Shown here one piece after another: positions 1 to 64,000 of a stretch of DNA of 64,000 bases (the first letter of the stretch is position 1; the number at the start of each line of letters is the position of its first letter). The stretch is from Roseofilum capinflatum BLCC-M114 (GTDB lineage Bacteria; Cyanobacteriota; Cyanobacteriia; Cyanobacteriales; Desertifilaceae). The notes beneath the pieces were generated by a model, which saw nothing but the letters and a program-made list of their open reading frames with translations, did no database searches and was not told where the DNA came from. Location: positions 1-64,000 of the forward strand of contig NZ_JAQOSO010000079.1 of the NCBI RefSeq assembly GCF_030068505.1, read 5' to 3'. The translations under genes were made by a program, and so were the position numbers.

Positions 1-730
1 AATTTAGACAAGGCGATCGCGGCTTACCACATTGCCCTGAAGTTCTACACACCCGACGAATTTCCTCAATACTACGCAGGAACGCAAAATAATCTGGGGA
101 CTGCCTACTCTGACCTTGCCTCAATTCGGGAGAAGGGGGAGAATTTAGAGAGGGCGATCGCCGCTTTCAACAACGCCCTGAAATTCCGCACACCGGACAA
201 ATTTCCCCAACAGTACGCCACCACGCAAAATAATCTGGGGACTGCCTACCAAGAGCTTGCCTCAATTCGGGAGAAGGGGGAGAATTTAGAGAGAGCGATC
301 GCAGCTTACGACAACGCCCTCAAGTTCCGCACACCCGACGAATTTCCTCAATACTACGCAGGAACGCAAAATAATCTGGGGGCTGCCTACTGGGAGCTTG
401 CCTCAATTCGGGAGAAGGGGGAGAATTTAGACAAGGCGATCGCAGCTTACGACAACGCCCTCAAGTTCCGCACACCCGACAAATATCCCCAACAGTACGC
501 CACCACGCAAAATAATCTGGGGGCTGCCTACGGAGAGCTTGCCTCAATTCGGGAGAAGGGGGAGAATTTAGGGAAGGCGATCGCCGCTTACGACAATGCC
601 CTGAAGTTCTACACACCGGACAAATTTCCCCAAGATTACGCCATGACGCAAAATAATCTGGGGAATGCCTACTGGGAACTTGCCTCAATTCGGGAGAAGG
701 GGGAGAATTTAGAGAGGGCGATCCGAGTGT
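1..730 (+). repeat. Tandem 141-bp coding repeats in the TPR-CHAT gene
   Basis: The motif AGAATTTA recurs at 140, 281, 422, 563 and 704, exactly 141 bp (47 codons) apart, and the window begins inside an earlier unit. Units are almost identical at the DNA level, including synonymous positions; differences cluster at a few codons such as TPDE/TPDK and NNAL/DNAL. Each unit carries a HIP1-like GCGATCGC. The array degenerates after about 725. The pattern indicates recent amplification or ongoing gene conversion. Confidence 0.95.
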
Positions 731-2571
731 ATCGTCAGGCGTTAATGATTCGCCGCCCTCAAAGTTTACCGTTAGATTGTCTCAACACTGCGAGAATTTT
801 AGGCGACCTTGGCTTCAAAGAAGGCAACTGGAACCTTGCTATTGAAGCCTATGCTACCGCTATCGAAGCCGTGGAACAAAGTCGCGCTTGGATAACCACA
901 GACGATCGCCGCCAAGAAATCATGGCAAACTCTAGGGGAGTCTACGCCAATATTATCCAAGCCCATGTCAACCTGGAGCAATACGACAAAGCCTTGGAAT
1001 ATGCCGATCGCAGCCGCTCCAAACATCTGGTAGACTTAATGCACAGTAACGACCTCTATCAAGGGGGCGAGATTCCCGAAGCCGTGCAAGCCTTACTCCA
1101 GCGCTACGAAGCCTTGCAAACCGCAATCAACCAAAAACGCCAACCTCCCCAAAACTCCAGCGACAACAAAACCGTTGCCACCACTCGCCAAACCTTCGAG
1201 ACATTTGTCCAGGATATCGAAGCCTTAGAAGCGGAAAAACAACAGGTTTGGCAAGCACTGCGCCGTCAAGATCCCGTTTTAGCCGGTTCTAAGGAAGTCG
1301 CTCCCCTGAGCTTCACCGAGATGCAGAAGCTGCTCCCGGATGCTACCACCGCTCTGCTCAGTTTCTACACGAATGATGAGGAGACATTGATCTTTATCCT
1401 CTACAAGGATAAACCCACCCAATGCCACCGTTGCCCAGAACAAGGAATTCAGAACTTGCAAGTTTGGTTAGGCGAAAACTGGACAATTCCTTACGCCAAC
1501 TATATATATAAGGACAACTCCCAATGGCGCGATAACATGGTTGAACTCCTCCATCAACTTACCAAGCGCCTCAACCTGAATCACTTAATCCAAACCCATC
1601 TCCAAGGTATCGAAGAACTGATTATCGTTCCGCACCTGGTGCTGCATCAAATTCCCTTCGCCGCGCTTCCCCTGTCTGCACCGACTCCCCACCCGCACCC
1701 GCAGGCACTCCCAGAGGAGAGCAGAAAACCGGGAGGAACGCCCAAAACCCCCAAACGCAAACAAACCGCGACACGCTACCTGGGCGATGAATTCCGCATT
1801 CGCCTGATTCCCTCTTGCCGCATTTTACAGTATTGCCAAGAGCGCCCACCCCTGAAAGAGCCAGCCCTGGGCATTGTCGCCGATGCCACCGAGGATTTAC
1901 CCTTTACCCCCTTCGAGTGCCAAACCATCGCCCAAGCCCACAAAGTACCCGCCTCTCGCTACCTGCGGGGCAAACAAGCCACGGTTGACCAGTATAAAAC
2001 CTTGCTGCAAACCGTGGGTCGCCTGCACAGCAGCCACCACGCCGCCTACGACTGGCAAAACCCCCTCAACTCCAAGCTCCTCCTAGCCGACGGCGATCTC
2101 ACCCTGGGCTTGCTCCTGACTCCCGGCTGGCGGATGCCCGATGTAGAAGAGATTTTCACGTCCTGCTGTGAAGTTAATTTTACCGCAGCCAACCCCTCCG
2201 ATGACCCCCTGACCCTAGCGGCGGGTTTCCTCTGTGCTGGAGCCAGGGCAGTCATCACGACTCAGTGGGCAGTAGCTGACCTAGGAAGCGCCCTGTTAGC
2301 GATTTTATACGACCAAAAGCGAAATTCTGGTGTAAGCCGCTCTGCTGCCCTCCAGCAAGCGCAACAGGAGTTACGCAGTTTGACGGGTCAGGCGTTGGAG
2401 GCGCGGTACAAAACACAACTATCAGACTATCTGCAAAAGCGCTACGGACAGGATCGGGAGCGGTTGGGTAAGCTCACCTATGGTTTATCCCGGTTGTATT
2501 CCTCGGATACGGATACTCCGTTTGCCGATCCCTATTATTGGGCGGGGTTTGTGGTACAGGGGATGAATTAA
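1..2571 (+). CDS. TPR-repeat protein with C-terminal CHAT (caspase-like) domain, 5' end outside window
   Basis: The reading frame is open from base 1, so the N-terminus lies upstream. Visible codons 1 to about 240 encode 47-residue TPR-like repeats (core ATTQNNLGTAYQELASIREK). A linker with normal TPRs follows, and from about codon 480 to 856 there is a CHAT domain. Its expected catalytic pair is present in altered form: the His block reads LHSSHHA (His679/680) and the Cys block SCCE (Cys722/723, matching the usual SACET). The C-terminus FADPYYWAGFVVQG is typical of CHAT proteins. CHAT domains are caspase-like cysteine peptidases, often attached to TPRs in filamentous cyanobacteria; the substrate is unknown. 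An internal ATG at 643 would give 642 residues but is not the real start. Confidence 0.9.
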   Translation, partial: NLDKAIAAYHIALKFYTPDEFPQYYAGTQNNLGTAYSDLASIREKGENLERAIAAFNNALKFRTPDKFPQQYATTQNNLGTAYQELASIREKGENLERAIAAYDNALKFRTPDEFPQYYAGTQNNLGAAYWELASIREKGENLDKAIAAYDNALKFRTPDKYPQQYATTQNNLGAAYGELASIREKGENLGKAIAAYDNALKFYTPDKFPQDYAMTQNNLGNAYWELASIREKGENLERAIRVYRQALMIRRPQSLPLDCLNTARILGDLGFKEGNWNLAIEAYATAIEAVEQSRAWITTDDRRQEIMANSRGVYANIIQAHVNLEQYDKALEYADRSRSKHLVDLMHSNDLYQGGEIPEAVQALLQRYEALQTAINQKRQPPQNSSDNKTVATTRQTFETFVQDIEALEAEKQQVWQALRRQDPVLAGSKEVAPLSFTEMQKLLPDATTALLSFYTNDEETLIFILYKDKPTQCHRCPEQGIQNLQVWLGENWTIPYANYIYKDNSQWRDNMVELLHQLTKRLNLNHLIQTHLQGIEELIIVPHLVLHQIPFAALPLSAPTPHPHPQALPEESRKPGGTPKTPKRKQTATRYLGDEFRIRLIPSCRILQYCQERPPLKEPALGIVADATEDLPFTPFECQTIAQAHKVPASRYLRGKQATVDQYKTLLQTVGRLHSSHHAAYDWQNPLNSKLLLADGDLTLGLLLTPGWRMPDVEEIFTSCCEVNFTAANPSDDPLTLAAGFLCAGARAVITTQWAVADLGSALLAILYDQKRNSGVSRSAALQQAQQELRSLTGQALEARYKTQLSDYLQKRYGQDRERLGKLTYGLSRLYSSDTDTPFADPYYWAGFVVQGMN

Positions 2572-3116
2572 TAATTAATATCAAATCCTTAAATGGTTGC
2601 TACTTTCTGTGTACTGTAGAGACATGGTGGGTTCGTGCGGGTTTCCGCAAGCGGACATGAATACAAAAATAGTTGTCAGTCTACAAGATTTGGGTATAAC
2701 CCGCCCCTACAGAGATCTGTAGCGCAAATAAATAGATTTGATATAACTATAACTGTTACAGCAGTTTTCGCTGTTATGGTGTACAGTCTTAAAGGCTCAA
2801 AGCCATGTACCACAACCCTATTCCCTATTCCCTATTCCCTAGCGCGTTCATGTCCGCGAAGCGGAAAGCGCTATAACGCCGCTTCATATCCAATCCGGTT
2901 AATGGGAAAAGACAAGCGGGCAAGATGCCCGCACTCCTTGAATTCTTTGATAGGACTGGAGTGGGAGCATCTTGCTCCCTGAATTTTTAAGATTGTTCTA
3001 CTCCTACCTGCTCCGGCAGGTCTGTCGGATTTTTTTGTGCCAATTTTTGGAGAGGGGATACAGCGCTTCGCGGACATGAAACGTAAGAATTTCCCAGAAT
3101 AGCAGAAGAGGGGAAA
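2572..3116. other. Gene-free stretch packed with dispersed repeats
   Basis: No convincing gene is present. The stretch holds three copies of the CCGCnnGCGG-CATGAA hairpin family (about 2642-2660, 2849-2870 and 3063-3079), a 27-bp element at 2686-2712 that recurs inverted at 18305-18331, a short heptamer run of ATTCCCT type at about 2820-2840, and the large inverted repeat at 2917-2979. A 115-codon open frame at 2635-2982 reads straight through these repeats and has no coding character. Confidence 0.8.
2917..2979. repeat. Imperfect 21-bp inverted repeat (GGGAGCATCTTGCTCCC type)
   Basis: The left arm at 2917-2937 (CGGGCAAGATGCCCGCACTCC without its last base) pairs with the right arm at 2958-2979 across a 20-bp spacer, with two or three mismatches. 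Each arm also contains its own small palindrome. A related but shorter element lies at 10946-10999. It could form a strong RNA hairpin between the convergent genes on either side, so it may act as a bidirectional terminator, or simply be a mobile short repeat. Confidence 0.75.
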
Positions 3117-5171
3117 CTATAACATCCACAGGGCATAATGATCGATGATGGTTACTTGAAAGCCTAATGAGGAGAGAATGGCGTTAATTTCCGGTTCCCA
3201 GGGATTCGTAAGCGGAACAATTACGGCTTTGATGGAGAATTGCAGAATGGAATGTTGTAAAACTTGGGGAGCGTTGGGGGGACGATTTACGCCACTAATG
3301 TATTGGGAAAGAATACGGCGCTGATTGGCTTCTGCTTCGGGGAAGAAATTGGTGATTTGTAGATAGCTTTCGGTGACGACAATGGGATATAAGGGAGTTC
3401 GAGGCACGATCATCCATCGAGCTAATTCGTCTCCGGCAACTTCTTCGCCGACGGGGGAAGCGGGGGCTAAGATATAGCTTCCGGGGGGAACTTTAGCCTG
3501 GATGCGGTTAATGAGATCGAGTTTTTGTTGGGGGAGTTTGGGTTGGGGAGGAAAGCGATATTGAATGCGGTTAAAGTCGATTTGGGGAGAGTAGGGGTTG
3601 GGGGAAAGGGCGGTGGAGAGGACAATTAAGGCGGTGGCAGCGAAGGCGTAAAAGGTGAGTTTTATGGTTTTTTGATGTTTAGAAAAGGGATAGGAAAGCA
3701 GGGGGAAACTGAGTAAGATGCCGAGGAGAAGATGGCGGGGAATCACCCACCAGAGGCGGCGAAAGGTGGGGACTCCGGTGAGGTTGACTGCCCAAAATTC
3801 TTGCAGGAAGGGATTCATGAAGATGAGCATAAAGACGAGAATTATGCCGAGGAGAAATCGGCGCATATTGAGATCTCTTAAAACTGCCCAAGTTGCTAGA
3901 GTGGCAACCCAAAAGATGTATCCTCCCATGCCATGATTGAGCTGTAGCACGAAGTCGTTATTAATGATGCTTTCAAAGTTGGGATCGCTCATGTTGGGGG
4001 AGGAGGCTTTGACTTGGGTGATGAAGAGGAGGGCGATCGCCAAGGGATAAGCCGTAGTAGTCAAAACCGATACAGATTTCCAGGTGGTTTTTGCCGTGGG
4101 AGTCCAGTATCCGCAAGTCGTGAGCAATACCGTCAGAGGCGCGGCATAGAGAGCGGTGGAGCTACAGCCAACGGCGGCAATATTGGCAAAGGTGAGAATA
4201 ATCCATTTCCAACCACTGGGTGCAGTTAGATACCGCAAGGTATAGACGATAATCAGGGGAACAAGGATGGCTACAAACAGGGGTTTTCCCTGTTGCAGAC
4301 GAGCGAGGGAGAAGTTTCCTAACCCGGCAGCCGTGGTTAAAATTACGAGTAAGAGGGTGGTAACGGTGGTGATGCTTAACCAGTGACGGGGGGTAATTAC
4401 GCGGAAGAAGAGAGCAGAGGCAAAAATGACCAAGGGAGCGATCGCCAAAGGTTGCCAGAAATTCCGCACCCAAAGATGCGAAATGCCGGTAATGTGGCTG
4501 ATGACTGCCGCGAAAAGTTCCACTGAATGCACCCGATAAACGGGTAAAAGGAGGGGCACATTGGGCACACCATGCATCGTATCTTGCACCATCAGGGGGC
4601 GATCGGGATGGTCTAAAGCGGCGACCATCAGGTTGAGATAAAAGGCATCATCTCCATGGGTGCGGTGAATTATGGCAGTAGCAATAATAGCCAGAGCAAC
4701 CAAGCCGATCAGCCATTCCCAAGATACAATCTTAGGTAATTTTAAGACGAACTTGTGAGCAGGTTTGCGGATGAGTTGCCAGTAGGAAACGCCTAATCCT
4801 AACGTGGCTAAACTCCAAAAGAGGACAAAATTATCCGTTATGCCATAAATGATCACTAAGATGACCGCAATACCCAAAGGAAGAGCCAAATCTTTGCCGA
4901 GCTGTGGTTTGGGGGGTTCTGAACTGTCTTTCTCTAAGGGAAAAGAGTCAGGAAGAACGGCTTGAAAACTGAGGAAAAAACCGGCAATGGCGAAAATGAG
5001 GGCGATCGCCGAAAAATGCAGTAAAGTCTCAAATGTCGCTTGACGCAACACCATCGCATTACACAACAGCGTCCACACTCCAATCAGCCAAACCCAAGAT
5101 AAACAGGACACTTCAACGATTAATCCTGCCCATCCTTGGCGCTCCTTCATCCGGGTAAAAACGGTCTTCAT
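3117..5171 (-). CDS. Large polytopic membrane protein, possible GT-C-type glycosyltransferase
   Basis: This 684-residue protein has about 12 hydrophobic segments filling residues 15-520 and a soluble C-terminal part (about 520-684) with several prolines. After the fourth or fifth segment there is an acidic loop with HGDDAFY, resembling the acidic DxD-like motif in the first long loop of GT-C glycosyltransferases. That is the only functional hint, and I do not recognise a named family. The ATG at 5171 is the natural start; the N-terminal basic patch MKTVFTRMKER precedes the first membrane segment. It stands alone, convergent with the TPR-CHAT gene. Function remains unknown; the glycosyltransferase idea is an inference. 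Confidence 0.75.
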   Translation of the reverse strand: MKTVFTRMKERQGWAGLIVEVSCLSWVWLIGVWTLLCNAMVLRQATFETLLHFSAIALIFAIAGFFLSFQAVLPDSFPLEKDSSEPPKPQLGKDLALPLGIAVILVIIYGITDNFVLFWSLATLGLGVSYWQLIRKPAHKFVLKLPKIVSWEWLIGLVALAIIATAIIHRTHGDDAFYLNLMVAALDHPDRPLMVQDTMHGVPNVPLLLPVYRVHSVELFAAVISHITGISHLWVRNFWQPLAIAPLVIFASALFFRVITPRHWLSITTVTTLLLVILTTAAGLGNFSLARLQQGKPLFVAILVPLIIVYTLRYLTAPSGWKWIILTFANIAAVGCSSTALYAAPLTVLLTTCGYWTPTAKTTWKSVSVLTTTAYPLAIALLFITQVKASSPNMSDPNFESIINNDFVLQLNHGMGGYIFWVATLATWAVLRDLNMRRFLLGIILVFMLIFMNPFLQEFWAVNLTGVPTFRRLWWVIPRHLLLGILLSFPLLSYPFSKHQKTIKLTFYAFAATALIVLSTALSPNPYSPQIDFNRIQYRFPPQPKLPQQKLDLINRIQAKVPPGSYILAPASPVGEEVAGDELARWMIVPRTPLYPIVVTESYLQITNFFPEAEANQRRILSQYISGVNRPPNAPQVLQHSILQFSIKAVIVPLTNPWEPEINAILSSLGFQVTIIDHYALWML

Positions 5172-5287
5172 AACTATCCTGCAACGGCCGATCTGGGCAA
5201 ACTGGATGGATTATACCGCGATCGCCCGCCCCATTAACCTGAGATATGATAATCCTTAAACAGTCAGACCATACAAAACCGTTGCAC

Positions 5288-6142
5288 ATGAAAAAAAACA
5301 ATCGAGCTTTTCCTTTCTTGTCTTCCATGGTGCTTGTTCCCCTCACTGCCTTGATCTTGAATGGGACAGCCACCCATTCTAGAGCGCAAACCGGGGAAAC
5401 CGGGTTAATCTTTGAAGGACAATCCACCCCCAATCAAGTCCCCGTTACAGTGACTGAATATACAGGAGAATGTCCCGGAACAGAAGAGGCTGGTGATATC
5501 AAAGCCTGGTTTGTCTCCACTTTCATTTCCCCTCAACCTCGGCAACGGGTTCGCATTACGAATGTCACCACCGGTATGAATCCCAACCGTCTTCCCTATA
5601 CCGATCGCGCCTATGATAAAGGAAACTCCTCAGAACCCATTCTGATGCAATTTGGCACGGAGCATGGGGATAGTCGGTTTCGGGTACAACGGGGTCTCAA
5701 TGAATTCGAGTATCAGATTCGCCAAGGTCGGGAGACCGTAGAAGAAGGCCGATTTACAGCACTGTTCGATGTGCAAACGCGATCGCAAGTTCGCAACAGT
5801 CAATTAGTGACCCAAGAAGTCTGTGCCAATACTAATATTACTCTGAATCGATGTGGCGATCGGCGTACTCAAAATCAATGGAAATGTCCCGATGGCAAAG
5901 TGATTCGCCAAGAAACTTTTCCCCAGGGGCCGGTTAAAACCATGATTCGCAATGAAACCTCAGAAATGGTCAACTTTGAGATCCGAGGTCGGCAATATTC
6001 CCTCTGGCCAGGTCAGTCCATCGAACTCACTGACAGCAATCCGGGTTTTGTCCGATATTCCAATCGCAGCACCTCCTTACAACCTGGCGTTCTTTACCGC
6101 TTTCAAATATTCGGCAATACTCTCAACCTCGTCGATCGCTAA
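5288..6142 (+). CDS. Secreted hypothetical protein with signal peptide
   Basis: I place the start at the ATG at 5288 rather than an in-frame upstream start at 5246, because it gives a clean signal peptide: MKKNNRAF, a hydrophobic core, then a cleavage site after THSRA. The mature protein of about 260 residues is hydrophilic, has four cysteines (CPGTEEA near the N-terminus, then CANTN, CGDRRT and WKCPDG) that could form disulfides, and ends in a beta-rich part with phrases such as NFEIRGRQYSLWPGQS. I know no function for it. It is divergent from the membrane protein on the other strand, with about 115 bp between their starts. Confidence 0.7.
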   Translation: MKKNNRAFPFLSSMVLVPLTALILNGTATHSRAQTGETGLIFEGQSTPNQVPVTVTEYTGECPGTEEAGDIKAWFVSTFISPQPRQRVRITNVTTGMNPNRLPYTDRAYDKGNSSEPILMQFGTEHGDSRFRVQRGLNEFEYQIRQGRETVEEGRFTALFDVQTRSQVRNSQLVTQEVCANTNITLNRCGDRRTQNQWKCPDGKVIRQETFPQGPVKTMIRNETSEMVNFEIRGRQYSLWPGQSIELTDSNPGFVRYSNRSTSLQPGVLYRFQIFGNTLNLVDR

Positions 6143-6147
6143 TTCTT

Positions 6148-6330
6148 ATAGCGCTTTGCGCGGTAATGGGTAATAGGTAATGGGTAATAGGAAAACCATT
6201 TTTCACGCTATAATACCCATTTTCCAGGCTTTTTATAGCAATTCTCTCTTCTATCGAGTACATCTTGAAGACCTAGACCCTAAGCAATACAAGCTATTGC
6301 CTATTGCCTATTGCCTATTGCCTAGCATGT
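6148..6330. repeat. Heptameric tandem repeats (STRR type) around a short spacer
   Basis: Directly after the secreted-protein gene comes TAGCGCTTTGCGCGGTAA, then 7-bp units of GGGTAAT/AGGTAAT (about 6163-6191). After an AT-rich spacer, four units of TTGCCTA lie at 6297-6324. Heptamer arrays of this kind are the short tandemly repeated repetitive sequences known in filamentous cyanobacteria. The first block, with its adjoining GCGCnAAGCGCT hairpin, recurs on the other strand near 50860-50889. Confidence 0.8.
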
Positions 6331-6362
6331 AATACAAACCCTGAGATTAAATCCCCCTACTC

Positions 6363-7571
6363 ATGCTCTCCCTAGACTATATCTTTATCGCTGCTGGTCT
6401 TCTCCTCCTCGCCAGCGTTATGTCCAGCAAACTCTCTCGAAAATTCGGGATTCCGGGACTGCTCATCTTCCTATTGATTGGCATGTTAGCCGGATCGGAA
6501 GGCATCGGTGGCATTGCATTTGAAAATTATGAACTCGCCAAAACCATCGGTGATATTGCCTTAATCTTTATCCTATTTTCAGGAGGATTAGACACTCAAT
6601 GGAGTCATATTCGCCCGGTTCTGGGACAAGGATTAATTCTCTCGACGGTTGGGGTCGGCATAACGGTATTGAGTCTAGGAACCTTTGCCTGGTTAGTCTT
6701 GGGGTCTTTTTCTTCCTTCTCCCTCGGATTTGATGGCATTACTTGGCTAGAGGGATTATTATTGGGGGCGATTATTTCCTCAACCGATGCGGCGGCCGTT
6801 TTTTCGATTCTGAAAGCCAGCAAATTAGATCTCAAGGGAAATTTACAACCTTTATTAGAATTAGAATCGGGGAGCAACGATCCCATGGCTGTCTTACTCA
6901 CCACGACTTTAGTGGGAATGCTAACTGCACAAGAGGGGTCTTTAGGAAGCTTAACTCTAGCTTTAATCACCCAGCTTTGTGTGGGGACATTAGTGGGGTA
7001 TGGATCAGGACTTTTGATGAGTTGGATGACCAATCGTTTGCATTTAGACACTAAAGCGTTGTATCCAGTCGGCAGTATTGCGCGAGTTTTGCTCACTTAT
7101 GGGGTGGCGACGTTATTACAAGGGAATGGTTTTCTGGCGGTTTATATCGCAGGAGTGGTTTTAGGAAATCGCGAGTTTCCCTACAAAGAAACCATTATCG
7201 ATTTTCATGATGGGATTTCTTGGTTGATGCAAATTACCATGTTTTTGTTGTTGGGATTATTGGTGTTTCCCTCTCAGCTTCCGGCGATCGCCCCCATAGC
7301 CATTATCATTGCCTTATTCCTGATGTTCGTCGCTCGTCCCCTCAGTGTATTTATGGGTCTGTGTTGGACAAAGTATAACGTCCGGCAAAAGCTGTATATT
7401 TCCTGGGTTGGCTTGAGAGGATCAGTGCCGATTATTTTAGCCATTGTGCCGATTACCATGAATGTAGAAGATGCGAACACCATTTTTAATGTCGTCTTTT
7501 TTATTGTCCTGATTTCCGTCTCCATTCAGGGCTTTACCTTGGTTCCAGCCGCACGATGGCTGAAGTTATAG
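6363..7571 (+). CDS. Cation/proton antiporter, NhaP2/CvrA (CPA1) type, membrane domain only
   Basis: The protein has 402 residues and about 12 membrane segments, beginning MLSLDYIFIAAGLLLLASVMSS. Family hallmarks are GIPGLLIFLLIGMLAGSEG near the N-terminus, the conserved SSTDAAAVF motif at residues 139-147 and LESGSNDPMAV near residue 170, where the acidic residue takes part in ion exchange. It should swap K+ or Na+ for protons across the cytoplasmic membrane. Enterobacterial CvrA proteins are about 570 residues because they add cytoplasmic TrkA-C and CorC-type regulatory domains; these are missing here, since the frame stops right after the last helix (VPAARWLKL). Start ATG at 6363. Confidence 0.88.
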   Translation: MLSLDYIFIAAGLLLLASVMSSKLSRKFGIPGLLIFLLIGMLAGSEGIGGIAFENYELAKTIGDIALIFILFSGGLDTQWSHIRPVLGQGLILSTVGVGITVLSLGTFAWLVLGSFSSFSLGFDGITWLEGLLLGAIISSTDAAAVFSILKASKLDLKGNLQPLLELESGSNDPMAVLLTTTLVGMLTAQEGSLGSLTLALITQLCVGTLVGYGSGLLMSWMTNRLHLDTKALYPVGSIARVLLTYGVATLLQGNGFLAVYIAGVVLGNREFPYKETIIDFHDGISWLMQITMFLLLGLLVFPSQLPAIAPIAIIIALFLMFVARPLSVFMGLCWTKYNVRQKLYISWVGLRGSVPIILAIVPITMNVEDANTIFNVVFFIVLISVSIQGFTLVPAARWLKL

Positions 7572-7599
7572 AGCAATGAGTAATTGAGTAATGATTAAT

Positions 7600-7629
7600 T
7601 GTAAGGGCGAACGGCCGTTCGCCCTTACA
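7600..7629. repeat. Perfect 30-bp palindrome, copy 1
   Basis: The core GGGCGAACGGCCGTTCGCCC is flanked by TGTAA and TTACA, giving perfect dyad symmetry. The same core with flanks TGTAG/CTACA occurs at 48438-48467. Both copies lie 10-30 bp behind the stop codon of a plus-strand gene. As RNA it would be a very stable hairpin, but no clear T-run follows, so it is better described as a dispersed palindromic repeat than as a proven terminator. Confidence 0.9.
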
Positions 7630-7706
7630 AGGGGGTTTTCCATGGTCGATAAGGGCTGAAACTGAGTTAACCAGAGGTTGATGACCTCTAATTACCCATT
7701 ACCCTT

Positions 7707-7735
7707 GCCCTGAGCGGAGTCGAAGGGCATTACCA
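7707..7735. repeat. GCCCTGAGCGAAGTCGAAGG-family dispersed repeat, copy 1
   Basis: The sequence at 7707-7726 matches 19 of 20 bases of the element at 52919-52938 and of the reverse complement of 52878-52897. Here it is preceded by ATTACCCATTACCC heptamer material at 7691-7705, again showing hairpin elements joined to heptamers. Confidence 0.75.
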
Positions 7736-7745
7736 GCGCACAGTG

Positions 7746-8000
7746 TTACAGAACCTGTTCAACTTCAGCAATTTCCGGAATAAATTCGCGCAAACGGCGC
7801 TCAATTCCCATTTTCAGGGTCATGGCAGAACTCGGACAAGAGCCACAAGCCCCTTGTAAACGCAGTTTCACAATGGGGCCATCAATTTCTTCGAGTGCCA
7901 CATTGCCACCATCAGCCATCAGGTAAGGACGGAGGTCATCTAAAACGGCTTCCACATTGTCGGGGGTTAGTTCCAGGGGAGGGGTTAACGTGCTAGACAT
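7746..8000 (-). CDS. NifU C-terminal-domain (Nfu/CnfU) Fe-S scaffold protein
   Basis: This 84-residue protein consists only of the NifU C-terminal domain. The defining CxxC is at Cys52 and Cys55 ([10 protein letters not shown]), and [11 protein letters not shown] is the family signature. Such proteins bind a labile cluster between two subunits and pass Fe-S to targets; in cyanobacteria and chloroplasts the homologue supports photosystem I and ferredoxin maturation (known for the family, inferred here). The start ATG at 8000 gives the usual length. It stands as a single gene, with DUF3386 75 bp upstream on the same strand. Confidence 0.93.
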
Positions 8001-8074
8001 AGGCTTAATTCACCAGAATGGACTTCAAATTGCTTCAATTATCCTAACGCGATCGCTCCAATTCGGCGATCGCC

Positions 8075-8725
8075 CTAAACCAAACTCGGCTCTAACAGCT
8101 TAATGTTGGAGTAAGTAAACTGGGTGGTCACCTTTTCTTCTGGGCGTTCCGTATTTAGGGTTTGATGGGTGAGCATAAAATAATCCCCAATTGACTGATA
8201 GCGGTCTTCAAACTGCACATGCTGCATGACTTCACCGCTCTCTGTATTGCGGAACACGGCTTCATAGCGAGTGGGGAGATAGCCTTCTCCCGTATCCAAG
8301 GTTTCATGGGTATCGATATAAAACGTCATTTGACCAACTACCCGTTGCACAAAACAAATCACGCGATCGCGTACTTTATACTCTGAACCCATGGCTGCAC
8401 CGGAAACCTTAATTTCTACAGCTCCGGTATCATCGGTTTCTCCTAAAGTAAAGCTATTTTTCCCATGGGTTTCCTCAAAGGTTCTCCGTTTACGGTGCGT
8501 CACCACATCCTTGAGTTGAGTTTCCACAGATTTTTTCACCGCCTCATTCTCAATCCCCGAAATTTCCACGGTTAGATCGCAGTTAATCTGAATGGAGCCA
8601 CTGTAGATTTCATTGCCTTGTTCAATATCAATCTCAGCACTGATGCCGGGAAACTGGTCATCCCAGGTATAACGATTTTCGTAAGCGCTTTGGAAAAGGT
8701 CACGCGCGTTGGTGGTTTGAGTCAT
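8075..8725 (-). CDS. DUF3386 family protein
   Basis: The 216-residue protein matches the cyanobacterial/plastid DUF3386 family in length and in phrases such as LFQSAYENRYTWDDQFPGI near the N-terminus and EAVFRNTESGEVMQHVQFED near residue 165. It has no signal peptide or membrane segment, so it is probably cytoplasmic or peripherally bound to thylakoids. Its function is not established. The start ATG at 8725 is followed by a short polar stretch. It is separated from nfu by a HIP1-rich spacer and from the debranching-enzyme gene by about 130 bp. Confidence 0.8.
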   Translation of the reverse strand: MTQTTNARDLFQSAYENRYTWDDQFPGISAEIDIEQGNEIYSGSIQINCDLTVEISGIENEAVKKSVETQLKDVVTHRKRRTFEETHGKNSFTLGETDDTGAVEIKVSGAAMGSEYKVRDRVICFVQRVVGQMTFYIDTHETLDTGEGYLPTRYEAVFRNTESGEVMQHVQFEDRYQSIGDYFMLTHQTLNTERPEEKVTTQFTYSNIKLLEPSLV

Positions 8726-8857
8726 TTTCGGTAGGATGGAGTCACTATATATCAGTTTTGCACATATCCCGATCTTAATCGCTAATGGGTCAGATTCCGG
8801 TCAGGCGAATCATTGATCTTCTGAATCCATACCGTACCTTGGAGCGAAAGAAAAGAA

Positions 8858-10852
8858 TTATACTTTTCGCTGTTGGTCAATGACGTGCCAAGCGCGTAGG
8901 GTTTCGGACACACTCCACGCTTGGGCAATGCAGCCTCTGGGGGTAAAGGGAGGATCGCCATCAAAGATTTCGCTAATACTTCCGATGCCGTGAGTCTGTA
9001 AATGGTGAGCCATGGGGGTGAGGAAGCTTAAGGCTCGATCGGGTTGGTTGTAGACTTTCAGATGAGCGATCGCAAACGGCCCCAACAGCCATCCCCATAC
9101 TGTACCTTGATGATAGGCTCCGTCTCGATGGGCTAGGTTGCCTCCATAGTGGCCGATATATTGGGGATCGTCGGCACTGAGCGATCGCAACCCATAGGAA
9201 GTCAGGAGCGATCGCCCACAGGTATCAACCACCTTCTGTTGCTGTTCTGGAGTCAGGGGACTGTGGGGTAAGGAGACGGCAAAAATCTGATTGGGTCGCA
9301 GGCTCGGATCGTTTCCTTTTGGAGTATCAATTACATCATAACAGTATCCGATTTCACAATTCCAAAAGCGCTTAAATCCTTCTTTTGCCTGTTCTGCAAG
9401 CTGTTCATACTCCCGATCTTCTGTGCCTAATTTACGAGCAAACCCTATCATACTATGCAGCGCATTGTACCACAGAGCATTCACTTCCACGGGTTTCCCT
9501 TGCCGGGGAGTGACCACCCAATCCCCATATTTAGCATCCATCCAGGTCAGTTGGGTTAGGGCTTCTCCAGCATACAAGAGGCCATCTTCCGGGTCTCGGT
9601 GGATTTTATACCGAGTTCCCCGACAATGCCAGTCGATGATGTCGGCTAAAATGGGGAACAGTTCGGCTAAAAAGCGGCGATCGCGGGTTGCCTGATAATA
9701 CTGGCGAATGGCTTCAAAATACCATAATGTAGCATCCACCGTATTATAAGCGGGGTCTTCTCCCCCATCGGGGAAGACATTGGGCAACATGCCCCGATCC
9801 ACATATTGGGCAAAGGTGGCGAGTAACCGCTTCGCTACTTCCGTGCGTCCCGTGGAGAGGGTTAAACCGGGTAGGCTAATCATGGTATCCCGTCCCCAGT
9901 CGGTAAACCAGGGATATCCCGCAATCACGGTTTGTCCTTGGGGGTTATGGGAGAGGGGGCGACTCACTATAAACTGATCGGCAGCCAGGATTAACTGTCG
10001 AATCCAATCGGGAGCTTTTTCAGTGTGCAAATAGGGGGTGGCTTGCCAACGGTGGAGTAACTGTTTTTCGTACTGTTTTTGTTGCTGTAGGGCTTCTTTC
10101 CCGTCCAGATTCACCTGACTCTGGGTACTGGCAACTACAGTTAGGGAGTCTCCAAGATTCAGAGTTATGTTGAGGGTGCAGGCGTGAAAATGATTGTCGC
10201 GATCGCCGTCTCCCCGGTAGCGTTCTAGGGGCAGATCGTAGCCTTTTATCCAGGTCTCCTCTAAGGTGAATTCGCCCCCAGAGCTGAAAATATACCAGGG
10301 GATGGACGATCCTGGCGTTTCCAATTTTACGCCACAATCAATCCGTTGACAGTTGATGGTGAACTCTGGATCTTCTTGCAGCAAATTGTAGGGGCGGTAA
10401 TTCGCGATCGCCTTAATCGCTAGATTCACCGCATTACTACTGCGTACCAGAGTGTAGCGAATGTAGGTGGTGTTTTGCCCTTGCTGCATCCAGATCCGTT
10501 TTTCTAGCAGGGCATCCCCGCAGGCAAATGTCCAGACCGGGGTTGTGCCCTCTAAACGGAAACTCTCGATTTGGCGATCGCCTTCTGGGTCGATTTTCCC
10601 CCCTACCCATCGATTGGTAAACAGGGGATAGGAGGTTTTGCCATAGGTAACGGTTTCATCCAGTTGGGCTAACAGCAGGGTACGCTGTACCGGAGGGTTG
10701 AGAGCGGCGACTAATAACCCATGATAGCGGCGACTGAGGCCAGAGGCGATCGTCCCCGATGCATAGCCCCCGATACCATTGGTGACTAACCATTCGCGGG
10801 ATTGTGCTGTTGCTCGGTTTCCACAGATTTCCCGTCCTACCTCAATCACCAT
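8858..10852 (-). CDS. Amylo-alpha-1,6-glucosidase / glycogen debranching enzyme (archaeal-type)
   Basis: The protein has 664 residues. The N-terminal domain (about 1-250) starts with the signature REWLVTNGIGGYASGTIAS and SRRYHGLLVAA; the C-terminal (alpha/alpha) barrel (about 270-660) contains GYPWFTDWGRDTMISLPGL, the most conserved block of the family, and later HRDGAYHQGTVWGWLLGPF. It hydrolyses alpha-1,6 branch points of glycogen or limit dextrins. A GH13 amylase lies about 1.6 kb away on the same strand, with a pentapeptide-repeat gene between, so this is a loose alpha-glucan breakdown neighbourhood. Start ATG at 10852; no signal peptide, consistent with cytosolic glycogen. Confidence 0.92.
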   Translation of the reverse strand: MVIEVGREICGNRATAQSREWLVTNGIGGYASGTIASGLSRRYHGLLVAALNPPVQRTLLLAQLDETVTYGKTSYPLFTNRWVGGKIDPEGDRQIESFRLEGTTPVWTFACGDALLEKRIWMQQGQNTTYIRYTLVRSSNAVNLAIKAIANYRPYNLLQEDPEFTINCQRIDCGVKLETPGSSIPWYIFSSGGEFTLEETWIKGYDLPLERYRGDGDRDNHFHACTLNITLNLGDSLTVVASTQSQVNLDGKEALQQQKQYEKQLLHRWQATPYLHTEKAPDWIRQLILAADQFIVSRPLSHNPQGQTVIAGYPWFTDWGRDTMISLPGLTLSTGRTEVAKRLLATFAQYVDRGMLPNVFPDGGEDPAYNTVDATLWYFEAIRQYYQATRDRRFLAELFPILADIIDWHCRGTRYKIHRDPEDGLLYAGEALTQLTWMDAKYGDWVVTPRQGKPVEVNALWYNALHSMIGFARKLGTEDREYEQLAEQAKEGFKRFWNCEIGYCYDVIDTPKGNDPSLRPNQIFAVSLPHSPLTPEQQQKVVDTCGRSLLTSYGLRSLSADDPQYIGHYGGNLAHRDGAYHQGTVWGWLLGPFAIAHLKVYNQPDRALSFLTPMAHHLQTHGIGSISEIFDGDPPFTPRGCIAQAWSVSETLRAWHVIDQQRKV

Positions 10853-10945
10853 AAGCGCTGTTTTCTCCGCGATCGCTCTTTCCAGAAATCTAGATTACAC
10901 TATTTTTCTAGCCCTCGCACTTTAGATTCTAGGGAAGTTTCTAGA

Positions 10946-10999
10946 GAGTGGGAGGGTCTCGCTCCCTAGAAGCCAAAAGCCCCTTCGATCCTCCCACTC
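10946..10999. repeat. 10-bp inverted repeat between genes (GAGTGGGAGG / CCTCCCACTC)
   Basis: Perfect arms at 10946-10955 and 10990-10999 enclose GTCTCGCTCCCTAGAAG and more. The left part resembles the GTGGGAGCATCTTGCTCCCT arm at 2958-2979, so both seem to belong to one family of intergenic hairpins. Confidence 0.65.
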
Positions 11000-11032
11000 C
11001 TTCCTTTGCGCTATTTTTATCTCATCCCGGCC

Positions 11033-12037
11033 CTAGGCATGGATTTTCCCATCCGGCATCATCGCTCCTTCTAAATTCGCCCCTTGCAAATCACATCCAA
11101 CCAAAGCCGCATCCCGCAGACTTGCACCGCGCAGATCAGCCCCTCGCAAACACGCACCATCCAAATTTGCCCCCCACAGATACGATCCCCGCAAATCGGC
11201 TTCCGTCAGATCCGCTCCGCGCAGATCGGCTAAATTCAGATTCGCTTCTGTTAAATCGGCTTTACGCATATCCGCTTCACACAAATTTGTTTTCATCAAA
11301 TTCGCTTGAATAAACTTACCCCCTTTGAGGATCGTCTCATGCATATCTGCTTGTTTCAAATTCGCTTGATCGAACTGGGTAAAACGCATCTGAGCTTGAC
11401 TGAGATCGGCTCCGACTAAATTAGAGCCTGCCATTTTTGCCCCATTTAATTTCACCGCATCCAATTCCAATCCACTGAAATTCACACCAGGCAGTTTCAA
11501 ACCATTCAGGAACGCACCGCTCAGTTTCACTCCATTTAAACCTGCTCCTTGCAGATTTGCTCCGCTTAACCGCGCTCCCGATAAATTCGTCCAATTCAGA
11601 TTTGCCCCCTCCAAATTTGCTCTTCGCAAATTAATCCCATTCAGGTTTGAACCACACAGATTCACCTGTGGCATTTTCGCCCGAAACAGATTCACCCAGG
11701 TCAAAACAGCGCCACTCAATTTGGCTCCGGTTAAATCCACTTTCCCCAAATGAGCGCCCCGCAAATCTGCCTTTGTCAAGTCTGCTTCGATCAACACTGA
11801 CCCTTGCAATTTCACATAGCTCAAATTTGTCCCATACAAAAATGCCCCATTCAGGTTGGCTTCTTGGAGAAAACACCGCTCTAAATAGGCTCTTGCCAGA
11901 GATGCTTCTTTTAAGTTTGCTCCTGAGAAGTTAGATTTGGCTAACTCCACACCAATCAAGTTGGCATAGGTTAAATCCGATCCACGAAAATCCCGTTCTC
12001 CATGGATATATCTTTGTAAAAGTTCATTAGCATCCAT
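11033..12037 (-). CDS. Pentapeptide-repeat protein
   Basis: The protein has 334 residues, almost entirely A(N/D)LxX pentapeptides (for example LSGANLQGAGLNGVKLSGAF) after a short N-terminus MDANELLQRYIHGERDFRG. It should fold into a right-handed quadrilateral beta helix of 15 or more coils. The final residues ANLEGAMMPDGKIHA form the cap common in cyanobacterial members. Such proteins are usually cytosolic; a few mimic DNA and inhibit gyrase, but most have no known role, and nothing here points to one. Because of the strong codon periodicity, several long open frames occur on both strands inside this gene and are not real. Start ATG at 12037. Confidence 0.93.
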   Translation of the reverse strand: MDANELLQRYIHGERDFRGSDLTYANLIGVELAKSNFSGANLKEASLARAYLERCFLQEANLNGAFLYGTNLSYVKLQGSVLIEADLTKADLRGAHLGKVDLTGAKLSGAVLTWVNLFRAKMPQVNLCGSNLNGINLRRANLEGANLNWTNLSGARLSGANLQGAGLNGVKLSGAFLNGLKLPGVNFSGLELDAVKLNGAKMAGSNLVGADLSQAQMRFTQFDQANLKQADMHETILKGGKFIQANLMKTNLCEADMRKADLTEANLNLADLRGADLTEADLRGSYLWGANLDGACLRGADLRGASLRDAALVGCDLQGANLEGAMMPDGKIHA

Positions 12038-12436
12038 AACATTGCTCTCCTACTCGTTTACACTTTTGTCATTCAACTTATTTTTTTGATACATTCTATT
12101 CGCAAAAGGGCGATTTCTTCCCCTCCATGAAGAGATTAAAATGGTATCGAGTAAAGCCCATAGCTACTCAGGCTTACCTTTTTTGGAGTTCAGAAAGGAT
12201 TAAGTCTAGGAATACAGTCGCGTTTTGACGTTTACCTTATGTTGAGGATTGGTCTATTGGCGCTCTGACCATTAGCTTTACTTTATACTTTCTTTAGTAT
12301 TGCACAAATGTTCCCCTATCCAAACAACTGTAACAAACCTTTAGAAAGATCAAGAAATAGTTACAGCAATGCTGCGATCGGGGACACGCCCCCTTTGACT
12401 CCGTTCAGTTTACCCCTTCCTGATTCAGTTTACAGC
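12038..12436. other. 399-bp intergenic region without a recognisable gene
   Basis: The stretch is AT-rich upstream of the pentapeptide gene (probably its promoter) and carries a small GGGGACACGCCCC hairpin near 12380, just behind the amylase gene, which could end its transcript. An open frame of 73 codons at 12308-12529 runs into the amylase gene and shows no coding features. I see nothing else. Confidence 0.6.
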
Positions 12437-14392
12437 TTAAGACTCCCGACCCGATGCCCAACGATCGCGCCATTTCACGGTTCCTTCACTAGCCACAACC
12501 CAACGCCGGGCAACAATATTTTCTCTTAAGGGAGATTGACCTTCACGCCACAGAGCATATTTATAGTTAATCAATTTTCCGACACTTTCATTGAAAGGGA
12601 TTTCACCAAACCAAGTATTAGAATTAATGTACTCTAAGGGATAGGCTTGGGCAATATCCCAATTGCCCAATTCAGGACAATCTCCAGTGACCACAATCCG
12701 CTCACCTGGTTGAGTATCTACCCCATTCAGTTGGGCCCGAATAATGGTTTGTCCCGTTACTCTTTCGGACACATGACTGAGGACAATAACTTGATTGGTG
12801 TCCAGGGTTAAATCGGATAATGTACTCGATTCAACTGTATATTTTTCCAAGGACATAATATCTGTATGCTCGCCATCGGGTAATTCTGTATCGATGGATT
12901 CTAAGGTTACTTTCTCGCCTCGATTCATGGCCACAAACAAAATCGAATCTCGATAGCGTCGTACATAGCAATAGACATCGGGAGTAATATATTTTTCCCA
13001 TTGTCCTCCCATGGAAACGGCTGGATTTAAGCGACGCACACCAGAGAGTAACCGAATTGTCCAATAGAGTTTCGTCTGGGTATCCCAGCGCGTCATCAGG
13101 GGACGGTTATAGGGGTCATTATTGCCAAAGGCATTATCGGGATCGACGTTGGTCTTATTGTAAAGATATTGTTCCGTGCCGTAATAAATACAAGGAATGC
13201 CACGGGTGGTCATGATCAGGGCGATCGCCAAATGCAAGACTTCCGGATCGTCATTCAAACTTTGGAAGCGATACATATCATGGTTATCAATAAATGTGAT
13301 TAACTCTGTTGCTCCAGAATAGCGATAGTCTTGATCTAAAACATCTTTGATCCGGTAAAACCCCCCCTCTAGACCTAATGCTAAGGCTTCCCGAATTGCC
13401 ATGCAAAGACCGAAGTCTAACATGGTCATACCGGAATTATTGGCAAATTCTACGGAACGGTCATCGAGGGGATGGGAATAAATCCATTCGCCAAAGACAA
13501 AAATATCGGGTTTATGGGTTTGAATTTCAGCGTTAAATTCTTGCCAAAACCAAATGGGCATATGCTTGACGGTATCGACGCGCAGGGCATCAATCCCGCG
13601 ATCGATCCATTGTTTGATGGCTGATTTAATATAACTGCGGTAGGCGGTATTATTTTCGTTAAATGTGGCTAATCCGGATAACTCACAATTCTGGATTTGC
13701 CATTCATCTTCCCAATCCTGAACTTCACCATAGTGGTGATACCAATGCTCTTTATCATTGTTAAAGTCAGCAATTTTTACCCCGTCATCATAAAGAATGC
13801 CCTTCTGTCCGCTAATATCGGGATTGCTGTGGTTGCAGACAATATCTAAGATCAATTTCATGTTGCGCTTGTGTAGCTCTTCAATTAATTGATCGAAGAG
13901 GGTATTTTTCTCTTCTTGGGTTTCGTTCAAAGAGGGATTGTCTTCGGGGCGAATAAAGCGAGGATTGATGCGTTTAAAGTCTTGAATCCAATAGCCATGA
14001 ATGGCGGCACTTTCAATAAAGAGTTCTTCAATTTGTTCAAACAGGGGAGTGAGCCAAATGGCGGTTACCCCTAGGTTTTTCAAATAGTCGAGTTTGTTGA
14101 TTACCCCTTGTAAATCGCCCCCCCAATATTTGCCCCAATCTTCATGGGTGGGATCGTAGAGTTCGGGGTTTGGCCCTTCATTATTGCGGGGATCGCCATC
14201 ACAGAAGCGATCGACGACGATAAAATAAATGGTTTCTTGGCGAAATTCAATATCGCGAGTATACAAAAATTCCAGGTCTAAATCTTCCTCAGACTCAGGA
14301 GGCTCTACAGATGGGTTTAAGGGAGTTTCTGACTGACGGGCTGAGGGGGTATACTGGCTATGGGGAAACTCGGATAAGTGGGGATCGGTCAT
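12437..14392 (-). CDS. GH13 alpha-amylase-family enzyme with C-terminal starch-binding domain
   Basis: The protein has 651 residues. An N-terminal polar extension (about 1-55, rich in S, P and E) leads into a GH13 barrel with all four classical regions: DIVCNH (183-188), GIDALRVDTVKH with nucleophile Asp273, VFGEW with acid/base Glu302, and FIDNHD with Asp372. A domain C follows, and about residues 545-651 form a CBM20-like domain (VTGDCPELGNWDIAQAYPL, NSNTWFGEIPF). This layout resembles cyclodextrin glucanotransferases and maltogenic amylases (GH13_2). There is no signal peptide, so it probably acts on internal glycogen together with the nearby debranching enzyme. Confidence 0.92.
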   Translation of the reverse strand: MTDPHLSEFPHSQYTPSARQSETPLNPSVEPPESEEDLDLEFLYTRDIEFRQETIYFIVVDRFCDGDPRNNEGPNPELYDPTHEDWGKYWGGDLQGVINKLDYLKNLGVTAIWLTPLFEQIEELFIESAAIHGYWIQDFKRINPRFIRPEDNPSLNETQEEKNTLFDQLIEELHKRNMKLILDIVCNHSNPDISGQKGILYDDGVKIADFNNDKEHWYHHYGEVQDWEDEWQIQNCELSGLATFNENNTAYRSYIKSAIKQWIDRGIDALRVDTVKHMPIWFWQEFNAEIQTHKPDIFVFGEWIYSHPLDDRSVEFANNSGMTMLDFGLCMAIREALALGLEGGFYRIKDVLDQDYRYSGATELITFIDNHDMYRFQSLNDDPEVLHLAIALIMTTRGIPCIYYGTEQYLYNKTNVDPDNAFGNNDPYNRPLMTRWDTQTKLYWTIRLLSGVRRLNPAVSMGGQWEKYITPDVYCYVRRYRDSILFVAMNRGEKVTLESIDTELPDGEHTDIMSLEKYTVESSTLSDLTLDTNQVIVLSHVSERVTGQTIIRAQLNGVDTQPGERIVVTGDCPELGNWDIAQAYPLEYINSNTWFGEIPFNESVGKLINYKYALWREGQSPLRENIVARRWVVASEGTVKWRDRWASGRES

Positions 14393-14645
14393 CAGAGTAG
14401 CGGTTCCTAAGTCAACACTGGGCTACTCTAGAATAGCAGAAGGGTTGCAGGGAAGCTGAGAAGAGAGGCGATCGCTTACCTCCAGTTTAAGAAACTTAAT
14501 GTCAACGTTAATCAAATCGTTCTAAGGTAGCATTATAGAGGGTAAGTTATTAAACTCTACCCCTTTGCCAACCCTTTGTGGAGACTTAACCCAAAGGATT
14601 TTTTTTAAGACCGTCTTTCATTTTCAAAATCGGGAACTGTTTAGG

Positions 14646-15368
14646 ATGAGTACCAATTTAGCGACTAAGCTCCGCGAGGGCACGAAAAAAGCCCACACCA
14701 TGGCTGAAAACATGGGTTTCATTAAGTGTTTCTTAAAAGGAACTGTTGAAAAAGGCTCTTACCGCCAATTGGCTGGTAATCTTTACTTCGTCTATTCTGC
14801 CATGGAAGAAGAGATGGAGCGTCACCAGAATCATCCCGTTTTGGGGCCTCTCTATTTTCCGGAACTAAACCGCAAACAGTCCATCGAACAGGATTTAGCG
14901 TTCTATTATGGCAGTAACTGGCGCGAGGAAGTGACCCTATCTCCAGTGGGACAAGAGTATGTTAACCGGATTAGGGAAATTTCAAATGAAGAGCCGGAAT
15001 TACTGATTTCCCATCTCTACACCCGGTATATGGGAGATTTATCCGGTGGGCAAATTCTGAAGAAAATTGCCCAAACAGCGATGAATTTACCTGAAGGACA
15101 GGGAACTCAATTCTATGAGTTTGCTGATATTTCTGATGAGAAGGCCTTCAAGGCTAACTATCGGGAAACTATGGATAACTTACCCATTGATGAGGCAACA
15201 GCCGATCGCATTGTAGAAGAGGCGAATGCGGCTTTTGGCATGAACATGAAAATGTTTAATGAACTCGAAGGTAGCTTAATTAAGGCGATCGGGCAACTGT
15301 TGTTTAATACCCTCACCAGACGGCGCACCCAAGGCAGTACCGAACTGGCTACTGCTGCCGACAGCTAA
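14646..15368 (+). CDS. ho1: Heme oxygenase (biliverdin-producing)
   Basis: I choose the ATG at 14646, preceded by TTTAGG, over an in-frame upstream start at 14565, because it gives the standard 240-residue cyanobacterial enzyme beginning MSTNLATKLREGTKKAHTMA. His17 is the proximal heme ligand, and TRYMGDLSGGQILKKIAQ is the distal-helix signature near residue 125. The enzyme opens heme to biliverdin IX-alpha, Fe2+ and CO using reduced ferredoxin, the first step to phycobilins. It stands alone in a 250-bp upstream region that lies divergent from the amylase gene. Confidence 0.96.
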   Translation: MSTNLATKLREGTKKAHTMAENMGFIKCFLKGTVEKGSYRQLAGNLYFVYSAMEEEMERHQNHPVLGPLYFPELNRKQSIEQDLAFYYGSNWREEVTLSPVGQEYVNRIREISNEEPELLISHLYTRYMGDLSGGQILKKIAQTAMNLPEGQGTQFYEFADISDEKAFKANYRETMDNLPIDEATADRIVEEANAAFGMNMKMFNELEGSLIKAIGQLLFNTLTRRRTQGSTELATAADS

Positions 15369-15516
15369 ACAACTCTACCCTTATGGGGGTGATAATTGCT
15401 GTCACTCCGTTACTGTTATCAGACTCTCTAGAGCGGGTTTGAACGGTAACGGGTTGGCAGCATTGTTATTGTTCTTCCCTGTCCACTTGTTTTTCCAGTG
15501 TTCCACCCCATAACCG

Positions 15517-17034
15517 ATGAGTTTTACGTCCCTTCTGTATGGTGTCTTTTTATTCAGTGTTTGTATCCTCTATTGGTCAAGCCGATCGCGGCAAACGCGG
15601 TTTCTGTTGCTGGCGATCGCCTCATTGCTCTTTTACGCCTCTTGGCAACCCCAATATATCCCCCTGCTCCTAGCCATGACTTGGGTGAACTACAGTTTAG
15701 GTAATGTCCTAGTTCCCGACACTGTACAAGGTTCCCACGCCCAAGACTGGCAGCTCTCGAACCAAGAATGGCAGTTTGCCCAAACGGGTTGGAATCAACG
15801 GCGCTTTTTCATTTTAGTGGCTGGAATCATCTTAAACGTCTTCCTGTTATTCGGGTTTAAGTATATTCCCTTTGTCCTCAGTTCCGTCGGCCAGATCTGG
15901 CAACTCCCCACAGCGACTGCTTCTGCGGACTGGGTGAGCAATAATGTGATCGCCCCCTTGGGCCTGAGTTTCTTCTGTTTTGAGGCGATCGCTTATTTAG
16001 TCGATGTCTACCGAGGCGCACCCGCAGCCAAAAGTTTTACCAAATTTGCCGCCTATAAACTCTTTTTCCCCAAACTCATTTCCGGCCCGATCACCCTTTA
16101 CCACCAACTCACCACCCAACTGAGAAACCCCCAATTTCCCACCATCGAAATGTTCACCGAAGGCTTATGGCTGATTGCATTAGGAGCCACCAAAAAAGCC
16201 CTAATTGCTGACCGGTTGGGTATGATTGTAGACCTCAGTTTCACTCATTTAGTCCGCGCCGGAAGTTGGGATTTATGGTTAGCCACCCTCGCCTATGGAC
16301 TGCAACTCTATTTAGACTTTAGTGGTTATGTCGATATTGTGCGCGGCAGTGCCATTTTACTTGGCCTAAATCTACCCGAAAACTTTGAAGACCCCTACTT
16401 CACCACCAGCATTGCTGACTTCTGGCGACGCTGGCACATGACCCTGGGAAATTGGCTAAGAAATTATCTCTATTTTCCCTTGGGAGGCTCCCGTTTAGGA
16501 CTCTTCAGAACCTGTTTCAATTTGCTCATGGTGATGTTCATCGCCGGAATTTGGCATGGTGCAGCTTGGGGCTTTATCGTCTGGGGGGTTTACCATGGAT
16601 TAGCCTTGGTTGTCCATCGTTTGATAGATGGTTGGTCAAAACACAGTTCTGTCTTAACCGCCTTTTGGCAGAGTTTACCCGGTACGCTCTTGGGTTGGGG
16701 AACGACGCAAATGATGGTATTCACTGCCTGGATTTTTTTCCGTCTGCCCAACTTAAAAGACTCCTGGTTTACCATCTCCAACTTATTCGGTAAAGAGGCT
16801 GACCCCCAATTTACCCAGAAAATTTATCTGGATACTTTGGGCATCGATCGCCTACAGTTTACCTGGGTGTTATGTGCCCTTGTGGGTGTGATGACCCTCC
16901 TGTTTTTATTGCAGCGACGCTTAAAACTACAGCTCAATTGGCCGATTAAATTAGTGTTGATTCCCGTCAGTTTATATTTGGTTTGGTTACTCGCTCCTCA
17001 AGGGGCATTGCCCTATATTTACTTTGATTTTTAG
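15517..17034 (+). CDS. MBOAT-family O-acyltransferase (AlgI-like)
   Basis: The 505-residue membrane protein has about 10-12 helices. Conserved blocks are ADFWRRWHMTLGNWLRNYLYFPLGGSR (without the last residue; about 305-330) and GIWHGAAWGF with the likely catalytic His347. DFSGYVDI precedes them, as in AlgI and DltB. Members transfer acyl groups from the cytoplasm to cell-envelope polymers, usually exopolysaccharide in cyanobacteria. The usual AlgJ/AlgX-like partner is not adjacent: the next gene is a minus-strand VOC protein. The start ATG at 15517 is followed directly by the first helix. The acceptor is unknown. Confidence 0.9.
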   Translation: MSFTSLLYGVFLFSVCILYWSSRSRQTRFLLLAIASLLFYASWQPQYIPLLLAMTWVNYSLGNVLVPDTVQGSHAQDWQLSNQEWQFAQTGWNQRRFFILVAGIILNVFLLFGFKYIPFVLSSVGQIWQLPTATASADWVSNNVIAPLGLSFFCFEAIAYLVDVYRGAPAAKSFTKFAAYKLFFPKLISGPITLYHQLTTQLRNPQFPTIEMFTEGLWLIALGATKKALIADRLGMIVDLSFTHLVRAGSWDLWLATLAYGLQLYLDFSGYVDIVRGSAILLGLNLPENFEDPYFTTSIADFWRRWHMTLGNWLRNYLYFPLGGSRLGLFRTCFNLLMVMFIAGIWHGAAWGFIVWGVYHGLALVVHRLIDGWSKHSSVLTAFWQSLPGTLLGWGTTQMMVFTAWIFFRLPNLKDSWFTISNLFGKEADPQFTQKIYLDTLGIDRLQFTWVLCALVGVMTLLFLLQRRLKLQLNWPIKLVLIPVSLYLVWLLAPQGALPYIYFDF

Positions 17035-17091
17035 GATAGATAGGGTCACCCGATTATCCTTCTGCCGTGCGAAGCGCTATTAGAAGCGCTA

Positions 17092-17523
17092 TTAAGGGCG
17101 ATCGCCTACAGCAGTCACTTCCTGCGCTCCAAAAATTGCCTCTGGGTGGCAATAATGCTTGAATTCTAGGTAATTCTCAAAGGGATCGGCTAAGAAAAAG
17201 GTAAAATGTTCGGTTAATTGGCCTGGAAACCGTTGTTTAGGCTGTTGAAAGAAGCGCAAACTCCGATCTTGCGATCGCTGCAACAGCTCATCCCAATCCG
17301 ACTTTTGGGGAAACACCAAGCCAAAATGACGGGGATAAATCCCAGTTTGTGGGGTTAAGGGTTCATCCGTGACATGGGCCACCAACTGATGGCCATACAA
17401 GCTTAAAATAAGAGCATGGCGCGATTCTCGACCCATTTGGCAGCCCAAACCCTCCACATAAAAGGCTTTGGTCTCTTCCAGATTTTGCACCGGGAACGCC
17501 AGATGAAATAACACGCTGTCCAT
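17092..17523 (-). CDS. VOC-superfamily (glyoxalase/dioxygenase fold) protein
   Basis: The 143-residue protein has two beta-alpha-beta-beta-beta modules: FHLAFPVQNLEETKAFYVEG at residues 6-25 and DELLQ..FFLADPFENYLEFK near 90-125. His7, a His around position 86 and the Glu in YLEFK fit the metal-binding triad of the superfamily. The end (CHPEAIFGAQEVTAVGDRP) is longer than the fold needs. The substrate cannot be read from sequence. Its start faces the DUF92 gene, 20 bp apart, so the two must share a very short divergent promoter region. Confidence 0.85.
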   Translation of the reverse strand: MDSVLFHLAFPVQNLEETKAFYVEGLGCQMGRESRHALILSLYGHQLVAHVTDEPLTPQTGIYPRHFGLVFPQKSDWDELLQRSQDRSLRFFQQPKQRFPGQLTEHFTFFLADPFENYLEFKHYCHPEAIFGAQEVTAVGDRP

Positions 17524-17542
17524 AATCTAAGCCTTATCCTCA

Positions 17543-18310
17543 ATGACTGATTTAACCATCTTCACCAATCCCTGGATGATTGCCGTAATTCTGAATACGG
17601 TCTTATTAACCATTGTGGCATTAGCGCCGAAAAAATTGTTAACCCTGGCAGGAGTGATTCATGCTTGGATTTTGGGGGTACTCGTCTGGGGAACCCTGGG
17701 ATGGCCCGGTTATGCGGTGGTCGGGTTTTATTTCTTGGTCGGTTCAGGAGTTACTCGCATCGGGTTAGCCGAAAAAGAAGCTGAAGGAATTGCCGAAAAA
17801 CGCTCAGGTGCAAGGGGGCCGGAAAATGTTTGGGGGTCTGCTCTAGTGGGTGCAGTTTGTGCTGTGGGAGTATTGTTGATTCAGGTTCAAGGGGGCCCGG
17901 ATGAACTCATTCCCTGGTTAGGTTTAGCCTATGTAGCCAGTTTTAGCACCAAATTGTCCGATACTTGCGCTTCCGAGGTCGGTAAAGCCTACGGAAAACG
18001 CACCTTTCTGATTACCACCTTGCAACCGGTAGCGCGGGGAACCGAGGGAGCGGTGAGCTTAGAGGGAACTTTAGCCGGGATGGTGGGGGCGATCGCCCTT
18101 GCCCTAGTCGGTTGGTTTGTGGGTCTGATCAGCCCCCTAGGTGTCCTTTACTGCCTAGTAGCGGCATTTTTAGCCACAAACATCGAAAGCCTGATTGGAG
18201 CCACCCTACAGAGCGAAATGAGTTGGCTAACCAACGAACGGGTGAACATCATCAACACCGCATTGGGGGCGATGTTTGCCGTTTTGTTCGCCTACGCCAT
18301 TATCCTGTAG
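17543..18310 (+). CDS. DUF92 / TIGR00297 membrane protein, Vte6 (phytyl-phosphate kinase)-like
   Basis: The 255-residue protein has 6-7 membrane segments. Family motifs include GVIHAWILGVLVWGTLG (about 33-49), the loop AEKRSGARGPENVWGSA with the conserved RGxxNV, and SDTCASEVGKAYGKRTFLIT (about 139-158). Plant VTE6 and its cyanobacterial homologue convert phytyl phosphate to phytyl diphosphate for tocopherol and phylloquinone synthesis; that role is inferred from the family. The stop codon TAG at 18308-18310 lies inside a dispersed repeat (18305-18331), so the repeat supplies the last codons. Confidence 0.87.
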   Translation: MTDLTIFTNPWMIAVILNTVLLTIVALAPKKLLTLAGVIHAWILGVLVWGTLGWPGYAVVGFYFLVGSGVTRIGLAEKEAEGIAEKRSGARGPENVWGSALVGAVCAVGVLLIQVQGGPDELIPWLGLAYVASFSTKLSDTCASEVGKAYGKRTFLITTLQPVARGTEGAVSLEGTLAGMVGAIALALVGWFVGLISPLGVLYCLVAAFLATNIESLIGATLQSEMSWLTNERVNIINTALGAMFAVLFAYAIIL

Positions 18311-18331
18311 GGGCGGGTTATACTCAAATCT
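18305..18331. repeat. 27-bp dispersed GGGGCGGGTTATAC element, copy 2
   Basis: The sequence agrees at 26 of 27 bases with the reverse complement of 2686-2712. About 45 bp further on, AACCCGCCCC (near 18356) gives an inverted partner to GGGGCGGGTT, so the transcript end can form a hairpin. The element overlaps the end of the DUF92 gene. Confidence 0.8.
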
Positions 18332-18440
18332 AGGATACCCACAAATCAATAACGTAAACCCGCCCCACCCCACCAATAACCCACCGGAAATCATGGTATC
18401 GACATCCGGTTGGACGGGTTTACGAAGGTTACCTCCCTCT

Positions 18441-18860
18441 TCTGTCACTTTCCGAGTTCAATGAATAGCAAATCTGCCAATTATCCGGAAGGATAAAAGG
18501 ATTCAAATTGATTAACACCGTTAATCAATTTATTAAATCCTCGTAATAAATAAGAACTCGGAACCACATCTAACCACGGAACAATTGACCAGAACAGAAG
18601 GGTCGGCTGAATCAGTAAACGAAAATTATTCAAGATACTATTCAAACCAACCTAAATGCAAGTATTTAAAATATTCATAACTTCTCACATCACCAAACAT
18701 CTCTTGATAAGAGTCACAATATTGATCGACAACCGAAACTGTAGTTTCTGGAGATCTGGGCAAATGTTTTAAGATCTGTAACTCTACATCCATTGCTCTA
18801 TCTCGCTTTTAGCTATTGATACTCTATTTTATTCTATCTTCATTCTCGGAGAGTGACAGA
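18441..18860. mobile_element. 420-bp MITE-like element derived from an IS701-type transposon, intact copy
   Basis: Terminal inverted repeats are TCTGTCACTTTCCGAG at 18441-18456 and CTCGGAGAGTGACAGA at 18845-18860 (one mismatch). On the minus strand a 51-codon frame (18638-18793) reads as the N-terminus of an IS701-type transposase (LPRSPETTVSVVDQYCDSYQ), then stops just past an internal junction. Beyond it the DNA reads as the transposase C-terminus in another frame (LNNFRLLIQPTLLFW). So the middle of the transposase gene was deleted while both ends remained, the classic origin of a MITE. It could be moved only by a transposase supplied from elsewhere. A second, truncated copy is at 60538-60865. 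Confidence 0.85.
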
Positions 18861-18863
18861 AAA

Positions 18864-19012
18864 GGTGGAATTCAGAAATTCGACCATCTGTAAACTGACG
18901 AGTGACTCCTCCGGCTCGCTGACCAACACTTCCGACACCTGGCCAACCGGAGACAAAAACTTCTTGACCTTCTGAGGTTTCGGCTGTGCCCAGTTTGGCA
19001 ACTTGATAGTCA
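18864..19012 (-). pseudogene. Internal fragment of a trypsin-like serine protease gene
   Basis: Read on the minus strand from about 19012, the DNA encodes DYQVAKLGTAETSEGQEVFV and continues SGWPGVGS, then GGVTRQFTDGRISEF. This matches the middle of the trypsin-like domains common in cyanobacterial TPR-protease proteins, where the phrase RQFTDGRISGF precedes the catalytic serine. The frame has no start, runs directly into the MITE terminus at 18863 and lacks the Ser block. The other end is cut by the solute-binding-protein fragment on the opposite strand. It is a remnant, found nowhere else in this window. Confidence 0.7.
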
Positions 19013-19596
19013 TGGATAAAGTGGGTGCAGATATTACTCCCGGTTCGCGGGAAGTTCTAGACCGGGAAACGGGAGAATTAGTCCCTTGTGATAAAGTGAC
19101 TTGTCCCTATGCAATTAATGGCATTAACCATGCTCCCTATGCTGCCTTTGGCGGATGGTCAGGAGCCGTCAATGCTGCCAGTGATGAGCGCCATAAAGAA
19201 GCAGCCTATGGTTTCTTATCCTATATGAGTCAACCGGCACAAGCGAATGTGGATGTCACTATTGGGGGAACTGGATTTAATCCCTATCGCTTGTCCCAAT
19301 ACTCCCAGAAAGAGCTGTGGCTAGAAGCGGGAATGAGTGAAGAAACGGCTCAGAAATATTTAGGTGCTATTGGATTAAGCTTGAGTAGTGGCAATGTGGT
19401 TTTAGATTTGCGGGTTCCTTACAATAACCGCTATCAACAGGAGGTTTTAGATCGGGTGTTGGCGGCTTATCTCAGGGAGGAAATCACTACAGAACAAGCC
19501 ATAGAAGAAATTGAACAAGGCTGGGAAAGGATTACTGATGAAGTGGGTAGAGATGCACAAAGGCAAGCTTATCAAGCCACGATTGGGGTTAAATAG
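19012..19596 (+). pseudogene. 3' fragment of an ABC sugar-transporter solute-binding protein gene
   Basis: The frame encodes about 194 residues that match the C-terminal half of family 1 extracellular solute-binding proteins: CPYAINGINHAPYAAFGGWS, then the GFLSYMSQP block and a helical end (EEITTEQAIEEIEQGWERIT). There is no signal peptide or N-terminal lobe, and the sequence upstream belongs to the minus-strand protease fragment, so a rearrangement removed roughly the first half. An ATG at 19012 exists but could not yield a folded binding protein. It lies 32 bp before the phosphatase gene in the same direction, so the original gene may have been first in that operon. Confidence 0.8.
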
Positions 19597-19628
19597 CTGT
19601 TGGGGGGTTCCACAGAGGAGGGCAAATT

Positions 19629-21305
19629 GTGTCAGTTTCTATCAGTCGATGGTCTAAGGTGATTCAAAATTGGAGTTTAAGCGCCAAGTTGACAGCAGCC
19701 TATTCTCTGCTGATTACTTTAGTCGCCGGTTCGCTGACGTTCAGTTTGTATCTCCAATTTCAAAGGGCCCAACGACAAGGGATTAAGGAGCGTTTGCGGG
19801 ATATTATTGCTCTCTCGGTTCCCCAGATTGATAGTGATTTTCATGCTCTGATTGTTACTCCTAGCGATCGCGTCAGCTCCTATTACCAAATTACCCAAGA
19901 GCGACTCCAGGATATTCAAGCGATGAGCGACTCCATCAAGCGGATCTATACGCTTCGGGAAACCCAGGAAGGGGAAATCACCGTGATCATGGATTACGCG
20001 CCCCCTCCCGCGTCTATCCGCACCGTAGGTACAACCCTAACCCCCATCACTCCCCTCTTAGCAAACGGGCTAGAAAATATTCAAGACCCCACAGTAGAAA
20101 GCCAGTTTTCGATCAATGCTCAAGGAGAATTGGTGGTTTATGGCTACGCCCCCATTATCAACTCTATTGGTCGCCCTGACGGGATCTTAGCCATTGAACT
20201 CGATGCCACACCGGTTAGAGAGAGCGAATATCGAGCGCGGGCGATCGCCTCCATCACCTTTTTAATCACCCTCCCCCTCGCGCTGCTGCTCGGATGGATC
20301 TTAGCTCGCCATCTTACCGCCCCCATTGCTGAATTAGTAGAAGCAGTCGAGCGCATTGCCCAAGGCGATCGGGACACCCTGGTTGAAGTCCATAGTCAAG
20401 ATGAAGTCGGCATCTTAGCCCAAACCTTCAACCGTATGAGCCGCCAACTCAAAGCCTCCTTTGAAACCCTCGAAGCCAAAGTTGAGCAACGCACCGTCCA
20501 ACTCGCCCAAGCCAATCAAGCCATTACCGCCCTCAATCAGCGCCTACAAGAAGAAAATTTACGGATGGGAGCCGAATTAGAAGTCACTCGCAAACTTCAA
20601 CAAATGATTTTGCCTAAACCCGAAGAACTCAGTAAAGTTCTCGGTTTAGAAATTGCCGGATATATGGAACCTGCCGCCGAAGTCGGTGGCGATTATTACG
20701 ATGTTCTCGAACAGGATGGACGCATCAAAATTGGGATTGGTGATGTGACGGGTCATGGTTTAGAAAGCGGCGTAGTCATGATTATGGTACAAGCCGCCGT
20801 CCGCGCCCTACTTGCAAACAACGAAACCGATCCCGTTAAATTTCTAGATGCCCTCAATCGCACCATTTATAATAATGTTGAGCGCATGAAAACAGATAAA
20901 AACTTAACGTTTATGATCCTGGATTATCATGAAGGAATCTTAAAGCTCAGTGGTCAACATGAAGAGCTGATTCTTGTGCGTGCAGGAGGCATCATTGAAC
21001 GCATCGATACGATAGATCTAGGGTTCCCCATTGGTTTGGATTCTGATATTTCCTCCTTTATCTCCGAGGAAAAAATCCACCTCAATCCCGGAGATATAGT
21101 CGTTCTTTATACGGATGGCGTAACGGAAGCGGAGAATGCAGATGGAGTACACTATGGAGTACATCGTCTGTGCGAAGTTCTCAGTCAAAATTGGCAAAAG
21201 TCCGCCGAAGCCATTCGACAAGATATCATCAACGACATCTTGCGTCATATTGACCAGCAGAAAATCTATGACGATATCACCTTATTGGTGTTAAAACAAC
21301 GATAA
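19629..21305 (+). CDS. Membrane HAMP-SpoIIE (RsbU/HmpU-like) PP2C phosphatase
   Basis: The protein has 558 residues. A GTG start at 19629 follows GAGGAGGGCAAATT, a good ribosome site. Membrane helix 1 is at about 20-42, an extracytoplasmic sensor region at about 45-200, helix 2 (FLITLPLALLLGWILA) at about 203-220, then HAMP, a coiled coil and a SpoIIE phosphatase domain from about 330. Metal-binding motifs are EVGGDYYDV (about 350-358), IGDVTGHGLESG and LYTDGVTEAEN. By homology it dephosphorylates a STAS anti-anti-sigma protein in response to an outside signal. The partner genes for anti-sigma kinase and STAS lie downstream, matching the HmpU/W/V logic known from Nostoc. Confidence 0.92.
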   Translation: MSVSISRWSKVIQNWSLSAKLTAAYSLLITLVAGSLTFSLYLQFQRAQRQGIKERLRDIIALSVPQIDSDFHALIVTPSDRVSSYYQITQERLQDIQAMSDSIKRIYTLRETQEGEITVIMDYAPPPASIRTVGTTLTPITPLLANGLENIQDPTVESQFSINAQGELVVYGYAPIINSIGRPDGILAIELDATPVRESEYRARAIASITFLITLPLALLLGWILARHLTAPIAELVEAVERIAQGDRDTLVEVHSQDEVGILAQTFNRMSRQLKASFETLEAKVEQRTVQLAQANQAITALNQRLQEENLRMGAELEVTRKLQQMILPKPEELSKVLGLEIAGYMEPAAEVGGDYYDVLEQDGRIKIGIGDVTGHGLESGVVMIMVQAAVRALLANNETDPVKFLDALNRTIYNNVERMKTDKNLTFMILDYHEGILKLSGQHEELILVRAGGIIERIDTIDLGFPIGLDSDISSFISEEKIHLNPGDIVVLYTDGVTEAENADGVHYGVHRLCEVLSQNWQKSAEAIRQDIINDILRHIDQQKIYDDITLLVLKQR

Positions 21306-21330
21306 CCTTCATACTGATACAATAGAGTCT

Positions 21331-22224
21331 ATGAGTCTTGAATCCAGAAGTGTTGAATCTGCTCTGTCCTATTCTAGAACGTTTACGGCTATGGATGTTT
21401 CTTCTCAATCTCTCAGTCAATATCAACAAGAGATTGAACAGTTGCGTCAAGAAATTGCCCTTCTTAAACAAGAAAAATATGATTTAGAAATTATTCTAGA
21501 AAATACCATCGATCATTCGGATACAGTAGAAGCTTTTCTCCATGAAACGAATCGGCAACTGCGAGCAGAAATTTTAGAGCGCAAGCAAATAGAAAAAGAA
21601 CTCGAACGCTCAAAAATCGAACTTCAGCGTCTTTTGGAAATGGTTTCTAGAGATAAAGAAGATTTAGAAATTATTTTAGAGACCATTACCGAACATGGAG
21701 ATTTTATTGAAGAACAAAGCCATAAGGAAAGCATTCATGATAGCTTAACTCAATTATATAATCGTCACTACCTCGAAGAAGTCCTAGAACGAGAACTCGA
21801 TCATGCTCGCCGGAATCACTCCTGCTTAGGGCTAGTGATGATTGACATTGACTATTTTAAGGTGTTTAATGATACTTTTGGCCATGACGCAGGGGATACC
21901 GTGCTACAAGCAGTGAGTGAATGCTTACAGGAGCAAGTGAAACAGATCGGTATTGCCTTTCGTTATGGTGGAGAAGAATTAACCCTGATCCTACCTCATC
22001 GCCATCTAGAGGAAACCGCCCAATTGGCCGAACAAGTGCGTCAAGGGGTTAAAGCTCTGGAACTTCACCATCAAGGACAACTGTTAGCTCCTGTGACTAT
22101 CTCCCTAGGGGTTGCGTCCTATCCTCTTCATGGTTCAACCCCTTCAAAATTGATGAAAGCGGCTGATATGGCCTTGTACCAAGCCAAAAACCAAGGACGC
22201 GATCGCGTTATCCTCGCCCCTTAA
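21331..22224 (+). CDS. Soluble GGDEF diguanylate cyclase with coiled-coil N-terminus
   Basis: The 297-residue protein lies 25 bp behind the phosphatase gene. Residues 25-130 are a long coiled coil (QEIEQLRQEIALLKQEKYDL, with two similar segments both ending DLEIILE). The GGDEF domain spans about 133-297, with active-site RYGGEEL (GGEE at 213-216), so cyclase activity is expected. No RxxD inhibitory site precedes it, so product inhibition at that site is unlikely. There is no sensor or membrane segment: control probably comes through the coiled coil or a partner. A later ATG at 21391 (MDVSSQ) is an alternative start. Confidence 0.9.
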   Translation: MSLESRSVESALSYSRTFTAMDVSSQSLSQYQQEIEQLRQEIALLKQEKYDLEIILENTIDHSDTVEAFLHETNRQLRAEILERKQIEKELERSKIELQRLLEMVSRDKEDLEIILETITEHGDFIEEQSHKESIHDSLTQLYNRHYLEEVLERELDHARRNHSCLGLVMIDIDYFKVFNDTFGHDAGDTVLQAVSECLQEQVKQIGIAFRYGGEELTLILPHRHLEETAQLAEQVRQGVKALELHHQGQLLAPVTISLGVASYPLHGSTPSKLMKAADMALYQAKNQGRDRVILAP

Positions 22225-22367
22225 ATTACCCGATCTCAACCGAAATATCCATAGTACAATGAACAAGTGCTATCTCACATATCCTAGAGTTGAGGAAAAA
22301 AAGTTACGATCTATACATTGATATTAACCCAGTAGAGTGATAAAAATGGTCAAAGGTGAACTCCAAC

Positions 22368-22943
22368 ATGGCAGAAATTTTTGGTGACTACATCGATAAC
22401 TTACCGGAAAGTCCAGAATACTTAATTATTGGATTTTCACCCAGCTCTGTTCCCTTAAAACAGCGTTGGCGCAACAATGGCTTATCAGCCGACTTTCTAG
22501 CTGACTACCTGACCACCTTTTTCCCCGCTAAAGATGATATTACAGAACAACAACAAGCGGAAGTCAAAAGTGCTGTCAGCTACATTGCCAACGAGTTACT
22601 AGAAAACGCCATGAAATTTAATGATGAAACTTCAGAATTTCCCATCAGCATTCGCCTTCAAGTCCGATCCGATGAAATCCTATTCATCACCTCCAATAGT
22701 ATTCCCCCTAGCCGTGTCGATCAATTTAAAAAATTCTTGCGTAAAATAGAACAAGTTGATCCCGATACTCTGTACGTTGAACAACTGGAAAACAGTGTTA
22801 AAGAAGAGGGGAATACCAATTCAGGGTTAGGACTGTTGACCATGCTCAACGACTATTTAGCTAAACTCGGATGGAAATTTGAAACCGTTCCAGAGTATCC
22901 AGGAGTAATTAAAGTAACAACTATGGTACAACTGCCCATTTAA
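22368..22943 (+). CDS. Anti-sigma-factor-like ATP-binding protein (HmpW/RsbW-type)
   Basis: I start at the ATG at 22368 (191 residues, MAEIFGDYIDNL), because AAAGGTGA lies at ribosome-site distance; an upstream GTG at 22356 would sit inside that site. A single HATPase-like domain is visible: the N-box is NELLENAMKFN (about 85-95), and a glycine-rich G2-like part is NTNSGLGLLTMLNDY near 150. The G1 motif is poorly kept (SNSIPPS). By family and context it should phosphorylate or sequester the STAS protein encoded next. It sits between the phosphatase/cyclase genes and the STAS gene, all in one direction. Confidence 0.82.
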   Translation: MAEIFGDYIDNLPESPEYLIIGFSPSSVPLKQRWRNNGLSADFLADYLTTFFPAKDDITEQQQAEVKSAVSYIANELLENAMKFNDETSEFPISIRLQVRSDEILFITSNSIPPSRVDQFKKFLRKIEQVDPDTLYVEQLENSVKEEGNTNSGLGLLTMLNDYLAKLGWKFETVPEYPGVIKVTTMVQLPI

Positions 22944-23027
22944 ACAGTTTTATCATCGATCATTTTTAGTCCTGTTGAAGACCATACAGCAGCCATCATA
23001 TATCGAAACATCAAGGAGAATAAATGA

Positions 23028-23390
23028 ATGACTACTGAACCCATTGAAAGCATTAAAACGGAAGAATATACAGTAGACTATGATGAAGACACGACAACCA
23101 TTAGTTTTCAAGGATCTCTGCGTTTGAGTGGTATGGAGGAATATGCCCCGATTGTTAATATATTAGAAACGATTGCGAACCAAGAACCTCCCGTGATCAC
23201 GTTAAATCTCCTTGAATTGGAATTTCTGAATAGTTCAGGGATCAGTATGCTCTCTAAGTTTGTCATTAAAATACGTCAGAAAAAAGAGATCAACATGGTG
23301 GTCAAAGGATCAAAAAGTATTCCTTGGCAAGGAAAATCTCTAAAAAACTTACAACGGTTAATGCCTTCGTTAACCTTAGAAATCGAATAA
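23028..23390 (+). CDS. STAS-domain anti-anti-sigma-type protein (HmpV-like)
   Basis: The 120-residue protein is one STAS domain. The conserved phosphorylation loop reads LEFLNSSGISML, with Ser69/Ser70 as the candidate sites. A strong AAGGAG at about 23013-23018 precedes the ATG at 23028; an overlapping ATG at 23024 opens a four-codon frame only. It is the expected substrate of the SpoIIE phosphatase and the HATPase protein in the same run. In Nostoc the corresponding protein governs hormogonium motility and polysaccharide; whether that holds here is inference. Confidence 0.88.
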   Translation: MTTEPIESIKTEEYTVDYDEDTTTISFQGSLRLSGMEEYAPIVNILETIANQEPPVITLNLLELEFLNSSGISMLSKFVIKIRQKKEINMVVKGSKSIPWQGKSLKNLQRLMPSLTLEIE

Positions 23391-23408
23391 AAAAATTGGA
23401 CTTGAGTT

Positions 23409-24335
23409 ATGCTGCCTCAATCTCATCGTGAATTTGTTGGGTATGGCCAAAATCCTCCCGATCCTCGATGGCCAAACCAAGCACAAATTGCAATTCAATT
23501 TGTGATTAATTACGAAGAAGGTGGAGAAAACTGTATTCTTCATGGCGATTCCCATTCTGAATCGTTTCTCTCAGAAACCATTGGAGCGACTCCACTCTAC
23601 GGAGTTCGCGATATGAATATGGAATCAATTTATGAATATGGCAGCAGAGCAGGATTTTGGCGGCTCTATCGCCTGTTTACCCAACGAGGAATCCCCGTTA
23701 CCGTCTATGGGGTGGCGATGGCCTTAGAGCGCAATCGGGAAGCTGTGGCTGCCATGAAACAAGCAGACTGGGAGATCGCATCCCATGGTTATCGATGGAT
23801 TGACTATCAACATATCAGTGAGGAAATCGAGCGAGAACATATCCAGAAAGCCATAGATATTCATACACAAGTTACCGGATCTCGTCCCTTGGGATGGTAT
23901 ACGGGTCGAGTGAGTCCCCAGACTCGTAAATTGGTGGTAGAAGCGGGGGGTTTTTTGTATGATGCTGATAGTTATGCCGATGATTTACCCTACTGGATTA
24001 TGGAGTATGGCGCACCCCATTTAGTGATTCCTTATACTCTAGATACCAATGATATGCGGTTTGCTACTTACCAAGGGTTTAATAGTGGGGATCAATTTTT
24101 TACTTATCTACGAGATGCCTTCGATCTGTTGTACGCAGAAGGCGAAGACAGTCCGAAAATGCTCAGTATTGGTCTCCATTGTCGATTAGCTGGAAGACCG
24201 GGACGAGCGGCGGCTTTAGGGCGTTTTTTAGATTATGTGCAACAACGAGAGCGGGTTTGGATTTGTCGTCGGGTTGATATTGCCCGTCATTGGCATAAAT
24301 ATCATTATCCCGAAGATCACGATCCCGATTATTAG
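23409..24335 (+). CDS. puuE: PuuE-type allantoinase / polysaccharide-deacetylase-fold protein
   Basis: The 308-residue protein begins MLPQSHREFVGYGQNPPDPR and has the PuuE signature VINYEEGGENCILHGD near residue 32, SHGYRWIDY (about 123-131, carrying a conserved His) and LHCRLAGRPGRAAALGRF near residue 258. PuuE proteins are metal-independent allantoinases that hydrolyse allantoin to allantoate in ureide use. The gene starts 18 bp behind the STAS gene, so it may be cotranscribed with the signalling genes, an unusual pairing. No other ureide gene is in the window, so the substrate should be kept open. Confidence 0.85.
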   Translation: MLPQSHREFVGYGQNPPDPRWPNQAQIAIQFVINYEEGGENCILHGDSHSESFLSETIGATPLYGVRDMNMESIYEYGSRAGFWRLYRLFTQRGIPVTVYGVAMALERNREAVAAMKQADWEIASHGYRWIDYQHISEEIEREHIQKAIDIHTQVTGSRPLGWYTGRVSPQTRKLVVEAGGFLYDADSYADDLPYWIMEYGAPHLVIPYTLDTNDMRFATYQGFNSGDQFFTYLRDAFDLLYAEGEDSPKMLSIGLHCRLAGRPGRAAALGRFLDYVQQRERVWICRRVDIARHWHKYHYPEDHDPDY

Positions 24336-24352
24336 AGCGATGAATGATGTTT

Positions 24353-24718
24353 CTAAGTATCAGGACTGCGCTGTTCATAGAATCTACAGCTAGAACAGGG
24401 GCCTTGTGGATAGACGGCACAACGAATTAATTCAGATAAGGCATTAAAGCGACAACGACTATCGCCAATAATCCACCGCCCATTGACTAAACTTTGTTCG
24501 CTGGGAGGGGATGAGGGTTGAACATAGAGGGCAATTTTATGTAAGCGATATTTGCCCGATTTGAGGGTATAGCGATGACGACGTTCTAGAACGGTATAGG
24601 TTTTGCCTTCAAGATGAAGATAGTTTCCCGGTTGTGGAGTCCAGTCGAGTTGAATTTTGCCCAGGGGCTGACGGGAATGGGTGAGGATGATCTCTGTGGG
24701 CAATGAATCAGGTTCCAT
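24353..24718 (-). CDS. DUF6464 family protein
   Basis: This 121-residue cyanobacterial protein starts MEPDSLPTEIILTHSRQPLG. It has a beta-rich N-terminal half (YTVLERRHRYTLKSGKYRLH) and a cysteine cluster at the end: SRCRFNALSELIRCAVYPQG followed by PCSSCRFYE. Four cysteines in this spacing could bind a metal. I recognise the family but know no function. It is convergent with the puuE-like gene (17 bp between the stops) and divergent from the M23 peptidase gene. Confidence 0.8.
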   Translation of the reverse strand: MEPDSLPTEIILTHSRQPLGKIQLDWTPQPGNYLHLEGKTYTVLERRHRYTLKSGKYRLHKIALYVQPSSPPSEQSLVNGRWIIGDSRCRFNALSELIRCAVYPQGPCSSCRFYEQRSPDT

Positions 24719-24919
24719 TGATAATCATGTAATCTGCGTACAACAATCCTTTACGGTATCGCATTGAATGGGTTATGGCAGTCTAGATTTTAGATTTTTT
24801 CTCAAATCTAGACTAACTTAAGCCATAATCTGGGATATCCGGATGATGGCAACAGCCATGAGAAGGGTCTAAACATAGATTTTTAAGTCCATTATCAATA
24901 GCGATCGCAGAGGGGAATT

Positions 24920-25525
24920 ATGGTAGCACATAAACTGGGATTAGGGTTCTGGAAAGCCGTGTTAGGCTTAGGTTTGACTTTGGGGTTGAGTGCAACGGGG
25001 TTGCCGACTCAAGGTATGGAGATCGAGCGAGGGCAGGTGATGCAATCTGTGCCTATGGCGACCATGAGCGGTTGGGATAGTGCCTGGTTTCCGGTGGAGA
25101 ATTTTGTTAAGTATACGTCCCGGTTTGGCCCCCGTTCTGGAGGATATCACTATGGTTTAGATTTGGCGGCTCCCTATGGCAGTTATATTCGCAGTTGGTG
25201 GACAGGGCGAGTGGTGGAAGTGTGGGAGGATAATCGCTGTGGTACGGGTATTGTGATTGAGTCGGGATATTGGGAGCATATTTATTGCCATGTGAAGGGA
25301 CGGGTGGGAACCCATCAAGGCCGTCCCTATTTAATCGATCAGGGGAGTGGTATTGTTCTTTGGGAAGGTCAGATGGTGAGTGCGGGCGATCGCATTGGTA
25401 GAGTGGGGATGACGGGACGCACGAGTGGCCCCCATTTGCATTGGGGCTTGAAATATGCTGGTCAATGGGTCGATCCCGGTATTATTTTATTGGCCATGTC
25501 TCAATCGCGAATTGCTGGACGTTAA
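24920..25525 (+). CDS. Secreted M23-family metallopeptidase (LytM-type)
   Basis: The 201-residue protein has a signal peptide at about 1-30 (LGFWKAVLGLGLTLGLSATG) and one M23 domain. Zn ligands expected for the family are visible: HYGLDLAAP (His and Asp, about 74-82) and GPHLHWGLKY (about 171-180), with a further His in HIYCH. M23 enzymes cut peptide bridges in peptidoglycan during growth or division. It lacks the LysM or coiled-coil parts of larger EnvC/NlpD-type members. The start ATG at 24920 follows AGAGGGGAATT, an adequate ribosome site. Confidence 0.9.
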   Translation: MVAHKLGLGFWKAVLGLGLTLGLSATGLPTQGMEIERGQVMQSVPMATMSGWDSAWFPVENFVKYTSRFGPRSGGYHYGLDLAAPYGSYIRSWWTGRVVEVWEDNRCGTGIVIESGYWEHIYCHVKGRVGTHQGRPYLIDQGSGIVLWEGQMVSAGDRIGRVGMTGRTSGPHLHWGLKYAGQWVDPGIILLAMSQSRIAGR

Positions 25526-25616
25526 TTTTTCTATTTCCCCTAAAAAAAAGCCCCAAGGATCTTGACCCCCAGGACTCTCAAACCTTTATTCTGGGATCGA
25601 TTATAACATCAAATGG

Positions 25617-26078
25617 TTAATCATGACTGGAGGGCGATCGCCAGTAATCCAAAACTTCAGTGGCGTTAAACCCGCGATATTGCAGATAACGATACACCTT
25701 AGCTTGGGTTTGGCGATCGAGGTCAGTCCAATCAGTGATTTTATACTTGCGTTCCACTTTGGCTTGTAAGGCTTGAGTTTCGGCTAAATTGTCTGGAGGT
25801 TCGGGTTGCTGATGCCAAACTTGTTCAAAGGTCTCCGGGGAAATCCCTTTGTTTAAACATTTACGACGAATGCCGGCTTTTCCGTATTTGCCTTTGCCGC
25901 CTTCAATCAAGTTGCTGGCTAATCGTCGATCTGATTGATAGCCTAAATCCTGTAAGTGGGCGATCGCCTCCGTAATTTCCTCAAGAGAAAAGCCCTTATC
26001 TTGGGCCTTCTTTTCCAGCTCTTTAACGCTATAGTCCCGGCGGGAGAGAAGAAGATTTAAGTAAGTCTGACAAGTCAT
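25617..26078 (-). CDS. recX: Regulatory protein RecX
   Basis: I choose the ATG at 26078, giving 153 residues beginning MTCQTYLNLLLSRRDYSVKE, the usual RecX N-terminus; an upstream in-frame ATG at 26123 would add a hydrophobic piece not seen in the family. The three tandem three-helix repeats are recognisable: LLSRRDYSVKELEKKAQDKG, LIEGGKGKYGKAGIRRKCLN and VYRYLQYRGFNATEVLDYW. RecX binds within the RecA filament groove and limits recombination. recA is not in this window. Confidence 0.9.
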   Translation of the reverse strand: MTCQTYLNLLLSRRDYSVKELEKKAQDKGFSLEEITEAIAHLQDLGYQSDRRLASNLIEGGKGKYGKAGIRRKCLNKGISPETFEQVWHQQPEPPDNLAETQALQAKVERKYKITDWTDLDRQTQAKVYRYLQYRGFNATEVLDYWRSPSSHD

Positions 26079-26212
26079 AGTGGCACGAAAAGAGAGAAAA
26101 AAATCGGCAAAAATAGGGGGCAAATTTTTCTAGACTGTATTTTAAGCCTGCGTTCTTGACGAATCCAACCGATTATTGCTCTAATAACAAATACGACCTT
26201 CGGTAAAAGCTT

Positions 26213-26848
26213 ATGACTTCTTTACCTTATACGCCACCTCCTCGGAAGCAGGCAACGCCTTCTGAACCGACGAAGAGCCAAACAGCAAATGAAACGGCCA
26301 CTCCCTCTCAGAAGTATTCGCCTTCTGTACCGATTTCAGTGTATCGGGATTTAGCCAGTGAGGTGAAAGAAAAGCAAGTCATGCTGGAGAGTCTACGACA
26401 GCAGAATCAGCAACTGGTTCAGCAAAATCAACAGTTGCGGGGGGAAATTGAGCAGTTGGTGCGCTCAGTGGTACGCCTACAACAGATTGCCCATGCCTAT
26501 GAACCCAGTATAGCGGTTGCGCCGCCTTCCCCGCCTCGCCAAGCTGGGCCAGAACCGTTAACTTCAGAACCAACGTTTACGCCAGAATCGAGGGTGGAGA
26601 ACCCCCCGGCTGCTGCCCCCGAATCGGACGATAGCGATCCGCCGGTCGATTTACCCCCTTCTCCAGAGGATTTACCGTTATTTAGCGAAGAGCAACAACG
26701 CCCCTATCCCCATCCTAGCGCCCCAGAACGTTCCTCTGACCTCAATGGTATTGGTTTGGCGATCGCCATCTTTGTCATTGCGGCTATGGCAGGAACAGCC
26801 AGCTTTCTTATTGTGCGCCCCTTGATTGGAGAAGGCAATCCAAAGTAA
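26213..26848 (+). CDS. Hypothetical protein with coiled coil and C-terminal membrane anchor
   Basis: The 211-residue protein begins with a proline/threonine-rich start (1-40), a Gln-rich coiled coil at about 50-90 (LRQQNQQLVQQNQQLRGEIE), a long disordered P/E/S-rich middle and one membrane helix near the end (GLAIAIFVIAAMAGTASFLI, about 180-203), followed by ten residues. The layout is that of a tail-anchored protein with most of its mass in the cytoplasm. I do not recognise a family. It lies directly upstream of glnB in the same direction, but about 100 bp apart with a likely promoter between them. Confidence 0.75.
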   Translation: MTSLPYTPPPRKQATPSEPTKSQTANETATPSQKYSPSVPISVYRDLASEVKEKQVMLESLRQQNQQLVQQNQQLRGEIEQLVRSVVRLQQIAHAYEPSIAVAPPSPPRQAGPEPLTSEPTFTPESRVENPPAAAPESDDSDPPVDLPPSPEDLPLFSEEQQRPYPHPSAPERSSDLNGIGLAIAIFVIAAMAGTASFLIVRPLIGEGNPK

Positions 26849-26853
26849 ATTTC

Positions 26854-26899
26854 GTAAAGCATGTAACAAAATTCTATTGCCAACGGGTGATAGTAAAAT
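26854..26899 (+). promoter_or_regulatory. Possible NtcA-type promoter of glnB
   Basis: GTA-N8-AAC at 26854-26867 differs by one base from the NtcA consensus GTA-N8-TAC, and TAAAAT at 26894-26899 fits a TAN3T -10 box. The spacing of 26 bp is a few bases longer than the usual 22-23. glnB is NtcA-controlled in other cyanobacteria, which makes the site plausible, but this match is weak. Confidence 0.3.
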
Positions 26900-26938
26900 G
26901 CAGTCCTAGTCGAGTCTATTTGATTAACGAACCCTTAA

Positions 26939-27289
<351 letters not shown>

Positions 27290-27294
27290 GAGGG

Positions 27295-27526
27295 TGATTG
27301 CAGTGGGTTGATGACAGCAGTGGACAGTTATCACTGATGCTGACTCTGTGAAGGCTCTTATGGGTAGCTCCCAGCCTGAGTTTCTCCTCAGCCAGATGTT
27401 CGCCGCTCGATGACTCGCAATTGCCAGCTATGGCGCTCAGGGAAATGACTCTGAGCGCTTGAGTGTTGTTTAGCTAGACGACGGGAAGCCCCGCGCTCTA
27501 CCGAAGGTGAGCGTCGGGAGTTGTCA
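27295..27526 (+). ncRNA. Highly structured intergenic element, possible orphan OMEGA/HEARO-type RNA
   Basis: Between glnB and rdgB lie about 230 bp rich in hairpins. GCGCTCAGGG-AAATGA-CTCTGAGCGC at 27438-27463 forms a 10-bp stem with one GU pair. CGCTC-TACCGAAGGT-GAGCG near 27495-27514 forms a stem with a GAA-type loop, between GGGAAGCCCCG and GTCGGGAG. CTGAG/CTCAG pair further upstream. The 3' pattern GGGAAGCCCCGCGCTC ... GCGTCGGGAG ... GTCAC resembles the RNA end found before iscB-type genes (HEARO) or at the ends of IS605-type elements. No nuclease ORF follows. I recall the resemblance rather than having computed it, so the class is uncertain; the structure itself is clear. Confidence 0.5.
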
Positions 27527-28099
27527 CTGCCATAGCTGTTGAAATTGGGGTAAAAAGACCTTAAAGGCTTCTCCCCGATGGGAAAGATGATGTTTCATCT
27601 CTGGGGTAAATTCGGCGAAGGTACGTTGATGTTGGGGAAGATAGAAGATCGGATCATAGCCAAATCCAGCATTCCCCCTAGGAGCATGGAGAATTTCACC
27701 GGGACAAATACCTTCGCTACTGAGGGCGATGTTGCCAGAGGGATCGGCAAGGGCGATCGCACAAACGAAGTGAGCGCGGCGGTTCTCTTCATCCGCTAAT
27801 TCCTTGAGAACTCGCTCAATTCGTTCGGTATCGGTATTGCCATAACGAGCGGAATAAATGCCTGGAGCGCCGTTAAGTGCATCAATGGCGAGTCCAGAGT
27901 CATCGGCGATCGCCCATTCTCCCGTGGCTTGAGCCACTTCTGAGGCTTTTAAGCCAGCATTTTCTACAAAGGTATCCCCCGTTTCTTCAACCTCTAATTC
28001 TGGGGGTTTGGGCAGAAAGTGGATATCGAACCCCACAAAATAGGCTTTGATTTCTTCTAATTTACCGGGGTTGCCCGTAGCGACGACCAGAGATTTCAT
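27524..28099 (-). CDS. rdgB: Non-canonical purine NTP pyrophosphatase (RdgB/HAM1)
   Basis: The ATG at 28099 gives 191 residues starting MKSLVVATGNPGKLEEIKAY, the family N-terminus; an upstream start at 28135 would add an unrelated dozen residues. Motifs are SVTGNPGK-like near 8-14, ADDSGLAIDALNGAPGIYSA (about 68-87) and GNAGFGYDPIFYLP (about 144-157), together with FAEFTPEMKHHLSHRGEA. The enzyme converts dITP, ITP and XTP to monophosphates, keeping damaged purines out of nucleic acid. The stop codon abuts the structured element behind glnB. Confidence 0.94.
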   Translation of the reverse strand: MKSLVVATGNPGKLEEIKAYFVGFDIHFLPKPPELEVEETGDTFVENAGLKASEVAQATGEWAIADDSGLAIDALNGAPGIYSARYGNTDTERIERVLKELADEENRRAHFVCAIALADPSGNIALSSEGICPGEILHAPRGNAGFGYDPIFYLPQHQRTFAEFTPEMKHHLSHRGEAFKVFLPQFQQLWQ

Positions 28100-28268
28100 G
28101 GAACAAGTTACAGATAAGGAACTAGAAACACTCACAAGTGTCGCACCTGCAAGCGTTTTTACTACATTATTTTAATTGATCTGGATTTGAGTCAGTTTCA
28201 CCTGATGTTCTCTCCTTCCCCCTAGCCCACAAGCCCGATGGGACTCGGTTTTTTTTGAAAATGTCATA

Positions 28269-29567
28269 TTAAAGTTCAATCTCAACCAAAACCTGCAAGT
28301 TACTCAAACCGGCGGCTAACTCACTTGAAGCTGAATCTAAAGCAATTTCCACTTCAACAACTCTGGCATCGACATTTTGAGTCGGGTTGATTTCTAGGGC
28401 GCTTTGTTGTTTCACTTTTAAGCCGATTTTTTCAACCCTTCCTTGTAGGGTTTCGGGCAATGCGTCGCTGGTGACGTTAACGGTTTGTCCTGGGCGAATT
28501 TTGACGACATCGCTATCATAAACTTCGGCAATTACTCTCATTTGTTGGGTTTGTCCGAGTTCGATGATGCCTTGGGGGTTAATCATTTCGCCGGGATGGG
28601 TGTGAATTTCAATCACTCGCCCTGCTTGGGGCGCTTTCACATAGGCGAGTTCTAAGTCGGCTTGGGCTTGGCGAACGGCGGCTTGGGCGCTGCTGAGTTC
28701 GGCTTGGGCGAGTTGGATGTCTACGGGACGGACTTCGGAGATGGCTTGGAGACTGGCTTGGGATTCTTCGATTTGTCGTTCGACGGTGTTGATGGTGCGG
28801 TTGAGGTTGGCTTGCGCTTCGTTGATTTGTTCGGTGCGACTGGTGACGATGCGGTTGAGGTTGGCTGTCGCTTCTTGAAGCCGTTGTTGGGTGGTGTCGG
28901 CTTGGAGACAGATACGATCGCGATCTTGGGCGGATACGGCTCCATCAGCGTGTAGGCTTTGGTAGCGCTGGCAGTTGGTTTCAGCGTCTTTGAGTTCGGC
29001 GCTGATGCGGTTAAGGGTGGCTTGTTGGGCTTGTTTTTCGCCTTGGAGTTGGGCTTCTAAGGTGGCGATCGCCGCCCGTTGGGTACTGACTTGTCCTTCA
29101 AGCTCCGCTTGAGTACGGCTAAACCGGGCGGAAGCAGCGCTAATATCGCCGGTTTTGGCTCCCGCTTGGACTTGCGCGAGTCCCGCTTCGGCGACTTGGA
29201 CTTGGGCTTCAGCTCTCTCTAGGGCGGCTTGCAGGCGATCGCGGCTATCTAAAATGGCGATCGCATCCCCAAGATTTACCCAGTCTCCTTCTTCTACCAG
29301 CAGTTCGGCAACCCGGCTGCTTTGGGCGGCTTCGGATGCTGAAAGTTGGATCACTTCGCCCTTGGGTTCGAGCCAACCCACGGCGGTTACGGTTTGCAGT
29401 TCTGGAGTAGCGGCGATCGGGGTGGCAACCGGTTCAGGTTGGGATATAAACGATTTTTGCGAGACTAAGGCATACCCAGCGACGCTCCCAACGGCGAGAA
29501 GGGTAGTCGTCAAGAGAGCGAATTTCCGAGATTTTGTCCATTCTGTACCCATTTCTGCTCGTACCAT
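28269..29567 (-). CDS. DevB-type (HlyD family) membrane fusion protein
   Basis: The 432-residue protein has one N-terminal membrane helix (about 15-35), a lipoyl/barrel-sandwich half near 60-115 (VGWLEPKGEVIQLSASE), a long coiled-coil hairpin with Ala/Gln-rich heptads (about 115-300), the second half (VKAPQAGRVIEIHTHPGEMI) and a beta-barrel end. DevB proteins link the ABC exporter DevCA to TolC and export glycolipids in heterocystous cyanobacteria. Here devC and devA do not follow, so the gene stands alone. The ATG at 29567 is supported by AGGAGT 8 bases upstream. It is divergent from a TetR gene that probably controls it. Confidence 0.9.
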   Translation of the reverse strand: MVRAEMGTEWTKSRKFALLTTTLLAVGSVAGYALVSQKSFISQPEPVATPIAATPELQTVTAVGWLEPKGEVIQLSASEAAQSSRVAELLVEEGDWVNLGDAIAILDSRDRLQAALERAEAQVQVAEAGLAQVQAGAKTGDISAASARFSRTQAELEGQVSTQRAAIATLEAQLQGEKQAQQATLNRISAELKDAETNCQRYQSLHADGAVSAQDRDRICLQADTTQQRLQEATANLNRIVTSRTEQINEAQANLNRTINTVERQIEESQASLQAISEVRPVDIQLAQAELSSAQAAVRQAQADLELAYVKAPQAGRVIEIHTHPGEMINPQGIIELGQTQQMRVIAEVYDSDVVKIRPGQTVNVTSDALPETLQGRVEKIGLKVKQQSALEINPTQNVDARVVEVEIALDSASSELAAGLSNLQVLVEIEL

Positions 29568-29582
29568 GATCCGAACTCCTAG

Positions 29583-29632
29583 ATTAAACGGTTTAGTTTA
29601 GCCTGAATTTAGTATAGACTAAACGGAGTAGT
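29583..29632. promoter_or_regulatory. Two 15-bp repeats, likely TetR operators between devB and the TetR gene
   Basis: ATTAAACGGTTTAGT at 29583-29597 and ACTAAACGGAGTAGT at 29618-29632 are direct repeats 35 bp apart; the first contains the odd-centred palindrome TAAAC-G-GTTTA. They lie between the divergent starts and overlap a -10-like TAGTATA (29610-29616). This is the place and form expected for sites bound by the adjacent TetR protein. Confidence 0.55.
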
Positions 29633-29674
29633 ATAATCAAGTCCTAGATCCCCAATTTGGAGGAAATTCCCATC

Positions 29675-30286
29675 ATGTCCACCGACTCCACCCCGGCCAA
29701 ACCCTTATCCGACAAAGCCGAGCAGATTCTCAACGGAGCCATGCAAGAATTTTTAGTCAATGGCTATGCGGGCACGAGCATGGATCGGGTAGCAGCAACG
29801 GCAGGAGTCTCGAAAGCCACAGTATACAGTCATTTTGGCGATAAACAGGGATTATTTTCGGCCCTCGTGCAACGGTTAGCGCAACAGAAATTTGCTCGTT
29901 TATTCATCTCTCCTGAGCAGCTCCCCAGCCATAACTTACGGGAAGTGTTAGAACATATGGCCCATACGATGCTCGACAATCTAATCCACGACAGCGACTA
30001 TCAAGCCTTTATCCGCCTCATGATTGCCGAATCTGGGCGCTTTCCGGAGTTAGCCCAAACCTTCGCCCTACACTTAGCCAAACCGGGAATTGAAACCCTA
30101 ACGCGCCAATTATCGAGTTTTAAGGAGCTTGATTTACCCGATCCAGAAGCCACCGCCCGCATTTGGATCGGGGCATTAGTACACTATATGATTGTGCAGG
30201 AGATGCTCCAGGGTAAAGAAATTATGCCCATGGAGCGCGATCGCCTGGTGGATGCCATGTTACACCTGTTATCCATTAAAAATTAA
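29675..30286 (+). CDS. TetR/AcrR-family transcriptional regulator
   Basis: The ATG at 29675 gives 203 residues (MSTDSTPAKPLSDKAEQILN) and has GGAGG about 11 bases upstream. The N-terminal HTH is typical: AMQEFLVNGYAGTSMDRVAA followed by TAGVSKATVYSHFGDKQGLF (about 20-60). The C-terminal ligand domain is of the AcrR_C/YcdC-like kind (HNLREVLEHMAHTMLD). It most likely represses the divergent devB gene and itself through the repeats between them. The inducer is unknown. Confidence 0.9.
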   Translation: MSTDSTPAKPLSDKAEQILNGAMQEFLVNGYAGTSMDRVAATAGVSKATVYSHFGDKQGLFSALVQRLAQQKFARLFISPEQLPSHNLREVLEHMAHTMLDNLIHDSDYQAFIRLMIAESGRFPELAQTFALHLAKPGIETLTRQLSSFKELDLPDPEATARIWIGALVHYMIVQEMLQGKEIMPMERDRLVDAMLHLLSIKN

Positions 30287-30333
30287 ACATTAAAAAGTAG
30301 GTAATGGCTCTACCTCATCATGCAAAGCCGCCC

Positions 30334-31449
30334 TTAAGCCTCTTTCAGGAAGTTTACCAACTCCTGCAATTTATCCCACGCTGCACCACTCTTGAGAATT
30401 TCCAAGGCTTTGTCAACCAATTCAGGACCACTTTCACTAGGAGATACTTCACCGACTTGCAGGGCAAAGGAGGCATTGAGGGCAACTACGTCTCGCTGTG
30501 CAGTTGTTCCCTTTCCTTGGAGAACGTTACGCAAGATTGTTGTATTTTCTTCGATGTCACCGCCTCGTAGTTCGGAGATAGGGGCAGTAGAGAGTCCTAG
30601 CTTCTGGGGTGAAGTTGTCATGTAATTGCGAAAACAACCTATGTCGTATCTGTCCCGATCAGAACTATAAACTCTACCCTCATTGACTGTCGAGAAAATT
30701 GTTTCATCTCCTAACCCCGCTTCATCCAATCCTTCCTTTCCATGTAAAACAACTGCTTGCTGCACACCTCCCAGTTGTTGAATAGCTTGGGCAACAATAG
30801 GAACTAAATTAGGATTGTAAACCCCTATCACTTGCCCGGTGGGTTTAAGCGGATTCACCAACGGCCCTAATAAATTAAACACCGTCCGGATTTTCAAGGT
30901 TTTGCGAATCGGCACAACCGCCTTCATTGCCGGATGCCAACCCGGAGCAAACAAGAATGTAATCCCCACCTCACCCAAGGCGGCAGAAATGGCATCGGGG
31001 GACGCTTTCAGGTTCACGCCCAACGCCTCCAAAACATCCGCAGAACCCACTTTACTCGACGCTGACCGATTTCCGTGTTTTGCCACTTTTACCCCGGCTG
31101 CTGCGGCAACAAACGCCACTGCCGTGGAGATATTAAAGGTGGATGCACCATCGCCCCCCGTGCCACAGGTATCAATTACCGGTTCCGTGTGTAGGAGGGC
31201 TTCCGAGGGACTTGCAGCTTGAGCTTGCAGCACTTGCGCCATCCCTGCTAATTCGGTGGGGGCGACTCCCTTAGCTTGAATGGCAGTTAAAATGGCTCCA
31301 GACAGAACAGGGGGAATCTCTTCATTGAGCCATCCCTGCATCAATTTCATCGCTTGAAAGCGAGAGAGGGACTGTCTATCCATCAGTTGTTGCAGTAAAT
31401 CGGGCCAACTGAGAGAATCGGATGGGGTTGTTTGGGCAGAATCTACCAT
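30334..31449 (-). CDS. trpD: Anthranilate phosphoribosyltransferase
   Basis: The 371-residue protein has the invariant glycine loop [17 protein letters not shown] (about 92-108) that binds [24 protein letters not shown] (about 122-141) and the Mg-site region [12 protein letters not shown]. The enzyme joins anthranilate and PRPP, the second step of tryptophan synthesis. It stands alone, as trp genes usually do in cyanobacteria. The first 20 residues, rich in S, T and D, vary in the family; the ATG at 31449 is a reasonable start. Confidence 0.96.
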
Positions 31450-31593
31450 GAATCCAGGATTGTCAGGAAATAGAGGACATTCAATTATTGTGGAGTTTTA
31501 GGGGTGGGTTTACCTTGATTTTGGGACAAAATCATCAATGGAATCAACCCGCCATTTATCTGTTGTCATTTTATCACTAGAGGGAAACTTGGA

Positions 31594-33474
31594 ATGACTA
31601 TGCGCCGGTCTTTACGTCCTTTACGGCTTTGGTATGAACGAGCGATCGCCCTCATTATTTTACTCAATGTGGGCTTAATTGTGTTTGATGCCACCTATGT
31701 GCGATCGCGAAATCAGCATTTATGGATTAATTGGAAGGTTTTTCAGTGGCGAGATATACCCCAAGAAGAGTATGTTGCCTTAGTCGAGCGGTTAAATGAG
31801 GCCATTCGTAGTCAGGGTTTGGAGTCTTCAGGGGTGCAGTCCTTACTCTCCCAGGTACAAGCCCAAAGTCTAGAAATTTTAGTCGAAAATCCGCCATTTC
31901 GGTTATTGGGCAAATATAGTCATTTACATCAGATTCAACAAAGGATCGGCGAGAGTACGGGGTTAAGGGATTTAAATGCGGCGATCGCCCAATATTGGAG
32001 TCGGGATTTTATTGCCCAAAGGGGTTGGGACAGCCATTGGACAGAGTTTAATATCGAGATTCGACCCTTACTACTTCTTTATGAACCCGTTCTCGATTAT
32101 GACATTATTAAAGGGATTGAACCCGATCGAGGTGGTCAAGAGTATGTACGAGAAGTTGCCAGATTAAAAAGTATTTTAGAATTTGAAGGCCCCGATTCAG
32201 CCTTAGTGGAGCCACAGTTAGAGGTCTTAAGAGATCTAACGGATCGGATGATTGATGAACAATATGCGATTAATTCGATTAACAAATCGGGAAAAGTTAA
32301 TCAAATTAAATCCGTCATGAAAAATCACATCTACAGCGAAGAAACTCAAGGCAACCGTGAAACCATTCAATCTCGGCTCAATTGGTTTCGCGATCCTAGG
32401 GTTGTCCAGTTTATTGCCCCAGAGTTACTGTGGGCTGATTTATCGTCTAAGGAAGCCTTCGATCAATTTTGGTCGCTGGAGAATTTCCAGGAAGAGACTT
32501 GGCGTGAGTCCTTTGAGTTTATGAATAATCAACTGTTTTTTACAGTTGAGTCTATGTACTATCGTCACTTAGATGGAACGGGAGCCTTTGCCAATCGGTT
32601 TATTTTGCTTGATTTTCCTTTTTTATTAATTTACTGGATTGATTTTATCGTTAAAGTCTTGTGCAGATTTTATCGCGAGAAAGATATTAGTTTGGGTATA
32701 GCGATCGGCTCTCGTTCCTATGATTTACTTTTGCTGCAACCCTGGGTTCCTGGCTTGCGCGTGATTCCTTTAGTCATTCGCTTCAATGAATCTGATTTAA
32801 TTGACTTGGAGCCGGTACAAAAATATTTAGGATTAAATTTTATTGCCAGCTTTGGTCAAGAATTAGCTCAGGTGGTAGTCAACCGAGGAATTGGACAACT
32901 GCAAGGTAAAATTAGTGATGGCTTAATTCAGAAAGCATTTATTAAAACTCCTCGTGATGCGAGTGTTGATGGCAATAGCGAGGATGAAGTTACCGTCGAT
33001 AATGGCGCACAAAAACAGCGCAGTTTTGGCAGTATTACTGGGCGAGTTTGGGAAGTCACGGCTTGTAATGTGCTGCCGGAAGTTTCCCCAGATTTAGAAG
33101 CATTCTTACGCTATGAAGTGGATAAAACTCTGCAAAAATCAGGGTTATATAAGCGAGTTCAAAAAATTCCGGGTGTCCGCCGATTTCCCGATCAAATTGC
33201 GGAAAAATTAGTACAACAAATCATTCAGGCATTAACCCTTAATCCCCGAAAATCTTATCTGAAGGGACAAACTCAAGCACCCGATATGCTCGAACAGCAA
33301 TTAAAAGAGCGTTTGGGAGAAAATTTCCGCCTGAAGTTACAAGCAGAACTCCAGAAAAACTATACATTTGAAGAAATGGATTTATTGCTGATTGAACTCT
33401 TGGAAGGAGCAAAAATTGGGGATAAGAAAAGTTCTTCTCAACCCCAGTTAAATCCTGCTGATGGTAATGGGTAA
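31594..33474 (+). CDS. Conserved hypothetical membrane protein (possible channel-like helices)
   Basis: The 626-residue protein has one membrane helix near the N-terminus (ERAIALIILLNVGLIVFDAT, about 15-34), a long soluble helical region (about 45-340), then a pair of helices (FILLDFPFLLIYWIDFIVKV at about 345-365 and a second near 380-400), and a long helical C-terminus that ends in a polar tail. The segment with LRVIPLVIRFNESD resembles a basic S4-like stretch of voltage-gated channels, but no pore sequence is visible. I do not recognise a family; the function is unknown. Confidence 0.7.
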   Translation: MTMRRSLRPLRLWYERAIALIILLNVGLIVFDATYVRSRNQHLWINWKVFQWRDIPQEEYVALVERLNEAIRSQGLESSGVQSLLSQVQAQSLEILVENPPFRLLGKYSHLHQIQQRIGESTGLRDLNAAIAQYWSRDFIAQRGWDSHWTEFNIEIRPLLLLYEPVLDYDIIKGIEPDRGGQEYVREVARLKSILEFEGPDSALVEPQLEVLRDLTDRMIDEQYAINSINKSGKVNQIKSVMKNHIYSEETQGNRETIQSRLNWFRDPRVVQFIAPELLWADLSSKEAFDQFWSLENFQEETWRESFEFMNNQLFFTVESMYYRHLDGTGAFANRFILLDFPFLLIYWIDFIVKVLCRFYREKDISLGIAIGSRSYDLLLLQPWVPGLRVIPLVIRFNESDLIDLEPVQKYLGLNFIASFGQELAQVVVNRGIGQLQGKISDGLIQKAFIKTPRDASVDGNSEDEVTVDNGAQKQRSFGSITGRVWEVTACNVLPEVSPDLEAFLRYEVDKTLQKSGLYKRVQKIPGVRRFPDQIAEKLVQQIIQALTLNPRKSYLKGQTQAPDMLEQQLKERLGENFRLKLQAELQKNYTFEEMDLLLIELLEGAKIGDKKSSSQPQLNPADGNG

Positions 33475-33574
33475 TAGGAAATAGCAAATTTTTGAATGCC
33501 AAATCAGCCATGGCACGACGATCAAAATTTGATATCAAGTCCGGTTAAACACTTGTCATTGCGACCGCAGGGAA

Positions 33575-33640
33575 GCATTCGCGCTTCGCGTTTCGCGTTT
33601 CACGCAAGCTTCGCTTTTCATGTCCGCGAAGCCCAAACGC
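33575..33640. repeat. Compound CATGTCCGCGAAG repeat with internal TTCGCG runs
   Basis: This patch contains CGCGCTTCGCGTTTCGCGTT, an AAGCTTCGC segment and TTTCATGTCCGCGAAGCC (about 33615-33633), the same core as copies near 2849, 3063, 2642 and 52977. It lies between two convergent genes. Confidence 0.7.
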
Positions 33641-33645
33641 CAAAA

Positions 33646-34620
33646 CTACCGAGATGGTTGAGATTGCTTCACTCCACTGCGTTCCGTTTTCTGATAATTT
33701 AATGTATTTCTTTCCCAAAAAAAACCATCTGTGTATCCTTGAATCGATGAGTCATTTTCGGCTAATTGAAGTCGCTTGAGTGCCCAACAACAATAGTTTT
33801 GATTTAATTCAATACCCGCAAAGTTGCGTTTGAGCTTTTTGGCTACAACGGCTGAAGTGCCACTGCCTAGAAAGGGATCAAACACCATATCATGGGGATG
33901 GGAACTGGCCAGAATGAGTTTAGCAATTAGTTTTTCTGGTTTCTGGGTGGGATGATCGGTATTTTCAGGCATTGACCAAAAAGGAATGCTAATATCTGTC
34001 CATAGGTTAGAAGGATGAGTTAATCTGAAGTTACCATCCTCTTCTTCACTCCAATCTTTGGGTTGACCATTTTTAGTTCTATAGGGAGCAATGACTCGTC
34101 GTTTTTGCTTCACTGAATCCAGATTAAATGTATATTCATCGCTCACGGTGCAAAACCAAATATCTTCAGTGTTGTTTTTCCAATTAGTTTTTGATCCGCG
34201 CCCTTTTTCTCGCTCCCAGGTAATACGATTGCGAAGATAAAACTCTTGCTCCAGGATGGGGGCAATTAAGATAGAAGTTTTCCAGTCAGAGCAGACATAG
34301 AGAGTTGCCGCAGGCTTAAGGAGGGGTTTGAGGATATTTAGGACAGAAGAGAACCAGTCTTGATAGTCTCCTTGTTTTTTCTCCTTAAATGAATGACCAT
34401 GATAGTTTTTGGAAAGATTGTAAGGGGGGTCTAGAATTAAAAGATCGACAGAGTTTTTTGGGAGATATTCGACAGCGCTAAAGAGATCTTGATTGATGAT
34501 TTTGCCTTGTATCTGATCCAGGGTGGTCTGACGATCGAGACAGAGTAAAGACTGACTGAGTAGGGATACTTCTTTCTCTGAGCAGGTTAGGGTTCGGTTG
34601 CGGGGGGCGCGTTTTTTCAT
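33646..34620 (-). CDS. Orphan beta-class DNA methyltransferase (adenine-N6 or cytosine-N4)
   Basis: The ATG at 34620 (MKKRAPRNRTLTCSEKEVS) gives 324 residues; a start at 34674 would add an arbitrary piece. The catalytic motif IV, DPPYN, is at 64-68 and comes before motif I, FDPFLGSGTSA (about 262-272), the beta-class order. Target recognition must lie between them. DPPY favours adenine N6, but some N4-cytosine enzymes use it too. No restriction gene adjoins it, so it is a solitary methylase. The many GATC-containing HIP1 sites make a GATC- or CGATCG-like target tempting, but nothing in the sequence proves it. Confidence 0.88.
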   Translation of the reverse strand: MKKRAPRNRTLTCSEKEVSLLSQSLLCLDRQTTLDQIQGKIINQDLFSAVEYLPKNSVDLLILDPPYNLSKNYHGHSFKEKKQGDYQDWFSSVLNILKPLLKPAATLYVCSDWKTSILIAPILEQEFYLRNRITWEREKGRGSKTNWKNNTEDIWFCTVSDEYTFNLDSVKQKRRVIAPYRTKNGQPKDWSEEEDGNFRLTHPSNLWTDISIPFWSMPENTDHPTQKPEKLIAKLILASSHPHDMVFDPFLGSGTSAVVAKKLKRNFAGIELNQNYCCWALKRLQLAENDSSIQGYTDGFFWERNTLNYQKTERSGVKQSQPSR

Positions 34621-34675
34621 GCTCAAAGTCCTAAAAACGAGTACAGGCAATAGTCTATTATATCTAGAGGTCATC

Positions 34676-34738
34676 AGAAACCGGGTTTTTTCCCACAGAT
34701 GCCACCTGCAATGGAGAGGCAGCCAAAACCCGGTTTCT
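34676..34738. terminator. Perfect 14-bp inverted repeat between genes
   Basis: Arms AGAAACCGGGTTTT (34676-34689) and AAAACCCGGTTTCT (34725-34738) enclose 35 bp. It lies upstream of the methylase gene and behind the DUF212 gene, both on the minus strand, so it could end the transcript coming from crtE-DUF212. AACCGGGTTT arms are a frequent intergenic repeat in cyanobacteria, so a mobile repeat is equally possible. Confidence 0.55.
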
Positions 34739-34773
34739 TTGTTCCTCTAAACATGCTCTAATATCATTTCCTT

Positions 34774-35229
34774 TTACCAAAAATGACAAGCTAACCAAGC
34801 AATGAATACGCCTAAAAGTAATCCCATAATCACTTGAAATGGGGTATGGCCGAGTAGTTCTTTGAGTCGGTCTTCATTAAATTCTGGGTTTTCCTGGAAT
34901 AATTCATCAATAATTTGATTGAGGATACGGGCTTGTTTTCCGGCGGCTTGGCGAACGCCTGCGGCATCATACATGACGATGATGGCGAAGATGGTGGCGA
35001 TCGCAAATTCGGGACTTGACCAGCCACTGGTGATGCCGATCCCCGTGGCTAGGGCGGAAACCAGAGCAGAATGGGAGCTTGGCATTCCTCCTGTGGTGAC
35101 TAAAGCGCGAATATTGAGCTTTTGATGTTGAATCACATCCACGACTAATTTAATCACCTGGGCACTTAAACAAGCAATCAAAGCGACGATTAATATCCGG
35201 TTCCCCAGAATCTCATTCACAACCTGCAT
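34774..35229 (-). CDS. Divergent PAP2-family (DUF212) membrane protein
   Basis: The 151-residue protein has four membrane helices and the family signature VTTGGMPSSHSALVSALATG (about 44-63) followed by YDAAGVRQAAGKQA near residue 88. The PSSH motif recalls acid phosphatase/PAP2 enzymes, but the complete catalytic set is not present and the activity is unproven. The ATG at 35229 overlaps nothing; crtE ends 9 bp upstream in the same direction, so both are probably one transcript, a common order in cyanobacteria (folD, crtE, DUF212). Confidence 0.9.
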   Translation of the reverse strand: MQVVNEILGNRILIVALIACLSAQVIKLVVDVIQHQKLNIRALVTTGGMPSSHSALVSALATGIGITSGWSSPEFAIATIFAIIVMYDAAGVRQAAGKQARILNQIIDELFQENPEFNEDRLKELLGHTPFQVIMGLLLGVFIAWLACHFW

Positions 35230-35238
35230 TCCTTTTCT

Positions 35239-36165
35239 CTAATAACTGCGGGCGGTAATAAAGTCGGCGATCGCCAATAGGGGGTTCGCCGCTTCCCCAT
35301 ACCCCTCTAACTGAGCTTTAGCTTGTTCAATTAAGGCCTTACTTTCTTGTTTGGATTTCTCAATTCCCCAAAGGCTGGGATAGGTGACTTTTTGGGCTTG
35401 GGCATCTTTACCACTGGTTTTGCCCAGTTCTTCAGAAGTGGCGGTAATATCCAGAATATCATCGACAATCTGAAAGGCCAGGCCAATATTTTGGGCATAT
35501 TGACTCAGACGCTCTAATAATTGTGAGGATGCTCCCGCGAGGATAGCCCCAGAAACGACGCAAGCTTCGAGTAATGCACCGGTTTTGTGGGTATGGATAT
35601 AGTTTAAGGTGGAGATATCCACATTGGATTTCCCTTCAGATTCAAGATCCACCACTTGTCCACCGACTAAACCGGTTGCACCGACGGCGCTGGTGATTTG
35701 GATAATAACCTGTAAAATGCGATCGCTGGGAACGCCTTGGGTTTGACGGGCAATATGTTCAAAAGCGTAGGTTAACAGGCCATCCCCAGCTAAAATGGCG
35801 ATGTCATCCCCATAGACTTTATGGTTGGTGAGTTTACCCCGACGATAATCATCATTGTCCATGGCGGGTAAATCATCATGGATCAAAGACATGGTGTGCA
35901 GCATCTCTAAAGCGCAGGCAGTGGGCATCGCCATGTCTATTGTGCCCCCAGATAGCTCGCAACTGGCTAGACAGAGAATCGGACGCAGGCGCTTACCCCC
36001 GGCTAAGAGGGAGTAGCGCATGGACTCATAGAGAGTTTCTGGATAGAGGAGGGGAACGGCTTGCTCTAGGGCGGCTTCTACTTGGCGCTTGCGATCGCCT
36101 AAATAAGCGTTTAAATCAAAGGCGAGCGCTGATTGAGGGGATTCCATGTCGTTTGTTCGTACCAT
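35239..36165 (-). CDS. crtE: Geranylgeranyl diphosphate synthase (trans-prenyltransferase)
   Basis: The protein has about 308 residues. The first Asp-rich motif is [14 protein letters not shown] and the second [18 protein letters not shown] is the substrate-binding block before them. It makes the C20 precursor of chlorophyll phytyl chains, carotenoids and quinones. The start is uncertain: I use the ATG at 36165; an earlier TTG (36171) and a later ATG at 36147 ([10 protein letters not shown]) are also in frame. The gene lies 36 bp behind folD and 9 bp before the DUF212 gene, so the three likely form an operon. Confidence 0.93.
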
Positions 36166-36201
36166 TCTCAATGGGGATTAAATCAGGTTAGATCTTTAAA
36201 T

Positions 36202-37077
36202 TTACGCGATCTTTTGACGGTAACTCCATACTGTATTTTGCAATAATATGGCCACAGTCATCGGGCCAATGCCACCGGGAACCGGGGTAATGGCGCTACA
36301 GATAGGTTTGACGGCGGTCATATCCACATCTCCGACTAACTTCCCTTTGCCCTCGCTATCGGGAATCCGATTAATTCCCACATCAATGACCACTGCACCC
36401 GGTTTAACCCATTCGGAAGTAATCATTTGGGGTCGGCCCACCGCAGAAACTAGGATATCAGCAGAGCGGGTAATTTCCGAGAGATTTTGCGATCGCGAAT
36501 GGGCAATGGTGACCGTGGCGTTGGCTTCGAGTAACATTAAAGCCATAGGTTTACCGACTAAAATACTGCGTCCCACCACAACAGCGTTTTTTCCAGAGAT
36601 CTCAATGCCATATTCTTTAAGCAGGGTCATCACACCTTCAGGGGTGCAACTGCGAAGTCCGATTTCTGAGCGCACCAGCTTACCCAAGTTGGTGGCGTGT
36701 AGTCCATCCACATCTTTCCGGGGGTCGATGCGATGCAAGAGGGCAACTGCATCTAAATGATCGGGTAGGGGCAGTTGGACTAAAATCCCATCCACTCGCG
36801 AGTCTTCATTGAGGGCTGTAATGGTCTCTTCCAGTTCTTCTTGGGAGGTGGAAGCGGGAAAGGTGCGCCCAAAAGAACGAATCCCAATGCGATCGCACGC
36901 TTTTTGTTTATTTCTGACATAGATGGTACTCGCCGGGTCATCTCCTACCAGTAGCACCGCTAACCCTGGAGGACGACCCATTTGCGGGTGTAAGGACTCA
37001 ATTTCAGCTTTTAAGCCAGCTTTGATGGTGCGAGCCGTTGCTTTACCATCGAGAATTTGCGGGGTATCGTTTGCCAT
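36202..37077 (-). CDS. folD: Methylenetetrahydrofolate dehydrogenase / cyclohydrolase
   Basis: The ATG at 37077 gives 291 residues, [20 protein letters not shown], the normal FolD start; the open frame extends upstream to 37179 without family similarity. Motifs are [18 protein letters not shown] (about 42-59, with the Tyr and Lys of the active site), [13 protein letters not shown] and [16 protein letters not shown] near the end. The enzyme interconverts methylene-, methenyl- and formyl-THF with NADP. It leads the folD-crtE-DUF212 run. Confidence 0.95.
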
Positions 37078-37220
37078 GCTCAGAATCAATCGCGCTACGC
37101 GCTGGTAATCGGTAATCGGTAATGGGGAATTGATCATTAATCCCTTTCTTGACTTACCACTTCTTCCTGCTCCTGGCAACTTTCGTTAGAATCAAAGCGT
37201 AATTTTGAGTAGATTCGACC

Positions 37221-37613
37221 ATGAGTTTATGCTCAAGCCAAGGGTTGGGAGGAGCGAGATTGATTAGCCTAGTGTTGATGGCCAGTTTGTGGGGATGCAA
37301 TCTAGAGTCGCCTTCACCGTTTGAGTTTAGTTTACCCTCCAATTCGATTACACCGATTGAGAGTCTCTCCCCCACGGCTTCAGAAACCGTTTATGTTCAG
37401 GGTAGAGTGGTTAAAGTGATACCCCTCCTCAATCGCTATGCCTATCAATTAGAGGATGATACGGGAATTGTGGTCGTTCTGACGACCGGAGAAGTACAGG
37501 AACCGGCGATCGGAGATTCGGTGAAAGTACGTGGACAATTGCGCCATCAAAGTATTCCCATTCAAGGACAAGAGTTAGGGGAGGTGTATGTGCTGGAATT
37601 GGAGCGACTCTGA
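37221..37613 (+). CDS. Small lipoprotein with OB-fold-like domain
   Basis: The 130-residue protein has a lipoprotein signal: a hydrophobic stretch LISLVLMASLWGC with a lipobox-like end and Cys26. After a Ser/Pro-rich spacer, residues 57-130 (YVQGRVVKVIPLLNRYAYQL, DDTGIVVVLTTG, VRGQLRHQ) look like a small beta barrel of the OB type, as in tOB-fold or BOF periplasmic proteins. It is probably anchored to a membrane on the outer side; the function is unknown. The 3' end overlaps the methyltransferase gene by 26 bp in another frame. Confidence 0.7.
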   Translation: MSLCSSQGLGGARLISLVLMASLWGCNLESPSPFEFSLPSNSITPIESLSPTASETVYVQGRVVKVIPLLNRYAYQLEDDTGIVVVLTTGEVQEPAIGDSVKVRGQLRHQSIPIQGQELGEVYVLELERL

Positions 37614-38169
37614 GTCCATTGAGGATGATTTACCCATTCGTCAGGCGTATGAAACCTGGGGGGTAGAGGCATTTTACCAACACTATGGTTCGACCTATCG
37701 TAATCCTCATGAGGCGATCGTCGGGCAAGTTTTGGCGCGGGGGTTGGTGGGTATGCCTAGGGAGGGTTTACCGGTTTTAGATTTAGCTTGTGGCAGTGGT
37801 GAAGTTACTTTGGCTCTGCGTGAGTTGGGATGGCAGGATATCCATGGAATCGATCCCTATACGCAGCAGGCTTATCTGGAGCGCACGGGACAGGTAGCGG
37901 AGGGTTACCGGTTTGAGGAGATTGAGCAGGGGGTGCTATGGGGACGGGAGTATGGGTTAATTGTGTGTAGTTTTGCCCTGCATTTGTTGGAGCGATCGCG
38001 ATTACCGACTTTAGCCTATCAGCTCAGTTGCATTGGCGATCGCCTAATGGTCATCACCCCCCATAAACGCCCGGAAATCGGTTCCCAATGGGGTTGGACA
38101 TTAGTAGATGAGTTCTGTTTAGAACGAGTGCGATCGCGCCTCTATTTTTCTACAAATCGGAACCTATAA
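37588..38169 (+). CDS. Class I SAM-dependent methyltransferase, overlapping the lipoprotein gene
   Basis: The protein has up to 193 residues. Motif I is VLDLACGSGEVTLALRELG (about 63-81), followed by an acidic motif II (HGIDPYTQ) and IVCSFALHLLE as the post-I motif. It is short for the family and has no clear substrate part. The ATG at 37588 lies within the end of the lipoprotein gene and follows AGGGGAGGTGT, which is a strong ribosome site but only 3-4 bases away; translational coupling is likely. The substrate is unknown. Confidence 0.75.
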   Translation: MCWNWSDSESIEDDLPIRQAYETWGVEAFYQHYGSTYRNPHEAIVGQVLARGLVGMPREGLPVLDLACGSGEVTLALRELGWQDIHGIDPYTQQAYLERTGQVAEGYRFEEIEQGVLWGREYGLIVCSFALHLLERSRLPTLAYQLSCIGDRLMVITPHKRPEIGSQWGWTLVDEFCLERVRSRLYFSTNRNL

Positions 38170-38309
38170 ACGCTTAGATTAAATTTAGGTTAAAGAAGTA
38201 AAATATGGTTTAAGTCAATGATAAAAATTGACTTAGATCAACAATTCTTATAGTCTATTATAATTGTAGTTTCCTATAATAGAAGAGGAGTTTTTTTCAG
38301 ATCAAAAAT

Positions 38310-39668
38310 ATGGTGGCACAAGTGTCAGAAATAGCAACAGAGGTAGTGGCTCGATCCGGTCTAAACGCCACTGAAGTCAACATTGATTCAACTTTAGGAG
38401 ATTTATCCTTATGGGAATGCTCTGTAGATGTGAGTCAACCGGGGCGTATTGTAGCGCAAATTTTCAAAGAGCATTCCCTACTACCCGGCGTTATCTTAAC
38501 CGATAAGGGACAATTGGCAGGCATGATTTCCCGAAGACGGTTTTTAGAACAACTGAGTCGTCCCTATGGTTTAGAAGTTTTTATTCGCCGAGAAATTAGA
38601 GTTTTAAATCGACTCGCCAATCAAAAGGTGGGCGATCATCTTTCCCCCGGTCACCTGGTTTTACCCGGCAAAACACCCATTGTAGAAGCAGCCGTTCGAT
38701 CTTTAGAGCGTCCTCCAGAAAAACTCTATGAACCTTTAGTCATCGAGTGTTCCACCCATAAGTATTGTTTGTTGGATGTGCATCAATTACTCTTAGCTCA
38801 ATCAAAAATTCATGAACTCACCACCCAATTATTACGGGAAAATACTCAAGCTCATCTCATTCAAACTGAGAAATTAGCCAGCTTGGGGCAAATGGTGGCG
38901 GGATTAGCTCATGAAATTAGAAATCCAGTGAATACTCTATGGGGAAATGTGAAGTTCTTAAAAACCTATAGTCAGGATTTACTAGATTTGGTCGAGGCTT
39001 ATGAGCAAGAAGCAGGTGAAGATCCCGAACCGATTGAAGACTTAAAAGAAGATATTGATTTTGAATATTTAGAGAATGATTTGCCGGAACTGATTGACAG
39101 TATGCAGGAGAGTGCCGAGCGCTTAAATCAATTAGTCGGTGGAATGCGGAACTTTTCCCATATGGGTGAAAACCACGCCCAACTTGCGAATCTTCATGAA
39201 TGTTTAGATAGTACCTTGTTGATTTTACGCAATAAACTCAAATATGGGATTAACTTGGTGAAAAATTACGGAGAGTTGCCGTTGGTTGAGTGTTATTCTG
39301 GGCAACTCAGCCAAGTTTTCATGAACTTGCTCACTAATGCCATCGATGCTTTGAATGAGCGGGAAAAATCAGAGCAATGGCAACCAGAAATTATGATTAC
39401 TACCCAATGGTTGACGGAACCGGATGAGTCAGAATGGGTTAAAATCCAAATTGCGGATAATGGGATCGGTATACCACTGGAGATTCAAGAGCGTATTTTT
39501 GAAACATTTTTTACCACAAAGCCCGTAGGTCAAGGGACGGGATTAGGGTTGGCGATTTCCCATCAGATTGTAACGGAAAAACACCAAGGCTATTTAAAGT
39601 TGCGATCGCAACCAGGAAGCGGTACAACCTTTGAAATTGGGTTACCAGTGAGTCGCTCGGCAGATTAA
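38310..39668 (+). CDS. Sensor histidine kinase with CBS-like N-terminal domain
   Basis: The 452-residue soluble protein has no membrane helix. Residues about 25-160 look like a CBS-pair (DKGQLAGMISRRRFLEQLSR, VVEAAVRSL-like). The dimerisation helix holds GLAHEIRNPVN with His201 and, unusually, an acidic insertion of about 45 residues (EQEAGEDPEPIEDLKEDIDF) between the two helices. The catalytic part has NLLTNAIDAL (N box), DNGIGIP (G1), FETFFTTKP (F) and GQGTGLGLAIS (G2). No response regulator is adjacent. The last 4 bp overlap the end of glcF on the other strand. Confidence 0.9.
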   Translation: MVAQVSEIATEVVARSGLNATEVNIDSTLGDLSLWECSVDVSQPGRIVAQIFKEHSLLPGVILTDKGQLAGMISRRRFLEQLSRPYGLEVFIRREIRVLNRLANQKVGDHLSPGHLVLPGKTPIVEAAVRSLERPPEKLYEPLVIECSTHKYCLLDVHQLLLAQSKIHELTTQLLRENTQAHLIQTEKLASLGQMVAGLAHEIRNPVNTLWGNVKFLKTYSQDLLDLVEAYEQEAGEDPEPIEDLKEDIDFEYLENDLPELIDSMQESAERLNQLVGGMRNFSHMGENHAQLANLHECLDSTLLILRNKLKYGINLVKNYGELPLVECYSGQLSQVFMNLLTNAIDALNEREKSEQWQPEIMITTQWLTEPDESEWVKIQIADNGIGIPLEIQERIFETFFTTKPVGQGTGLGLAISHQIVTEKHQGYLKLRSQPGSGTTFEIGLPVSRSAD

Positions 39669-41026
39669 TTGAGCGAGGATAGGGAAATGGAGCGCATGGA
39701 ATAATCGAGTAGTTCGATGGGATGGAAAATCGAAACTGTCTTACCCTGCTGCTGTAGGTGTTTTTTGATCTGTAAACTACAGCCTGGATTCGCGGAGGCA
39801 ATTATATCAGCTCCAGTATTGAGCAAATTATGCACTTTTTGATCCCCTAAACTTTCAGCTACATCTGGCTGCAACATATTATAAACGCCCGCACTACCAC
39901 AACATAAGGCAGCATCAACCGGTTCTTTTAACTGCACACCAGGAATTTGTTTGAGGAGTTGGCGGGGTTGAACGCTGATTTTTTGTCCATGTAGCAGATG
40001 ACAAGCATCTTGATAAACAATCTTCAACTCTTCTTCAGCTAGGGGAGAAAGTGGAGCCGTTAACCCCACCATAGCTAAAAATTCTTGAATATCTTTCACT
40101 TGACTAACAAACTGTTTCGCCTTGTCTCGATAGTTGGGATCGTCGGCTAAAATATGCCCATATTCTTTCAGGGTATGGCCACATCCTGCCGCGTTAATGA
40201 TTACATAATCGAGGTCTAAATCAGCAAAAGAATCAATCATTTGCCGCGCTAAATCTTGGGCGGGTTTGGTTTGCCCCTGATGTTCGGGCAGTGCCCCACA
40301 ACAGCCTTGACTTTTAGGAATAACGACTTCGCAGCCATTGCCGGTTAAAACGCGAATGGTTGCCGCATTGACGGGATTAAAAAATAGCCGTTGTACGCAG
40401 CCGATAATTACCCCCACTCGATAGCGTTTTTCCCCTTGAGCGGGGATGACATCTGCAAAGGAGTGACGCAGGGAAGCGAGGGAAATCTGGGGTAATATGG
40501 ATTCCATGGCGGCCAATCTAGGGGAGATTTTTTTGAGCAGATTGGTGCGGCGAATCAGCGATTGTAAGCCTGATTTTTGATAGAGATAGAGGGGATAAAG
40601 GAGGGGAACTAAGCGATTGGGGTAGGGAAACAGATTGAAGATTAAGGAGCGAATAATCTGATCGCCAATATTGCGGTCAATATTGCGTTCGACTTGGTGG
40701 CGAGTGGCAGAAATGAGTTTATCATACTGCACGCCGGAAGGACAGGTGCTGACACAGGCTAAACAGCCTAAACAGGTGTCAAAATGTTGGGAGGTAGCGG
40801 GGGCTAAGGGGGCTTCACCTTGGTTAATGGCATCCATGAGGTAAATGCGTCCTCTGGGGGAGTCCATTTCTTGCCCTAAAACGCGATAACTGGGGCAGGT
40901 GGAGAGACAAAAACCGCAATGAACACAGGCGTTAATTAGCTCCGGTTCGGGGGGATTTTGGGGATCGAATCCAGGGGAAAGATGGGGATTTTGAGATAAG
41001 AAGTTGCTGTTTTTGGCGGGGGTCAT
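39665..41026 (-). CDS. glcF: Glycolate dehydrogenase Fe-S subunit
   Basis: The ATG at 41026 gives 453 residues starting MTPAKNSNFLSQNPHL. Two 4Fe-4S motifs are present (Cys34, 37, 40, 44 and Cys85, 88, 91, 95), then two CCG domains (QGCCGALPE and AALCCGSAGVYN) of the heterodisulfide-reductase kind. With GlcD and GlcE it oxidises glycolate from photorespiration, passing electrons to the membrane. An in-frame extension to 41110 would only translate a heptamer repeat array (IPYSLFPIPYSLFP), so it is not used. glcE lies upstream in the same direction; glcD is not in the window. Confidence 0.92.
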   Translation of the reverse strand: MTPAKNSNFLSQNPHLSPGFDPQNPPEPELINACVHCGFCLSTCPSYRVLGQEMDSPRGRIYLMDAINQGEAPLAPATSQHFDTCLGCLACVSTCPSGVQYDKLISATRHQVERNIDRNIGDQIIRSLIFNLFPYPNRLVPLLYPLYLYQKSGLQSLIRRTNLLKKISPRLAAMESILPQISLASLRHSFADVIPAQGEKRYRVGVIIGCVQRLFFNPVNAATIRVLTGNGCEVVIPKSQGCCGALPEHQGQTKPAQDLARQMIDSFADLDLDYVIINAAGCGHTLKEYGHILADDPNYRDKAKQFVSQVKDIQEFLAMVGLTAPLSPLAEEELKIVYQDACHLLHGQKISVQPRQLLKQIPGVQLKEPVDAALCCGSAGVYNMLQPDVAESLGDQKVHNLLNTGADIIASANPGCSLQIKKHLQQQGKTVSIFHPIELLDYSMRSISLSSLN

Positions 41027-41033
41027 GAAAAGA

Positions 41034-41089
41034 GGGAATAGGGAATAGGGAATAGGGAATAGGGAATAGGGAATAGGGAATGGGGAATG
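41034..41089. repeat. Eight tandem GGGAATA heptamers (STRR) between glcE and glcF
   Basis: Six exact GGGAATA units at 41034-41075 are followed by two GGGAATG units to 41089. The array ends 8 bp before the glcF start codon (reading on the minus strand), so it occupies the ribosome-binding zone of glcF: on that strand the units read TATTCCC and provide no Shine-Dalgarno sequence. Copy-number change here would alter the leader of glcF. Confidence 0.95.
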
Positions 41090-41206
41090 GGCCGTTCCTA
41101 CCCTACCCATTGACTGGATATGGTTTTAATTATGCAAAAAAATGTTACTTTTGTGCAAGGTGAAAAACATGGGTTCTGCTAATTGATACTATAGAAATCC
41201 AGTGGA

Positions 41207-42475
41207 TCAAATGAAGCGATCGCAACTGAGTAAGGAATCAGGATCGAATTGATGCTTGAGGGTTTGCATGATTTTTAGGGCATTTCCGGTATAGCCCCAT
41301 ATGTCTATGGCTTTTTTGAGGGATGGAGGCGCTTCTAAGATGGAGAGAAAGCCGCCATGGGAGGTGAGATAAGAGCGCAGTTCTAGGAGTTGGGTTGAGC
41401 GGATTTGATTGCATCGGAGTATACCTAATCCGGTTCGAGCGTGGATCGCACATTCACTTTGCACTTGAACAAGCTGTTGAATTTTGGACAACAGGTTAAC
41501 GGCTTGGATGGGACGAATGCCGAGTTTGCAAACCACTTTTTGGGGGTGGGGTTCCCAGAGCTGATGTTGCCAGGTTTGCCAGTGTTGAGTTTCGTCTTGC
41601 TGCTCGTAAATTTGGGCGCTTAATTCTAAGGTTTGACCGAGTTCGAGTACCCGTTGGGTTTGTTCTTGTACGCTTAGGGGTATGCTTTGGAACCGAGCAG
41701 CAAGCAATATTTCATCGTTTTGGGGTCTGAGATCGAGGGCGGTGGGGGTTAGACTGGAACTCAGTAGGGTTTGGGTGGCTTGGGCGATCGCCTCTGGATT
41801 GCCTGAAAGTATGATGGTGGCGGAACTTTGGGGAATGGGATACAGGCGAAAGGTGGCTTGGGAGATGATGCCTAAACTGCCATAGCTGCCGGTGAAGAGT
41901 TTCATGAGGTCATAACCAGCCACATTTTTAACCACTCTGCCCCCAGCTTTGGCTATTTCGCCATCACTGCGGATAAAGGAGATCCCAATCAGGCGATCGC
42001 GCACACCGCCATACCGATGTCGCCAACTCCCAGTATCTGCCGTAGCAATGATACCGCCGATGGTGGCTTGGTTGGGGTAGGCGGGATCGAAGGCTAAAAA
42101 CTGGTTATGGGTCGCTAAAAATTGATTCACCTGTGCTAAGGTGATCCCCGCTTCTACGGTAAGGGTGAGATCTCCGGCTGCATGTTCTATAACTTGGTTA
42201 ATGCGTTGGGTACTGATGAGGAGATCGACGGGTTTACCGATGCCACCCCAATGAATTTTACTGCCTGCTCCCCAGGGTAAGACACGCCATTGGTTGGCTT
42301 TGGAGAGTTTCATGATTTCGCTCAGTTGCTCTTGAGTTTCAGGATACACCACGGAGGGAGGGGGCGATCCAGGTTGCCAAGCTTGTTGAAAACGCTGTTG
42401 TAGGGAGGCTTCGAGCTGCTCAAAGGGCAACAGGGGGCAGATATCGGGGAGGGAGGTAGGGGCGATCGCAGTCAC
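41207..42475 (-). CDS. glcE: Glycolate dehydrogenase FAD-binding subunit
   Basis: The 422-residue protein has a PCMH-type FAD domain at about 35-215: VVYPETQEQLSEIMKLSKAN, WGAGSKIHWGG, DLTLTVEAGITLAQVNQFLA and PNQATIGGIIAT. GGRVVKNVAGYDLMKLFTGS (about 178-197) is the typical GlcE/GlcD block. The C-terminal half is divergent, as usual for GlcE. It acts with glcF, which lies 180 bp downstream on the same strand. Start ATG at 42475. Confidence 0.9.
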   Translation of the reverse strand: MTAIAPTSLPDICPLLPFEQLEASLQQRFQQAWQPGSPPPSVVYPETQEQLSEIMKLSKANQWRVLPWGAGSKIHWGGIGKPVDLLISTQRINQVIEHAAGDLTLTVEAGITLAQVNQFLATHNQFLAFDPAYPNQATIGGIIATADTGSWRHRYGGVRDRLIGISFIRSDGEIAKAGGRVVKNVAGYDLMKLFTGSYGSLGIISQATFRLYPIPQSSATIILSGNPEAIAQATQTLLSSSLTPTALDLRPQNDEILLAARFQSIPLSVQEQTQRVLELGQTLELSAQIYEQQDETQHWQTWQHQLWEPHPQKVVCKLGIRPIQAVNLLSKIQQLVQVQSECAIHARTGLGILRCNQIRSTQLLELRSYLTSHGGFLSILEAPPSLKKAIDIWGYTGNALKIMQTLKHQFDPDSLLSCDRFI

Positions 42476-42540
42476 AGTGAGAATGGATAAGGTTAGAGTC
42501 TATTGTCTATGATACTGTGCGATCGGCGATCGGTCGTCGA

Positions 42541-43287
42541 TTATGGGTCTAGGCGATCGGGATCGATACCTAATTCCCTCAGTTTTTGAGCGAGTTTTTC
42601 CGCTTTCTGTTGAGCCGATAATGCCCGTTGTTCCGTCGATAATAGCTGTTGTTCCGTTGATAATAGCTGTTGTTGAGCTGAAATAATTTGCTCTTCCGGT
42701 GTTAAATAGCGCTCTCCCTGCTCATCATACCAATAGAGCCATTCTCTCTCTATTCCTTGATACGTTCCCTCCGCTCTACCGATGCCTAAATTTAACTCGG
42801 ATAACCACACCGGTTCCCCGGACAATAATTCATATGCACCAGCTTTTAGTTCATAGACTTCCAGCTTCTGTTTCCTTTTCCGCAAAGGATTATAGATCGC
42901 ATAATATAAAATTCCCAGTTGGGCATATTCTTCTTTTTTCTGAGTATATTCTTTCCGTCGTTTATGGGAAACCACTTCTAACACCAGGGTGGGCAATTTC
43001 TGCTCTTCCCACAGCACATAGGAGAAACGTAAATCCGAGTCAATAATTCTTGGTACACCCACACTCAAAAAGCCATCGGGGACAATAGCAGGTTGATTCG
43101 GATCGTAATAGATTCCCATGTCTACTCCAAAAAACCAATCCATCCGTTCTGCCCAAATTAAAGCCAGCATCGCCTTGAGCAAACTGGGAATTAAATCTTG
43201 TAGTTCGTTATCCACGGGAGTATCATCCGAATCGGGTAAATCTTCAGCAGAGGGTAAGCAAGCTCTGGGATTATAGTTGAGTAACAT
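42541..43287 (-). CDS. Uma2-family (DUF820) putative nuclease with heptad-repeat tail
   Basis: The 248-residue protein has a PD-(D/E)XK-like core with GFLSVGVPRIID..., LPTLVLEVVSHKRRKEYTQK (about 115-134) and KKEEYAQLGILYYAIYNPL (about 138-156), the pattern of Uma2 proteins that expand in cyanobacteria. Its cellular role is unknown. The tail, about 205-235, is a run of seven-residue repeats (QQLLSTEQQLLSTEQRALSA), encoded by near-identical 21-bp units, likely a short coiled coil. Start ATG at 43287. It may belong to mobile or conflict-related islands, and the neighbouring region supports that. Confidence 0.85.
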   Translation of the reverse strand: MLLNYNPRACLPSAEDLPDSDDTPVDNELQDLIPSLLKAMLALIWAERMDWFFGVDMGIYYDPNQPAIVPDGFLSVGVPRIIDSDLRFSYVLWEEQKLPTLVLEVVSHKRRKEYTQKKEEYAQLGILYYAIYNPLRKRKQKLEVYELKAGAYELLSGEPVWLSELNLGIGRAEGTYQGIEREWLYWYDEQGERYLTPEEQIISAQQQLLSTEQQLLSTEQRALSAQQKAEKLAQKLRELGIDPDRLDP

Positions 43288-43321
43288 AGGCTTGTTGTGT
43301 ATCTATCCATTACAGTATAGT

Positions 43322-43459
43322 TTAAGCAAGACCATACTTGGTATAAGGACGTTTGTATGGGGGATGTAAACCGAGAATAATATCTGAAGGGGGAACGCCT
43401 TTATCTACCAACTCTTGCACCTCTTGGACAATTTGACGATACTTTTCTAGTTTTTCCAT
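43322..43459 (-). CDS. Internally deleted XisI-like mini-protein (45 residues)
   Basis: The 45-residue frame is preceded by AGAGGAGGTTGTCGA, a very strong ribosome site. Its first 13 residues (MEKLEKYRQIVQE) match the N-terminus of XisI, and the rest (LVDKGVPPSDIILGLHPPYK, then RPYTKYGLA) matches the XisI C-terminus. The middle of about 55-60 residues is missing, and the frame is kept across the join. XisI normally has about 111 residues and works with XisH. No xisH is nearby. The gene may be a decayed remnant or a trimmed functional peptide. Confidence 0.75.
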   Translation of the reverse strand: MEKLEKYRQIVQEVQELVDKGVPPSDIILGLHPPYKRPYTKYGLA

Positions 43460-43521
43460 TCGACAACCTCCTCTAAATTGGGGTCATATGCGATCGGGCT
43501 GAGACGGTTTCCTTACTCATA

Positions 43522-44883
43522 TTAGCCTACAAATTTGAGATATTCTTGAAAAATAGGATTTAGGGTAAATGACGGTCGATCGCCCTGAACTGAATTTAAT
43601 AGATAGCGCCTACTCAAAGACTGCAAACCATTCACAACTTCTAGAGAAGATAAGTTTAAAGCATTTCTTAAATCATCCCTGGAAAGAGGTGCTGTTGTCC
43701 GACTCATCTCTAAACTGATGTTTTGTTCTACTGGAGATAGCCTCATCCATAAGGTGTTCCAAAGTAATTTTATCTCTTCTGTAAATATCAAACTTTCCTC
43801 AGCAATAAACTCATTAACATGACCTGAAAAGACTTCTTTAATCAAACTAGAGATGGAGTGCAAATATAAAGGATGTCCGTGATAAAGATTACTGAGGTCT
43901 AGTAATTTTTCTTCCGGGGGTAAGCCCTGATATTGCAGAAATTCTACAGCATCAGTATTTAACCCTCCCAGTTCTAAAGATTGAATGGGGTATAACTGAG
44001 CATCCAAAGAAATCATTTCTGAAAATTTTTCTTGACTAATCAGGATTAAACAGCTTTGATGTGAAACTTCTGCCATCATTTGGAAAAATGTTCTATACTC
44101 TGTATATTCGGGCTTATACTGTCCCGCAAATTGTCCAGGAATAAATAGATTTTGTACATCATCAAGCACTAGCAAACATCGCTGATTCGATAATAGTTCA
44201 AAAACTTGGTTAATTTGTTCATCAAGCCCCAGGCTCTTTTCTATTTCTGGGTTAAAAGTTCCTAAAACATCATGTAGTAGATGATTGAGAACTTTGGAGA
44301 ATTTCAAGCTTTTCCAGATTGCAGCATCCCAAGAATCTAAATGTAAGTCAATAAATTGCCTAACCAGCGTTGTTTTACCAATACCACTTAATCCCGACAC
44401 TGCCATCAGACGAGTGGGTTGATTGAAAATAGACTCAGAAAGTTTTTCTAGTTCCTCGCTGCGTCCTTCAAAGTAAGTAATCTCAGGTGCGAGTGCTAAA
44501 TCTATAAGAGAGTTCAGACTTGCTTGACTGTTTGTAGTAGTTGCTTGGTGTTTCTCTGATTTCTCCGGACATAAATTAAAGTGACTATGGATTCCAACAC
44601 CAACTACTTGAGACGAATTAATTGGAATATTCCATCTTTCAATTGTCGCCCGAAAATTAGATTTATTCACATCTTCTTCTAACCGTTCTGACAAAATTCG
44701 CCATAGCTTATACCCCACATCTCTCACCCGACTCTCACTGCGATGGCATTCTTGAGCAATTTCTTCATAACTTTCCCCTTCCCATACCCCTTTGACTACA
44801 GCCTTTTGAATGTCATCTAAGTGTTTTCCTGTTTCAGCAAAGACGAGGCGATCGGCAAATTGTAACACTTCTGTAACAACCAT
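43522..44883 (-). CDS. STAND NTPase with vMAP-type N-terminal domain, no sensor repeats
   Basis: The protein has 453 residues. Residues 1-80 form the helical/HTH-like domain seen at the front of vWA-MoxR-associated proteins (ESYEEIAQECHRSESRVRDV). After a linker, an NB-ARC ATPase spans about 135-450, with P-loop GLSGIGKTT (164-172) and Walker B LLVLDD (Asp241/242). It ends within the winged-helix part (LSRRYLLNSVQGDRPSFTLN), where relatives continue with WD40 or TPR sensor repeats; these are lacking. Such proteins are often in conflict or regulatory systems. It is divergent from the RiPP cassette with 188 bp between. Confidence 0.85.
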   Translation of the reverse strand: MVVTEVLQFADRLVFAETGKHLDDIQKAVVKGVWEGESYEEIAQECHRSESRVRDVGYKLWRILSERLEEDVNKSNFRATIERWNIPINSSQVVGVGIHSHFNLCPEKSEKHQATTTNSQASLNSLIDLALAPEITYFEGRSEELEKLSESIFNQPTRLMAVSGLSGIGKTTLVRQFIDLHLDSWDAAIWKSLKFSKVLNHLLHDVLGTFNPEIEKSLGLDEQINQVFELLSNQRCLLVLDDVQNLFIPGQFAGQYKPEYTEYRTFFQMMAEVSHQSCLILISQEKFSEMISLDAQLYPIQSLELGGLNTDAVEFLQYQGLPPEEKLLDLSNLYHGHPLYLHSISSLIKEVFSGHVNEFIAEESLIFTEEIKLLWNTLWMRLSPVEQNISLEMSRTTAPLSRDDLRNALNLSSLEVVNGLQSLSRRYLLNSVQGDRPSFTLNPIFQEYLKFVG

Positions 44884-45071
44884 AGAGTGAAGATAGAGTA
44901 AGGGTTTCCGCCATTATAACTCAGTATCATACAGGCTCTCACGATATTTCACGATTGTCATTGAAATATTTATTGATAAAACTCAGGCTTGAATAGGATA
45001 TTTGAGTATTTAGTTATTTTCAAATTAAGGGGTATTATTTTTAATAATCTCTATGAAATAGGGTATGCACC

Positions 45072-45179
45072 ATGACTGAAAACAAACAGGTCAAAATCCA
45101 GGTTAAACCTGAACAAATCAAAACGACTAAGCCTGATTCTTTATTTAAGAACCGTGCTACTTGCCAACGTCGTAGCTAG
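45072..45179 (+). CDS. Candidate RiPP precursor peptide (35 residues)
   Basis: A short frame 92 bp upstream of the radical SAM gene, in the same direction, encodes a 35-residue hydrophilic peptide: a Lys/Gln/Thr-rich leader (MTENKQVKIQVKPEQIKTTK) and a C-terminal part ending PDSLFKNRATCQRRS. One Cys at position 31 sits next to Arg, Gln and Arg residues. Small peptide genes directly before SPASM-type maturases are normally their substrates, and Cys and Arg are plausible modification sites. I recognise no known precursor family. The ribosome site is weak (AGGGTATGCACC). No exporter or protease gene adjoins it. Confidence 0.65.
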   Translation: MTENKQVKIQVKPEQIKTTKPDSLFKNRATCQRRS

Positions 45180-45271
45180 ATAGCTATATTTTTTGCCTAT
45201 CATGGCTTCTGGATTCAAAAAAGTTATGGTGGGCAAATATTTCTTGTTAACCTAGATTAAGGATAAATAAT

Positions 45272-46651
45272 ATGGAAACTACAGCTTACCAGCAGTCTCG
45301 CTACTTTCATGCTGTCGATGGTGGTAATGGAATTTTTTTGATTTATCATGCTCTCTTTAATCAGCCACGAGAAGTAGAAGAATCTGTTGTTGATTTTATC
45401 CATCTTTTTCAAGAACCTAAAACACTTGATGAAATTGCTGATTATTGTGAAGGTGATATAGAAGAAGTCGTTAAAACTTTAGCCGACTTGCATTTATTAG
45501 AATATGAGAGCAACGACGAGCTTGAGCTACTAGAAGCGTTGCATGAAGATTTTTTAACTGAATTAAAACAAGGAAATAAACTTCAGCGACTTGAATTAGC
45601 CATTAGTAATGCTTGCAATTTTGGTTGTAAACATTGTATGCACTTTTTGAATAATGATTTTGAAACTAGAAATTCTCCAGAATTAAACATGAGTGCTGAA
45701 ACTGCGAAAGAAAGCATTGACAAATTTATTAAAAAAGTGCGATTGAGTGAAAACTCGTTGGTCAGAATTCATTTTGGCAATGGTGAACCTCTGCTCAACT
45801 GGAAAACTTTGCTGTTTGTTTTGGAATATTGTGAATCCATACCAGATATTCAATTCTTTTATGCAATTAATACTAATTTAAGCTTATTAAACTGCCAAAA
45901 AGCAGAAACACTCAAAAAATATAAAGTTAAGATCTCTACCTCTCTTGATGGACTCCGTGAAACCAACGATTTAATCAGGATTGATGCCAAGGGACAGGGG
46001 ACTTTTGATAAGATTTTAAGCAAAATTCGTTTACTGGAATCCATTGAATATCCAATTGATGGGTTTTCTGTAACGGTGACAGATACAAATTTTGCCTTGA
46101 TTGATGAACAGGTCATAGACTTGGGAAAATCTTTGGGTGTAAAAGATGTTTCAATGGATTTTGATCTGGTTCGTTCAACAGCAATTCCGATTGAAGATTG
46201 TGTCAACAAGATTATAGACTTACGGCGTTATGCTCATCAACAAGGATTGAATTTTTATGGCACTTGGGAAACTCCTTACAGAATCTTAATGTCCCACTCT
46301 TGGCTGTCTGAACCTCATGCATTTTGCCCATCAATGGAAGGTAAAACAATTGAATTTAATGTAGATGGAACTCTAAAAACTTGTGGGCATACCAATACAG
46401 TTGTAGGGAATTCACTAGAGTTTGAGAAATGTTTTGAACAAGGCAGTTTGTATATGCAACTTATTCAAAGTCGTTTACCCGGCAATAATCAATTCTGCAA
46501 GGGTTGTGAAATTGAAGGTTGCTGTGCGGGTCAATGTCATGTCACATTAGAATCTGCAAAAAAAGATTCTGATTTGGTTCAGCGTACTTGTGAACTAATG
46601 AAAAGGACAACTAAAAGACTTATTGTTGAGTATTTACAAGGAAGAGAATAA
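45272..46651 (+). CDS. Radical SAM/SPASM peptide maturase
   Basis: The protein has 459 residues. Residues 1-90 form a winged-helix/PqqD-like part suited to leader binding (FIHLFQEPKTLDEIADYCEG). The radical SAM domain carries CNFGCKHC (Cys115, 119, 122) and the GGEP-like motif FGNGEPLL near 171. The C-terminal SPASM part has cysteines in CPSMEGK, LKTCGH, FCKGCEIEGCCAGQC and a last TCEL, enough for two auxiliary 4Fe-4S clusters. Such enzymes install thioether or C-C crosslinks or epimerise residues in peptides. AAGGATAA precedes the ATG at 45272. Base composition is more AT-rich than the neighbours, suggesting transfer. Confidence 0.9.
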   Translation: METTAYQQSRYFHAVDGGNGIFLIYHALFNQPREVEESVVDFIHLFQEPKTLDEIADYCEGDIEEVVKTLADLHLLEYESNDELELLEALHEDFLTELKQGNKLQRLELAISNACNFGCKHCMHFLNNDFETRNSPELNMSAETAKESIDKFIKKVRLSENSLVRIHFGNGEPLLNWKTLLFVLEYCESIPDIQFFYAINTNLSLLNCQKAETLKKYKVKISTSLDGLRETNDLIRIDAKGQGTFDKILSKIRLLESIEYPIDGFSVTVTDTNFALIDEQVIDLGKSLGVKDVSMDFDLVRSTAIPIEDCVNKIIDLRRYAHQQGLNFYGTWETPYRILMSHSWLSEPHAFCPSMEGKTIEFNVDGTLKTCGHTNTVVGNSLEFEKCFEQGSLYMQLIQSRLPGNNQFCKGCEIEGCCAGQCHVTLESAKKDSDLVQRTCELMKRTTKRLIVEYLQGRE

Positions 46652-46714
46652 TTTAATTATGGTTGATATTTGTTGAAATATTACTTTTTTTATTCAGTCA
46701 GAAACAATGAGTTT

Positions 46715-46942
46715 ATGTCAGAAATATCAAAACCTAAATCTAGGTTTGTTTTGCCCCATAAAGGACAGACCCTTCAAGAGCAGATAGATAAAAATCAACC
46801 GGCTCTTGCCCTCTTAAAACAGTGGATAGAAGAAGAACCAACCCCAGAAGAAGTGCATGACCGAGAACAATATTGGCAAACGGTAAAGGAAATCATCGAT
46901 CGCGAGCGTCCATCAGGCTTTAAGTTATATCATCAAGAATGA
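46715..46942 (+). CDS. Small antitoxin-like protein without adjacent toxin
   Basis: The 75-residue protein starts at the ATG at 46715 (MSEISKPKSRFVLPHKGQTL); an open frame reaches back to 46670. The pattern ALALLKQWIEEEPTPEE ... WQTVKEIIDRERPSGFKLYH is common in short cyanobacterial proteins paired with PIN toxins, and resembles the gene at 55840-56091 (ETIDNHRPVGQKLF). Here no toxin follows: the next gene is a GTPase 84 bp on. It may be an orphan antitoxin, or third in the RiPP transcript, whose maturase ends 63 bp upstream. Confidence 0.7.
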   Translation: MSEISKPKSRFVLPHKGQTLQEQIDKNQPALALLKQWIEEEPTPEEVHDREQYWQTVKEIIDRERPSGFKLYHQE

Positions 46943-47026
46943 TCGTCACGGGGTTACCCGATCGCCCCCCAATGCCCCCCAATCGAGTTAAGCTAGAGAT
47001 CTGGTTGGGTTTAGTGGAGAATATCG

Positions 47027-48430
47027 ATGGCAACACTCATACGTCGTCCTCTGTTAGTTGGTGGCTTAGGATTAGGGGCTATCCTGTGGTTATGGGCAAA
47101 TGTCCAAAGTTCCGTGAGTGAATGGGGAGAATGGGTTACCCTGGGGGCGATCGCCTGGGGTGGGATTTGGTGGTGGCGGCAAAAGTCTGCCTCTGCTTCC
47201 GTGGAAACCCTGCCTCAACGGGTAAACCGGGAAACTTTGGAGCAGACGTTTACTCAGGTTGAAGGGGCGATCTCCGAATTAGCCACAGAAGACGTTGATG
47301 TTTCCAGTTGGCAAAACCGCTTGCATGAACTCAGAGCCGAAATTAACCGCAAAACCCTCAATATTGCCATTACTGGCGGTAGAAATGTGGGCAAAACTAG
47401 CCTGTTGAATCTCCTCTCTCAGGATTGGCAAATTGTAGAAACCCCTGCCCTGTTTACGCCGAATCCGAGCGCCGAAACTCAAAGCCAGATTGAAGCACAA
47501 CAGAGCAACAGTGATGTGATTCTGTTGGTTATTTCGGGAGATTTAACCGATTCTGAATATCAAACCCTAGAACGGCTCAAAAATAATCATCACCATGTTA
47601 TTTTAGTCTTCAATAAACAAGATCAATACTTACCCCAAGAACTTCCCAGCATTCTGCAACAAATTAACAGCCGCATCACCGGCACACTAGAGCAAGAGGA
47701 TTTAGTCGTAACTGCCGCTATCCCTCAAGCGATCAAAGTCCGCAAACACCAACCGGATGGCACAGTAAACGAATGGATGGAACAGCCAGCGCCCCAAATT
47801 GAAGCCCTGACAACCCGTTTGGCGCAAGTGGCTACCGCTTCTAGTGCGCCCATTTTAGGGACGATCCAGCGCCAAGCAGAAGCCTTACAGGGCGAAATTC
47901 AAGCCGTCTGGAACCAGAAACGCCGCGATCGCGCTTTGCCGGCGATCGAGCAATACCAATGGATCGCCGCTACCACTGCCTTCGCTAACCCCATTCCCAG
48001 CCTCGATCTCTTGACAACGGGCGCAATTACCGGTCAACTGATTTTAGACTTAGCCAAAATCTATCAACCCAACCAATCCTTCACCCTCCAACAAGGTCAA
48101 AAAGTCGCCGGAACCCTAGGTGAACTAATCGTCAAACTCGGCTTAGTCGAACTCTCCACCCAAACCATTACTCATGTTCTTAAAACCAACGCCATCACCT
48201 ATACTGCGGGTGGACTGGTACAAGGCATCAGCGCTGCCTATTTAACGCGCATTGCCGGATTAAGTTTAGTTGAATATTTCCAAACCCAAGACTTTAATCC
48301 AGAACAGGGATTAAACCTAGATAAATTGACCTCCATTATCAAACAAGTCTTTCAACAGAACCAGCGCACCGCATTTGTGCAATCTTTTGTCACGTCAGCA
48401 GTGCAGAGGTTAAAAACCGTTCAAGTTTAA
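47027..48430 (+). CDS. Membrane-associated GTP-binding protein with DUF697-like C-terminus
   Basis: The 467-residue protein has two short N-terminal hydrophobic segments (LLVGGLGLGAILWLWA and EWVTLGAIAWGGIWWW), a G domain with P-loop GGRNVGKT (117-124), a G3 region without a clear DxxG, and G4 as NKQD near 203. The C-terminal 150 residues (FANPIPSLDLLTTGAITGQL, IYQPNQSFTLQQGQKVAGTL) match DUF697 of cyanobacterial small GTPases. It probably acts at a membrane; the role is unknown. Start ATG at 47027. Confidence 0.82.
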   Translation: MATLIRRPLLVGGLGLGAILWLWANVQSSVSEWGEWVTLGAIAWGGIWWWRQKSASASVETLPQRVNRETLEQTFTQVEGAISELATEDVDVSSWQNRLHELRAEINRKTLNIAITGGRNVGKTSLLNLLSQDWQIVETPALFTPNPSAETQSQIEAQQSNSDVILLVISGDLTDSEYQTLERLKNNHHHVILVFNKQDQYLPQELPSILQQINSRITGTLEQEDLVVTAAIPQAIKVRKHQPDGTVNEWMEQPAPQIEALTTRLAQVATASSAPILGTIQRQAEALQGEIQAVWNQKRRDRALPAIEQYQWIAATTAFANPIPSLDLLTTGAITGQLILDLAKIYQPNQSFTLQQGQKVAGTLGELIVKLGLVELSTQTITHVLKTNAITYTAGGLVQGISAAYLTRIAGLSLVEYFQTQDFNPEQGLNLDKLTSIIKQVFQQNQRTAFVQSFVTSAVQRLKTVQV

Positions 48431-48437
48431 GACCATC

Positions 48438-48467
48438 TGTAGGGGCGAACGGCCGTTCGCCCCTACA
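48438..48467. repeat. Perfect 30-bp palindrome, copy 2
   Basis: The core is identical to the copy at 7600-7629 (GGGCGAACGGCCGTTCGCCC), here flanked by TGTAG and CTACA. The changes in both flanks are compensatory, so symmetry is preserved. It begins 8 bp after the GTPase stop codon and lies between convergent genes. Confidence 0.92.
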
Positions 48468-48549
48468 TACCAAATTGTAGTTCAATGAAACCCCTACAAG
48501 ACAAGATAAGGGGGAGGCTTGAGACCCATTTCTCCGGTAGTAACTCGAT

Positions 48550-49122
48550 CTAATGATGAATAAGTTCTAGACGGTCGAGGGGCCAAAAGCGAAATGCAGC
48601 CCGACCGATAATATTGTTCTGGGGTAAGAACTTCCAAATATGGGAATCATTACTATCGTTGCGGTTATCTCCCATGACAAATAATTGTCCTTGGGGGACT
48701 TGTTCGGGCCCCCAGTGGTATTCTGGCGGTTCAGCAATATAATCTTCTTGAAGGGGTTGTTGGTTCAGATAGACTTTACCCCCAGAAACTTCCACGGTTT
48801 GACCGGGTTGACCAATGACTCGTTTAATAAAGGCTTGATCTTTGCGGTATCCTTGCGCTTGCAGTTGAGGGGGAGGTTCAAAGACAACGATATCACCGGT
48901 TTCGGGGGGATGGAAATGATAGGAGACCTTTTCAATGACAAGGCGATCGCCCACTGCTAAGGTGGGAAACATGGAATCAGACGGAATAAACCGGGGTTCA
49001 GCGATCGCCGTCCGCACTACAAGAGCAATCATTACAGCGATCGCGATAATGATTACATTTTCCCGATGTTGATGCCATAGATTTCCCCAACCCGAACGTG
49101 AGGATTTTGAAGGGTCTGTCAT
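48550..49122 (-). CDS. lepB: Signal peptidase I
   Basis: The 190-residue protein has one N-terminal membrane helix (VIIIAIAVMIALVVRTAI, about 23-40). The catalytic Ser50 is in PSDSMFPTL and the general base Lys100 in FIKRVIG; GDNRNDSNDSH (about 150-160) is the third signature. It cleaves signal peptides of exported and thylakoid-lumen proteins. The length is that of cyanobacterial SPases. It is a single gene with about 230 bp of otherwise empty DNA upstream. Confidence 0.96.
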   Translation of the reverse strand: MTDPSKSSRSGWGNLWHQHRENVIIIAIAVMIALVVRTAIAEPRFIPSDSMFPTLAVGDRLVIEKVSYHFHPPETGDIVVFEPPPQLQAQGYRKDQAFIKRVIGQPGQTVEVSGGKVYLNQQPLQEDYIAEPPEYHWGPEQVPQGQLFVMGDNRNDSNDSHIWKFLPQNNIIGRAAFRFWPLDRLELIHH

Positions 49123-49355
49123 TTCAACTCAATAGGTCACAGACTGTTCATTGTACCCAACCGTGGGTTATTCTCGCAATTGCTTCCCTGCGATCGACAG
49201 GGCAAACCCATACTCGAAATGAAAAAATCAGCGAATGCCATATTGAACCCGGAGGAACTTTCGAGCTGCTTCGGAAACTCGGATTGAAAAATAGCCACAC
49301 CGAGCAACTCTAACCTTGTTAAGGAAATCACCGGTTGCACTCGCGTATAACCTTT

Positions 49356-50267
49356 TTATAATCCAGCAACTTGCTGTAATAAGTTCATTAATCCTAAGTG
49401 TTTTAACTGTTCCAGTTGTTGAGCATCTCGGACTAATAAGGCTCCGGCAAACCCTAGGGAATTGACGGAAATAGAGTGATAAGCGTCCTGAGCGCGGGGA
49501 ATGACCATCATCCATCGGCGGGTAATGAGTAAATTATAGGCTCCGGTTTGTTGAATGCCTGGGTCTCCTTCTCCTAAGCGTCCGACGTGCCGCAGGAGCT
49601 GGTGGTAGTGGTTCAGGGTCACCTGAGCGGCGTTTTCTGGACTGTTAACTATTTCAGGGTCAAAAAAGATAATCCCATGGGGAAAGGGCAGTTGATGGCT
49701 CTGATAGGGGCTGCTCTGGGATGATTTGGGGTCGAATACCGTCTCGATCGGGATGGCTATGCCTTGGGGAATGAGGGGGAGGGGAACGAGTTGTAAGTGT
49801 TTGTGGGGTTGACTTGCACCTGCATCGATGCCACCGTTGTAGAATCCAAGACCATCAATTTCCGCAAGGGCAAACCATAAGGCTTGAAAGTCGGCGAGGG
49901 TGAGCCAGTTTTCTTGGGATTCAAAGTCACGGGTGACGATGAGGATATGGCGCTCTACGACGTTGTATTTGTTGAGCAGACAGTGGTGAGTGGGGGAGAT
50001 GTCGCTGACGAAGAGGTTGCGATCGCAGGGCAGAAATGGGTTAACCGGTTTGCTAGAGTCTTTAGTGCCCTGTTGTTTGCGTTTTTGGGCTTCTTTACGG
50101 GCGAGGTTAGAGACAATTCTCACCAAAAAGGGAATTCCGCTATCTTCGATGATCTCATAGTCGGTGAGAATGGGATGGAGGGCCCCACACTTTAAGGCAT
50201 ACTGGGTTTGTTGGCTAATGCGTTCAATGAGTGTGCCAGGGGGGAATAAGGTCGAGTTTGCTTGCAT
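49356..50267 (-). CDS. ATP adenylyltransferase (Ap4A phosphorylase II family)
   Basis: The 303-residue protein contains the HIT-like catalytic block SQPHKHLQLVPLPL (about 152-165), in which the middle His attacks the phosphate. KYNVVERHILIVTRDFESQ (about 102-120) and the C-terminal SYNLL..RRWMMVIPRAQD block are typical of fungal and cyanobacterial Apa-type enzymes. The enzyme splits diadenosine tetraphosphate with phosphate to ATP and ADP. Start ATG at 50267. It is convergent with nothing; lepB follows on the same strand 230 bp on. Confidence 0.88.
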   Translation of the reverse strand: MQANSTLFPPGTLIERISQQTQYALKCGALHPILTDYEIIEDSGIPFLVRIVSNLARKEAQKRKQQGTKDSSKPVNPFLPCDRNLFVSDISPTHHCLLNKYNVVERHILIVTRDFESQENWLTLADFQALWFALAEIDGLGFYNGGIDAGASQPHKHLQLVPLPLIPQGIAIPIETVFDPKSSQSSPYQSHQLPFPHGIIFFDPEIVNSPENAAQVTLNHYHQLLRHVGRLGEGDPGIQQTGAYNLLITRRWMMVIPRAQDAYHSISVNSLGFAGALLVRDAQQLEQLKHLGLMNLLQQVAGL

Positions 50268-50321
50268 CCGTGGTTGGGGCCCTTAGTTTCTTCCGCTATG
50301 ATACGGCTTTAGGGGTCGGAT

Positions 50322-50600
50322 TTAAACAGAAAGGGGTTCGGGTTCGCTCATGCTGAGGCGATCGCAGACTATCTCATTAACTAACTTGACGCTTTCTGGC
50401 TCATCCTCTTGATAAATTTCTAAATGGGCTGATGGAGGGGCTTCAAATAATAGATATTCTTGGGGGAATACCACCCGTTCAAAATACCAATTGGAAATAT
50501 TAGAAATTCGGGCAATTTGAATCGATTCAGTGGTATTTTTATAGCTACAGACTAAACGCTGAGAATCGGTTGTAGACAAGGAATCAAGAATTTGGCTCAT
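50322..50600 (-). CDS. DUF1830 family protein
   Basis: The 92-residue protein is one DUF1830 domain: LVCSYKNTTESIQIARISNI, then NWYFERVVFPQEYLLFEAPP. The family is essentially confined to cyanobacteria and has no known function. The tail (about 70-92) is longer than the domain. It is just upstream of the Ap4A phosphorylase gene (54 bp) in the same direction, and they may be cotranscribed. Confidence 0.85.
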   Translation of the reverse strand: MSQILDSLSTTDSQRLVCSYKNTTESIQIARISNISNWYFERVVFPQEYLLFEAPPSAHLEIYQEDEPESVKLVNEIVCDRLSMSEPEPLSV

Positions 50601-51919
<1,319 letters not shown>

Positions 51920-51990
51920 TTTAGATTGAGGGGGCGATCGCCAACTCAGAAGAGGCGATCGCTCTTTCTCAAAAGCTTGTTTAAAATAAC

Positions 51991-52779
51991 TTACCCTCGA
52001 TAGCGCACGGGAATCTTAGTCTCTTGTTCAATTTCTTCAGCAAAGGCTTGCAATACTTCTAGCTCCACACATTTTAAGCGTCTCACCTCATAAGACCGTT
52101 CATCATAATGATTTCCCCGGCCATCTAATTGCCGTTTGACGGGTTTCGGACGGGAGGGGGTATTGAGTTGAATTTCCACCGGCGATAAGGCTTTCATCAT
52201 CTCGATATACTGATGGCGCGTTTGAGTATCCCATGGAGTCAAAATCATGGTTTGTACGCCAATTTCTCCAGAATACTGTTGGCGAAAATCGAGCATTCCT
52301 TGCCACATTTGCTCTAAATCCAAGCCGTCTACGGGACGATTGACGCAGTTGAGGGGTTTGGCGGTAACAGCATCTAGTTTAAGCGAAAGGCGATCGCAAT
52401 ATCTCAAATCCGCTTGCACCTGCGGATCATCCAACAGCGTCCCATTCGTTAGCACCAGCGTCGGTCTTTGGGTCATGTCCTTGATGCCTTGCAAAATTTC
52501 CCCTAAATTTAAGGCTAATGTCGGTTCGCCACTCCCACTGAGCGTTACCACATCCACATCCCAAGGAGCAAACCCCTGTAAATCCCCCAAAATCGTTTCT
52601 GTCGGCACATAAATCGCCCGCTTTTCGGTCACAATCTCAATCTCTCCCAACTGACAATAGACGCAATTAAATGAACAAACCGACGTTTGCCCAATCGGAT
52701 CTATGCCCAGCGATCGCCCATAACGCCAAGAAACCACCGGCCCATACACACTCTTAAATTCCGTCGTTGTCGTTACCAT
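51991..52779 (-). CDS. Radical SAM protein of the COG0731 / UPF0026 type
   Basis: The protein has about 262 residues from the ATG at 52779 (MVTTTTEFKSVYGPVVSWRY); an ATG at 52794 is also possible. The cluster motif is CSFNCVYC (CxxxCxxC), followed by LGEIEIVTEKRAIYVP and LSGSGEPTL. It resembles the family that includes archaeal wyosine synthesis enzymes, which is not a known pathway in bacteria, so the substrate is unknown. It lies divergent from the repeat block 52860-53008. Confidence 0.8.
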   Translation of the reverse strand: MVTTTTEFKSVYGPVVSWRYGRSLGIDPIGQTSVCSFNCVYCQLGEIEIVTEKRAIYVPTETILGDLQGFAPWDVDVVTLSGSGEPTLALNLGEILQGIKDMTQRPTLVLTNGTLLDDPQVQADLRYCDRLSLKLDAVTAKPLNCVNRPVDGLDLEQMWQGMLDFRQQYSGEIGVQTMILTPWDTQTRHQYIEMMKALSPVEIQLNTPSRPKPVKRQLDGRGNHYDERSYEVRRLKCVELEVLQAFAEEIEQETKIPVRYRG

Positions 52780-52859
52780 GTCCATTCTCTCCATCTATGC
52801 TCAAAAAACGCGCTTCCCTCTCTATTGTGACCGAAACCCGAAAAAAGCATCAGGATTTA

Positions 52860-53008
52860 GCCCTCATCCCCCAGCCCCCTTCGGCTTCGCTCAGGGCAAG
52901 CCTTCTCCCACAGGCGCTGCCCTGAGCGAAGTCGAAGGGAGAAGGGGAGAAAGTCCCTCTCCCGTGGGAGAGGGATTTTCCGCAAGCGGACATGAAAGGG
53001 AGAGGGCA
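52860..53008. repeat. Compound palindromic repeat block
   Basis: CCTTCGGCTTCGCTCAGGGC at 52878-52897 and GCCCTGAGCGAAGTCGAAGG at 52919-52938 are inverted copies (19/20), surrounded by purine-rich CCCTCTCCC/GGGAGAGGG arms. TTTTCCGCAAGCGGACATGA (about 52977-52996) is inserted in the block; it is the CATGTCCGC hairpin family also seen near 2642. So two repeat families are nested. The block ends just at the stop codon of the next gene. Confidence 0.85.
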
Positions 53009-53009
53009 A

Positions 53010-53816
53010 CTACCGCTCCACCGCAGGAGGAGTAAACCGAATCTCAATGCGTCTGCGACTCGGATTATCCCGACCATCCGTCGGCGCAAAATTCCCCGAA
53101 ACCCCATACAATTGAGCCGCAGAATACGCCTTAAACTGTAACCCCATCGACTGCAACCGGGGATTGCTTTCTAACACCTTCACCACCGCAACCGCACGCA
53201 TCAACCCCAAATCCGCATTCGATCCCGGATTCAGCCGAGAAACTGACGCACTACCAGCCACCACATCCTCTAAAACTCCATCTAAATTACTCACACTACC
53301 CGTATTTTCTTGACCATCCGTATGACCAATCACCTCCACCACATAGCCCTGATAATTTTGGGCAAAGTTTTCAATTTGCGTCACTAAATCCTCTAAAATG
53401 TACTGTTGGAAATCAGAAGAAAGTTCAGCACTCCCAGAGGGAAAGCTTCGCGCTTGAGACTCTCGTAACACAATCACCGGAGGGGATTTTAACCGTTCGA
53501 TTTCCCCTTGCAGCTTTTGCACCACATTTTCCCGCCGTTGCAATTGATCTTGCAGATTCGCCACCTGACCTTCTAACCCTTGCACAGCGCTGGTTCTGCT
53601 ATCTAACTCTAGTTGCAGATTGGCTAATTGGGACTCTAATTCTTGCGATCGCGTCACATTGGCATCAGAAACCGATTTCAGAAAAAATGATTTAATTAAC
53701 GCTAACAGCAAAAACAACGTTAAGATCATAAACGCATTGGACATCAAATCCGTAAACGCTGTCCAAATTTTCAGATCTTCTTGAGTAGTTATATTGCGAT
53801 ATTTACGACGAGTCAT
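53010..53816 (-). CDS. MotB/OmpA-type motor protein, ZorB-like
   Basis: The 268-residue protein has a single membrane helix at about 18-46 with Asp23 at its start (FTDLMSNAFMILTLFLLLAL), the position of the proton-binding Asp in MotB/ExbD. A coiled coil follows (about 55-110), then an OmpA-like peptidoglycan-binding domain (VVEVIGHTDGQENTG, and near the end NPSRRRIEIRF). This matches stator subunits that anchor a proton-driven motor to the wall, including ZorB. Its partner is the MotA-like gene upstream on the same strand, 73 bp away across heptamer repeats. Confidence 0.85.
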   Translation of the reverse strand: MTRRKYRNITTQEDLKIWTAFTDLMSNAFMILTLFLLLALIKSFFLKSVSDANVTRSQELESQLANLQLELDSRTSAVQGLEGQVANLQDQLQRRENVVQKLQGEIERLKSPPVIVLRESQARSFPSGSAELSSDFQQYILEDLVTQIENFAQNYQGYVVEVIGHTDGQENTGSVSNLDGVLEDVVAGSASVSRLNPGSNADLGLMRAVAVVKVLESNPRLQSMGLQFKAYSAAQLYGVSGNFAPTDGRDNPSRRRIEIRFTPPAVER

Positions 53817-53861
53817 GATATATAGAGATTCACACTGCTAATGGGTCAAACCAGATTTATC

Positions 53862-53892
53862 CTATTCCCTATTCCCTATTCCCTATTCCCTA
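53862..53892. repeat. Four ATTCCCT heptamers between the motor genes
   Basis: Units of CTATTCC run from about 53862 to 53891, between the stop codon of the MotA-like gene and the start of the MotB-like gene. They are the same heptamer type as the array before glcF. Confidence 0.85.
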
Positions 53893-55299
53893 ATTCGATT
53901 TACTTTCTAGGGCGCGGCGCAGTCTCAGCAGCTCTGTCTGGGTTTCTTTCATTTGTTTAATATTATCTTGAATAGATTCTGAAGTCGTCACATGACTCCC
54001 TAAATTTTCCATTCCTTGCCCAATAGCGCGAGTCACCTGATTCAAAGCCGTAACCACTTGCTTCAGTTCCGTTTGCAACTCATCTAAATCTTCCGCTTTA
54101 GCAATGGTGCGCCGTTGCAATTGATCGACCGCTTTCACTGCCATTTGAAAGCCCTGAGTCCCCGCTTGCAATTGGGCAATCATATTCTCAAGAGATTGTT
54201 GACTTTGCTGTTGGGTTTCAATGACCTTTAAGGAAGTCAGATGACTTTGGCTCATCTGATCGCCAAATTTAGACAACCGCTTACTATAACTTTGTAATTC
54301 TAAGGCAGCAATCTCAATAGTTTGCACCGAAGTTGTTAAGCTATTAATCGATTGATCGAACCCGCGCTGAAGTTGCCCTAAACTATGAGTTGCTGTGGCT
54401 AAACTTTGGGGAAAGGGACTATTTTCTAACCGTTGGGCAACCGCTAAGAAATGATCGGCAGATTGCTTAAATTCGTCTGTGCTTTGGCTAATGGTTAAGA
54501 TGGATTCCGTTAATCGACTATAAACTCTTTCTGCCAGTTCTGCGGCGCGATGGTTTTCAGTTGCCAACTCTTCCATTTTTTCTTTGAGGGCTAATTCTAC
54601 CGAGGCGCTCACCATTTGCCCAAATCGATTAAGAAAGCCTTCAAAGGAGTGATTCATCCCTTGAATCATGCGATCAAAGCGGGTATTATGTTCTAAGGTT
54701 TGTAGATAAACATTATCTAGATAGTCTTCGAGAGCATCAACAAATTTGGTTTTGGCGATCGCGGTATTAAACAGTCCATTGACGACGGTTAAGACGGCGC
54801 TAAATAAGATGGAGACTAAGCTAGTAAAAAAGGCAATCCCCATGCCTTGTAGAGGTTGTTGCAACGCTTCTAATAAAGCGTTAATGTCTGTGGCGGTGCT
54901 ATTACTGATGGTTTCACTTAAGGCAGTTAGATTTAAGGTGATGCCAATAAAGGTTCCCAGAAGTCCGACGGATAATAGCAAGTTGGGCAAAATTCGCCCT
55001 AAATACTCAATTTGATCGCAGGATAAAAACAGAACTTTCTCTTGACTATAGACTTGATCGATGAGCGCTCCAGTGTTAACTTGTTCTAAGCGAGTAATCG
55101 ATTCTGCATACCGTTGTTCTACATATTCAATGATTTCGGGTTTGCGGTTGAGGGGTTGCCAGTGAATCAATCGCCTTACTTTTTGCGAAAGAACGGTAAG
55201 ATGTAAATGGAGTGCCATCCTTAAGAGAATTGCCCCTAGGGAAGGGAGAATGACTAGGGCAATGGTAAAGATAATCAGGTAGGGAGGAATAAGAGCCAT
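53890..55299 (-). CDS. MotA/TolQ/ExbB-type motor protein with long coiled-coil tail, ZorA-like
   Basis: The protein has about 469 residues from the ATG at 55299 (MALIPPYLIIFTIALVILPS); a TTG at 55314 is the alternative. Three membrane segments are seen: about 3-28, 95-118 (LLLSVGLLGTFIGITLNL, the MotA/ExbB signature) and 145-175. The remaining 290 residues form a long helical tail with regular heptads. This proportion, three helices plus a long cytoplasmic tail, is that of ZorA from Zorya anti-phage systems, where the tail signals to effectors. No zorC, zorD or zorE gene follows, so the function is open. Confidence 0.82.
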   Translation of the reverse strand: MALIPPYLIIFTIALVILPSLGAILLRMALHLHLTVLSQKVRRLIHWQPLNRKPEIIEYVEQRYAESITRLEQVNTGALIDQVYSQEKVLFLSCDQIEYLGRILPNLLLSVGLLGTFIGITLNLTALSETISNSTATDINALLEALQQPLQGMGIAFFTSLVSILFSAVLTVVNGLFNTAIAKTKFVDALEDYLDNVYLQTLEHNTRFDRMIQGMNHSFEGFLNRFGQMVSASVELALKEKMEELATENHRAAELAERVYSRLTESILTISQSTDEFKQSADHFLAVAQRLENSPFPQSLATATHSLGQLQRGFDQSINSLTTSVQTIEIAALELQSYSKRLSKFGDQMSQSHLTSLKVIETQQQSQQSLENMIAQLQAGTQGFQMAVKAVDQLQRRTIAKAEDLDELQTELKQVVTALNQVTRAIGQGMENLGSHVTTSESIQDNIKQMKETQTELLRLRRALESKSN

Positions 55300-55371
55300 A
55301 GGAACAATTAACAATTATGGTTATTTCAAATAACAATAAAACATCGTGTAAGAGACAGGACAAGCGATGTA

Positions 55372-55839
55372 CTATAATTTGATATCCTTCCAATCTCTTG
55401 CTGTAGAAAAACGACTCAAATGTTTAATATTTTTGGTTGCAATAACTACATAACGGCCGGGATACTCTTCTTGTAAGATTTGGTAGTGAGCAGAAATAAT
55501 GAGATCAATATCTAGGGCTTGGCGAGGAGCTGTCGGTTGTCCTTGCAACTGAGCCTCTGACCAAATTTCTGCTGCTCTGTACAATACATTGTTAGTCACC
55601 TCAAGGAATTCTATAACATTACTTAGATCATTGAGGTTTTCTAATCCGTTTATTTGGCGATCCTGTTTCAAAGCAAGTGTTAAGGATCTTCTAATCTCAT
55701 AATCACAAATATATGAAGTTACGACTCTAGACCCTCTTGCTAGTAAAGAATATAACCATTTTTGACATTTATCGTTCTCTGAAGAAATATTAGGATTACA
55801 AAGTACCCCCAAGATAGAACTATCTATAAAAACGATCAT
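55372..55839 (-). CDS. PIN-domain toxin
   Basis: The 155-residue protein has the PIN acidic residues Asp6 (FIDSSIL), Glu48 (CDYEIRR) and Asp110/Asp112 (ALDIDLIISAH), followed by VVIATKNIKHLSRF, the typical last strand and helix. PIN toxins are RNases, usually cutting tRNA or mRNA. Its ATG directly follows the TAG stop of the antitoxin gene, so the two are translationally coupled. It lies just upstream of the motor gene pair in the same direction. Confidence 0.88.
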   Translation of the reverse strand: MIVFIDSSILGVLCNPNISSENDKCQKWLYSLLARGSRVVTSYICDYEIRRSLTLALKQDRQINGLENLNDLSNVIEFLEVTNNVLYRAAEIWSEAQLQGQPTAPRQALDIDLIISAHYQILQEEYPGRYVVIATKNIKHLSRFSTARDWKDIKL

Positions 55840-56091
55840 CTAATTTTCATTATTTTCAGAAAATAGCTTCTGTCCAACGGGGCGATGATTATCGATCGTT
55901 TCATAAACAAATCGCCAAAATTCTAAATCTTTTTCAGTTGTTTTCTTACGACGATTTCGATCCATCATCGCTTTAAGGATCTCCATCGCTTTTTGATTCT
56001 TGATAATTTGCTCTTCTCTATCCCATTCAGAATCTGAGCCTACATTACTGATGTGCTGTTTTTCTCGTATCATTGAGTTTAGAGCCTCCAT
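55840..56091 (-). CDS. Antitoxin of the PIN toxin-antitoxin pair
   Basis: The 83-residue protein is charged and helical (MEALNSMIREKQHISN). The end FVYETIDNHRPVGQKLF is shared in pattern with the lone small protein at 46715-46942. GGAGAAACA precedes the ATG at 56091. As the first gene of the pair, with its stop codon touching the toxin start, it has the usual antitoxin position. No clear DNA-binding domain is visible. Confidence 0.82.
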   Translation of the reverse strand: MEALNSMIREKQHISNVGSDSEWDREEQIIKNQKAMEILKAMMDRNRRKKTTEKDLEFWRFVYETIDNHRPVGQKLFSENNEN

Positions 56092-56207
56092 TGTTTCTCC
56101 TTCATTCTACTTAACCAGACTAAGATTACAGCCTATTATTGTATATACTTCTGATCTATTCAGAAAATGGTGACGAAAATGGGTTTAAGGGAGTTCCGTG
56201 GTCGAGT

Positions 56208-57482
56208 TTAGGAGTGTTTATCGAGTTGCTGGCGTAAATAGGGGGTGTTGCTTAAGAGATCGGTTTGTTCGAGGGTTTGTTGTTCTTTGGTGGCCATCCA
56301 TTTGAGTTGTACTTCTTGGTTTTCGGCTTCTCGATCGCCTAAAATCAAACAAGCGATCGCCCCACTTTTGTCCCCGCGAGCCATTTGTTTCTTCAATGCT
56401 GCACCACTCAGGTCGAGTTCTACAGAAAATCCGGCTTCGCGCAATCTCTGAGCCAGTTTCAAGGATTGGCGCTGGGGCAATTCTCCCCTAGAAATGAGAT
56501 AAAAATCGAGGGTAGACTGGGGAACCTGAGCCAGTTTTTCGACTAAAATCATCAAGCGCTCTAATCCCATAGCCCAACCGACGGCCGGGGTTTCTTTGCC
56601 CCCCAATTCGGCGACTAAGCCATCATAGCGTCCGCCCCCACAAACGGTGGCTTGGGCCCCTAAATCATCGGATTGAATCTCAAAGGCGGTATGGGTATAG
56701 TAATCGAGTCCTCTAACTAGGCGAGGATTAATCTGATAGTCAATCCCCAAATCTGTCAGTAGGGTTTGCACCTGTTCAAAATGATTGCGGGAGAAGTCGC
56801 CTAAATACTGTAATAAACTGGGTGCATCTTGGACAATTTCTTGGGTGCGCTTGTCCTTGCTATCCAAAATCCGTAGGGGATTACGGGTTAAACGGTCTTG
56901 AGAGTCGGCATCTAACTCTTCTTTATAGGGAGTCAGATAGTCAACCAGGGCTTGACGATAGTTTAAGCGGTCTTCCCGGTTGCCGACTGAATTGAGGTCT
57001 AACTTCAGGGATTTGAGGCCGAGGGATTTAAGGATTTGGGTGGCAATGGCGATCGCCTCAGCATCCGCTCTCGGATCGGCAGTTCCGATCGCCTCCAACC
57101 CCAATTGATGAAACTGCCGTTGTCGTCCCGCTTGGGGCCGTTCATAGCGAAACATGGGCCCCATGTACCAGAGACGCTGAAGCCCTTTAGCGCTCAGACT
57201 ATGCTCGATATAGGAGCGAACCACTCCAGCCGTATTTTCCGGTCTCAGGGTAATGGAGCGATCGCCGCGATCGGTAAAAGTGTACATCTCCTTTCCGACC
57301 ACATCCGTCGCTTCCCCAATTCCCCTGGCAAACAGTTCCGTTTGCTCAAAAATCGGCGTGCGAATCTCCTGATAGCGGGCCTGAGATAGAATTTTCCGGG
57401 CGATCGCCTCCACCCACTGCCACCTAGCCACCTCATCGGGCAGAATATCGCGAGTTCCTCGTATACCTTGCAGTTGTGCCAT
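56208..57482 (-). CDS. hisS: Histidyl-tRNA synthetase
   Basis: The 424-residue class II enzyme starts MAQLQGIRGTRDILPDEVAR. Motif 2 is FRYERPQAGRQRQFHQLGLE (about 112-131), the histidine-specific block LVRGLDYYTHTAFEI (about 258-272) and motif 3 AVGWAMGLERL (about 300-310). The C-terminal anticodon domain ends with LRQQLDKHS. Its ATG overlaps the stop of the preceding 106-codon gene by one base (TAATG), so it is translated in a coupled fashion with that gene and pedR upstream. Confidence 0.97.
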   Translation of the reverse strand: MAQLQGIRGTRDILPDEVARWQWVEAIARKILSQARYQEIRTPIFEQTELFARGIGEATDVVGKEMYTFTDRGDRSITLRPENTAGVVRSYIEHSLSAKGLQRLWYMGPMFRYERPQAGRQRQFHQLGLEAIGTADPRADAEAIAIATQILKSLGLKSLKLDLNSVGNREDRLNYRQALVDYLTPYKEELDADSQDRLTRNPLRILDSKDKRTQEIVQDAPSLLQYLGDFSRNHFEQVQTLLTDLGIDYQINPRLVRGLDYYTHTAFEIQSDDLGAQATVCGGGRYDGLVAELGGKETPAVGWAMGLERLMILVEKLAQVPQSTLDFYLISRGELPQRQSLKLAQRLREAGFSVELDLSGAALKKQMARGDKSGAIACLILGDREAENQEVQLKWMATKEQQTLEQTDLLSNTPYLRQQLDKHS

Positions 57483-57802
57483 TACTTTTCATCAATTGAT
57501 TTCCAGACACCATAGCGATCGCTATAGTAAGCCAAGATTTGATCCATACGGGCCAAATCCTCAGCCCCCAGATCCTCCGGGTATTCGATCCACATGCCCC
57601 CAACCTGGCTTAAATAATAATTAAACTCCGAGTTAGAGCGCTGATACAGCCCCGTATTCACACCATCAATTTGACGCAAATGGGCGGCGACCTCGCGGTA
57701 TACCGCCAGGGGTAACTTGTGCCAAGCCAGAGTTCGTCTCTTCTGGTTCCCAGTCGAAGCCAGGACAGATGCAGATTGGGGTTTCATAGGTAAAGATGAC
57801 AT
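57482..57802 (-). CDS. Conserved cyanobacterial hypothetical between pedR and hisS
   Basis: The 106-residue soluble protein contains RTLAWHKLPLAVYREVAAHL (about 23-42) and a second part with YYLSQVGGMWIEYPEDLG and DQILAYYSDRYGVWK. I do not recognise a domain. Its ATG abuts the pedR stop (TAA-ATG) and its stop overlaps the hisS start, so it is locked into that operon. The first 20 residues are Ser/Pro/Gln-rich and may be variable; MKPQSAS at residue 6 is an alternative start. Confidence 0.75.
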   Translation of the reverse strand: MSSLPMKPQSASVLASTGNQKRRTLAWHKLPLAVYREVAAHLRQIDGVNTGLYQRSNSEFNYYLSQVGGMWIEYPEDLGAEDLARMDQILAYYSDRYGVWKSIDEK

Positions 57803-58081
57803 TTATTCGTCTTCTGGTTCCGTAGAGTCGTTGGGTAGAGTGCAACAATTGACCTCATCTATGCATACTTTACCCCATTTCATTGCCCATCGAACCAACT
57901 CAACCCGATTATCGGTCTTCGTCTTTTTGAGAATATTGCTAATGTGATTGTCTACTGTGCGCTTACTGATTTCTAACCGTTCAGCAATATCCTGGTTAGC
58001 TAATCCCATGGCCACGAGTTCAACGACTTGAACTTCACGGTCTGAGAGAGACATGGACTTCATTGATTCGCTAACAGTCAT
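57803..58081 (-). CDS. pedR: PedR-type LuxR-family redox regulator
   Basis: The 92-residue protein is little more than a LuxR HTH: LSDREVQVVELVAMGLANQD, then EISKRTVDNHISNILKKTKT. There is no receiver domain. The tail has Cys73, Cys79 and Cys80 (VCIDEVNCC). In Synechocystis PedR (ssl0564) the equivalent cysteine is reduced by thioredoxin in light, changing DNA binding and thereby photosynthesis genes; the same control is likely here. It is the first gene of the packed run with the small hypothetical gene and hisS. A near-palindrome TATACTCTAGTATA lies about 40 bp upstream of its start. Confidence 0.9.
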   Translation of the reverse strand: MTVSESMKSMSLSDREVQVVELVAMGLANQDIAERLEISKRTVDNHISNILKKTKTDNRVELVRWAMKWGKVCIDEVNCCTLPNDSTEPEDE

Positions 58082-58345
58082 AGTGATTATCGATCTCTAC
58101 TAATGGAAAGCATATATACTCTAGTATATCTACTTAAGTTATAATTCAATGCAATCTCTGCAATTGTATTGTTGATTTCTAATTGAGCCAATCAATTTTT
58201 GAGCCGTGGCCTGGCACTAGAAAAATCTTCATAAGTCCGATCGCCAGTAGCAGCCCACGATCCCCGCTAGAGGACGGATCATAAGGGTGATAACGACCGG
58301 GAATAGTAGTACACTGAGGGTTCTAGGCTTACGGCAAAATTTTCT

Positions 58346-59341
58346 ATGAATACAGCTCAGGTTCTGTGCTTAGGTGAACTTTTATTCGATTGTCTGGCGG
58401 ACAAAGCTGGACTGCCCTACGATCAGGTTAAGTCCTGGACTCCCTACCCAGGAGGCGCTCCGGCTAATGTGGCCTGTCGATTAGTGAAGCTAGGCACTCC
58501 ATCAGCGTTTATTGGCAGTGTAGGATCGGATGAGGCCGGCGATCGCCTGGTGAAGTTCCTGCAAGAACAACAAGTGGATATCCAAGGCATTCAACGGCAT
58601 CCGAGTGCCCCCACCCGACAGATTTATGTGGTTCATTCCTATAAGGGCGATCGCTATTTTGCAGGCTTCGGAGGGGTGGAGACTACTGCCTTTGCGGATG
58701 CCTATCTTGATGCTGCTTTCTTGCCCATAGACCTATTTAAAGAGGCTGAATATTTAGTTCTGGGAACCCTAGAGTTAGCTTATCCCCAAACCCAGGAAGC
58801 CATTCACAAAGCGTTGGAGATTGCTAATCAATATCATCTGAAACTGGTCGTCGATGTCAATTGGCGGCCGGTTTTTTGGCCCGATCCGAATTTGGCCAAA
58901 CCTTTAATCTATGATTTGTTAGCCCAAATAGATTTTGTCAAAGTCAGCGATGAAGAAGCCCAAGTCTTGTTTGAAACGACCGATCCTTTGGCGATCCGAG
59001 ACCGGTTTCCGGATTTAGAAGGGGTAGTAGTCACAGCAGGCGATCGCCCTATCCATTATGCGATCGGGGAAGGAGAAGGAACTGTAGGGGCTTTTTCAGT
59101 GCCCGTTAAAGATACAACCGGTGCAGGGGATGGATTTGTGGCAGGTTTTATTCATCAACTCAATCGCTACCGGATTTCTAGTCTACAAGATCCCCAGAAG
59201 GTGAAGGAAATTGTCACGTATGCGGCAGCCGTGGGCGCACTCACAACCCTAGAAGCAGGGGCGATCTCCCCCGGGCCAACGGCCGAACAGGTGGACAGCT
59301 TTCTGCAAGAACGGGGCATCAGTTTGTCCTATTTGTCTTGA
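58346..59341 (+). CDS. PfkB-family sugar kinase (fructokinase-like)
   Basis: The 331-residue protein starts MNTAQVLCLGELLFDCLADK. The sugar-binding block is PGGAPANVACRLVKLG (about 36-51), and the ATP/catalytic block DTTGAGDGFVAGF (about 256-268), with the Asp of GAGD as base. FAGFGG and VDVNWRPVFW fit fructokinases best, but ribo- or adenosine-type kinases share much. It probably phosphorylates fructose from sucrose breakdown. Start ATG at 58346. Its 3' end overlaps a small minus-strand gene by 13 bp. Confidence 0.88.
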   Translation: MNTAQVLCLGELLFDCLADKAGLPYDQVKSWTPYPGGAPANVACRLVKLGTPSAFIGSVGSDEAGDRLVKFLQEQQVDIQGIQRHPSAPTRQIYVVHSYKGDRYFAGFGGVETTAFADAYLDAAFLPIDLFKEAEYLVLGTLELAYPQTQEAIHKALEIANQYHLKLVVDVNWRPVFWPDPNLAKPLIYDLLAQIDFVKVSDEEAQVLFETTDPLAIRDRFPDLEGVVVTAGDRPIHYAIGEGEGTVGAFSVPVKDTTGAGDGFVAGFIHQLNRYRISSLQDPQKVKEIVTYAAAVGALTTLEAGAISPGPTAEQVDSFLQERGISLSYLS

Positions 59342-59499
59342 GATTGATCGATGCGAATTTTTATTCCGGCTTTGAGATAATCGGCGATCGCCTCTGCGAG
59401 TTTTTCTTCGGGGGTTTTCTTCTCTTTCGGTTTCTCCACTAAGGTCTCTTGAGTCCAGAGAATGACGATAATGGCAAAAATGGCGATCGGCAAAAACAT
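59329..59499 (-). CDS. 56-residue single-pass membrane protein
   Basis: This short gene has a near-ideal ribosome site, TAGGAGGTACTCCC, before the ATG at 59499. The protein is MFLPIAIFAIIVILWTQ (one membrane helix) followed by a charged tail with KPKEKKTPEEKLAEAI and ending GIKIRIDQSQDK. It should sit in a membrane with the tail in the cytoplasm. I do not know a function. The last 13 bp overlap the end of the PfkB gene on the other strand. A hairpin with T-run lies 26 bp upstream of the start. Confidence 0.72.
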   Translation of the reverse strand: MFLPIAIFAIIVILWTQETLVEKPKEKKTPEEKLAEAIADYLKAGIKIRIDQSQDK

Positions 59500-59525
59500 G
59501 GGAGTACCTCCTAAATCAGTAGAAA

Positions 59526-59553
59526 AAATCCCATCCTTACTTGGATGGGATTT
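59526..59553 (-). terminator. Hairpin with T-run upstream of the 56-residue gene
   Basis: AAATCCCATCC and GGATGGGATTT form an 11-bp perfect stem with a 6-base loop. Read on the minus strand, the stem ends in TTTTTT, the form of an intrinsic terminator. It lies between a possible upstream promoter and the small gene, so it could be an attenuator, or it could end transcription coming from the tnpB side. Confidence 0.5.
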
Positions 59554-59726
59554 CAGAGCATTTAATAAGGGTCTCTATAGGGATCTCAGAAAAAAGACGG
59601 CGATTTTATGCGAAATCCGGGAAATTGTTACAAAACTTAATAATAGGGAGATTAACCATTCCCTGTTCCCTATTCCCCATTCCCTATTATTCTTATATGA
59701 GAAGAGCAAGATTGGGAGTTCTAGTT

Positions 59727-60461
59727 ATGAATCGCTTTCTGTGGAGTGCCATCAGTATTTCTTTACTTGGGACAGTGGGCTGTAGTGCGCCCTATACCTC
59801 CCAAGCAGAGGTTGAGATCGAGCCAGAAGTTGCCGTTACCCCTTCTCCCTCACCGCAGGTTGCGCCCAAAGAGAATCGCCCAATTCTAGCCCAAATTCCC
59901 CAATTAACGCCTTCAACCTCGGCTGAGGAACGGTTAGCGCAGCTCAAAGAAGGTCAACGCGACCCTTTCAGCCCCTTAGAAGCAAATCCCATTGTTACTC
60001 CAAGACAGATTAAGAAAACTCCCACTCCATCGACTCCTCCCCCAGAAGTGACGGTTAAACCCAATCCCGCCCCCTCCCCAGTTAAACCCTTACCTGCTCC
60101 CCCTCCACCCCCTCCCCAGGACGTGCCTCAATTGCCCACTCTACCCGTCAATCCTAGCCTCCAACAACTCCCTCAAACCATTGAAGTGTCTCAAAGCCAG
60201 CCCGTACCCACTCCTAGCCCGGTCAAACCATCGGGAGCAGAAGCGGTCAAAGTCACGGGAGTGGCGGAACTACCGGATGGAATGCGGGCTATTCTTAAGG
60301 CTCCGGATGAACCGACTTCTCGTTATGTGGTGGCTGGGGAATCCCTGTCCAACGGTAGAATACGGGTGAAACGGATTGAAATCGCTTCTAGCGGTAATCC
60401 GATTGTGGTGTTAGAAGAAAATGGTAAGGAGTTTGTTAAAACGGTGAGCGATCGCCCTTAA
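59727..60461 (+). CDS. Proline-rich lipoprotein
   Basis: The ATG at 59727 (GGGAG 9 bases upstream) gives 244 residues with a lipoprotein-type signal (FLWSAISISLLGTVGC). The frame reaches back to 59541, but that part translates heptamer repeats (FPIPYYS). The middle is a long P/T/V-rich linker (about 90-170), and the last 70 residues (VTGVAELPDGMRAILKAPDE ... LEENGKEFVKTV) form a small beta domain similar in style to PilP or PulC ends. It may bridge membrane and wall; the function is unknown. Confidence 0.7.
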   Translation: MNRFLWSAISISLLGTVGCSAPYTSQAEVEIEPEVAVTPSPSPQVAPKENRPILAQIPQLTPSTSAEERLAQLKEGQRDPFSPLEANPIVTPRQIKKTPTPSTPPPEVTVKPNPAPSPVKPLPAPPPPPPQDVPQLPTLPVNPSLQQLPQTIEVSQSQPVPTPSPVKPSGAEAVKVTGVAELPDGMRAILKAPDEPTSRYVVAGESLSNGRIRVKRIEIASSGNPIVVLEENGKEFVKTVSDRP

Positions 60462-60537
60462 AAATCCTATCAAGTTCGGGTAATCAATCAAAATATAGCA
60501 GTAAGGTGGGCAGGGTTGGTATAATCGAACTTTTCCT

Positions 60538-60865
60538 TTTTCTGTCACTCTCCGAGAATGAAGATAGAATAAAATAGAGTATCAATAGCTAAAAGCGAGA
60601 TAGAGCAATGGATGTAGAGTTACAGATCTTAAAACATTTGCCCAGATCTCCAGAAACTACAGTTTCGGTTGTCGATCAATATTGTGACTCTTATCAAGAG
60701 ATGTTTGGTGATGTGAGAAGTTATGAATATTTTAAATACTTGCATTTAGGTTGGTTTGAATAGTATCTTGAATAATTTTCGTTTACTGATTCAGCCGACC
60801 CTTCTGTTCTGGTCAATTGTTCCGTGGTTAGATGTGGTTCCGAGTTCTTATTTATTACGAGGATT
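60538..60865. mobile_element. Truncated second copy of the MITE-like element
   Basis: These 328 bp are identical to the reverse complement of 18536-18863, with no mismatch seen over the whole length. It carries the outer terminal repeat (TCTGTCACTCTCCGAG at 60541-60556) and the 51-codon transposase N-terminal frame (60608-60763), but the other terminal repeat and about 95 bp are missing: the sequence switches at 60865/60866 into the 3' end of tnpB. Confidence 0.9.
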
Positions 60866-62060
60866 CTTGGTTCACGGAGATTACTTGCTTAGACAGAATT
60901 ACTTCTGAGAAAGTAGAGGTATTCTCTCCCCAAGCGTTTATTGGGTCTAGCCCAAAAGTTCCCGTATGCCCTACGGTACTTAGTCCTTTTTTCAAAATAT
61001 TGATGGCTGCATTTTCGTCTCGATCCAATACACAACCACAAGTACATACATGGGTTCTTGTTGATAGAGATTTTTTCACCATTTCACCGCATTTAGAACA
61101 GTTTTGAGAAGTGTAGTTGGGTGAGACAGCAATTGTTATCTTGCCGTATTTAATCCCAAAATACTCTATCCATTCTCTAAATTGATGCCATGCCGCATCA
61201 TTTATACTTTTAGCTAGACAGTGATTCTTAACTAAGTTTTTAACTCTTAAATCTTCATAAGCTATCACATCGTTAGAGTGAACTACGCACCTGGCTGACT
61301 TTACAGCAAAGTCTTTACGTTGCCTACTGATTTTAAGATGAGCTTTAGCTAATCTTTGTCTAGCTTTTTGTCTATTTTTACTCCCCTTTGTCTTTTTGGA
61401 TAAACGTCTTTGAAGCGTTTTTAGTCGTTTCTCAGACTTTCTCAAGAATTGAGGATTCTCTACCTTGTTCCCCTCACTATCCGTATAAAAAGAAGACAAA
61501 CCCACATCTAAGCCAATTCACTTACCTGATGGTTTAACCTCTTCTTTGACTTCACAAGAAAGCACAAATTGACAATAATAACCGTCCGCTCGTCTAATCA
61601 GTCTGACTCGTTTAATATCAGACTTTTGAAAATAAGCTAAATCCCACGTTCCTACTAACTTAAGAACGCCTATATTATTCTTGTCGGTGAACTTAACAGT
61701 TTTAGGGTCAAGAAGTTTCTACCCAGATTGCTTATACTCAACAGAGCGACTAAACTTCTTAAACTGAGGATAGCCTTTTTTCCCTGGTATTTTGCGTTTA
61801 CAGTTATTGTAAAACCGACTAATCGAACTCCAAGCACGTTCAGCACTTGCTTGTCTAGCACTTGAGTTTAATTGGTCAGCAAAATTAAAGTCATGGGCTA
61901 AAACTTTAGAGTATCGATATAAATCCTTTTTACCCGTTCCTGGTGTATCCATCCATAACCTTAAGCACTTGTTACGGATAAATTGAGCGGTACGGATAGC
62001 CTCGTCTATCCCTTTATACTGTTGAGTTTTAGCTTTTACCTTGAACTCTAAAACAAACAT
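60855..62060 (-). pseudogene. tnpB: TnpB (IS200/IS605 family) with two in-frame stop codons
   Basis: One frame of 402 codons runs from the ATG at 62060 (MFVLEFKVKAKTQQYKGIDE) to a TAA at 60855-60857. It is interrupted by TAG at 61719-61721 (after VEYKQSG, where relatives have Trp) and TGA at 61518-61520 (before IGLDVGL). RuvC residues are kept: Asp in GLDVG, Glu in AYEDLRVKN, Asp in DRDENAAINIL, and the zinc ribbon CSKCG...CTCGC. The end SVNQESS uses bases of the adjoining MITE, and the usual right-end hairpin behind tnpB is missing. No tnpA is present. It is most likely dead as a transposon. Confidence 0.9.
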
Positions 62061-62131
62061 TTTACGCAAAACTTGCTTGGATAAAATCAGCATAGCGCAC
62101 CAAAAGTTGACTTGACAACCTTGAAATTTCA

Positions 62132-62158
62132 AAAGCCGTCCTAAAAGGACGGGGCTTT
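62132..62158. repeat. Imperfect hairpin at the left end of the IS605-type element
   Basis: AAAGCC-GTCCT ... AGGAC-GG-GGCTTT forms a bulged hairpin 72 bp upstream of the tnpB start. Such a subterminal hairpin is the left-end structure that TnpA recognises in this family. The element boundary is probably within the next 20-30 bp, before heptamer-like GGGAAAT repeats at about 62178-62196. Confidence 0.7.
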
Positions 62159-62240
62159 AAACCCAAATTTTCGGTAAGGGAAATGGGAAATAGGAAAACA
62201 CTACAAATGCGAAGAGAACCCATTACCCATTATCCATGAC

Positions 62241-63284
62241 TTAGGATTTGGTGGAATTATTTAACCGACGAGCTAAAAGTCTTGATTTTAAGGCAATCTC
62301 AATTCTTTCCAAAACCTTGGTCATCCCTGTGGTATTAATCATCTCTGGAGTAAGATCCGAAGTTTGAGCCGCTTGCATGGCTTTTTCTGTGAGAGCATGG
62401 CTGGCATAACCGGTAATAATTAAAACTAAATCGGCCGTGGCAATATGACTTTCCATTTGTTGAGCCATTTGTAGCCCATCTTGAGCGGTACACCAATTTA
62501 AATCCACTTTAGAAGCTCGCAAGCGATTTTTGACCGCCGTGGCTAATTTATCATGGCCTCCAAATACGACAACTTTGCCTTCCAAAAGCATGTAGGGGTT
62601 GGGTTGTTTTTCCGATACCCGATGGCGAGTTTTGGGTTGAACATTACGAGGTAATTCTACCCTGGCTCGGTTTTCCATGGCTTTGTCGTAGATAAAATTT
62701 AGGGTTTGTTCATGGCTGCCCCGCAAGCGAGCCACGGGCCCTTCTTTACTATATAAATTAATTTGATTAATCAGGGCTTCAATCACGTCTTCTAGCCCTT
62801 GAATGGCTTTCAGGTCTTGAATATAGGGACGAATGGCAACGGCTGCATCGGTGGCACTATAAAAGTCTTCTTGTTCAGCAATCATATCGAGTAAATCGGC
62901 TTTCAATTCTTGCCGCCAGCGATAGGTTTGCTCGGCTAACTGTTCATCGAGTAAGCGTTCTTCATTGAGAATCAGTTGGCGATCGGCTACTTGAGCTGCT
63001 AAAACCGGAGCTTCTTCAAGTTGTTTCCGTAAATCTGCCGCTTTGTCTTCTAATTTTTGTCGGGTAACACTATCTCCTAAACTTAAATTATCGAAGTCAG
63101 CAAGGGTCTTTTCCACGTCAGCTAATAAAGGTTTTAGTCGTTTTTCAATTTCGGCAACGGCGGCTTGAACCTGTTCATCCCGTTGTTGCTCTAAACGACT
63201 GGCTTCGAGTTCAAGTTTAGCGGCTGACAATAAGTCTTGAACGGAATTTTCTAAATGATCTAATTCTGAGATATCCATGTTCAT
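62241..63284 (-). CDS. DUF2325-containing protein with coiled-coil N-terminal half
   Basis: The protein has about 347 residues from the ATG at 63284 (MNMDISELDHLENSV); a longer frame to 63365 is open but unlike a protein start, and ATG 63278 is also possible. Residues 5-150 are a charged coiled coil (ELEASRLEQQRDEQVQAAVA). The end, about 255-330, is a DUF2325 domain: GKVVVFGGHDKLATAVKNRL and ADLVLIITGYASHALTEKAM. This Rossmann-like domain is of unknown function. It is a single gene, its start facing the aldo/keto reductase gene. Confidence 0.8.
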   Translation of the reverse strand: MNMDISELDHLENSVQDLLSAAKLELEASRLEQQRDEQVQAAVAEIEKRLKPLLADVEKTLADFDNLSLGDSVTRQKLEDKAADLRKQLEEAPVLAAQVADRQLILNEERLLDEQLAEQTYRWRQELKADLLDMIAEQEDFYSATDAAVAIRPYIQDLKAIQGLEDVIEALINQINLYSKEGPVARLRGSHEQTLNFIYDKAMENRARVELPRNVQPKTRHRVSEKQPNPYMLLEGKVVVFGGHDKLATAVKNRLRASKVDLNWCTAQDGLQMAQQMESHIATADLVLIITGYASHALTEKAMQAAQTSDLTPEMINTTGMTKVLERIEIALKSRLLARRLNNSTKS

Positions 63285-63552
63285 GATTAACTGAAGATAG
63301 GTAAACGTCACTAGGGTCTGCCCTGGATATGCCCAACCTCCGCCGTAACCATCCAAAACAGACATTACGTTGATCTTATCGTTGATTGCCGTCAGACTTG
63401 TAAGTTGGCTCTAATTCTTTATGTCTTCTGGGGATCAGTGGTAGGATGACGGGGGTGGGTAAAATTTGGCGAAAAAGTGTGAACTAGGGTTCACCATTAG
63501 GGCGATCGCCCTATTTTCCCAGACCCCCTGAATCCGATCAACCCCATCAATC

Positions 63553-64000
63553 ATGCAGTATCGACGATTTGGCAGAACCAATCTACCAATGCCTGTCTTC
63601 TCCTGTGGAGGGATGCGCTATCAATACAAGTGGCAAGATAAGCCCCTATCCGAAATTCCAGAAGAGAATCAGCACAATCTAGAGGCGACGATTCGCCGTG
63701 CTTTGGAGGTGGGAATTACCCATATCGAAACGGCGAGGGGCTATGGGACATCCGAGCTACAATTGGGTCAAGTTTTACCCAAACTACCCCGCGATCGCCT
63801 GATTGTGCAAACCAAGGTGGTTCCCAAACCCGATCCCGAAGAGTTTCGCCAAAACCTAGAAACCTCGCTCCAGAACCTACAACTCGATACCATTGATCTG
63901 TTAGGGATTCATGGGATCAATACTCAAGAGATTATCGAGCAAACTGTCCGTCCTGGGGGCTGCTTGGATGTGGCCCGGGAATACCAGAAACAGGGCAGAA
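63553..64000 (+). CDS. Aldo/keto reductase, 3' end outside window
   Basis: The gene starts at the ATG at 63553 (MQYRRFGRTNLPMPVFSCGG) and is open to the window end (149 codons). GITHIETARGYGTSELQLGQ (about 55-74) holds the catalytic Tyr in the GYG position, and IVQTKVVPKPDP the Lys strand that follows. DTIDLLGIHGINTQ is a further conserved block. Enzymes of this family reduce carbonyls with NADPH. The N-terminal phrase and the broad spacing fit the group that often carries a C-terminal 4Fe-4S domain, but that end cannot be seen. Confidence 0.88.
   Translation, partial: MQYRRFGRTNLPMPVFSCGGMRYQYKWQDKPLSEIPEENQHNLEATIRRALEVGITHIETARGYGTSELQLGQVLPKLPRDRLIVQTKVVPKPDPEEFRQNLETSLQNLQLDTIDLLGIHGINTQEIIEQTVRPGGCLDVAREYQKQGR

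Follow-up and report, generated by a model that had tools for sequence, protein, structure and literature searches.

A predicted three-gene RiPP cassette with a divergent HTH-STAND gene in the cyanobacterium Roseofilum capinflatum

MalT-type STAND transcription activators combine a STAND ATPase and an HTH with direct-repeat sites and ligand-gated oligomerisation. In cyanobacteria, NB-ARC is found among the accessory domains of sigma70 homologues (PMC11119718), a pairing similar to the HTH and NB-ARC described below; partner genes, RiPPs and operators are not named in the available portion of that paper. Actinobacterial FxSxx peptides occur with radical SAM/SPASM (rSAM/SPASM) enzymes and AP-ATPases, and the accessible text of Kaur et al. 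(2020, PMC7159879) proposes a peptide toxin or signal. PapB, a ranthipeptide maturase, joins Cys to Asp or Glu, according to the part of PMC9413430 at hand. Our searches of the open-licence PMC literature returned no paper joining ATPases named as NB-ARC or STAND with radical SAM RiPPs, and the available excerpt of PMC8939145 does not mention NB-ARC.

We analysed a stretch of 64,000 nucleotides of R. capinflatum DNA (the window), in which the best explanation of one locus, to which we assign a probability of about 60%, is a three-gene RiPP cassette under the control of a STAND regulator (Table 1).

Table 1. Features of the cassette and their positions in the window
Feature	Position	Strand	Basis
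HTH + NB-ARC (STAND) ATPase, predicted regulator/sensor, 453 aa	43522..44883	-	Pfam matches; conserved at homologous loci
-10 box TATAAT of the STAND gene, predicted	44913..44918	-	promoter-like match 10/12, first hexamer from 44942
Proposed operator, direct repeat CACGATATTT / CACGATTGTC, period 10 bp	44940..44959		lag-10 score; conservation
Precursor peptide gene, 35 aa, translation MTENKQVKIQVKPEQIKTTKPDSLFKNRATCQRRS	45072..45179	+	conserved frame in 4/5 homologous loci; codon pattern
C-terminal core RATCQRRS, invariant	45153..45176	+	4 homologues, synonymous changes only; exact pattern in 3/388 genomes
Stem-loop between precursor and maturase genes, 17-pair stem	45192..45237	+	fold energy; conserved pairing
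Radical SAM/SPASM maturase, 459 aa	45272..46651	+	Pfam Radical_SAM; 8vpo_A alignment; invariant cysteines

The initial annotation had placed a 35-residue frame 92 bp ahead of a same-strand gene for a 459-residue radical SAM/SPASM protein and had read the two as precursor and maturase; it further proposed that the Cys/Arg/Gln-rich end is cross-linked or otherwise modified and that the product may act inside the cell. The open reading frames, Pfam matches and conservation confirm this arrangement, including the 92-bp gap between the two ORFs, and the reading as precursor and maturase is well supported by a conserved frame, by purifying selection on the core and by the co-occurrence of core motif and enzyme. 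It also survived the check proposed for it, a search for short frames upstream of homologous maturases. Where the region persists elsewhere (L002, in genome G057; L003, in G192; and L004, in Dolichospermum), the frame is retained in all three loci, which argues that it is not a chance reading frame; G272, the remaining homologue, has lost the short frame and has a transposase gene upstream of its maturase. Among the four homologues compared, the last eight codons of the precursor differ only synonymously, while the leader varies in length by 3 codons and carries as many as 19 non-synonymous differences, a codon pattern that indicates purifying selection on the core. Upstream of that core, Asp22 and Phe25 are identical in all four precursors, residue 27 is Asn or Ser, and the leader includes a conserved E-[QE]-I-K-T stretch. 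The peptide has a single cysteine, Cys31, and ends in CQRRS. Among 388 genomes of the order, the exact RATCQRRS pattern was confined to the three that have both maturase and precursor; the cassette itself is scarce, with a patchy distribution (4 of 388), and G076 is without it. As first proposed, the precursor resembles no known type among those compared: it matches nothing in NCBIfam or Pfam at E values up to 1, and the enzyme stays far below the NCBIfam cut-off for each of the 25 best of 55 families considered.

The enzyme has the general features of radical SAM/SPASM RiPP maturases, namely a radical SAM core (Pfam PF04055, 46.6 bits against a cut-off of 29.5), SPASM cysteines and an adjoining conserved precursor gene. 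Its CxxxCxxC motif at residues 115-122 (C115, C119, C122) is invariant in six sequences, as are C352, C371, C409, C412, C418, C422 and C440 (at identities down to 23-26%), the latter seven being, by analogy, the likely SPASM ligands. The best PDB match is 8vpo_A (residues 9-451 aligned, E 6.7e-36), which is among the structures used for checking RRE models in the available text of PMC12710340; the N-terminal ~100 residues may be a RiPP recognition element (RRE). The AlphaFold model of the enzyme is poor (mean pLDDT 44.6). Its best NCBIfam match is PapB (NF047865; residues 104-425), yet the score of 91.6 bits compares with a cut-off of 340 and membership was dropped. It was dropped also for SCIFF (TIGR03974, 75.7 bits against 425; one Cys in the precursor against the six-Cys type), FibroRumin (TIGR04136, 76.2 bits against 400) and FxsB/FxSxx-COOH (TIGR04269, 61.5 bits against 370; a precursor ending in CQRRS, not FxSxx); further scores were 91.2 bits for CcpM, 71.7 for YhhB and 49.7 for XyeB.

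Since the nearest families (PapB, CcpM, RumMC and SCIFF) are thioether-forming or Cys-targeting by name, we slightly favour a thioether from Cys31 as the cross-link. Compared with PapB substrates, the window precursor carries no Asp or Glu in its last 12 residues, nor within the eight residues before Cys31 or after it, and the invariant Asp22 lies nine residues before Cys31. The constancy of Phe25 and of Asn or Ser at residue 27 in all four homologues would also fit a cyclophane joining the Phe25 ring to residue 27 (F-x-[N/S]), as in FxsB/XyeB/GrrM-type enzymes, with Cys31 left free, and FxsB/YhhB-like maturases do occur in other STAND-linked cassettes. However, PapB, CcpM and SCIFF outscore FxsB and XyeB, with YhhB close to SCIFF, and the strictly invariant block is the one surrounding the cysteine; we hold such a cyclophane to be possible, with the odds somewhat against it.

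The stem-loop between the two genes (fold energy -22.8 kcal/mol, z -4.1) is present in 4/4 homologues (z -4.1 to -5.7). Its arms mostly keep their pairing through G-U, A-U and G-C swaps, one pair being changed on both sides, and six of the 17 pairs are broken, each in one sequence. No intrinsic terminator was called after the precursor gene, and we therefore name the element attenuator-like; it is probably an attenuator or a stabiliser of the mRNA end. Rfam gave no family at gathering score across 44500-47100. The downstream limit of 46942 given in the initial annotation is too generous, because the ORF that it takes in (46670-46942) occurs in G034 and G076, both without the maturase, and was rejected as a cassette member. 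A signal peptidase I-like ORF (48550-49122, by eye) lies on the other strand, 1.9 kb past the maturase. Carriage by a phage or plasmid was dropped as well: matches occur in 102 plasmid and 60 phage records, those listed (30 and 10) all being below 60% identity, and a scan of viral contigs found no close relatives.

As an account of gene content, the precursor and maturase pair stood, but the conserved divergent HTH-STAND gene had been overlooked, and this gene is the most telling part of the cassette. It encodes an N-terminal HTH (residues ~1-85), an NB-ARC ATPase (~136-300) and a helical C-terminus. The product is a putative switch of the STAND class, akin to immune receptors found in plants and animals. 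Pfam returned NB-ARC (PF00931) at 35.9 bits (cut-off 23.5) and AAA_16 at 37.2 (32.6), with a sub-threshold match to Sigma70_r4_2; the NB-ARC domain contains the P-loop GLSGIGKTT, in which Asp replaces the glycine before Lys in the G057 protein. The AlphaFold model is poor (mean pLDDT 43.9) and best folded over residues 1-80 (block pLDDT 64-85); the HTH part of the model matches NarL/LuxR- and sigma-r4-type structures with Z up to 7.5. Because the model is poor, its top Foldseek matches (NRC3 resistosome, E 9.1e-4; Dark, E 3.2e-2) were given little weight. Weak defence-database matches of the STAND protein (PDC-S27, 20.9 bits; Avs1b, 16.7 bits) and of the rSAM protein (viperin-like, 40.5 bits) are taken as a shared-domain signal.

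Like MalT-type activators, the STAND ATPase of the window carries an HTH and is accompanied by direct repeats, the proposed operator; unlike them, its HTH is N-terminal, no large sensor repeat domain was seen and the arrays repeat every 10 bp. In NCBIfam the protein comes closest to the FxSxx-system TPR protein, at 30 bits against a cut-off of 300. With the FxSxx-COOH/FxsB systems, as far as the accessible text of PMC7159879 describes them, the locus shares a (here predicted) modified C-terminal peptide, an rSAM/SPASM enzyme and a STAND ATPase, but it has the 453-residue HTH-STAND protein in place of an AP-ATPase with TPRs, no FxSxx end, and no zincin peptidase, vWA or MoxR seen by eye in ORFs 40000-52000.

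A STAND gene is present at all five homologous loci (G000, G057, G192, Dolichospermum and, as a C-terminal remnant, G272). Selection by maturase similarity gave 18 distinct places, window included (24 loci, 20 with STAND), and 15 of them have a STAND gene within 1.5 kb, one being the remnant, across four precursor types; two of the three places without it are at contig ends. At the FxsB locus of G015, STAND is absent even across 14 kb, and in the control family of GrrM/OscB maturases it was found at 0 of 22 loci. By eye, the precursors adjoining STAND genes are of the RATCQRRS type, a Cys-rich ...PRQSLxW type that goes with FibroRumin-like maturases, and the ...AWxDFSSH.. and ...KGAW/RAWG types, which go with FxsB/YhhB-like maturases. 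Relatives in G301 and G284, with FibroRumin-like maturases (385.7 and 398.1 bits; cut-off 400), share the divergent HTH-STAND layout, although FibroRumin (TIGR04136/TIGR04135) differs from the window in enzyme (76.2 bits) and in precursor, here with one Cys. One further STAND gene adjoins a relative of an ATP-grasp peptide maturase, and among the other HTH-STAND genes the nearest upstream ORF is divergent in 23 of 24 (a raw count over STAND genes alone). The other three cassette STANDs have a nearer relative than the one from Dolichospermum, so that partners may have been exchanged. The presence of the same switch type beside several other peptide-modifying gene sets suggests a shared control system.

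These counts also bear on a chance neighbourhood, in which a conventional RiPP pair, making for instance an exported bacteriocin or signal, happens to adjoin a STAND gene of a kind common in cyanobacteria. HTH-STAND genes are indeed numerous (11 matches in the window's own genome) and have varying partners, the distribution of the cassette is sparse and patchy, and the signal peptidase I-like ORF is nearby. A coincidence sits poorly, however, with STAND at every homologous locus and at 15/18 maturase places against 0/22 for another maturase family, and no exporter or RiPP-type peptidase was seen by eye in the ORF list of 40000-52000; we consider it quite improbable.

Within the region between the divergent genes, the -10 box is retained in the four loci that have the full region; promoter-like sites are not clearly enriched there (11 against 8.0 in shuffles, sd 2.4). 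The direct repeat CACGAT-N4-CACGAT has its sole exact match in the window at the proposed operator (three matches with 2 mismatches allowed, the chance level). Its lag-10 score is 9.5, which none of 200 shuffles equals or exceeds, and it is retained in L002 and L003 and altered in L004. The 10-bp period was first spotted by eye, and the upstreams in which it was spotted are the ones later scored: 14 of 23 STAND upstreams have strong repeats next to the -10 box (score at least 8) against 4% of controls. Their mean lag-10 score is 9.02 against 3.76 in shuffles (z 17.8); 89 non-STAND upstreams average 3.51, and 0 of 2000 resamples reach the STAND mean. L059, a maturase-linked STAND, was left out of the scoring because it lacks a -10-like box, and L065, also maturase-linked, reaches only 6.5. 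Hold-out upstreams reach 8 less often than the scored set (3 of 15), the three comprising two of five small STANDs, one of which shares its upstream with an already scored gene, and one of ten plasmid NB-ARC genes, nine of these ten being annotated as long NB-ARC or WD40 proteins and one unannotated. A common operator word was rejected, CACGAT-type words lying upstream of only the four RATCQRRS-type STANDs among 32; judged from the sequences, what is common to the STAND upstreams is the repeat period and not a word.

The NB-ARC architecture would also suit an executioner or receptor, rather than mainly a regulator, one that the modified peptide would activate or inhibit as its ligand, in the manner of NLR-like conflict systems, with the divergent layout serving only to balance the two. 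The variable divergent partners resemble effector modules by eye (GTPases, secreted or membrane proteins), and the toxin or signal role proposed for FxSxx peptides with rSAM/SPASM enzymes and AP-ATPases in the available part of PMC7159879 points the same way. The protein nevertheless has an HTH and no recognisable effector domain among its Pfam matches, and 10-bp repeats accompany the promoters of its close relatives, as expected for a DNA-binding regulator, which leaves a receptor unlikely, though worth keeping in view.

In the preferred reading, in which a STAND regulator governs the RiPP cassette, the HTH-STAND ATPase would bind its cognate 10-bp-phased repeat in the divergent intergenic region, sense a signal and switch the cassette on. 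The variable N-terminal part of the 35-residue precursor would act as leader and its RATCQRRS end as the heart of the core; the enzyme would bind the leader, probably through its RRE-like N-terminus, and then cross-link the core, and the stem-loop would keep precursor in excess over enzyme. The sequences themselves show the gene pair and its joint inheritance, the link to STAND, the repeats and the stem-loop, whereas the chemistry, the binding to DNA, the direction of regulation, the signal and the role of the product are inferred. As regulators of this type also accompany several other kinds of peptide-modifying cassette, the modified peptide is most likely an effector or signal of a STAND-gated response. 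A bolder proposal, which we advance tentatively and with more doubt than confidence, is that small cyanobacterial HTH-STANDs are plug-in switches, each with its own 10-bp-phased operator, set divergently before effector cassettes that can be swapped; one graspetide-type locus and no fewer than four radical SAM RiPP types would have been coupled in this way. On this view, an NLR-like stress or anti-phage response would use the modified peptides as its effectors or second signals, and the RATCQRRS peptide would found a new RiPP family with undescribed Arg/Gln/Cys chemistry.

If true, the divergent HTH-STAND gene would be a genomic handle for RiPP cassettes that requires no prior modification chemistry, and the paralog-specific repeat arrays would make regulator-operator pairing directly testable. 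The locus would offer a small two-gene system, a 35-residue substrate and one enzyme, for studying a cross-link, possibly of a new kind, close to a C-terminus rich in Arg, and would tie RiPPs to STAND/NLR-type sensing in cyanobacteria.

The initial annotation had read a 35-residue precursor followed by a radical SAM/SPASM maturase here, and both frames were found where it placed them (see table). The longer frame encodes a radical SAM protein in which the CxxxCxxC motif and seven SPASM-type cysteines near the C terminus do not vary, including in comparison with relatives at 23–26% identity, and whose closest solved structure is 8vpo_A (residues 9–451 aligned, E 6.7e-36). It matched 55 NCBIfam models (E up to 1), the best 25 of which all scored far below their cut-offs, PapB ranking first with 91.6 bits against a cut-off of 340.

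Of 388 genomes of the order, four contain a close relative of the maturase (E up to 1e-30): the window's own genome, G057 (96% identity), G192 (85%) and G272 (69%). In a phylum sample (E up to 1e-25) the count was 1 of 386 genomes, again that of the window. A Dolichospermum contig carries a further relative at 67%, its gene interrupted by a transposase gene. The precursor frame is kept in the window, G057, G192 and Dolichospermum, and the exact RATCQRRS pattern was found in three of the 388 genomes, those of the window, G057 and G192; G272 lacks the precursor frame and has a transposase gene upstream of the maturase. Among the four homologues only synonymous changes occur in the last eight codons, and the leader shows up to 19 non-synonymous codon differences and a length difference of three codons. 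On this evidence the short frame is a gene, with selection maintaining its C terminus. Two of the five RATCQRRS-type loci are disrupted by transposase genes (Dolichospermum locus L004, 7068–8210; locus L007, 3025–4062), so the cassette is prone to decay. A 90-aa ORF at 46670–46942 of the window recurs close to this flank elsewhere in the genus, in genomes where the order differs and the maturase is missing.

With regard to the chemistry, a Cys31 thioether would agree with the nearest maturase families and with the invariant core, and Asp22 is one possible acceptor. Asp22 and Phe25 are identical in all four precursors, and the residue preceding the core is Asn or Ser; the resulting F-x-[N/S] pattern would suit a Phe25–[N/S]27 cyclophane, a cross-link we regard as plausible but less likely than not. 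The initial annotation had also reported neither exporter nor peptidase and suggested that the product may act inside the cell. By eye, neither an exporter nor a RiPP-type peptidase is seen in 40000–52000, but this stretch does hold an ORF resembling signal peptidase I, so the product may either stay in the cell or leave it.

Features of the RATCQRRS locus and of a second locus with a divergent HTH-STAND gene
Feature	Position	Strand	Description
HTH + NB-ARC (STAND) gene	43522-44883	(-)	453 aa; divergent from precursor, 188 bp intergenic
Repeat CACGATATTT/CACGATTGTC (proposed operator)	44940-44959		next to -35 position of STAND promoter, 112 bp ahead of precursor start
Precursor ORF	45072-45179	(+)	35 aa
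Hairpin	45192-45237		between precursor and maturase genes; fold z -4.1
Radical SAM maturase ORF	45272-46651	(+)	459 aa; starts 92 bp past precursor ORF
Signal peptidase I-like ORF	48550-49122	(-)	by eye
81-aa ORF with TTLTYRTTGSIPLVKPYEDSEQDD stretch (G006, locus L027)	3021-3263		faces HTH-STAND gene
ATP-grasp maturase relative (G006, locus L027)	3465-4298		same locus

The hairpin folds similarly in three homologues (z -4.4, -4.2 and -5.7). Across its 17 consensus pairs, one has changed in both arms yet still pairs, four stay paired despite one-sided changes and six are broken, each in a single sequence. Searching Rfam returned no family for the region, and no intrinsic terminator was predicted; on the usual reading the hairpin would be an attenuator or 3'-end stabiliser that raises the precursor above the enzyme.

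The STAND gene, absent from the initial annotation, is likewise divergent in G057, G192 and Dolichospermum (loci L002, L003 and L004; 78, 76 and 52% identity), L002 and L003 being matched to the G057 and G192 contigs by length, and in G272 a C-terminal remnant lies on the far side of the transposase gene. For G076, a member of this genus, alignment covers window positions 43472–43620 and picks up again at 46888; the cassette is therefore absent there, the STAND gene surviving only as its final 99 bp, and cassette loss is the simplest account. In the G057 gene (L002, 4248–5612, minus strand) the P-loop reads GLSGIDKTT against GLSGIGKTT in the window; replacement of the glycine preceding the lysine may compromise nucleotide binding in G057. 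The HTH fold, taken from the most confidently folded part of a generally poor predicted model, resembles NarL/LuxR and sigma-r4 domains with Z up to 7.5, values common for such small folds. A 2024 survey of sigma factors in cyanobacteria names NB-ARC among the accessory domains of sigma70 homologues (PMC11119718).

Distant maturases, gathered solely by maturase similarity or NCBIfam model, were searched for neighbouring STAND genes with a profile of 21 HTH-STAND proteins, two of them from maturase-linked loci. A STAND gene lay within 1.5 kb of the maturase at 20 of 24 loci. Counting six same-place locus pairs once each gives 18 distinct places including the window, 15 with STAND (one a remnant), these places being partly non-independent since several are orthologues within one genus. 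The other three are L042 and L048, where the maturases stand at contig starts, and L051 of G015, a 737-aa FxsB frame with no STAND in the 14 kb read. By eye, the linked types are RATCQRRS; FibroRumin-like, with Cys-rich precursors ending PRQSLTW or PRQSLIW; FxsB/YhhB-like, with AWxDFSSH near the precursor end; and FxsB with precursors ending RAWG or KGAW. As a control, GrrM/OscB maturases of the same order (18 of 120 genomes) had STAND at 0 of 22 loci, 5 of the 22 flanks being shortened by contig ends; one such maturase, in the window's own genome (L083, G000:C102:69396-70484), has no STAND neighbour within 1.5 kb. The Cys-rich precursors at L064 (7019–7195) and L065 (7194–7421), with PRQSLTW/PRQSLIW ends and maturases just below the FibroRumin cut-off, gave 16.9 bits and no match against TIGR04135. 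At L069 (7055–7572), L062 (6779–7285) and L059 (5409–5737), FxsB/YhhB-like maturases adjoin near-identical precursors in tandem that carry AWSDFSSH or AWLDFSSH towards the end, and further genes downstream recur between these loci. A tree of 35 STAND proteins places the maturase-linked ones in two deep groups, interspersed with others, and the Dolichospermum protein does not group with that of the window; a single origin per type might still hold for the RATCQRRS and FibroRumin-like types.

Other HTH-STAND genes are transcribed divergently from the nearest ORF upstream (at least 80 aa) in 23 of 24 cases, 146–1161 bp apart, an uncontrolled count that includes a few near-duplicates. Judged from their sequences, these partners are diverse and include GTPases, an AAA protein, a GIY-YIG-like protein and membrane or secreted small proteins. 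In G006 the partner is a small ORF followed by a relative of ATP-grasp ribosomal peptide maturases, which scores 176.2 bits against the TIGR04187 cut-off of 350; L027 is thereby a graspetide-type cassette sharing the divergent layout.

Many HTH-STAND genes carry 10-bp-period direct repeats upstream of the -10 box, the repeat unit varying between paralogs. The period was first spotted by eye and scored afterwards: for 23 non-redundant STAND upstreams the lag-10 mean was 9.02, where shuffles gave 3.76 (z 17.8), and the lag-20 mean was 6.02 (z 8.0), with z at most 4.3 at the remaining lags between 4 and 21. Scores of at least 8 at lag 10 were reached by 14 of the 23, among them five of six maturase-linked ones; these counts leave out eight near-duplicates among 32 and the maturase-linked L059, which has no -10-like box. 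The corresponding value for 89 non-STAND upstreams was 3.51, with 4% scoring at least 8, and at lag 7 they exceeded the STAND set (4.49 versus 2.78). Three of 15 hold-outs scored at least 8 at lag 10, namely L028, L037 (which shares its upstream with L036) and L115, a plasmid gene, plasmid hold-outs being 10 of 15 records found; the pattern is thus a feature of close relatives, weak or absent in more distant ones. Another plasmid hold-out, the Calothrix NB-ARC gene L112 (annotated as a WD-40 protein), shows a repeat of 11-bp period upstream of position 2501 (lag-11 score 18.0), in place of the 10-bp repeats of many small STANDs.

A passage of Kaur et al. (2020, PMC7159879) describes actinobacterial FxSxx peptides with rSAM/SPASM enzymes, a zincin peptidase and AP-ATPases, for which a peptide toxin or signal is proposed; the general notion of pairing a modified peptide with a STAND ATPase is thus already published. 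The open-licence PMC literature searched yielded no account of the small divergent HTH-STAND gene by such maturases, its repeat operators or the RATCQRRS family. Our preferred reading is that the STAND protein acts as a ligand-gated regulator of the RATCQRRS cassette and of its own gene.
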